Of a DNA stretch of 26,823 nucleotides, positions 1 through 26,823 are shown piece by piece; the stretch's first letter is position 1; every line of letters begins with the position of its first letter. The notes beneath the pieces were generated by a model, which saw only the letters and a program-made list of their open reading frames with translations, was not told the origin of the DNA and made no database searches. This stretch comes from a virus, in IMG/VR virus record IMGVR_UViG_3300012931_000068, positions 1-26,823 of that record. One strand, given 5' to 3'. Both the position numbers and the translations under genes were made by a program.

Positions 1-509
1 CCGTCTGTAGGTCCAGCAGACAGGTAACCGTTGCCAGTCTGGTAAGTCATCCGTACGCCATCCGCCGTGTCGTTCGCCGTTCCGCCCGTGGCCAGAACTT
101 GTCCGGACGCGCGCACCTGTGTCGGCGAAATTGGACCCTTGGAAAAATGGAACGCACGAAAATCTGTGTAGCTTGTCACAAGATTTCCAGCCGTCACGAT
201 GGCGTAGATCGGCGTGTTCGCTGCCGTGAAGCCTGATGTGTTGACCGATAAATTGCCTGTGTTCGGGTCGCTTTCGACGTAATTCGTCGCCCCGTCGGTG
301 AGCGTCTTGGTCCCGTTCGGAACCGCCGTCAGCGTTCCGGACACGTTCAAATACCCGCCGTAGTATCCCCATGTCAGGTTCGCCGTCGTTGACGCCCGTC
401 TGCCATACAACGAAGCTGGCGACTCTGCGTCGAACAACGCATTGGCCGTTACTTCTTTGTTCGCCTGCGAACTACTGATTGTGTCCAATAATGTTGTGCT
501 GTTGCTCAT
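1..509 (-). CDS. Tail fibre-like protein, partial (C-terminus off the window)
   Basis: An open frame starts at the ATG at 509 and stays open for 169 codons to the window edge, so the C-terminus is missing. The protein begins MSNSTTLLDTISSSQANKEV and continues with Ser/Thr/Gly/Asn-rich, probably beta-rich sequence containing ASLYGRRAST and LTWGYYGGYL. Similar N-termini are familiar from proteins encoded just after the tail-tip protein in siphophages, where fibre or receptor-binding proteins sit. The start overlaps the stop of the J-like gene by ATGA, which suggests translational coupling. A structural, probably fibre-type, role is inferred from position and composition. No catalytic motif was seen in the visible part. 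Confidence 0.7.
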   Translation of the reverse strand, partial: MSNSTTLLDTISSSQANKEVTANALFDAESPASLYGRRASTTANLTWGYYGGYLNVSGTLTAVPNGTKTLTDGATNYVESDPNTGNLSVNTSGFTAANTPIYAIVTAGNLVTSYTDFRAFHFSKGPISPTQVRASGQVLATGGTANDTADGVRMTYQTGNGYLSAGPTD

Positions 510-3500
510 ACGCTTCCCCTTGCGCCATAGCCGGTTCCGACGGTGGCGGATATTTGATAGACAATGAAATAGACGGTGTTGCCGGACGTCAACCCGTCTG
601 CCGTTTGCTGTGCTGCGGTGTAAGTGGTTGTCGGCGTCGTCAGGCCGCTAATCGTGCGTTTCAGCGTGGCGTATGTGCTGCTGCTGTAAATCTCGACGGT
701 GTAAGCCTCCGATGTCTCACCCAACGGAACGTCCGCATAATCATTCCACGCGCCACCTATGCGCGTTCTTCGCACCCAATTGAGTATGACATCGTTTGCG
801 GCATTACGGCCACCGCCGAGCTGAACGGGGGAATAGCACTCCTGTGCAACTGCGGTGTTTGTGAAGTCAACGTCAAATGCGTCGTCCAAGAATCCGCCAA
901 TTGCAACCCCGCGATATTTTCTTGCGAGATTGTATTCTGAACTCGGGTTGTCAAATATGTATGTTGTTGTCGAGGACAGCAAGACTGCGCGATCTCCAGC
1001 GGCGTGAGTGCTCATTGCCCATTCAGTTCCGCGTCTTCCGCGCAACAACCCCGTCAGCGTGTAAGTGTTAGTCGCAACAAGTGTTGCGTTTTTGAACTGC
1101 AATATTTCGTTCCCGAGCAAAAGAACGTTCGCGCCATTTAGCACATTCAGCTCGGTGTCGCTTGACAACGTGCCGCGCGACATTGTAACAGTCACACTAT
1201 TCATTTCATCGAATGTGTTGCCGCCAAAAAAATCGCTCAGCGCCGTTGATGCTGTTCCGATTGTTGCCTCATTCAGAATTGCACGACCGCTCTGCGACCA
1301 TGTCGCACCGCCGTCGTTCGATTTGAATGTCTGCTCGCCCGTCCACGTTCCAGAATACGCACAGGCGGCTGCATAAAATCCGACGCCGTCGTCCTGATCC
1401 CGCAGCAGAGGAATGTCCATTAGTACAAGGTTGAGCAGCGGAGGAGAGGAAACTGTTGTCACGGGAGAAATCGGCGCAGCAGCGTTTGCTGTCTGTGTGT
1501 AAACGGATGCGTCTTCCAGCACTGCGCTTCTGTTATAAACCCCGCCATGTGCGTCCTCATCTACGATGCGCATGTTGTATGTATACGCGCCCTTCGTAAC
1601 ACCAGCCACGTCTGTTGGCTCAAGGTAGCTGTACTTCCAACCGTTCATTACGCCAAAGGTCGTTCTGCCCGTCCACGCGTCGAACATTAGCACGTCCGAA
1701 ATCTGCTTCGCCTTGCTCGCGTCCATTGAAATGGCCAAGTTGACCGTCTGTTTGTTAGAGCTATTCGTTATCAGACGCTGTGACCGTTGTGAGTTCACTT
1801 GGTATGCTGCCGCCGTTTCCATGTACTGCACGTTCATCTCAACAGGAAGTTCCATTTCCTGTCTACGCTCCATCGCCAGGTTGACAGGCATTGCTCCACC
1901 GTAGGTATAAGCCGCAAGGTCGTCTTCAGTGATAGTTAATACCGTTGAACCGCCGCGTTTTATGAACTTTATTTTACCATCGGACTCGACGGCATCGAAG
2001 TAAAACGCCTGCATCAACTGCTCAATCTGTGCGCGACCTGTGCTGCGTTGCACGATATACCCGACGACAGTGTCTGTTAATTGTGTAACATCAATCTGGC
2101 CTGCTGTTAGGCCAGAACGGGTGCAAATGTCTGATGTCGTACTTGACAGCGCCACGGGTGTATTTGAAATGGAAAACAAAGACACCGCCTTGTTCGCGCT
2201 ATATAGTATGGTCTTGTCTGTTGAAGCTGTCAGATCGCCCGTCAGCGCTATTGACGTGCTCGCCACGCCGAACGACAGCGTGTCGAGGTCAAAATAGATC
2301 AACTCCGCAAGCTGTATCACGTAAAAATATATGGCGTCTCCGCTGGAAGTTATTGACCGCGCGAGTACGGGTGTTCCTGAAACGTGTCCGACATACGCGC
2401 TTGTGTAAGTCGTCACGCTGCCGTTTGCGTTCAATAGTTGCACGGCGACGGCAGGCGTTGCGCCAGTGGCGTTGCATGGCATGAACCAGAAACGGCCTAG
2501 TGTGTCTTCGATGATGACAGTTCTGGCGTTGAGATCATAAGTGCTGATGCCTGCCCAGCTCCCGACAAGCACAGCGCGCATATCGCTGAACTTGCTGCCG
2601 AATAGCTGATACTTCCCGATCGCTCCGAGGGATCCAATCATCCAGACATAGCCTAATGAGTCCTCCATCACGAAGTAGCCGCGTGTATTCACAGGTATTA
2701 CGCCTTGATATGTGCAATTTTTGTCGAACACGTACAAGTTCGTGTCGTTCGCTGTGCCCAATAGAACAAATGGAAGTAATTTATTTGAGGCAGCTTTTAG
2801 CACCGCAATCCCAGATGGTAAATTTGAATTCACAGCGTTTCTTCCGACTTTTATAAAGCCGTTTGTGCCAACTTTTGTCAGGACTGCATATCCATTTACG
2901 TCTCCCCCGGAGAAATAGGCATTGCCATTTCCATCGTTAGTGCAGCGCACAGCAAATAGGTCTGGCGGAATCGTTTGGTCAGTCAGCATTGTCAGATTTG
3001 CATCTTGCTGCCACACGCGCAAATAATACTGCCCGGCTGCAGACAGCAGGGCACCCGCGACAATGCTCCCTCCTGTATTCGTAACCATAAGGACATATGG
3101 GGAGGCCGGAGAGCTAGTGGCCAGCACAACAAGTCCGAGAGATCCACTTTGTATGATTTCAAATTCAAGATTAGGAGTACGATTTCCAAAGTCTGCCAAT
3201 TGCAAATTCTCAAACACGACGTAAGCTGTCCCGCGATAAGCTGGCGTATTGGCCGCGCCGACATGGGCTTGAATTAGGCTGTCCGCTGTCTGCGCTTCAG
3301 AGCCTGTGTAAACACGCATAGAAGCGGCAAGACGTTGGCTTGCAATTATGTCGGCAACCGTGGCAGTTGACGTAACATTGTAAATCAACTTACCATTCGC
3401 CCATATCCGCCCAATTCCCGCAATCGTTCCCTCGCATAACGCCACCGCAAAGGATTGCGCGTAGGTATAAGTCGTCGTGGTTACGGTCGGACTGCTTCCC

Positions 3501-3772
3501 TTCCCGCCGGACTCTGTACTGTGGGAAATTTCGATGATATCAGTTGACCATACCACATTGCCGGACAAGCGCGATGCTCCGTAGACTTTGGGAACAGGAT
3601 TGCCATATTGTGATGACATCACCTTCAGATCGTTAAGGCGCGGACCTTGCTGCGTAACGTCCGATGGCGTTGGCGATAACAACAATGCCGCGCCGGACAC
3701 CGCCAGTCCATAGTTCCCAGAATACAGACCGACAACGACCTCTACGGCACCGATTATCTGTATCGTGCTCAT
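506..3772 (-). CDS. J-like / GTA gp15-like tail tip attachment protein with a large insertion
   Basis: This 1088-residue protein should form the tail tip that contacts the cell surface. The first 15 codons of the longest frame are discarded because the ATG at 3772 overlaps the upstream peptidase stop by ATGA. Conserved pieces of the family are visible: GNPVPKVYGASRLSGNVVW (57-75), FGNRTPNLEFEI (195-206), SDICTRSGLTAGQIDVTQL (547-565) and FYFDAVESDGKIKFI (590-604). The C-terminal third has the expected GLLRGRRGTEWA segment and a terminal fibronectin-like stretch. Between residues about 212 and 545 lies sequence not expected between these blocks. It carries repeated propeller-like motifs (NDGNGNAYFSG, EDSLGYVWMIG, EDTLGRFWFMP). 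It follows the gene transfer agent-type order DUF2460, DUF2163, NlpC/P60. Family assignment is firm; receptor specificity cannot be read. Confidence 0.88.
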   Translation of the reverse strand: MSTIQIIGAVEVVVGLYSGNYGLAVSGAALLLSPTPSDVTQQGPRLNDLKVMSSQYGNPVPKVYGASRLSGNVVWSTDIIEISHSTESGGKGSSPTVTTTTYTYAQSFAVALCEGTIAGIGRIWANGKLIYNVTSTATVADIIASQRLAASMRVYTGSEAQTADSLIQAHVGAANTPAYRGTAYVVFENLQLADFGNRTPNLEFEIIQSGSLGLVVLATSSPASPYVLMVTNTGGSIVAGALLSAAGQYYLRVWQQDANLTMLTDQTIPPDLFAVRCTNDGNGNAYFSGGDVNGYAVLTKVGTNGFIKVGRNAVNSNLPSGIAVLKAASNKLLPFVLLGTANDTNLYVFDKNCTYQGVIPVNTRGYFVMEDSLGYVWMIGSLGAIGKYQLFGSKFSDMRAVLVGSWAGISTYDLNARTVIIEDTLGRFWFMPCNATGATPAVAVQLLNANGSVTTYTSAYVGHVSGTPVLARSITSSGDAIYFYVIQLAELIYFDLDTLSFGVASTSIALTGDLTASTDKTILYSANKAVSLFSISNTPVALSSTTSDICTRSGLTAGQIDVTQLTDTVVGYIVQRSTGRAQIEQLMQAFYFDAVESDGKIKFIKRGGSTVLTITEDDLAAYTYGGAMPVNLAMERRQEMELPVEMNVQYMETAAAYQVNSQRSQRLITNSSNKQTVNLAISMDASKAKQISDVLMFDAWTGRTTFGVMNGWKYSYLEPTDVAGVTKGAYTYNMRIVDEDAHGGVYNRSAVLEDASVYTQTANAAAPISPVTTVSSPPLLNLVLMDIPLLRDQDDGVGFYAAACAYSGTWTGEQTFKSNDGGATWSQSGRAILNEATIGTASTALSDFFGGNTFDEMNSVTVTMSRGTLSSDTELNVLNGANVLLLGNEILQFKNATLVATNTYTLTGLLRGRRGTEWAMSTHAAGDRAVLLSSTTTYIFDNPSSEYNLARKYRGVAIGGFLDDAFDVDFTNTAVAQECYSPVQLGGGRNAANDVILNWVRRTRIGGAWNDYADVPLGETSEAYTVEIYSSSTYATLKRTISGLTTPTTTYTAAQQTADGLTSGNTVYFIVYQISATVGTGYGARGSV

Positions 3773-4176
3773 GCCAGACCTTTCAGCATATAACACCCCA
3801 CCAATCGTGAACGCCAAGTTGCATCGAGACCGCTCTCCACGACCCGGCCAACATCTTGGTATGCGTGTATCAACATTCCGTTGTCAAACACAGCCAAGTG
3901 TTGCGGCTCACGCAGGAACTTAAACAGCATGATGTCACCAGATCGGACAGCGCCGAATTCTATCTTTTCACAATGCGCAAGAACTGACGCTTCTAAAAGA
4001 CCTTGGGACGGGATACGGCCATAACCGAGCACGTCCTGCACCTCAACCCCGCAAGCCACAGCAGCACAAACGACAACCCCCGCACAGTCCAACCCGACAC
4101 CCGGTAAACGGCCTTGGTGATGGAACGGCGTGCCGATGTAGCTTCGTGCGGCGGAAACGAAGTCTATGCGGGTCAT
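3769..4176 (-). CDS. NlpC/P60 family tail-associated peptidase
   Basis: A 135-residue papain-like NlpC/P60 domain protein of the phage type (TIGR02219-like). The catalytic Cys is Cys31 in GLDCAGVV, the catalytic His is His93 in PQHLAVF, and His104 in MLIHAYQ fits the third polar position. The N-terminal SAARSYIGTPFHHQGR is the usual lead-in to the Cys motif. Proteins of this family cleave peptidoglycan stem peptides. In gene transfer agents and lambda-like phages they sit at the tail tip and help the tail cross the cell wall during entry. It overlaps both neighbours by 4 bp in the conserved DUF2163 - peptidase - J order, so a role in entry rather than in lysis is inferred. Confidence 0.9.
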   Translation of the reverse strand: MTRIDFVSAARSYIGTPFHHQGRLPGVGLDCAGVVVCAAVACGVEVQDVLGYGRIPSQGLLEASVLAHCEKIEFGAVRSGDIMLFKFLREPQHLAVFDNGMLIHAYQDVGRVVESGLDATWRSRLVGCYMLKGLA

Positions 4177-5009
4177 AGTTTCCCCGAAATCATGGCATCG
4201 CGCCCCGGTAAATCTGGAAATCCGCGAAAGTTTGCGACGTTGTTGAATTTAGATACGCATGTTGTGCGTATCTTGTCGCATCCTGCGCTCATGCTGTAAG
4301 TGTCACCGATAGAGATCGTATTTGGCATCGCTTGCTGCATCGTCACGATCCCATTGGCGAACGTTTTAACCTCCATACGATAGTTCGCATTCGCTCCGCC
4401 TGTCCAAGTCACAAGTCCGCCCTCGAAATAAGCGGCATTTTCAGTTCGCGCTGAATCGGTAAAAACACGTGAGCTGGTAGAGGAAGTGACATTGCCTGTG
4501 ACAGTAAAATTGCCAAGCACGACACCGCAGCGTGTATCGCCGAGAGCGGCATCGCAACCAGGGGCGTACACACGACCGATTACTTGCTGCAACGGCTGTG
4601 TCATGCCGCGCAACTCCGCCACAAAATCAAATCTCCCTGTCTTAATATTCCCGAGCCAGCCTTGCCGCAGAATCATTGCCCCCATGGTCAGATCGTTGTA
4701 ATTCACGGCTTGGGTCAGCACTTGCGCGAAGTCCCACAGCCCGGCATGAATGTCCGCTTCTTTGATTGTGGCGCTTGACAGCATCGCCTGCACTTCCAAA
4801 TTGTCCACATTCAACCTTGCCGTTGTCTTTATACTTGAAGCCGTATGGCCTGTCGCGGCAAGGTATGTGACGCCTGAAAATGTCACATTCTGATCGTGAT
4901 CTGTGAAGCCAAACACGTGTCCGTCCGTCCGCGTGACCTTCCACAGCGTGCAGACGGTGAGCAGTTTACCCTCCAAGTGCGCTTTAAGCGCCGCGCTAAT
5001 GGTCTTCAT
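4173..5009 (-). CDS. DUF2163-family tail hub protein (GTA gp13-like)
   Basis: A 278-residue protein of the DUF2163/TIGR02218 family. The N-terminus has the expected LWKVTRTDGHVFGFTDHDQN, and the C-terminus has CDKIRTTCVSKFNNVANFRG followed by FPDLPG. Four cysteines, Cys152 and Cys161 (GCDAALGDTRCG) and Cys244 and Cys251 (GCDKIRTTC), occupy the positions conserved in the family. In the Rhodobacter capsulatus gene transfer agent, the homologous hub protein was reported to bind an iron-sulfur cluster, so these residues probably ligate a metal centre here. The gene overlaps DUF2460 upstream and the peptidase downstream by 4 bp each. It is expected to form part of the baseplate hub between the distal tail protein and the J-like protein. 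Confidence 0.9.
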   Translation of the reverse strand: MKTISAALKAHLEGKLLTVCTLWKVTRTDGHVFGFTDHDQNVTFSGVTYLAATGHTASSIKTTARLNVDNLEVQAMLSSATIKEADIHAGLWDFAQVLTQAVNYNDLTMGAMILRQGWLGNIKTGRFDFVAELRGMTQPLQQVIGRVYAPGCDAALGDTRCGVVLGNFTVTGNVTSSTSSRVFTDSARTENAAYFEGGLVTWTGGANANYRMEVKTFANGIVTMQQAMPNTISIGDTYSMSAGCDKIRTTCVSKFNNVANFRGFPDLPGRDAMISGKL

Positions 5010-5881
5010 GGGTTGCGCAGCTCCACAAGGTTAGCCTGCGCCCAATCAAGCAAGCCTCCCGGATTCAGGCTGATCTGCAACCAGTCAACGTCGAAGCGTA
5101 CGGGAATGTCGAACTCTGTGGCAACGGTCAGCGTCTCGCTTGGCTGTGGGTATTTCTCCCCTTTCCCACTGCCCAATGTGATCGTCATTCCAGCGGTATT
5201 TGTAGCAAGCACAAACGTGTATGGTCCGTTCCCCGTCACACTGTTGATGGTGTGTGCCAAGTTATTAACGGCGGCAGCATTCGCACCTGAAAACAGGTCT
5301 AGGTACAGCAATTGTCCTGCTACCAATCCCAAATTCGACGCCAAAACGACGGTGGTGGTTGCATTCGCGGTGATGGAGGATGCGTTGGCAAGGGCATCCT
5401 CCATCACCGTCACGATGCCGGTGGTCGTGTCAATTGACCATTGTCCTGCGCCAGTGCCAAATGTCTGCGTGACGCCATTGCGCTTGATCTCGGTTGTGCC
5501 GACAACGGGCTTTACCAATTTTCCGACACTTGTGACGCTTCCACTTACATAATTTTTGTTGAGTTGATATGTTGGAGTCCCGGTGCCGACCCCCGCGCCA
5601 AGAACTCCAGTCGTGTGGTCGGTTGAATAATCGAAGATGTCCTTCACGCGGAAGCCATTCGCGCGACCACCGACCGCTCGGAAGAATGCTTTTGTCGCCT
5701 GCGCGTTGGCGATCGTCCGCATCCCATTCGACAGGGAATATCTGCGCAGAGGCAACGACCACACCATGTTGCGCTGTTCAGCACCGGAATTGACCATCAC
5801 GATGTCGGTGACGAATTCCTCGCCGCCCTGCATCCATGCAGATACCTCATCTGGAAAGCGTGGCGTTTCGATGAAGCTCAT
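5006..5881 (-). CDS. DUF2460-family distal tail protein (GTA gp12-like)
   Basis: A 291-residue protein with the DUF2460/TIGR02217 signature. It has the start FIETPRFPDEVSAW, the block RNMVWSLPLRRYSLSNGMRT (37-56), then GGRANGFRVKDIFDY (71-85), and the C-terminal FDIPVRFDVDWLQISL (257-272). The family forms the distal tail ring that joins the tube to the tip. The protein is longer than the usual 200 or so residues. The extra material is at about 160-250, between TGIVTV and the conserved C-terminal block, and looks like an inserted beta domain. The start of that insertion carries a perfect inverted repeat at DNA level (separate entry). The start codon overlaps the tape measure stop (TAATG), and the end overlaps DUF2163 by 4 bp. 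Confidence 0.88.
   Translation of the reverse strand: MSFIETPRFPDEVSAWMQGGEEFVTDIVMVNSGAEQRNMVWSLPLRRYSLSNGMRTIANAQATKAFFRAVGGRANGFRVKDIFDYSTDHTTGVLGAGVGTGTPTYQLNKNYVSGSVTSVGKLVKPVVGTTEIKRNGVTQTFGTGAGQWSIDTTTGIVTVMEDALANASSITANATTTVVLASNLGLVAGQLLYLDLFSGANAAAVNNLAHTINSVTGNGPYTFVLATNTAGMTITLGSGKGEKYPQPSETLTVATEFDIPVRFDVDWLQISLNPGGLLDWAQANLVELRNP
5368..5409. repeat. Perfect 16-bp inverted repeat inside the DUF2460 gene
   Basis: The left arm CGGTGATGGAGGATGC (5368-5383) and right arm GCATCCTCCATCACCG (5394-5409) are exact reverse complements, separated by a 10-nt loop. The late mRNA would form a long, GC-rich hairpin. It lies within codons for residues about 158-171 of the DUF2460 protein, where extra sequence begins. 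No U-run follows, so it is not a standard intrinsic terminator. Confidence 0.9.
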
Positions 5882-8232
5882 TATGCGTTCCTCGCCATTG
5901 CACGTTGAATTGATAGACCCGCCAATGTCGCGATTTGCGCCTGTGTACGGGCATCAACATTACCGGACACGGTGAAATGGTTAGTGACAGAAGTCTGTTG
6001 TCCTCCGCCGCCTAGCACGGCAGCATTGTTCTGCACGGCGGGCGTGATGCGCTCACCACGGTGAACGAAGGTGAGCATGTCGTTTGGCACAAAGTTGGTG
6101 CCAACGGCGCGCTGCGATATTCCTAGAGCCGATGCATCAGACGCATTGAACGAGCCGCTTACGGAGCCTGTCCCTCCACCAGACGATCCTCCCGCGCCAC
6201 TTGCAATCGCACCAAGAATTGCACCCCATGTGCTGCCTCCACTTGTGCCTTGTCCCATGACGGATGCCGCCAACTTTTGAGCTTGAATGCGAATGATTTC
6301 AGAGATAACGCTATCAGCGAAACTTTTGAAGGCGTCCGACAGGGACTTGGTGCCTTTGATGATGTCTTCAAACATCGTAGTCATCGAGCCTTCTATTGTT
6401 TGCTGCGCCTGTAAGCTGTATTTCATCCTTTCTAGCGTTGCGGCATGGTCAATGTCGGTAAGTTTCTGTTGATGCTTCTGTTCAGCCTCTTCGACGGCAA
6501 TGTTGTAGTCTCGTAGAGTCTGCGTCTTGTCTTTGGACGTGAGCATGTCGGCGTCACGCTTCTTGAGCAAGTATTCCTTGGTGATCGCCAGGCTGCGCTC
6601 TTCCATTTGCCGTTGCAGCACAAACTCTTGCTCCGCCGTCATTTGGTGTAATGCAAGACGCTGCTTCGCATTTGACCTGTCCATGTCAAGTTGCGCCGTG
6701 TCTAAATTTTGCTGTTCTTTTGCCAGCGATGCGTTCATCGCGGCTGTGCGCGCCTTTTCGGCATTCTGGTATTCGACAGTATTCTTGCGAATCAAGTCGG
6801 TACGTTGTGCTTCCAGTACATTGATCTGTCCTGCAATGGCGGCCTGCTCTGCCGCGAACTTCAACTGTTCCTCCTCGTTCTTACCTTTTTTGGTTTGTGC
6901 GACTTGCAGTTCTTTTTGTTTGGCCGCAATGGAGGCTGCAACTCCCGTTTCTTCAATTTGCAGCTTGGCCGCATAGTACGCTTTCGTCGAGATCTCGCTG
7001 TCTGCATACGCAGCGTCATACATTGACTGTGCTTCTTTAAGGTATTCTCTTTGCAGTGCCAACTCAGCCTCGGACTGCGCCTTCGCAAGCGCATATTCAC
7101 CCATTTGATTTGATGATTTGATTTTGGCTGGTGCCGATGTGGTATCTTCTGGTGTTGCAGCTCCGCCAAAAACGGGCTTGCTCATATGTGCATTCAGATC
7201 GGTCGCCGTTTTCGCGACCATGTCGCCAAGCCCTGCAATGGTCTTCTTGTAGTCTTCAGCGACGGCTTTAGCTTGCGCCATGCCACCTGCAAAATTCCCA
7301 CTCAGCGCTGTGGCCGCAGCAGCAGACAGCCGAATAAGCAACTCAAACGATGCGGCAAGCGCATCAATGGCGGCAATGACAAGTGTGGCAGACATCACAA
7401 GGCCATCAAACAACACCCCAATGACTTTGACAACGACGCTGAACGCATCGAATGCCGGAACCAGTAGGGAGCGTAAAGCTGTTGCCAGTGCTGTCAACGC
7501 AGGCGTCAGCGCCGAGCCTATCGTGACATAAAACCCGTGCAGTGCAGAGTGTAACAGGTTGGTTTCGGCATTAAAATCGTTGGTGGCTTCCAAGTCATAT
7601 TGTGACATCGTCAGGCCGAATTGCTTAGCGACCTCTGTTGCCTCAGCCTGCCGTTGGGCAGTCAGCTCCACCATATCGGCCATCATCGCATATGACCTGC
7701 CCATCAAATCTGCGCCAGCAGCATTGCGCGCCGCGCCAGCGGAAAATGTTTGCAGATATGTGTTGATGTTTTGGATGGTGGCCGATGCAGAGAGCAGGTT
7801 GCCATTCGCATCCGCATAGGCGACACCCGCCGCCCTGAACTTATCAGCATGTTGCTCAAGGATCATCGGTAAGCGCCGAGCAATTGCCTCATACTCACCT
7901 TGGCCTACACCAACCGCGTCAAGTGCAACCTTAAGACTGGACAGCGATTCTGCGGAACCGCCAAGCCTGTGCTGCATGTGCTCTACTTGTTCACCCCACT
8001 CAGCATAAGCATGAATGGCCTCATGCACGACCTCGGAGACGAACTTGCCGAGTTCTTCTCCGAGGCGCTCAATGCCCATGCCAAGTGCCATTGATGCCGC
8101 AGTAGCCGGATCAAAGCTGCCCTTAAGGTGTTCTCCAAGGCCTTGCAAGCCCTCTCGAAGTTTTCCGAGAGCGCCATCAAGTTCTCCGGTCTTGGCACCA
8201 AACTCAAGTGCTACTTTGTTGTCATCTGCCAT
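5881..8232 (-). CDS. Tail tape measure protein
   Basis: A 783-residue protein, the longest in the tail-tube block, placed right after the G/GT chaperone frames as expected for a tape measure protein. The N-terminus is helical. Residues about 240-320 are hydrophobic and include probable membrane-inserting helices (AFSVVVKVIGVLFDGLVMSA). A long Ala/Gln/Lys/Glu-rich coiled-coil region follows to about 610. The segment MFEDIIKGTKSLSDAFKSFA with the following SVISEIIRIQAQKLA is typical of the C-terminal part of siphophage tape measures. The tail is Gly-rich and ends with VPNDMLTFVHRGERI. It sets tail length and is ejected during DNA entry. Using the usual rule of about 0.15 nm per residue, the tail would be near 115 nm (inference). 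The start overlaps the GT stop by 22 bp. Confidence 0.92.
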   Translation of the reverse strand: MADDNKVALEFGAKTGELDGALGKLREGLQGLGEHLKGSFDPATAASMALGMGIERLGEELGKFVSEVVHEAIHAYAEWGEQVEHMQHRLGGSAESLSSLKVALDAVGVGQGEYEAIARRLPMILEQHADKFRAAGVAYADANGNLLSASATIQNINTYLQTFSAGAARNAAGADLMGRSYAMMADMVELTAQRQAEATEVAKQFGLTMSQYDLEATNDFNAETNLLHSALHGFYVTIGSALTPALTALATALRSLLVPAFDAFSVVVKVIGVLFDGLVMSATLVIAAIDALAASFELLIRLSAAAATALSGNFAGGMAQAKAVAEDYKKTIAGLGDMVAKTATDLNAHMSKPVFGGAATPEDTTSAPAKIKSSNQMGEYALAKAQSEAELALQREYLKEAQSMYDAAYADSEISTKAYYAAKLQIEETGVAASIAAKQKELQVAQTKKGKNEEEQLKFAAEQAAIAGQINVLEAQRTDLIRKNTVEYQNAEKARTAAMNASLAKEQQNLDTAQLDMDRSNAKQRLALHQMTAEQEFVLQRQMEERSLAITKEYLLKKRDADMLTSKDKTQTLRDYNIAVEEAEQKHQQKLTDIDHAATLERMKYSLQAQQTIEGSMTTMFEDIIKGTKSLSDAFKSFADSVISEIIRIQAQKLAASVMGQGTSGGSTWGAILGAIASGAGGSSGGGTGSVSGSFNASDASALGISQRAVGTNFVPNDMLTFVHRGERITPAVQNNAAVLGGGGQQTSVTNHFTVSGNVDARTQAQIATLAGLSIQRAMARNA

Positions 8233-8836
8233 TCCGGTCTCCGGGAAATTCCACCCAATGCTGCGGCAAGCTCTTCCATGTTTTGTTCCACGTCTTTCCC
8301 TGACTCACGCTTCACGCCAAGTGCTGCCGCTATGCCTGCAAGGCTGACCGCCAGCGGCGGGATCGCGTCCCACCTTTTGGCAATCGCCTCCATTCGCGGC
8401 AGCGTCATCTCCTCATCAACATACTCCCATGACCAGCCAAACGCCTCGATGAGCGTGACGTATAAGCTGTCCCAGTCTATGGATTCATGGGAGGAGGCGC
8501 TTCCCCCGGCTTTGCACTCCTGTAGCCATTCATGCTCAGAACCGCATTGAACACGATGGAGAAGTTGCCAAGGTCTAACTTATCGAACACCTCGCCAACG
8601 GTGATGTCTGGGTAATTGCGCTTCATCGCCATCTGCACGATTTCAGCAACGACATCCATCTGTTCACCAGTTGGCACGGCGCCCATGCCTTTAAGCGCCG
8701 ACAACTTGTCCGGCAGCTCTTTGATCGCACCGAACCCTAACGGAGGAATTCGGTATTCCTCCATGCCCATTTGCACCCACGCCCCTCCACGATTTTCTGT
8801 TGGAGGGATGCGAACCACTTTGTCTTGATCTTCCAC
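8211..8836 (-). CDS. Tail assembly chaperone, -1 frameshift fusion (gpGT-like)
   Basis: The -1 frame relative to the short chaperone is open from upstream of its stop to a stop at 8211. It reads ...SIDWDSLYVTLIEAFGWSWE, then YVDEEMTLPRMEAIAKRW, a typical T-type extension (Phe-Trp-Ser, then a Tyr-Val-Asp/Glu helix). It has no plausible start codon with a ribosome-binding site before the conserved part, so it should be made by programmed -1 frameshifting. If slippage occurs on GGG at 8506-8504, the fusion has 111 residues of G plus 97 of T, 208 in total. The T extension normally recruits the tube protein to the tape measure-chaperone complex. The stop overlaps the tape measure start. Confidence 0.8.
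8477..8836 (-). CDS. Tail assembly chaperone, short form (gpG-like)
   Basis: This frame lies between the tail tube gene and the tape measure, where siphophages encode the tail assembly chaperone. The start is judged to be the GTG at 8836: AAGGAG at 8843-8848 is 6 nt upstream, whereas it directly abuts the in-frame ATG at 8842, and the ATG at 8854 has no ribosome-binding site. This gives 119 residues beginning with EDQDKVVRIPPTENRGG. The fold cannot be read directly, but length, position and the overlapping -1 frame fit lambda gpG. The protein should coat the tape measure during tail assembly. It ends PGEAPPPMNP at a TAG, and about 8 codons before this is the likely slippage site. Confidence 0.82.
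   Translation of the reverse strand: MEDQDKVVRIPPTENRGGAWVQMGMEEYRIPPLGFGAIKELPDKLSALKGMGAVPTGEQMDVVAEIVQMAMKRNYPDITVGEVFDKLDLGNFSIVFNAVLSMNGYRSAKPGEAPPPMNP
8501..8507 (-). other. Candidate -1 ribosomal slippage site
   Basis: On the minus strand the sequence G-GGG-GAA (spaced in the G frame) lies 8 codons before the G stop. A P-site tRNA on GGG re-pairs perfectly after a one-base backward slip. The A-site codon GAA would become GGA, which pairs less well, so this is not a canonical X-XXY-YYZ heptamer. It is the best slippery stretch close to the stop. An alternative is A-AAG just upstream. Confidence 0.5.
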
Positions 8837-8846
8837 TTGCATCTCC

Positions 8847-9581
8847 TTATTCATCCATCGACATCGTGCCAAGCACATTCGATGCATCGCAGAATGCCTC
8901 AAAGTCGAACGATGGCACAGTCCAATCTTCGAGCTTGGTTGCGAGCGTCAACTTGTTCGACATGCAAGCATTCAGCGTCAGCGAAATTTGCTTGCTGTTA
9001 TAGATACTGGTAAACACCCCGATGAACTGCGGAGAATTTCCTAGCAGCTGGTTCGTCATCGTGATCTTTTTACCGTTTGCTGCATCCGTGTATTGGTAGC
9101 TCACCAGCACAGCTACAGCATTCTGCGTGTTGTTGAATGTGTATACGCCTGTTGTCTCATTGCAGGAGTATTGCTGGCCTACAGGGCCAGACGTCACGCG
9201 TGTGTAAACTGTGCCGTCAGAAGACTTCACCACGCCCAAATCCTGCACATATGTCGAGTTGTTGGTAACCGTAACAATGTTGGCGCTGATGGTTTGCGCT
9301 TCCTGCACAGCAGTCTTCGTTTCGCCAGTTGTTGGGTTAGACAAGCCAAAGAACAAATCGTTGAACGCTTGGGCGTTGAACTGCGCGAAGTTTGCCTTGC
9401 CTTGCACCTTGGCTGTTCCGCGACCAACGGCCAGCGGGAATTGGAACGAGCCATAGAGCGGCTTGGATGTGAACGCAAAGTCTATGGACACATCCTGCAA
9501 TGCGCCAAAACGAACCGGCGTTGCAGGGGTATTTGTCAAGCTGCGTCCGTAAAGCACGCCAGAACCGAATTGGTATTGCAT
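8847..9581 (-). CDS. Major tail tube protein
   Basis: A 244-residue protein with the strongest ribosome-binding site among the tail genes (AAGGAGG six bases before the ATG), as expected for an abundant structural protein. It precedes the chaperone frames and follows the tail terminator. Its sequence is beta-rich, with VRFGALQDVSIDFAFTSKPL near the N-terminus and a C-terminal half containing FIGVFTSIYNSKQISLTLNA and LATKLEDWTVPSFDFEAFCD. These features are common in siphophage tube proteins. Residues 113-164 (YTRVTSGPVGQQYS...GVYTFN...VSYQY) form a small beta module that also occurs in the head-tail connector of this window. The protein polymerises into the tail tube around the tape measure. 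Confidence 0.85.
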   Translation of the reverse strand: MQYQFGSGVLYGRSLTNTPATPVRFGALQDVSIDFAFTSKPLYGSFQFPLAVGRGTAKVQGKANFAQFNAQAFNDLFFGLSNPTTGETKTAVQEAQTISANIVTVTNNSTYVQDLGVVKSSDGTVYTRVTSGPVGQQYSCNETTGVYTFNNTQNAVAVLVSYQYTDAANGKKITMTNQLLGNSPQFIGVFTSIYNSKQISLTLNACMSNKLTLATKLEDWTVPSFDFEAFCDASNVLGTMSMDE

Positions 9582-9594
9582 GATGAACCTCCTT

Positions 9595-10047
9595 CTAGGT
9601 TGGGACTACGACTGTAATTGGAATGATGGCAACGAGCTGATCGCCCAGATTGCCCTCGAAAATTTCTACCGCGCCATCAATATAGCAATGCGATACGACT
9701 CCACCGAGCGTCACAGCATTGTTCCCGACATCGTCAATTGCCATCGCGGCTTCGATTGCGTCCATCAACGGATTAAACAATTGTGATGGGTTGACGTTCG
9801 GGTCATTCACAGCGCCCGTGTGCACATATAGGTACAGGTCGAGCGACAATGTCCATTTGGCAGGAAGTCCTCGCGGTTTAGAGACAGTCTCTCGACGCTG
9901 TAGTTGTAGCAGGGCTGGCTGGTCTTCTGCCTCGACCTTTTCCCAATCCTGCAATTTTCTTGTGGCCAGTTTGAATGCTGGCGAGCCTCCAATGGTCAGA
10001 TTCGACCAGAAGGCAAAGATCGCGCTGTAAATGTTTTCGCGGGTCAT
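9595..10047 (-). CDS. Tail terminator protein (gpU-like)
   Basis: A 150-residue protein between the HK97 gp10-like gene and the tube gene, the standard site of the tail terminator. The N-terminal helix MTRENIYSAIFAFW, the pattern RKLQDWEKVEAEDQPALLQL, the beta strand WTLSLDLYLYVHTGA and the helix FNPLMDAIEAAMA match the alpha/beta layout of gpU-type proteins. The family caps the tail tube at the length set by the tape measure and docks the tail on the connector. The start overlaps the gp10-like gene by ATGA, and a 13-bp gap holding the tube ribosome-binding site follows the stop. Confidence 0.78.
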   Translation of the reverse strand: MTRENIYSAIFAFWSNLTIGGSPAFKLATRKLQDWEKVEAEDQPALLQLQRRETVSKPRGLPAKWTLSLDLYLYVHTGAVNDPNVNPSQLFNPLMDAIEAAMAIDDVGNNAVTLGGVVSHCYIDGAVEIFEGNLGDQLVAIIPITVVVPT

Positions 10048-10514
10048 CGCAGCGCCCCAAGCACGGCATTGCGCAAATCTTCGCGAATTCGCGGCTTGAA
10101 TTCTTCAAGCGTTGGGCGTAGGAACGGGCGGGCAACGACATTCTTTTCACCCGGAGGATGCTTCATAAAATAACGTTCCCGCGCCATGCCAAGCAGCCCT
10201 TTTGGACCGCCACGTGCTCCTGCGCCGATCCGCTTTGTAAAGCCTTGCTCCCACGCAGCGCCATACTTTACATTCGTTCCGACAACTGCAAATATTCCAT
10301 CATCACGCTCAATGACTTCACGATTGATCGAGCGGCGCAACGTGCCAGTGCGCACGTGCAATACTTGCCCGGTCAATTTACCTTCTTTCACTGCACGCTG
10401 TACTTGCACAGAAGATTTCGTGATTGATTTCAACAGTGCTTGTCGCACACGAGTTGGCGCACCGGCCAACTTGAGTAGCAATGATTCAGCATGGACGGCG
10501 ACAATGATGTTCAT
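10044..10514 (-). CDS. HK97 gp10-like neck / head-tail joining protein
   Basis: A 156-residue protein of the HK97 gp10 type. It shows HVRTGTLRRSINREVIERDD, then VGTNVKYGAAWEQGF and ARPFLRPTLEEFKPRI, which together are the family signature (tag-like RTGxLRxSI, the Y-A-x-x-x-E-x-G segment and the ARPFLRPA-type end). These proteins lie at the head-tail junction, and homologues also act as tail completion factors. It overlaps both neighbours by 4 bp. The stretch GAGARGGPKGLLGMARERYF is longer and more basic than usual between the Y-G segment and ARPFL. Confidence 0.88.
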   Translation of the reverse strand: MNIIVAVHAESLLLKLAGAPTRVRQALLKSITKSSVQVQRAVKEGKLTGQVLHVRTGTLRRSINREVIERDDGIFAVVGTNVKYGAAWEQGFTKRIGAGARGGPKGLLGMARERYFMKHPPGEKNVVARPFLRPTLEEFKPRIREDLRNAVLGALR

Positions 10515-11302
10515 GCAATCACCATCCTTCTGTACGGCATCAGCATTTCTTTTGCGCTGTCTGAGATCCCTTTCTTCTCATACGCAATCGTTTCGCCTGC
10601 GAGAGACTTGCTCGTGATACCTATATTGTTACGTTGCTGCAAGTCCAATCCAACCATTTCAATTACAGCCTGCTCAACTGCGGCAGGAATGTAGCCGTAA
10701 GTCATCGTCACGGCGTGGTTGTATTGTGCAGAGTTGAATGTGAACACGCCTGCGCTAAATGTGTACTGATTGGCAAGTGGCGCAGCACCGACTTGCGTCA
10801 TTACAATGCCTAGCGTGTCGTCCATTACCGAAACAACGCTCGCTGCCGTGCCTCCAGTTGTCGGCGTGATGGTAGGCGCGTTTCCGGTCGGCACGAAATC
10901 CGTCTCGCTCGTCTGATATCCGCCTGTCCATGAACAAACGACGCTCTGCGGCTGCGTCGGGAATCTGTCCCCCCAGCCTATGCCACCGACTCCGCCGACA
11001 AGATACAAGCACGTGTCATCGAACAGGTATCCGGCCTGAATGCCGTCCGGCGATGCCGCAATTGCCGATCCATAGATGCTAAGCGCGGACACGGAAATGA
11101 TGGGATTGTCCGGCAACACCAGCCGTGTCGTGCCTGTACCATTTAGTCGCTTACTGGCGTTCGTGACAGTCGGAAACGTGCGACCCGTCCACCGCTCCAC
11201 AAGCGCGGACTCACGCGGAATCAACTGCGCAATCAGCGCATCTTGATTCGATGTGGTAATTGTCAAGTACGCCTTGACAGCGGCGATGGTGGTCAGGTTC
11301 AC
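10511..11302 (-). CDS. gp6-like head-tail connector with an added beta module
   Basis: A 263-residue protein. The N-terminus TTIAAVKAYLTITTSNQDAL followed by IAQLIPRESALVERWTGRTF is the helical connector domain of the HK97 gp6 / SPP1 gp15 type. The C-terminus EQAVIEMVGLDLQQRNNIGI with SKSLAGETIAYEK is its usual end. The family forms the ring that connects the portal to the neck. The protein is longer than minimal family members because the middle (about 65-205) is beta-rich. Residues 157-204 repeat a module of the tail tube protein. The start is a GTG at 11302 with only a weak ribosome-binding site, so the exact start is less certain. It overlaps the gp10-like gene by ATGA. Confidence 0.85.
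   Translation of the reverse strand: MNLTTIAAVKAYLTITTSNQDALIAQLIPRESALVERWTGRTFPTVTNASKRLNGTGTTRLVLPDNPIISVSALSIYGSAIAASPDGIQAGYLFDDTCLYLVGGVGGIGWGDRFPTQPQSVVCSWTGGYQTSETDFVPTGNAPTITPTTGGTAASVVSVMDDTLGIVMTQVGAAPLANQYTFSAGVFTFNSAQYNHAVTMTYGYIPAAVEQAVIEMVGLDLQQRNNIGITSKSLAGETIAYEKKGISDSAKEMLMPYRRMVIA
10691..10834 (-). other. Beta module in connector shared with the tail tube protein
   Basis: Connector residues 157-204 contain TQVGAAPLANQYTFSAGVFT, then FNSAQYNHAVTMTYGY. This aligns with tail tube residues 113-164, which contain TRVTSGPVGQQYSCNETTGV, then YTFNNTQNAVAVLVSYQY. Shared positions include P, QY[ST], GV[FY]TFN[SN] and AV..[MV][ST]Y.Y. It looks like a mobile beta sandwich inserted into two different virion proteins. 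Confidence 0.7.
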
Positions 11303-11309
11303 GATTTAC

Positions 11310-11480
11310 TTACCGGACGACGGCCAAACCTTGTGCTGCCAAGTCCGCGACGTACTTCTGCGGGACTTGGATGCAGCCATTCTTGTCGGCTTGCAGGCTG
11401 AAGCCGCCGACGGACAACATACTGCCCATGCCTTGTGGCAACTTCAACGTTACCATGTCTGCTGTAAAGGGGTTGCTCAT
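11310..11480 (-). CDS. Small conserved-type phage protein between capsid and connector (56 aa)
   Basis: A 56-residue frame from ATG 11480 to TAA at 11310. AAGGAG lies 7 bases upstream of the ATG, so it is very likely translated. It reads MSNPFTADMVTLKLPQGMGS, then a strand-rich core with SVGGFSLQADKNGCIQVP, and ends with a short helix YVADLAAQGLAVV. Similar proteins of 50-70 residues, with a strand-rich body and a final helix, are often seen between capsid and connector genes in siphophages. A head-associated role is a guess from position. It lies 7 bp upstream of the connector start. Confidence 0.8.
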   Translation of the reverse strand: MSNPFTADMVTLKLPQGMGSMLSVGGFSLQADKNGCIQVPQKYVADLAAQGLAVVR

Positions 11481-11513
11481 TTTGATTCTCCTTTTCTTTC
11501 GTTGTGTGATTTG

Positions 11514-11756
11514 TTACATGCCAGCAGGGCGCTTGTCCAGCCCTTGAGCAGCCAAAATTTCCGCCATGTCATCAACATGCAGGCAGTCGCACATGCGCGC
11601 ATAAGTCGAGTGTCCGCCCTCATGCACGATGTTCCCATTGCAATAATCATTCCCTGCAACAGCGTCTTGCAATGTGCCGAAAGCATCAACCTTTCCTCCT
11701 GCCAACCGCACAATCTTGTCACCGTTTTTAGCCTCGCGGCCATTTCTGTAATGCAT
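11514..11756 (-). CDS. Small phage protein downstream of the capsid gene (80 aa)
   Basis: An 80-residue frame starting MHYRNGREAKNGDKIVRLAG. AGGAG lies 6 bases before the ATG, which decides for this frame over a longer overlapping one. The N-terminal Y-x-N-G-x-E-A-K-x-G-D pattern suggests a small SH3-like barrel and recurs in short proteins next to capsid genes of other phages. The C-terminal half has CNGNIVHEGGHS and CDCLHVDD, a Cys/His set that might bind zinc. No function is known. It lies just after the capsid terminator hairpin, so it would be expressed only by readthrough or from an unseen promoter. Confidence 0.75.
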   Translation of the reverse strand: MHYRNGREAKNGDKIVRLAGGKVDAFGTLQDAVAGNDYCNGNIVHEGGHSTYARMCDCLHVDDMAEILAAQGLDKRPAGM

Positions 11757-11781
11757 TTGGTTCTCCTCAATTCAAGATTTC

Positions 11782-11811
11782 AAAACCGCCGAAGGATTTC
11801 TCCCCCGGCGG
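11782..11811 (-). terminator. Intrinsic terminator / attenuator after the major capsid gene
   Basis: Read on the minus strand, CCGCCGGGGGA (11811-11801), a GAAA tetraloop and TCCTTCGGCGG (11796-11786) form an 11-bp stem that includes two G-U pairs. TTTT follows directly. It begins 19 bp after the capsid stop codon. Because tail genes lie downstream on the same strand, it probably acts as a partial terminator that raises capsid mRNA relative to tail mRNA. Confidence 0.85.
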
Positions 11812-11829
11812 AACAGCTCACAACAATGC

Positions 11830-13350
11830 TTAGCCCGCAGCGATGTTGGTGATGATACCAATCGAAGGTGGGAAGAAGTGCTGAAGCACCCCGTCTTCAT
11901 AGATACCATACTGATACTTGCGGGTCACCAGCGGCCACTCGATCTGGTAGTAATCACGGCGCATGCGCATTTGCATGACGTTCGTGACGTTCGAGAGTGG
12001 GTAGGGCAGGCGGTTCGTGGTGAACAGCATCGTGCCAGCAGGCATGTTCGGGTGCAGGCGGATCTTCAACTCCTGTGCGCCATCCATGCCGAACTTGTTC
12101 AGGTAGGTGCGCACCATGATGCCGCCACCGACCATCCCTTGGTCCGCATTAAACACAAAGCGCTGAGCAGCATTCGCCGAACCGGCCAGAATCTTCTTGC
12201 CAATATCGTTCATTTGCTGCGAATTCACCCACAACGTGTCTGGACTGAGGCGGTAATTGTCCCAGAATGACTTCAATGCAGTGTCAATCTCCACGATACC
12301 GCCAGCGCCATCACTGGTCAACGGCGTGCCGGTGCCTGCGGTGCCGGTTGCCATCGTTGCTTGATAGCTGTTCAGCGTAGAGCTGGACGCGATGGTGAGC
12401 AGACCGTCGAATGCCAGGCTATTGGTTGAGTTGTTGGTCGAAGTCAATGCTTGGTAGTTCGCCACGCCGCCGCCAGATGCGGTGCCTGTCGCATTGGCAG
12501 TGATCAGCACGCTGTTGATCGTAGTGATCGCACCCAGCGTGAGGTTGCCAGAGTTTGCACCCCAGAACCATGCATAACCAACTGCGCCAGCGACAGGTGC
12601 CACGGTCGCAGAAATAGTAGTTGTGGTACCTGTGTTGGAGTTGATGATGTTGGCTTGCGTTGCAGGCAGTGCAGTGCCGCCGCTGATTGTGTCAGTGGAA
12701 GCGTCTGCATTCGTGCGGACAAATGACTGCAAAATACCAGTTGTTAGCGAGGCGTTAAGGTAGCCCTCGAAGGTCAACGCAACAACGCCGACGCCATAAC
12801 CAACGTTTCCAGTCAGTGTTCCGCCAGTGTTAGCAGAGGTCAGGGTAGGCGTTGGCGTGTTGGCAACGGACAGGCTGTTGTTGCCGCCAAGGATGATCTT
12901 TTCTTCCGAGATCATCATGGCGCGCAACAACCCTTCAACAGCCAGCGCCTTCACATCCTGGAAGTTCTCGGCGGCATAGTCTGCTTCAAACGTCACAGAA
13001 TCTTCCAGGCCGAGGCCTTTATACGCTGCCGTATAATCAGCGGTAGTAGTTGTGATGACTCCAGAACGGTTGCCACCAGACACGTAGGGCGAGCCTGTGC
13101 GCGCGGTGTTCACGCCAGTGACTGCACGCCATGCCGCTTGGATACCGCCCTTGCCAGACACACGAGGGATCTCGTTGCGCAGCGGGGTAATTACTGGATA
13201 AAGCTGCTTGGCCGGTGCCTCCAAGTCATAGGCTGTGATCCCGCTGACGGCGGATGCCGACTGCGTCCACGCTTTGCGCAATTCATCACTCGGATTGGCT
13301 TGCGCAGCCTTGAGCAGAGCAAGAGTCTCTGCAACGGAAGTATTTCCCAT
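11830..13350 (-). CDS. Major capsid protein, HK97 fold, with an Ig/FN3-like insertion
   Basis: A 506-residue protein with a strong ribosome-binding site (AAGGAG, 7-base spacing). Conserved HK97-fold features include the N-arm and E-loop region (ITPLRNEIPRVSGKGGIQAA, 54-73; TGSPYVSGGNRSG, 85-97), the helix ENFQDVKALAVEGLLRAMMI (128-147) with SEEKIILGG, and the C-terminal blocks ALKSFWDNYRLSPDTLWVNS and RMRRDYYQIEWPLVTRKYQY. Residues about 165-325 are Thr/Ser/Gly/Ala-rich and contain SATVAPVAGAVGYAWFWGAN and TINSVLITANA. That pattern fits a fibronectin- or immunoglobulin-like domain inserted between the spine helix and the rest of the P-domain, likely displayed on the capsid surface. It directly follows the protease-scaffold gene and precedes a terminator. 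Confidence 0.93.
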   Translation of the reverse strand: MGNTSVAETLALLKAAQANPSDELRKAWTQSASAVSGITAYDLEAPAKQLYPVITPLRNEIPRVSGKGGIQAAWRAVTGVNTARTGSPYVSGGNRSGVITTTTADYTAAYKGLGLEDSVTFEADYAAENFQDVKALAVEGLLRAMMISEEKIILGGNNSLSVANTPTPTLTSANTGGTLTGNVGYGVGVVALTFEGYLNASLTTGILQSFVRTNADASTDTISGGTALPATQANIINSNTGTTTTISATVAPVAGAVGYAWFWGANSGNLTLGAITTINSVLITANATGTASGGGVANYQALTSTNNSTNSLAFDGLLTIASSSTLNSYQATMATGTAGTGTPLTSDGAGGIVEIDTALKSFWDNYRLSPDTLWVNSQQMNDIGKKILAGSANAAQRFVFNADQGMVGGGIMVRTYLNKFGMDGAQELKIRLHPNMPAGTMLFTTNRLPYPLSNVTNVMQMRMRRDYYQIEWPLVTRKYQYGIYEDGVLQHFFPPSIGIITNIAAG

Positions 13351-13402
13351 GGTGTTTCTCCTTGTAAAAGGGTGATTCGGTTAAATGAAAGTTAATAACT
13401 GG

Positions 13403-15019
13403 CTAGCCGCGATAAACCATCGGCTGTCCCCCTGTTGCGAATTGCTGCTTGATCAGTGAAGCGGCAGGATGCACCGCCCCATGAGCGTCTTTTACCAAGT
13501 CCGTTTCTGTGGGCTGTGCACTGCTGAATCCGCCATCGTCGTTTGCCTTGCTCACTGCACGCAAGGAGACTTTTGGAGCACGAGGCTCGGCCTCTAACTT
13601 CTTGATTTGCTCCTGTGCATCGAACAACGACTTCTGCAAAGGCTCGATGGCAGCGGCAACCATTTTTGCTAGCACACCATCTTCGGCCTTGTGCAAATCG
13701 CCAACATCGGCCTTCGCGGCAGGCTGACAATCTGCGCCCAAGTCAACGGAGGCTTTGTGGATTCCCTCGACAAGCGCCTTGTCGCCCGCGCCGTGCCGCG
13801 CGCCGTACTTGACAAGTGTCAGCAACGGGTGCTCGCCTTCATACTTGGCTAGTGCGCCACAATGCTCTGCCATCTGCATGACGTTCTGCGGCATTTCTTC
13901 GTCACCACCCGCCTCGGAAACTTCCTCGTCAATCATTTGCTTGAGAACGCCCGCGCACATTTGGATGCACGCGCCCAACGCTTGCGGCACGGGGGAGTCG
14001 TCGCCTTCACGGTAGGACTCATATGCTGCAGAATTCATCAAATTCTGCATCGCGCCGATGATCTGTGCGAATTGCGCACACTCATACATTCCCTTACGCA
14101 AGCCAGACACAAGAACCTTCATCACCTTGACGGTTTCGGCTTTGCTCGCTTCGTCGTCGCCAACCTTGAACCTCTCCTTTGCCGCTGCAATCTTGCTGTC
14201 AATCGTCTTTTGGTCCTCCGCACTGTACTTGCCCCTGTTCTTGTCCATGCCGAAATAGGATGCTGCCGCACGCACGTGCGCTTCAGTGTCAAGTGGGTAT
14301 TTCTTGTTCTTTGTATCGGCGAATTCCACATCGCCATACTCCTTCTTGCCAGCTTCCGCGCTGGTATCATCACGCGCTGCGATCTTCACCATCTCGATGA
14401 CTTCTGCCATGGTCAAGCCTTTGTCATTCATGAGCTTGCCGAAAGCAATGATTTCCTCAGGGGTGCCGGTAACGTCCACGGCACCGCCCTCCTTCTCCAA
14501 GTCCAAAGCAGGTTTGAATTCCACATCCGCTGTTGAGCCGTCTGCCTTTTGCACTTGGAAGAACTTTGCTGTCGGAATGCATGGCCTGTCAACGAGGCTG
14601 ATTTCACTTGGAATAGCGACATAGCGCGTGTACTCCTTGTCCGCCACCTTTTCGACTGACTTCTCGCCATAACTTCCGCCGATGCTGAATCCGGTGTACA
14701 CACCTTCAAGAACTTTTTTCCATTCGTTGTCATCAACGACTTTGGCGCACACATTGATCGTGCGCGCCGAGTCGTCAAACTGAATATCCTTCAGCACGCC
14801 AGCTGCGACCTTGCCATGCATTGCACGCAAGTTGCCGAGGCTCTTGCCGTCAGTGTCCTTCGACAAGTCTTCACTCCATTTGACGAAGTGTGGTTTGCTG
14901 CCGTCATAATTCAGCATCTCGCCAGACTTGTCCGGAGTCTCATCCGCCGCGCGGCCAAAGACAAGGCGCTTTTCCTCGTCCACTTTTTGAATCTGTGCAA
15001 ATAATTTCATACTCGTCAT
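13403..15019 (-). CDS. Prohead protease (XkdF/S78-like) fused to a DUF6582-like and scaffold-like region
   Basis: A 538-residue protein starting at the ATG at 15019. AAGGAG lies 7 bases upstream and the ATG overlaps the Rz stop by ATGA. Residues 8-150 resemble the XkdF-type serine protease: KVDEEKRLVFGRA, His68 in LRAMHGKVAAG and Ser112 in GVYTGFSIGG, with EISLVDRPCIPTAKF (139-153) closing the domain. Residues about 227-286 (YGDVEFADTKNKKYPLDTEA...KERF) match the small domain I know as DUF6582, often found beside phage proteases. The C-terminal 200 residues are helical and end with a coiled coil (IEPLQKSLFDAQEQIKKLEA), consistent with a scaffold cleaved off during head maturation. It lies directly upstream of the capsid gene. 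Confidence 0.85.
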   Translation of the reverse strand: MTSMKLFAQIQKVDEEKRLVFGRAADETPDKSGEMLNYDGSKPHFVKWSEDLSKDTDGKSLGNLRAMHGKVAAGVLKDIQFDDSARTINVCAKVVDDNEWKKVLEGVYTGFSIGGSYGEKSVEKVADKEYTRYVAIPSEISLVDRPCIPTAKFFQVQKADGSTADVEFKPALDLEKEGGAVDVTGTPEEIIAFGKLMNDKGLTMAEVIEMVKIAARDDTSAEAGKKEYGDVEFADTKNKKYPLDTEAHVRAAASYFGMDKNRGKYSAEDQKTIDSKIAAAKERFKVGDDEASKAETVKVMKVLVSGLRKGMYECAQFAQIIGAMQNLMNSAAYESYREGDDSPVPQALGACIQMCAGVLKQMIDEEVSEAGGDEEMPQNVMQMAEHCGALAKYEGEHPLLTLVKYGARHGAGDKALVEGIHKASVDLGADCQPAAKADVGDLHKAEDGVLAKMVAAAIEPLQKSLFDAQEQIKKLEAEPRAPKVSLRAVSKANDDGGFSSAQPTETDLVKDAHGAVHPAASLIKQQFATGGQPMVYRG

Positions 15020-15510
15020 GGTTGTGCTCCTTGTGAAAGTTGATTTACTATAGACCAGCAAGTGGCATTCGCTGCCGCTTGAATTACTCGGCAGGCCTCG
15101 ATGTCGGTATCGGCTTGATATTGGAGATCGTCCAGTCGTTGCTTAAATCTGTCCAGAGCTTGTTGGTTTCGCTCTGATAGAAGCCTGGCGCTCTCAGTTG
15201 ATACCGCGACTCCGCTGGCGGCTGTGGTTTCGCCACCACCACTTTCGGCGCAGGGCAAGAACACCCGGACAGCAGGGCGAGAATGAATAGCATTAACGAT
15301 ACCAATATCTTTTTCATGTTGATTCTCCAAGTCGTAGATTTTGGTTTGTGAAAATTGAACATACTCCCCGGTTGCTGTTGCCGCAGCAAGATCGGATTTA
15401 GCCATCTCCAGTTGCAGCGGAATCACCTTCCAGTGACGTTCGATGGTCGCCCCAAGAGCGATCAACATGGCAGCCACAACCAGGATGAGTAAAACGCGTG
15501 TATACATCAT
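15016..15510 (-). CDS. Rz: Rz-like i-spanin
   Basis: A 164-residue protein starting at the ATG at 15510 (a second ATG follows at once). AAGGGG lies 6 bases upstream, and the start overlaps the upstream 30-codon frame by ATGA. The longer frame from 15558 is rejected on that basis. Residues 5-21 (RVLLILVVAAMLIALGA) form an N-terminal membrane anchor, and the rest is periplasmic. A helical coiled-coil segment (LLSERNQQALDRFKQRLDDL) is typical of Rz. Rz bridges to an outer-membrane lipoprotein and fuses the two membranes in the last step of lysis. The partner Rz1 is encoded entirely within this gene in the +1 frame. Confidence 0.85.
   Translation of the reverse strand: MMYTRVLLILVVAAMLIALGATIERHWKVIPLQLEMAKSDLAAATATGEYVQFSQTKIYDLENQHEKDIGIVNAIHSRPAVRVFLPCAESGGGETTAASGVAVSTESARLLSERNQQALDRFKQRLDDLQYQADTDIEACRVIQAAANATCWSIVNQLSQGAQP
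15084..15317 (-). CDS. Rz1: Rz1-like o-spanin lipoprotein nested in Rz
   Basis: A 77-residue frame from the ATG at 15317, shifted +1 relative to Rz and wholly inside it. TTGGAG lies 7 bases upstream of the ATG. The N-terminus MKKILVSLMLFILALLSGCS is a lipoprotein signal with lipobox LSGC and acylated Cys19. The mature protein begins CSCPAPKVVVAKPQPPAESR, Pro-rich as in lambda Rz1, and has no +2 Asp, so outer-membrane sorting is expected. It should bind the periplasmic end of Rz. Upstream in-frame codons without a ribosome-binding site were not used. Confidence 0.88.
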   Translation of the reverse strand: MKKILVSLMLFILALLSGCSCPAPKVVVAKPQPPAESRYQLRAPGFYQSETNKLWTDLSNDWTISNIKPIPTSRPAE

Positions 15511-15599
15511 TTGCCACCCCTTCCAACAGAATACCCGAACACAAAAAATACCGCGCATAAACCGAAGGCCACAACGATGGAAATTATCTCATGAGTCAT
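15507..15599 (-). CDS. Micro-protein with one membrane segment (30 aa)
   Basis: A 30-codon frame beginning MTHEIISIVVAFGLCAVFFV and ending in a short Gly/Arg/Lys tail. GGAG lies 6 bases before the ATG at 15599. The start overlaps the 23-codon frame by ATGA, and its stop overlaps the Rz start the same way. It consists of one hydrophobic helix with a positively charged C-terminus. Its placement between a putative holin and Rz suggests a lysis role, such as an extra pinholin or a regulator, or a pure coupling frame. This is inference from position only. Confidence 0.6.
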   Translation of the reverse strand: MTHEIISIVVAFGLCAVFFVFGYSVGRGGK

Positions 15600-15667
15600 G
15601 CATAGCTCCAAAGGACAAACAGCACAGCGATTACGGCAATCGCAAAAAGGGCGGCATTATGGGTCAT
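15596..15667 (-). CDS. Micro-protein with one membrane segment (23 aa)
   Basis: A 23-codon frame beginning MTHNAALFAIAVIAVLFVLW, starting at the ATG at 15667. It overlaps the putative holin stop by ATGA, and its own stop overlaps the next micro-frame by ATGA. It is almost entirely a hydrophobic helix. A GGTGA stretch 7 bases before the ATG could be a weak ribosome-binding site, but re-initiation from the overlapping gene is more likely. It shares the MTH start and helix length with its neighbour, so the two may be related. Function unknown; a lysis role is possible. Confidence 0.5.
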   Translation of the reverse strand: MTHNAALFAIAVIAVLFVLWSYA

Positions 15668-16047
15668 TGCTTGTTCACCGAACTGTTGAACCTGGAATCG
15701 CAGGTATAGCCAGTCACCCCGGACATAATCATCGCACCCATTGCCGGTTTGTAAAACTGGAAATTCTTCGCTGCCTCGACAATGTATTCCGCCGAAACTT
15801 GGTCGAACAGCCCCGCCCAATTCATCGCGGCCATAGAAGAGAAAAACATTGTCAGCGTGATCCCGGTCCCTGCCGGATTGTCTGCAATGAGGTAATCAAG
15901 GAATGTCCCTTGCGCCTGTCCTTTACGCTTTGCTACGCGCCAATGCGCATACATGCCAAGGAATCCAGGCAACACGATGATGATGCCTGCTATAATGTCT
16001 ATCGCATCGCCAGCGGGTATTGCGGTAACTGCACTTACTGCATCCAT
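15664..16047 (-). CDS. Putative holin / phage membrane protein
   Basis: A 127-residue membrane protein with hydrophobic stretches at about 16-36 (AIDIIAGIIIVLPGFLGMYA), about 74-92 (ITLTMFFSSMAAMNWAGLF) and a weaker one at about 107-118. A basic loop, HWRVAKRKGQAQGTFLDYL, lies between the first two, and the C-terminus reads GVTGYTCDSRFNSS. AAAGGA lies upstream of the ATG at 16047. It lies directly after the endolysin and before the spanins, which favours a holin. Similar small membrane proteins with a G-[FY]-T-x-D-S end occur in other proteobacterial phages. A holin family cannot be assigned with confidence, and the 118-residue protein upstream is another candidate. Confidence 0.6.
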   Translation of the reverse strand: MDAVSAVTAIPAGDAIDIIAGIIIVLPGFLGMYAHWRVAKRKGQAQGTFLDYLIADNPAGTGITLTMFFSSMAAMNWAGLFDQVSAEYIVEAAKNFQFYKPAMGAMIMSGVTGYTCDSRFNSSVNKQ

Positions 16048-16071
16048 GATTTTCCTTTCAATGATTGAAAA

Positions 16072-16524
16072 TTATTGCGCCCGAATAGTTCCGGCGTTCA
16101 GCAATTGGAAATGCGCAGACTCAAGATCGCACCTCCAATCACCGCTCCATTCAAGACCAAAACGTTTCCCGATTGCGCCAAGAATGGCGTAGGACGGGTC
16201 AGCCCCATCGTCCACAACACGACCGTGCCGCAGTATCAGCAGGTCAACAGCACGCGATGCGGGGCGTCCTGCCGAATCAACGTGGTTGTGCTCGCTGGTG
16301 CCAGGCTTCTTGTATGTCTTCACGGCAGCTTTGTCCACAATATTCCCGGATTCGTCACGTCCGCATTGCCATACCGCAAACTGTCCAGCGGTGTTTCGGT
16401 AAGTACAAGCGACAATGGCCACATCACTTGCGGGCAATTCTGCTTTCGACGCTGCTAGAACTTCTATCGTTTTATCACGCATCTCGGGCGTGCAATCGTT
16501 TAAGTCTCTGCTAGTTTGTGGCAT
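16072..16524 (-). CDS. Endolysin, M15-type L-Ala-D-Glu / D-Ala carboxypeptidase-like
   Basis: A 150-residue protein with the layout of small M15 peptidase endolysins (peptidase_M15_4 type). The zinc-binding region is TSEHNHVDSAGRPASRAVDL (76-95), with His79 or His81 and Asp94 as ligands. The C-terminal LEWSGDWRCDLESAHFQL (124-141) supplies the catalytic Glu125, the GDW element and the third ligand His138. GGAG lies 8 bases before the ATG. No signal peptide or membrane segment is present, so it needs a holin to reach the cell wall. It cuts peptide cross-links of peptidoglycan. The spacing within the first metal motif is longer than in typical SxHxxGxAxD proteins. Confidence 0.85.
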   Translation of the reverse strand: MPQTSRDLNDCTPEMRDKTIEVLAASKAELPASDVAIVACTYRNTAGQFAVWQCGRDESGNIVDKAAVKTYKKPGTSEHNHVDSAGRPASRAVDLLILRHGRVVDDGADPSYAILGAIGKRFGLEWSGDWRCDLESAHFQLLNAGTIRAQ

Positions 16525-16539
16525 GACTATTTCTCCAGT

Positions 16540-16896
16540 TTATTTAAGAATAAGTCCAACAAGTTCTTTGCCGTGCATCACGAGCGTTACGATTGCTGCA
16601 ATCGCAATGAGTTCTCCAATCTTTCCAAAAAACTTACCCTTCATCGTCCCAACAATATTGCGGGTTGCCCGGTGCTCATCATGATCAACTCTGTGCCCGT
16701 AAAAGTCAGCCTTACCATCAACATGAGGCATTGATTCTGTCACACTGGTTAAGAGTTTCAGCTCGCATCTGATAGAGGCCATTCCGGCCTCTTCATTCAC
16801 CATGTGGGTACGTAGGGCAGAATCCAACGCCGCTTGCCGATCGTCAATCCTGCGCAGGTATTCGAACAAAGAAGGAGTCAAATTGGCCTGTTCCAT
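16540..16896 (-). CDS. Small coiled-coil protein with C-terminal membrane anchor (XhlA-like, possible lysis accessory)
   Basis: A 118-residue protein with a helical N-terminus (FEYLRRIDDRQAALDSALRT), a polar middle containing HVDGKADFYGHRVDHDEHRA, and one hydrophobic segment at the C-terminus (IGELIAIAAIVTLVMHGKEL). This layout resembles XhlA-type lysis accessory proteins. Its place directly before the endolysin supports a membrane role in lysis. The ATG immediately follows the TAA of the upstream gene, and no clear ribosome-binding site is seen. Function is inferred from layout and position only. Confidence 0.5.
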   Translation of the reverse strand: MEQANLTPSLFEYLRRIDDRQAALDSALRTHMVNEEAGMASIRCELKLLTSVTESMPHVDGKADFYGHRVDHDEHRATRNIVGTMKGKFFGKIGELIAIAAIVTLVMHGKELVGLILK

Positions 16897-17166
16897 TTAA
16901 CAAGCCCCAGTTGCCGGGCATATTTTCCCGATGATGTTAACATGTGGTGTCGTGCTATATTTTGCCATAACGGCTAGCGCACACTGCTGCTGGACGAGCC
17001 CTGCGTCTGTTTGGGTCTGGAAAATTATAGCTCCTGTTGAATCAACGCTCGAAACTGATGGGCAAACTGTGCGAACATCTAAGTCTACTGCTAAAATTTG
17101 ATCCACCGATATTTGTGCCGCATTAGCAGTGGCAGAAAACAGTAATCCTATAATAATTTTTTTCAT
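16897..17166 (-). CDS. Small exported Cys-containing protein
   Basis: An 89-residue protein starting at the ATG at 17166, which overlaps the upstream fibre-like stop by ATGA. GGGGAG lies 5 bases away. MKKIIIGLLFSATANAA is a Sec signal peptide with likely cleavage after ANA. The mature part contains four cysteines (TVCPSV, QQQCALAV, GKICPATGAC), suitable for two disulfide bonds in the periplasm. The function is unknown. It is the last of four consecutive signal-peptide genes and precedes the lysis block. Confidence 0.75.
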   Translation of the reverse strand: MKKIIIGLLFSATANAAQISVDQILAVDLDVRTVCPSVSSVDSTGAIIFQTQTDAGLVQQQCALAVMAKYSTTPHVNIIGKICPATGAC

Positions 17167-18965
17167 CAAAACTCCCCATATCCATTCAGTAAAAAGGCGC
17201 CAGAAGTTCCTGCCAATACTGCTCCGTTAAACGTTGCTGTGCCGCTAGTCACATATTCTTCTGCTGAAATAAAATGGTATCCGCTTCCTGGGTAGAAATA
17301 ATAATTCGCATCAACGGATGATGAAGTGGTCCCAACCTTAAACGTATCCGTTGTGGGGGTTGATGTAGAATCTAAGCCGAGAGAAATATGCACGGCGGCA
17401 GTGATCGAATTCGCAAATGAACTTTTATTTGCGGCGTAGAAATAAGACGACGTTGACTCGATAACAAAGTTCAATTGGTTTGCAGTATTCGCGTTTGCCT
17501 GTCTCCACACGGCTGTTGAATATGTCCATGATGCCGCGGTCTCTTCCCGCTTCATTGGCTTTTTTACTTTATTAAAGTGATTTGCTAAAAATCTGTTCGC
17601 AAGAGAATCTTCTGTCTGTCCGCTCACGCCAGTGGTTTTGAATACGCCAACATACAAGCAAGTTGCGTCAGCATTTTTAGTATCGAATCCGTTTTGTGTT
17701 CCGCGAGTCGGCTGCGTAGTTAACCCTGCCCACGCCACAAGTTGCAGGTTTGGCGTACCCGCGTTATAGCAGGCATATGCGTCATACATTGTGTTTGTAG
17801 TAGCTGGAACCGCAACACTTAGTTGAGAATTCACAAACTGTTGCCATGCCGAACCATTCCAAAGCGTCATTGTGCCTGCGGTGAAATAAACGGTAGTTGC
17901 GGCAGTAACATCTGCCGTTGTGATCGGGACCCCGCTGGTTAGTGTCAGGCGACCCGTTGGGACTTGTGGAGCAAGCAATGTGAGCTGGTTAGAGCCATTC
18001 TTCCCAACGGAAACATTGTCATATCCTACGTTTAGCGTATTGCCGGAATATGACAAAGCATTCCCTGCTGCTGGGTTTGTAACTGCCCCGCCCTGCGTAT
18101 CAATCCACGTAGCCCCGGCAGCGTTGTACCAGTACACATGCCGATAATCAATTCCGCCCACGCCATCTACAAATACTTGCATCCCCGATGTGGGGGCGGT
18201 TTGTGTGTAGGTGTAAGCGCCTGGGGTTCCTCCGGTGACTTCAAAAATATATTTGTCTTTCCCGGTGAACGAACCCACAGCGCTTGCCGTGTTGTTGAAT
18301 GTGACACCTACTCTGCTCCCGGCAGCAATTGTCCCAATGTCCGTCCATGCAGACGGACTTGCCGTTGCGCATTCGTATAAATGTCCAGCCGTCCACACGC
18401 CAGAACTCGCAGCAGCTATATAACTGTCCTCAAGTAAGCAGGTCGCTGGCGGTGCAGTTTGTGAATCGTCCAATACGTACGGAACGGCTATCGGAGACAC
18501 CCAAGTCACCCCGGCGGATATTTGCCCAACTGTGGCCGCATCTGTTGATGCGAGTCCGGGCGATACGTTGGTAATGAGTTGAGAGTTCATGTCCACGCCA
18601 GACATGAATGTTTTAACGCCTGATATGGCCTGAGCGGAAGCGGTAAGTGCGCCCGGATGTGTTGCATCAGCGGGTTGTAACGTCAACACTTGCCCAGATA
18701 GAGAAGCGCCGTCTGCATTCGGTGTAGCACCTACCGCGCTGAGAGCGACATCGCCAGTGTTCGCGCCTGTGCTTGTGCCGGAGCCTGACGGTACGCCAGC
18801 CAGACTAGACACAGTAGCGCCGCTAATATTCCCTCCGACAAAATTGCATGACAGGCACGTATCGAGAATCTTTAGCTCGCCAGCCCATGCGCGTATCGGT
18901 TCATACGTTAAAGACAATAGAGCAATGCACAGCGATAATACAATTGATGGGATTATTTTTTTCAT
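17166..18965 (-). CDS. Tail fibre-like protein with a signal peptide
   Basis: A 599-residue protein. The ATG at 18965 is chosen because GGAG lies 6 bases upstream; the ATG four codons earlier has none. Residues 1-28 (MKKIIPSIVLSLCIALLSLT...AWA) form a Sec signal peptide with an A-x-A site. Residues about 75-140 contain a phage fibre pattern (SAQAISGVKTFMSGVDMNSQ, then LITNVSPGLASTDAATVGQI), which marks repeats in tail fibre and collar proteins. The rest is Gly/Thr/Ala-rich and beta-rich. Ordinary tail fibres lack signal peptides, so this protein is odd: it is either exported to the periplasm or cell surface during infection, or matured on a membrane. It lies among head genes rather than with the tail genes. 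Confidence 0.78.
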   Translation of the reverse strand: MKKIIPSIVLSLCIALLSLTYEPIRAWAGELKILDTCLSCNFVGGNISGATVSSLAGVPSGSGTSTGANTGDVALSAVGATPNADGASLSGQVLTLQPADATHPGALTASAQAISGVKTFMSGVDMNSQLITNVSPGLASTDAATVGQISAGVTWVSPIAVPYVLDDSQTAPPATCLLEDSYIAAASSGVWTAGHLYECATASPSAWTDIGTIAAGSRVGVTFNNTASAVGSFTGKDKYIFEVTGGTPGAYTYTQTAPTSGMQVFVDGVGGIDYRHVYWYNAAGATWIDTQGGAVTNPAAGNALSYSGNTLNVGYDNVSVGKNGSNQLTLLAPQVPTGRLTLTSGVPITTADVTAATTVYFTAGTMTLWNGSAWQQFVNSQLSVAVPATTNTMYDAYACYNAGTPNLQLVAWAGLTTQPTRGTQNGFDTKNADATCLYVGVFKTTGVSGQTEDSLANRFLANHFNKVKKPMKREETAASWTYSTAVWRQANANTANQLNFVIESTSSYFYAANKSSFANSITAAVHISLGLDSTSTPTTDTFKVGTTSSSVDANYYFYPGSGYHFISAEEYVTSGTATFNGAVLAGTSGAFLLNGYGEF

Positions 18966-18980
18966 GTGTTGCTCCATAAA

Positions 18981-20009
18981 TTATTCGTTCGGCTCGTACC
19001 ATCCCTCATACGACAAAGTAGCCGAGCCGCCAGACGTTTGCGGTACTGCGTTCCCTTTTAGGATGCTTAATGATGGAAATGCTAGAGGTAGTCGTAACGT
19101 GCGTGTGACTGTGCTGTTCTCTAGTCTGAACGGTTCGTATACGGTAAAAAACAATCCGGGGGTAACTGTACCTTCCGATGTGATAGTCGCCAATAACCTG
19201 ACCAAAATAGCAGTGTTGTCCGTTGCCGTTGCAGTAAGCCCGGTCATGTAAAATGTTTGTCCGGCAGGGATCATCCTCGCAGAATTGAGTGCCATGTTGC
19301 TGCCAGCAACCATTGCGTTATACACAACGCTCGGATCGCCTATTTTATGAATAGTAACAACCCCCTCGGTGGATCCTGTAGCACCGACAGTTTCAGAATG
19401 GATGTTCTCCACAAATCTAATATTGGTAGCGATTGTGTCAACCGGAGAAACTCCGCTCATATTGACAATCTCGCTCGCAGGTACGCCGGAGGCATTTAGA
19501 TAATGTACATCAACCTGCCTGCATCCCGACCCGAGCAGGGTATCATTTGCGGATGTAGATACGAGCGTCATTTGTTCGCCCGTCGTTTGGTCAGGAATCG
19601 GCATCACGGCAGATGCGCCTTGCCAAATATCATTCCCAGTAGCGCCGGTTGAAATTGATGTCCTATCACCAAACCCGCGATACGGTATATGGTTTGCAAC
19701 ATTGCCGTGCGCTATCGCATAGGTGTAATCTAACGTTCGCATTGATCCATCAGCACCTTCCTCGTCATACCATCCGAGATGTTCCGAATTGTAGAACCGC
19801 ATTCTTGACGGAACTTCGGCTACCCCGCTCGCGTTTGCGAGGAATTTAGAATTGAGCGATGCTACACTTGAAGCGGCGGAAGCGGCAGATGCGTTACCGG
19901 TAGCTTGCAGTGCGGACGTCGCTCCCCCCAGCACAGACACTGTGCCATAATCCGCCGCGCCAACGGCCAGCGAAAACAGACAACCAAGCAGTACGAGCAG
20001 ACGGTTCAT
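18981..20009 (-). CDS. Virion-like beta protein with a signal peptide
   Basis: A 342-residue protein. The start is the ATG at 20009, which overlaps the upstream stop by ATGA; the longer frame from 20075 is rejected. MNRLLVLLGCLFSLAVGA is a Sec signal peptide. The mature part contains DIWQGASAVMPIPDQTTGEQ, then MTLVSTSANDTLLGSGCRQV and EGVVTIHKIGDPSVVYNAMV. Sequences of this type are familiar from phage structural proteins, but those are not usually exported. An Ala/Ser-rich helix (TSALQATGNASAASAASSVA) follows the signal peptide and could trimerise. It is probably a partner of the fibre-like protein encoded next. Function is uncertain. Confidence 0.7.
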   Translation of the reverse strand: MNRLLVLLGCLFSLAVGAADYGTVSVLGGATSALQATGNASAASAASSVASLNSKFLANASGVAEVPSRMRFYNSEHLGWYDEEGADGSMRTLDYTYAIAHGNVANHIPYRGFGDRTSISTGATGNDIWQGASAVMPIPDQTTGEQMTLVSTSANDTLLGSGCRQVDVHYLNASGVPASEIVNMSGVSPVDTIATNIRFVENIHSETVGATGSTEGVVTIHKIGDPSVVYNAMVAGSNMALNSARMIPAGQTFYMTGLTATATDNTAILVRLLATITSEGTVTPGLFFTVYEPFRLENSTVTRTLRLPLAFPSLSILKGNAVPQTSGGSATLSYEGWYEPNE

Positions 20010-20335
20010 TGCAGCTGTGCACACGTGTAAGTGACCGCGCCAGACGACGAGTCGTAAGTGCTCGTCGTCGTCCAAGTATTCACACCGTCTGTTTCGGAGA
20101 TGGTCGTAGTTGTTACCGTCCCAGAAACTGCTGGCGTGCTGGTCGTTGCCAGATTGCGCGGCTTCCCGTTCCCGTCACAATCACGATCGTATGTCATTGC
20201 GGCAGTTGGCGGGTTGCCGATTTGCTCAGACTGCGAGCGTTGAACTTTTCCGTTCGTCGCTGCCATGACAACTGCGACCGACGGTAAGAACAACAGCGCA
20301 GGCACCAATGCTGCGATTAAATATTTAACTTTCAT
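20006..20335 (-). CDS. Small exported Thr-rich protein
   Basis: A 109-residue protein starting at the ATG at 20335 (overlapping the MuF stop by ATGA); the GTG one codon earlier is not needed. MKVKYLIAALVPALLFLPSV...MAA is a signal peptide with likely cleavage near residue 25. The mature part is rich in Thr and Ser (TSTPAVSGTVTTTTISETDG) and has two cysteines, one in YDRDCDGNGKPR and one near the end (TYTCAQLQ). No family was recognised. It opens the run of four exported proteins inserted between the portal/MuF block and the lysis genes. Confidence 0.7.
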   Translation of the reverse strand: MKVKYLIAALVPALLFLPSVAVVMAATNGKVQRSQSEQIGNPPTAAMTYDRDCDGNGKPRNLATTSTPAVSGTVTTTTISETDGVNTWTTTSTYDSSSGAVTYTCAQLQ

Positions 20336-21189
20336 CACTCTTCCCCTTTCAATACAGGAACAACATCACAAATGCAATTCGGGTGGTATGGCGGTTGCGC
20401 ATAACCACTCACAAAATCATCGTCAATGCCAACTGTGCCAGCAGCAGCACATTCATCACACACATCATCCTTGTCATGCAAGTCGCCAAGAATCGAACGC
20501 TTACCAATGACTACTCCTGTTTCTCGCCATCCCTGCACGTTTCCGCTTACATGAGCAGAGGCCAGCTCAGTGCGCGCAATCACGTCCGCGCGAGACTCGC
20601 TGAACGCAAATGAAGCTCGAATTGAACGCGACAATTCGTCAGTGCTCATGCCGCTCTCGACAGCGCGCGTTATCTCACCACGCAGTGCTTCCTTAGTCGT
20701 GCTTGTCAAATTCGTGACCAGTTCAGCAGCGTGCTCTTTTGCATAGGTGCGTGCCATTTCATCCAGGTGATTAGTCATGTCCGGCGTTGCGTCCATTCCA
20801 ACCTGCCCTATGCCGACAATCCCGGCAGCATTGAATGCATCAATGAGGTCTGGCGTGATGGCGTCAGTTACATCCACGCTCAGGCCTGTTAAATTCAGCT
20901 CACTCAATATTGCTTGGATGACGGCTTCTTGCGAATCCTGCTTCAACAGACGCAGCCCATATAGCCGTGCAACCTTTTTGGCAATGGTCTGTCCGCTGCT
21001 TTGCGTAACCTTGCTTGCTTTTTTAGAAACGTTGCCAACATGCTTTGCAGTGTACATCGCAACGCCTGTCGCGTTTGAACGCGCCTTAAGCAATGCGGGA
21101 AGGTTATGCACTCTTGCCCTTGCCGGGGACGAATTGGCCAGCACCTTGTCGGTGTCGCGTGGGCGTAGCAGCGCGGCGATCGCGTTCAT
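20335..21189 (-). CDS. MuF-like minor head protein
   Basis: A 284-residue protein. The C-terminal part (about 185-277) is a Mu gpF / SPP1 gp7-type domain, with the helix SRSIRASFAFSESRADVIAR, then TELASAHVSGNVQGWRETGV (207-226), then the metal-site-like VCDECAAAG (Cys244, Cys247) and PPYHPNCICDVVPV (His269, Cys272, Cys274). The N-terminal 180 residues are helical. These proteins join the portal inside the procapsid and are ejected with, or guide, the DNA. It overlaps the portal stop by ATGA. No fused toxin domain is present, unlike the longer MuF polymorphic proteins. Confidence 0.9.
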   Translation of the reverse strand: MNAIAALLRPRDTDKVLANSSPARARVHNLPALLKARSNATGVAMYTAKHVGNVSKKASKVTQSSGQTIAKKVARLYGLRLLKQDSQEAVIQAILSELNLTGLSVDVTDAITPDLIDAFNAAGIVGIGQVGMDATPDMTNHLDEMARTYAKEHAAELVTNLTSTTKEALRGEITRAVESGMSTDELSRSIRASFAFSESRADVIARTELASAHVSGNVQGWRETGVVIGKRSILGDLHDKDDVCDECAAAGTVGIDDDFVSGYAQPPYHPNCICDVVPVLKGEE

Positions 21190-22523
21190 GCTGTTGCCTC
21201 TTCTTGCTGCTGTACAGACTTTGACGCAGGAAGTGTCATACCTTGTGGCGCTTCCTTACGTGCGTCCATCCCCAGCCTTTCACGAACTTCATCGGCGGAA
21301 TACACGTTCGTGTCCGTGATATAGATTTTGTCAATCTGCGCTTGCTTCAGAGGATCAACTGTGTTCTCTATCTTCCACTTGAATCGAACTTCCGGCACGC
21401 CGAGCTTCGTGGAAATCAAGAAATTCATCTTGTTTTGAATCCACCGCATAAGCGGAAACAGACCTTCTTCTTTTGCGGAATCAGCGGCCTGTTCTGCTGT
21501 GGCACGGCTTTGCTGTTTGACAAACGATGTCGGAGGGATGGAGAAGGCAAAGCAAACGATGCGCGCCAACCATTCATCGTATTCGTCCTTGAGCACGTCC
21601 TTCTTTGGGAAGATGATGTCCTTCAGACTTGGAACGAATCGCATCTTGCGGCGTGCGGCAGTGTTGCCTTCGTTCATGCTATCCCATAATGTTTGGAATT
21701 CAACAATTTGCTTCGGCGTCCAATTCTCCGGTACTTGTGCAATTGCCTCTGGCACATTGCCAGACGTGTAGAATTCCAGCTGGCTCAATTGACGACGTAG
21801 CGCGATGTTCACGGTCATGATGATTTGTTCAACAGGACTGAAGCCATATAAGCGGTTCGTGCGTGGATTGCGCATCATGTAAACGAGGTCATCTGTCGTC
21901 AGATCATTTGCCATGATGCCATGAATAATTTGCTGGTATGCCGGATCAGGCGGGAAAGGGGTACGGCCTTGCGCCGTTATCTTGCGTGTGATAGTCGCGG
22001 CGTCAATCAACTCAAGTGCCATCACTTTTCCGCCGCGATTGTATGCGGGGTAAACCGCAACAGCGTCAATAACCAGCAAGTCCTCGACAAAGATACTCAG
22101 CCAGTCGTCCCATGTGTGCTCACGATCTGGCATTTGCAGGAAATCGGACACGTATTTGATCTGTGCCGCGAACTGCTCGGAATTCTTCTCCTCGTCTGTC
22201 GGCACAATTTCCCAATCGAACGATTTGATCTGGTCTTTGCGTGTTTCGATAACAACGCGCAATAGATCATAGCCATCTGCCAACTGGCGCATCGTCGAGA
22301 ACGGATTGGCCTCGGTGTTGCGAGGCTGGATGCGCAGGTTGACGCCAACAGGAAAGTCAAATGCACGGCCTTCGGATTTCTCCTGTGCGACAGGAGCAAG
22401 CGGCTGCGATGGACCGAAGAAATTTTCCGGGCCAACGCCTGTGATGGCGTAGCGAATGCCTTGGCTCACCCGTTGGATGAAGCCAGGATCAATGTTGCTG
22501 CCCATTGTCTCGCGGGAGGCCAT
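21186..22523 (-). CDS. Portal protein
   Basis: A 445-residue portal protein, the dodecameric ring at the packaging vertex. Features include the N-terminal STMRQLADGYDLLRVVIETR (77-96) and QIKSFDWEIVP, the central LMRWIQNKMNFLISTKLGV, the block PRTNRLYGFSPVEQIIMTVN, and the C-terminal DKIYITDTNVYSADEVRERL with GMDARKEAPQG. It lies between the packaging genes and the MuF gene, as in most siphophages. The start is the ATG at 22523, three bases after the upstream stop, with a poor ribosome-binding site. The first 16 bp of the start region are repeated at 22835-22850 (separate entry). Confidence 0.92.
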   Translation of the reverse strand: MASRETMGSNIDPGFIQRVSQGIRYAITGVGPENFFGPSQPLAPVAQEKSEGRAFDFPVGVNLRIQPRNTEANPFSTMRQLADGYDLLRVVIETRKDQIKSFDWEIVPTDEEKNSEQFAAQIKYVSDFLQMPDREHTWDDWLSIFVEDLLVIDAVAVYPAYNRGGKVMALELIDAATITRKITAQGRTPFPPDPAYQQIIHGIMANDLTTDDLVYMMRNPRTNRLYGFSPVEQIIMTVNIALRRQLSQLEFYTSGNVPEAIAQVPENWTPKQIVEFQTLWDSMNEGNTAARRKMRFVPSLKDIIFPKKDVLKDEYDEWLARIVCFAFSIPPTSFVKQQSRATAEQAADSAKEEGLFPLMRWIQNKMNFLISTKLGVPEVRFKWKIENTVDPLKQAQIDKIYITDTNVYSADEVRERLGMDARKEAPQGMTLPASKSVQQQEEATA

Positions 22524-22524
22524 T
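22509..22524. repeat. 16-bp direct repeat, copy at the portal start
   Basis: The sequence CTCGCGGGAGGCCATT occurs here and again, identical, at 22835-22850. It includes the portal start codon and its next four codons on the minus strand. Confidence 0.9.
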
Positions 22525-22526
22525 GA

Positions 22527-22781
22527 TTATGCTTTCCGTGCATTCATAGCCGAGACATAATTGGCATGCGCAATATCTATCTCAGACTGAGTGGCTTTTG
22601 GATACATCTTTCGATGTTGATCTTCAAACTTTTGCTTATTGGTGTAATCTGTTTTCTGCTTTGTCCCACTTCCACCACTGTACTGGTTTCCATGAAACTC
22701 ATGCCCTGCGAAGTCGCCCTTAAACAACGGCTCGCCGTTTTGTTGGGCGGCCTTAATTAAATCAACGACTGTTGCGTTCAT
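22527..22781 (-). CDS. Small HGNQY-tagged protein, helical C-terminus (84 aa)
   Basis: An 84-residue protein. AAGGAG lies 5 bases before the ATG at 22781, inside the relic frame that ends there by ATGA. The N-terminus carries GEPLFKGDFAGHEFHGNQY (16-34), followed by SGGSG. The C-terminal half is different from its paralogues: charged and helical (YTNKQKFEDQHRKMYPKATQ, then EIDIAHANYVSAMNARKA). The paralogues are at 22850-23185 and 24675-25019. The HGNQY tag occurs in phage proteins of several architectures in my memory, but no function is established to my knowledge. Location between terminase and portal suggests a packaging or internal head protein. Confidence 0.8.
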   Translation of the reverse strand: MNATVVDLIKAAQQNGEPLFKGDFAGHEFHGNQYSGGSGTKQKTDYTNKQKFEDQHRKMYPKATQSEIDIAHANYVSAMNARKA

Positions 22782-22849
22782 ACCACCTCCTTCATCTCTT
22801 GTTGCTGACGCGTGTAGTCTACCAATCTCATTTGCTCGCGGGAGGCCAT
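22778..22849 (-). pseudogene. Chimeric relic: portal N-terminus joined to large-terminase C-terminus (23 codons)
   Basis: A 23-codon frame starts with ATG at 22849, right after the stop of the 111-residue gene. Its first five codons give MASRE, the portal start, and the rest gives MRLVDYTRQQQEMKE, nearly the large-terminase end MGLVDYMRQQQEMKE. DNA identity is 16/16 bp with the portal start and 37/38 bp with the terminase end. It ends in ATGA overlapping the 84-residue gene and carries that gene's AAGGAG. It looks like a recombination scar kept because it supplies a ribosome-binding site. Whether the peptide itself works is unknown. Confidence 0.8.
22787..22824. repeat. 38-bp direct repeat, relic copy of the large-terminase end
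   Basis: It matches 23194-23231 with one mismatch in 38 bp. The second copy is the last coding part of the large terminase gene. The copy here sits in the relic frame and carries the AAGGAG used by the 84-residue gene. Weaker similarity extends 7 bp further. Confidence 0.9.
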
Positions 22850-23185
22850 TTATTTCACGTGCACTGCTTTAGTTGAATGCAAGTAGCCGATGGGCTTACC
22901 TGGCCTTGTAGTTATAAGCATGTTCCCCTCATGCCCAATCACTTCTTCATTCGGGGCGCCTTGGTAGTTAGCTCGCACTATCGTTCCTTTTGGAAACTTC
23001 TTTTCTGAGGCGGCAGTCTCTTTGCGCGCACGCTCCGCTCCGCTTGCATAATTTTTTGCATTGCTCCCTCCGCCTGTTGAGTACTGATTCCCATGGAACT
23101 CGTGCCCAGGAGCATCGCCCTTCTCAAACGTCACCGCAGGTTCGCCACCGACGTATCTCACACACTTTTTCAGATCAACACTCAT
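22850..23185 (-). CDS. Small HGNQY-tagged protein, SH3-like C-terminus (111 aa)
   Basis: A 111-residue protein overlapping the large-terminase stop by ATGA, with AAGGAG 8 bases upstream inside the terminase gene. The N-terminus carries EKGDAPGHEFHGNQYSTGGG (21-40), followed by a Lys/Arg/Ala-rich linker. The C-terminal part, KGTIVRANYQGAPNEEVIG then MLITTRPGKPIGYLHSTKAV, alternates short strands and could fold as a small SH3-like barrel. Paralogues flank it on both sides. No family function is known. Position implies a packaging- or head-associated role. The barrel assignment is inference from pattern. Confidence 0.8.
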   Translation of the reverse strand: MSVDLKKCVRYVGGEPAVTFEKGDAPGHEFHGNQYSTGGGSNAKNYASGAERARKETAASEKKFPKGTIVRANYQGAPNEEVIGHEGNMLITTRPGKPIGYLHSTKAVHVK

Positions 23186-24678
23186 GCCGCCTTCTCCTTC
23201 ATCTCTTGTTGCTGACGCATGTAGTCTACCAGCCCCATCGTCTTACCACGAACACGACGCCAGTTGCAATACTGCGTCATGCTGTCAACTTCGTCATCGT
23301 CACCACCATCCGCACCCGTGAACTTGGAACAGGTGGACACGAAGTCTTCGATGTTTGGTTCGACGCTTGAGTCGGGCAGGAACACATTCCCGGCCTCACA
23401 AGCAGGTTGCATCGCGAATGCTCTTGCCGCCTTGCCACCTTCTGGATTTATTGGCAGCACTCCGGCAATCTCATCCGTCAGTGTTTCGATAACTGCGGAG
23501 CCGTTGGCTTTGTCCTCAACCAGCACCGCCGTCACGCCGACATTCGGATGCTTCGCGGACACAGCTGCCACGAAGTTGCGCAATGCAGTGACCGTTGCGC
23601 CGAATCCCATGCGCTCCTTAATGCGGCCAGGAAGCAGATAGTCGTTCGCGCCCTTGTTCCCCCATGCCTGAATTGCAACATGGTCAGAAGTCGTCAGATT
23701 CTTGAACGTACAATCAACACTCACGACGATCTCATCAAGTTGCGGCAGCTCTTTGTAGAACTTCCATTGATCACGGATGAAGATGATGCCGCTGCGCGGT
23801 TCCGGATTTTGTTGCAGTTGCGCTTGCTTGTGATAACTGCCGAGCGTCGTCTCCAAATCCTTTGCGATTTGTTCGGGAACGCGTGCGGGATGAATCAGTT
23901 CACCCTCGACTTTGCGCGGATCTGTAAAGCCGAGCGATGTCGGCTTCTGAATGAATTTCGGATCATAGCGGAAAGGCAACGCCAGATGTTCCCAGCCATC
24001 CTCATGCTCAAGCAAATAGCCTGTCAGATCGTTCACATTGAGTCGCTGGTGCACGACTATCACTGCGCCAGTTGATGGGTCATTCGCGCGGGTTGCCATC
24101 GTACCCTTCCACCACTCTACGGAGCCTGCAAGCGCAAGAGGGCTGTCTGCGTCCTTGGCCGAAACAGGGTCGTCCACGATGCGTATGTCGCCGCCGAAAC
24201 CTGTGCCTGCGCCATCAGTGGATGTGACTGTGCGCATACCACGCTTGTCGTTTTCATATCGCGACTTTACGTTCTGGTCACCCGTCATCTTGAACTTGTG
24301 TCCGAACGCGGTTTGATAGCCAGACGATTCAATAACGCGCCGAGTATCAACGGCATCACGTGTCGCGATGTCCTTAGCATAGGAGGCTGTCAAGAATTGG
24401 CGCGAGGGATTATCAATCCAATCCCATGCTGGGAATGCGTGACTGACTAAAGATGATTTCAACATGCGGAATGGCATGTTGATGAGCAATTTCTGAATCT
24501 GGCCACGCTTGACAGCTGTCAGATGCTCGCATATCGCACCGATGTGCCAGTTGTCTTTGAATTGTGTTGCCGGCTGTAGGACCGGCCATGCAAAACGCCA
24601 GAAGAAGAAATGCAAATCGCGCCGTGCCATTTCGGCTTCGAGGTCGGATAGCATTGGCAGGCGCATAGGAGCGTTCAC
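23182..24678 (-). CDS. Terminase large subunit
   Basis: A 498-residue packaging motor. The ATPase part includes the Walker A-like NMPFRMLKS (67-75), the SYAKDIATRDAVDTRRVIES segment (99-118), the coupling region RYENDKRGMRTVTSTDGAGT (140-159) and Walker B IRIVDDP (165-171). The nuclease part shows Asp322 in VVSVDCTF, Glu388 in VLVEDKANG and the acidic GGDDDEVDSM (458-467). The Walker A segment lacks the usual Gly before Lys-Ser. Relatives I know read PGYMKS, so a degenerate loop is normal for this branch, but MPFRMLKS departs further. It overlaps the 114- and 111-residue genes by ATGA. Its last 50 or so bases are duplicated at 22787-22824. Confidence 0.95.
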   Translation of the reverse strand: MNAPMRLPMLSDLEAEMARRDLHFFFWRFAWPVLQPATQFKDNWHIGAICEHLTAVKRGQIQKLLINMPFRMLKSSLVSHAFPAWDWIDNPSRQFLTASYAKDIATRDAVDTRRVIESSGYQTAFGHKFKMTGDQNVKSRYENDKRGMRTVTSTDGAGTGFGGDIRIVDDPVSAKDADSPLALAGSVEWWKGTMATRANDPSTGAVIVVHQRLNVNDLTGYLLEHEDGWEHLALPFRYDPKFIQKPTSLGFTDPRKVEGELIHPARVPEQIAKDLETTLGSYHKQAQLQQNPEPRSGIIFIRDQWKFYKELPQLDEIVVSVDCTFKNLTTSDHVAIQAWGNKGANDYLLPGRIKERMGFGATVTALRNFVAAVSAKHPNVGVTAVLVEDKANGSAVIETLTDEIAGVLPINPEGGKAARAFAMQPACEAGNVFLPDSSVEPNIEDFVSTCSKFTGADGGDDDEVDSMTQYCNWRRVRGKTMGLVDYMRQQQEMKEKAA

Positions 24679-25019
24679 TTACTTGGCGCCCTTATATGTT
24701 CGCGAGCGACGCGCTCAGTAGGTGCTAGTTTCATACCGGTGTCCTGAGCCTCAACCAAAACTCTTGGCATGTCGCCACGAGCGTCACGTGCTTCGAGTAC
24801 TTTGTATTTTTGGACGCCGTCACCCTCTAAATGAACTATATGCCCAGCTTGGAGTGGTTCTTTGCCATTCCAGGCTTTGCCACTAGCGCTTGTAGTTTCT
24901 TTGGCGCCTCCACTTATATATTGATTTCCGTGGAATTCGCGACCGGCGACATCGCCTTTAAACAATGGTTCGCCTTTTGTTGGCGCGACCTTGATCAGGC
25001 CAACGATTGATTCGCTCAT
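24675..25019 (-). CDS. Small HGNQY-tagged protein, SH3-like C-terminus (114 aa)
   Basis: A 114-residue protein between the small and large terminase genes, overlapping both by ATGA. The N-terminus carries GEPLFKGDVAGREFHGNQY (16-34), then ISGGAKE. The first 34 residues align with the 84-residue paralogue (both with [GD]LIK then GEPLFKGD). The C-terminal part, LQAGHIVHLEGDGVQKYKVL, then MPRVLVEAQDTGMKLAPTER, suggests a small beta barrel of the SH3/KOW kind. It is the only paralogue located between the two terminase genes. The function is unknown; see the finding on these proteins. Confidence 0.8.
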   Translation of the reverse strand: MSESIVGLIKVAPTKGEPLFKGDVAGREFHGNQYISGGAKETTSASGKAWNGKEPLQAGHIVHLEGDGVQKYKVLEARDARGDMPRVLVEAQDTGMKLAPTERVAREHIRAPSK

Positions 25020-25660
25020 GATTTATTTTCCAGTTTCCGCTGCAATGTGAGATAGGCTTGAAGCTCAGCGTCAGACAATGCACTCAGGTCTGCGACTGGG
25101 CTCAGAGGAGCTTCAGGATCGCCAGCCAGGATTTGGCGGTCGCCGAATTTGTGCGGCTTAAGATGAGCCATTAGCCACTTGCGTGTTTCGACACGGAGCC
25201 TGGAGCGTTGCACATGCTCGCCGTCTAAAACGACTGAGACTTTACCTGTGCGCTCATTCTCACGTTCGGTCCAGTCATTTGTACCATCATCTGCTATATC
25301 GAGCAGCTTGTCGCCCATGCATTCGGCTTGCTGGAACTTGGCTCGCGTGTATATGTCAGCGAGAGCTTTGTCGGTGTCGAGCCACTCATAGAACAATGAA
25401 TAATTGGGGAAGTCTGGGTGATCTTTCAAGATGCTAACGACGCCACGCTCAGTGGATGCGATTATCTCGCATACAGCTTTTACAATTTCCAACTTTTTTT
25501 CTTCTGTCATGTTTGCAAATAATGAACGACGACGAGCAAGCTCAGAAGTGAATTTATCGGAAGCAGGCTTTTTTGCAGAGGACTTCATAGCAGGCTTTTT
25601 TGCAGGAAACTTCGCGACAAGCTTTGCCGTAGGCTTCTTCGATGTGAGAGCTTTCGCCAT
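25016..25660 (-). CDS. Terminase small subunit with a basic N-terminal tail
   Basis: A 214-residue protein at the head of the late operon, just upstream of the large terminase. GGAG lies 8 bases before the ATG at 25660. Residues 38-180 resemble DNA-binding small terminases: helical sequence IVKAVCEIIASTERGVVSIL, a helix-turn-helix-like FPNYSLFYEWLDTDKALADI, then YTRAKFQQAECMGDKLLDIA and RLRVETRKWLMAHLKPHKFG. The subunit recognises phage DNA and loads the motor. Residues 1-36 are an extra Lys/Ala/Pro-rich tail with repeated KKP units (SKKPTAK, AKKPAMK, AKKPASDK), like histone H1 tails, probably contacting DNA non-specifically. Confidence 0.88.
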   Translation of the reverse strand: MAKALTSKKPTAKLVAKFPAKKPAMKSSAKKPASDKFTSELARRRSLFANMTEEKKLEIVKAVCEIIASTERGVVSILKDHPDFPNYSLFYEWLDTDKALADIYTRAKFQQAECMGDKLLDIADDGTNDWTERENERTGKVSVVLDGEHVQRSRLRVETRKWLMAHLKPHKFGDRQILAGDPEAPLSPVADLSALSDAELQAYLTLQRKLENKS

Positions 25661-25734
25661 TCTTTAATCTCCAGTAATTGCAGACTAGGGCTTACATGCA
25701 GCATTACGCTGGCTGGCAGGTGTTTGCATTGTAC

Positions 25735-25748
25735 TGCGGCATGCCACA
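25735..25748. promoter_or_regulatory. Candidate operator palindrome upstream of the small terminase
   Basis: TG-C-GGCATGCC-A-CA is an 8-bp perfect palindrome extended by 2 bp on each side with one mismatched pair. It lies about 75 bp upstream of the small terminase start and could bind a late regulator. No supporting second site was seen. Confidence 0.3.
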
Positions 25749-26012
25749 ATAAGTACATCCAGAAGCTACTACACATGGCTTCAAACTGATGAAAGCCTTA
25801 TGTACTAAGCTTTACGCTCGATTTATGGCCCTCCATCTACACGATAATTACAGCATTTTGAGCGTCGTGCAGTGTGATGGGATGCAATGCCGGTATACCT
25901 TTTGTCAGAATTTACTACATCACTACACTACTTTTTAGTATCTTTATAGAATTTTATTCATATATTATTGTGATATTTTGTATAAAAAGGTTGGAGCGCA
26001 TGTATTAACGTA

Positions 26013-26030
26013 GTCGTGTAGAAAAAGGCC
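26013..26030 (+). repeat. Repeat element GTCGTGTA-A-rich-GGC, copy 1
   Basis: GTCGTGTAGAAAAAGGCC here resembles GTCGTGTATAAAAGGC at 26079-26094, and an inverted copy (CGTGTATTAAAAAAGGCC on the minus strand) lies at 26114-26131. This copy is followed by its own weak hairpin, CTCTT..AACTT-T-AAGTT.AAGAG, at 26030-26053. Confidence 0.6.
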
Positions 26031-26080
26031 TCTTTTAACTTTAAGTTCAAGAGCATAGCCCCACTGCACATGAAAAGTGT

Positions 26081-26131
26081 CGTGTATAAAAGGCTTGTGG
26101 CTCAAACACACAAGGCCTTTTTTAATACACG
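26081..26131. terminator. Long bulged hairpin, possible bidirectional terminator
   Basis: The arm CGTGTATAAAAGGCTTGTG (26081-26099) pairs with CACAAGGCC, then six T and the rest of the arm (26109-26131), about 19 bp with two bulges and a 9-nt loop. On the plus strand the GGCC is followed by six T; on the minus strand AAGGC reads out as CCTTTT. It could stop transcription from both sides, or serve as a protein-binding structure. Confidence 0.6.
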
Positions 26132-26170
26132 ATCAGCCGACAAGCCTGGTACCAAGCCTCTTTTTCAGTC

Positions 26171-26199
26171 TTTTCACTCACTGGGTTACTTTATATAAT
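26171..26199 (+). promoter_or_regulatory. Sigma-70-like promoter for the plus-strand genes
   Basis: TTTTCA (26171-26176) as -35 and a perfect TATAAT (26194-26199) as -10 are separated by 17 bp. Transcription would start near 26206, about 35 bp before the ATG at 26241. It is the only good promoter match noticed in this region. Confidence 0.6.
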
Positions 26200-26209
26200 T
26201 TATAAAGTA
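26187..26209. promoter_or_regulatory. Operator-like perfect inverted repeat over the -10 box
   Basis: The arms TACTTTATA (26187-26195) and TATAAAGTA (26201-26209) are exact reverse complements around TAATT. The repeat covers the -10 hexamer and predicted start point, a common place for a repressor site. Confidence 0.6.
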
Positions 26210-26240
26210 CGATGTGGACTCGAATTTAGGGAGCAAACGT

Positions 26241-26594
26241 ATGCCGAATATCTTAATAAATGTTTCCGAAGCCCTCTTGGCCGAGGTCGATAAAGTGGTA
26301 GAAGCTCGCAAACTGGCCAAATTGCAACTTGCTCAGCTAACTGCTGAAGAGAAGGCAGAAGCCGTGAAAATAGCAGACGCCCACGGAGTGAGCGCTGCAA
26401 ATGCATGGTTGCGCTCAAAGAAGCCGGTGCTCCGTGCATCTCGTGTCGGTGTTGTGCTTGATCTGCTTGCTATTGCAGCGCCACGAATAAATGAACTGTT
26501 ACCGGCTATGCCCCAGCCTGTTAAAGTTTCCAAGTCGGCGCCAGGCAAGCCGCGCCAACAGTTACAAGGTAAAAAGCCCTCTAAAGGAGCGTAA
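26241..26594 (+). CDS. Unknown small helical protein, plus strand (117 aa)
   Basis: A 117-residue protein from the ATG at 26241, with AGGGAG about 7 bases upstream; the GTG at 26214 without a site is rejected. The body is helical, with INVSEALLAEVDKVVEARKL, then LAQLTAEEKAEAVKIADAHG, and a second helix RVGVVLDLLAIAAPRINELL. The C-terminus is basic and Pro/Lys/Gln-rich (KSAPGKPRQQLQGKKPSKGA). No family was recognised. It is transcribed away from the late genes, from a promoter with an overlapping operator, so an early or regulatory role is possible. Nucleic-acid binding by the basic tail is inference. Confidence 0.7.
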   Translation: MPNILINVSEALLAEVDKVVEARKLAKLQLAQLTAEEKAEAVKIADAHGVSAANAWLRSKKPVLRASRVGVVLDLLAIAAPRINELLPAMPQPVKVSKSAPGKPRQQLQGKKPSKGA

Positions 26595-26606
26595 CTGGGT
26601 TACGCT
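26588..26606. repeat. Inverted repeat over the stop of the plus-strand gene
   Basis: AGCGTAAC (26588-26595) and GTTACGCT (26599-26606) form a perfect 8-bp stem with a TGG loop, covering the stop codon. A-rich rather than T-rich sequence follows on the plus strand, so termination is doubtful. CTGGGTTAC also occurs at 26181-26189 next to the operator. Confidence 0.7.
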
Positions 26607-26701
26607 TAAAAAGATATATCGTATTATTTATTTGCTAGCGTACATCCTCTGTTATTCGCCCGGATAAAAGAGCACAGTCTTCGGACTTCTTGCACAGGTT
26701 C

Positions 26702-26751
26702 CTCCCGCTCTCTGTGTGGTGTTGCGCTAGCTCTTACGGGACACGCGGGAG
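26702..26751 (+). promoter_or_regulatory. Structured leader upstream of the last plus-strand gene
   Basis: CTCCCGC (26702-26708) pairs with GCGGGAG (26745-26751), and the adjoining GTGT (26714-26717) with ACAC (26741-26744), leaving a 5-base bulge and a 23-base loop. A small AGTC-TTCG-GACT tetraloop hairpin lies at 26676-26687. The structure ends about 12 bases before the ribosome-binding site of the next gene and could regulate its translation. Confidence 0.4.
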
Positions 26752-26772
26752 AAGCATTAAGCGGAGAGCTTT

Positions 26773-26823
26773 ATGACAAATAAGTTGGGCCCTATTCCAA
26801 AACGCAAAGTTGTACAAGGTAAA
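26773..26823 (+). CDS. Start of an unknown plus-strand gene (partial)
   Basis: An ATG at 26773 is preceded by GGAGAG 4 bases upstream. The frame is open for 17 codons to the window edge and reads MTNKLGPIPKRKVVQGK. Its start is basic. Too little is present to name it. It follows the 117-residue gene on the same strand and may share its transcript. Confidence 0.6.
   Translation, partial: MTNKLGPIPKRKVVQGK

Follow-up and report, generated by a model that had tools for sequence, protein, structure and literature searches.

A two-part peptide tag on unrelated small proteins at the terminase and portal gene junctions of a virus fragment, proposed as a head-cargo signal

The stretch of DNA analysed here (the window) is a 26.8-kb virus fragment in which the genes of head formation lie on the minus strand, from the small and large subunits of the terminase (TerS and TerL) through the portal to a MuF minor head protein, an XkdF-like protease and a presumed major capsid protein (MCP). 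Three small genes are lodged in the first junctions of this series, one between TerS and TerL and two between TerL and the portal, and the identity of their neighbours, as given in the initial annotation, is confirmed by PHROG and Pfam matches. The features considered below are the following.

25016..25660, minus strand: TerS, terminase small subunit (Pfam Sf6_terminase, 2e-26)
24675..25019, minus strand: tagged gene 1, an ORF of 114 aa between TerS and TerL, with no Pfam match
24960..25019, minus strand: leader of gene 1 (MSESIVGLIKVAPTKGEPLF), from the leader alignment
24918..24959, minus strand: core of gene 1, KGDVAGREFHGNQY, from the motif scan of ORFs
23182..24678, minus strand: TerL, terminase large subunit (PHROG 38, 1.4e-78)
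22850..23185, minus strand: tagged gene 2, an ORF of 111 aa directly after TerL, absent in the relative L132
23081..23122, minus strand: core of gene 2, KGDAPGHEFHGNQY, from the motif scan of ORFs
22778..22849, minus strand: relic mini-ORF of 23 aa, MASREQMRLVDYTRQQQEMKEVV and stop, which reads as the portal start joined to the TerL end (translation and repeats)
22527..22781, minus strand: tagged gene 3, an ORF of 84 aa directly before the portal, absent in L132
22722..22781, minus strand: leader of gene 3 (MNATVVDLIKAAQQNGEPLF), from the leader alignment
22680..22721, minus strand: core of gene 3, KGDFAGHEFHGNQY, from the motif scan of ORFs
21186..22523, minus strand: portal protein (PHROG 2662, 4.9e-69)
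20335..21189, minus strand: MuF minor head protein, untagged (Pfam Phage_Mu_F, 5.4e-10)
13403..15061, minus strand: XkdF-like protease with DUF6582 and a conserved leader-like C-terminal peptide (PHROG/Pfam and alignment)
11830..13350, minus strand: presumed MCP, from its position after the protease; matched to no family, with an N-terminus that resembles the leader of the relative L107

Gene 1 overlaps both the TerS stop and the TerL start by 4 bp. All three proteins carry one motif, [FE]KGDxxG[HR]EFHGNQY, at residues ~21–35, the individual copies being FKGDVAGREFHGNQY (114 aa), EKGDAPGHEFHGNQY (111 aa) and FKGDFAGHEFHGNQY (84 aa), and in each a Gly/Ser-rich stretch follows. ORFs and motif scan agree here with the initial annotation on the proteins, the position of the motif and the linker, and correct it on one detail: the residue preceding KGD, given there as F or K, is F, E and F. 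A scan of all window ORFs found the whole motif in no other. The tags of the 114-aa and 84-aa proteins are 71% identical and their cargo is unrelated (SW score 16). None of the three proteins has a Pfam match in a profile search, and between them they have only two PHROG matches, both weak (E 0.013 and 0.025). A search of viral contigs gave no close relative of the 114-aa protein, and the AlphaFold2 models of the 114-aa and 111-aa proteins are of low confidence (mean pLDDT ~46) because relatives are few; the beta-barrel-like and helical C-termini of the initial annotation are therefore putative.

The view that these genes are insertions at head-gene junctions is borne out by a comparison with TerL relatives drawn from viral contigs. 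In L132, whose TerL is 88% identical to that of the window, the TerS-like ORF runs to 8431 with TerL beginning at 8428, and TerL in turn runs to 9927 with the portal beginning at 9924, so that both junctions are closed by 4-bp overlaps with no tagged gene between. The tagged genes are thus, in the manner of morons, absent at the same junctions of a close and otherwise collinear relative, and the three in the window are therefore inserted accessory genes. In other relatives the TerL/portal junction holds one tagged gene (171 aa; L133), two tagged genes (124 and 168 aa; L107), a single 346-aa gene with two tags (L134) or other small genes that are untagged (L136, L139 and L140); since small-gene content varies among relatives in this way, the junction is a site of gene gain.

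How the window came to hold two cassettes at this junction may be recorded in the 23-aa relic between genes 2 and 3. The mini-ORF is composed of the portal start (MASRETMG) and the TerL end (GLVDYMRQQQEMKEKAA), and in its DNA 45 nt match the TerL end at 91% identity and 26 nt match the portal start at 88%. From TerL onwards come the 111-aa gene, the relic (portal start/TerL end), the 84-aa gene and lastly the portal. Gene order and relic together would most simply reflect unequal exchange between two genomes with different single cassettes at the junction, and the relic reads as a trace of their stacking. As a separate observation, untagged small-gene families of 70–129 aa recur in the TerL/portal junction (L139 1143-1355, L107 4511-4729, L134 5414-5803 and L137 8016-8330).

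The initial annotation regarded the N-terminus as a shared, exchangeable module on unrelated C-termini, and the same arrangement is seen in many other contigs. The tag is bipartite, with a phage-specific leader followed by a universal core that is also placed between and after domains. The leader is common to the tagged proteins of one phage and differs between phages, for example FSTDALLYPLTKGD, NPFSSDALLKSLSNYPVAKGD and EIESWVRIAKGD in phages other than that of the window, where it reads LIKxAxxxGEPLFKGD (xxVxLIKxAxxxGEPLFKGD over the first ~20 residues in two of the three proteins). On contig 3300032236_001318, leaders of the form [MV][ST]GFTTxELLYPLTKGD occur six times, mostly on differing proteins, and among 26 same-contig pairs of tags that are at least 70% identical, some of which include a truncated tag, only two have related cargo. 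The tag lies at residues 15–45 in many proteins and also internally in long ones, and tags within one ORF are separated by at least 80 aa (median 213), or about one tag per domain. Up to 8 loose copies of the core occur in one ORF (L078), and in three proteins the core lies at the extreme C-terminus, ending in GHPFYGNQHASGN and the stop (L090 8363-8968; L102 12627-13181 and 13127-13843).

The back-translated pattern G[HR]EFxGNQ was scanned over viral contigs, where at least 119 stretches carry it, many with 2–6 copies, and over 257 Gb of bacterial and archaeal genomes, where 10 stretches carry it and one, from an Armatimonadota bin (L122), reads as a real tag; these counts are lower bounds, and the sample of loci is biased to the one pattern. 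As the strict motif is near-absent from bacterial genomes, the tagged phages look mostly non-integrated. A looser protein motif has 458 matches in 140 fetched loci, ~300 of them distinct, and 0 in shuffled frames. The motif thus recurs widely in phage proteins, as stated in the initial annotation, which gave it no known role; likewise, neither its string nor that of the second motif described below, nor a description of such a repeat, was found in the open-access texts searched.

The 162 distinct contexts give the consensus VxKGDxPGHEFHGNQ[YW]TxGxG. The near-invariance of G, H, F, G, N and Q in these contexts is partly built in by the search pattern; positions that the pattern leaves free (K/L, GD and the Gly-rich tail) are also strongly conserved, and G, H, F, G and N are still strongly conserved in the looser motif. 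The codons of the invariant Gly are GGT (48), GGC (44), GGG (38) and GGA (32), a spread over synonymous codons which implies that selection acts on the protein and not on the DNA. That the motif propagates as DNA, in a recombination element or as a repeat, would be in keeping with the gain and stacking of cassettes through recombination, but is highly improbable given that synonymous sites are randomised and that the duplicated DNA in the window comprises the TerL end and portal start, not the motif.

Among 100 tagged proteins searched with Pfam and PHROG, the head families are MuF (8), portal (5 in Pfam and as many as 10 in PHROG) and DUF2213 or other head maturation proteases (4–8). Since PHROG names overlap for MuF-containing proteins, its counts for these three families depend on one another. 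The same 100 include up to 10 ADP-ribosyltransferases and 5 PI3/4-kinase-like proteins, and further attached families are pentapeptide repeats, GNAT, HipA-like kinase, topoisomerase IB, 2H phosphoesterase, KptA and RelA/SpoT. The same tag is therefore carried by portal, MuF and protease proteins and by effector domains, and the many unrelated families attached to it speak against the possibility, raised at the outset, that the motif is the core of one globular fold with an enzymatic role. Same-strand neighbours include a portal in 10 of 130 cases within 600 bp versus 3 of 130 beyond 3 kb, and head morphogenesis genes in 8 versus 2 of 130; near neighbours also match RNA ligase, methyltransferase (DNA modification) and ParB, and placement beside head genes is not exclusive. 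In MuF proteins the tags lie before or after the MuF domain. A splitting of MuF by tagged inserts, suggested by phmmer pieces, was rejected, as the i-E values of the N-terminal pieces are near or above 1 with one exception (0.035).

Taken together, the three genes are probably accessory cargo genes, and their tag a modular head-cargo signal composed of a leader and a universal junction core. In this account, in which we infer that the proteins are packaged and delivered, that the leader docks them and what the core does, each gene would join a tag of two parts, at the N-terminus, to a small cargo domain unrelated to the others. The leader (~20 residues) would be a phage-specific docking peptide that gains entry to the procapsid via the scaffold/protease or the capsid protein, and the core (GDxxGHxFxGNQ[YW]TxGxG) would be a universal junction, dock to cargo or cargo to cargo, where the dock may be either a leader peptide or a head protein domain (portal, MuF or protease) and the cargo is often an effector. 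The core would most likely serve to separate cargo from dock, as a hinge or by being cut during head maturation, and the cargo would thereby be free to leave with the DNA. Several observations sit less easily with this explanation. The window's own MuF and protease lack the core, the three C-terminal cores separate nothing, and some of the neighbours encode DNA-modification proteins or ParB instead of head proteins. A tblastn search of 50,697 cultured phages with the consensus peptide, the 114-aa protein and a protein of L012 gave no phage with a GHxFxGNQ tag, which is a weak test owing to the short query and the low-complexity filter.

Leaders can be compared with the termini of head proteins. 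A leader type, EIxxW[ILV], opens several untagged MuF proteins (L006, L109 and L118), and N-termini of this type are found in 3 of 25 untagged MuF proteins and 19 of 190 tagged ORFs, versus 3 of 787 other untagged ORFs (Fisher p 5e-4 and 1e-11, values that are optimistic as the pattern was picked after the leaders had been seen). An acidic protein of L121 has the leader-like C-terminus SAFSTESLLYPHISK and stop, and a similar protein of L061 reads on as GGGFTTNELLYPLTKGDVDGHPFHGNQY and a further domain, in the order leader, core, cargo. Leader-like ends are also present in the window's group, at the C-terminus of the protease (SLIKQALNNGGQPLHYRG and stop in L139) and the N-terminus of the MCP (TLALLKAAQANPSDELRKAW). 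The L107 leader aligns with the N-terminus of the window MCP with a score of 53 (0 of 1000 shuffles) and the 84-aa leader with the protease C-termini of L139 and L088 (p 0.002), matches that are short and partly post hoc, from ~40 comparisons with p-values given per comparison. Against the head-cargo explanation, the 111-aa leader has no match to the MCP and at best a weak one to the protease (p 0.02), and most other comparisons of leaders with MCP or protease are weak. The likenesses suggest that leaders may copy a scaffold or capsid contact. In the XkdF-like protease of the window (13403-15061, minus strand) the conserved C-terminal peptide reads HPAASLIKQxxxxGGxPxxYRG. Modules of the form FSxxxRxxLAxxGxAMPDGSxPI are shared by many tagged proteins with the capsid maturation proteases that Gordonia and Microbacterium phages encode.

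An alternative is that the core itself is the targeting signal, a peptide that binds a head component such as portal, MuF or scaffold, with the leader secondary. The core is highly conserved and independent of position, up to the extreme C-terminus, as such a peptide might be, but it is also attached to MuF, portal and protease proteins, which need no extra targeting, as many as 8 loose copies per ORF would be more than targeting requires, and untagged MuF proteins share leaders and not cores; this reading is doubtful.

A second motif, RD[ED]xGR[WF][TA]xGGG, was found in 157 contexts, with N-terminal and repeated internal copies and a Gly-rich tail, and the families attached to it include portal, MuF, XkdF/DUF2213 protease, ADP-ribosyltransferase, topoisomerase IB, Zeta toxin and others. 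It resembles GHxFxGNQ[YW] in its positions, overlapping families, Gly-rich tail and co-occurrence with GHxFxGNQW, and differs in its core residues and its upstream peptide (KYSEDQP-like). Both motifs are used together on seven loci (L020, L069, L079, L093, L177, L179 and L244), and L045 has a MuF protein with an RDEQGQWT tag together with a GHEF-tagged gene. Given their same organisation, overlapping families and co-occurrence, the two cores appear interchangeable. Two interchangeable forms, domain-sized spacing and a Gly-rich stretch downstream would also be compatible with a passive linker or domain boundary, a hinge spread by domain shuffling via recombination at junctions. This is unlikely, as G, H, F, G, N and Q are near-invariant although their codons are free, and as the core is associated with head proteins and effectors.

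A sharper version of the head-cargo explanation takes the core as a proteolytic site, cut by the prohead protease or another phage protease after encapsidation, with the leader as a propeptide. It is possible, though not probable, and is consistent with the location of the core between head domains and cargo and between cargos, about once per domain, as in L143, where a portal domain (74-383), an RDE tag (585) and topoisomerase IB (640-877) follow in succession. P1 head proteins are processed (PMC9024508), and polyvalent proteins are argued, in passages of Iyer et al. 2017 (PMC5512222), to need processing. Against such cutting, two rather different cores on one locus would require dual specificity, and C-terminal cores release nothing. 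In T4, the prohead protease cuts after a conserved Glu. In the ~300 distinct tags, GH is followed by E 150 times, by P 73 times and by A 33 times, so that half of the 300 contexts have P, A, V, S or another residue in place of the Glu of a would-be G-x-E site. A fixed cut at the Glu of GHEF is accordingly disfavoured, while other sites may be cut. The binding peptide, the passive linker and the proteolytic site are all versions of the role of the core within the head-cargo model, and their probabilities therefore overlap with that of the preferred explanation.

The preferred head-cargo explanation has parallels in known systems. Internal proteins of T4 are loaded into the head by a short N-terminal capsid-targeting sequence (CTS) common to very diverse small proteins (PMC3012670), and the window tags are likewise short N-terminal sequences conserved among otherwise unrelated proteins; they differ from the CTS in having a universal core downstream of the leader, which is also found internally and C-terminally and is fused to portal, MuF and protease. 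In P1, a reporter that carries the N-terminal 30 aa of DarB goes to the capsid (PMC9024508), a likeness in that ~30 N-terminal residues bring an effector into the head, although the DarB signal was described for one protein of one phage and the tag here is a dispersed motif. We propose that the tag works like the capsid-targeting sequences of T4 and P1, as a functional likeness rather than as a member of either system.

A polyvalent protein comprises between 2 and 15 domains whose activities are unrelated, and passages of Iyer et al. 2017 (PMC5512222) place such domain sets next to virion genes. Long tagged relatives of the window proteins, with several tags and several domains, similarly bring ART, RelA/SpoT, 2H, kinases, MuF and portal together in a single chain encoded close to virion genes, whereas the window proteins themselves are of 84–114 aa with one short cargo each; the passages of that paper considered here mention neither motif. 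MuF polymorphic toxins of temperate phages (Jamet et al. 2017, PMC5576092) are alike in that MuF proteins bear exchangeable extra domains, but they pair MuF with an exchangeable C-terminal toxin, and in the window the three proteins have no MuF match and the MuF gene is untagged.

More broadly, GHxFxGNQ[YW] and RDExGR[WF] may, tentatively, be two forms of one undescribed, phage-wide address-and-release code that marks most head-packed, injected proteins. The choice of effectors that enter the head and are injected with the DNA is known in few model phages only. A tag on hundreds of otherwise unannotated proteins would allow such proteins to be found by pattern search, would link polyvalent proteins with MuF toxins and portal fusions, and offers a loading signal that can be tested directly; if the code were true, the injected effectors of a phage could be listed from sequence alone.

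Two minor observations concern maturation proteases and their surroundings. The capsid maturation protease of a cultured phage, Microbacterium phage Cece gp70 (L264 5329-9975), contains RDGSGQFA and RDYNGQFK, which look like relatives of RDExGR. In the window, lysis-like genes and two large appendage-like ORFs (364 and 603 aa) at 15016-20075 (minus strand) apparently lie between the MuF and protease genes, which, judged from their translations, is an unusual position for genes of these kinds.
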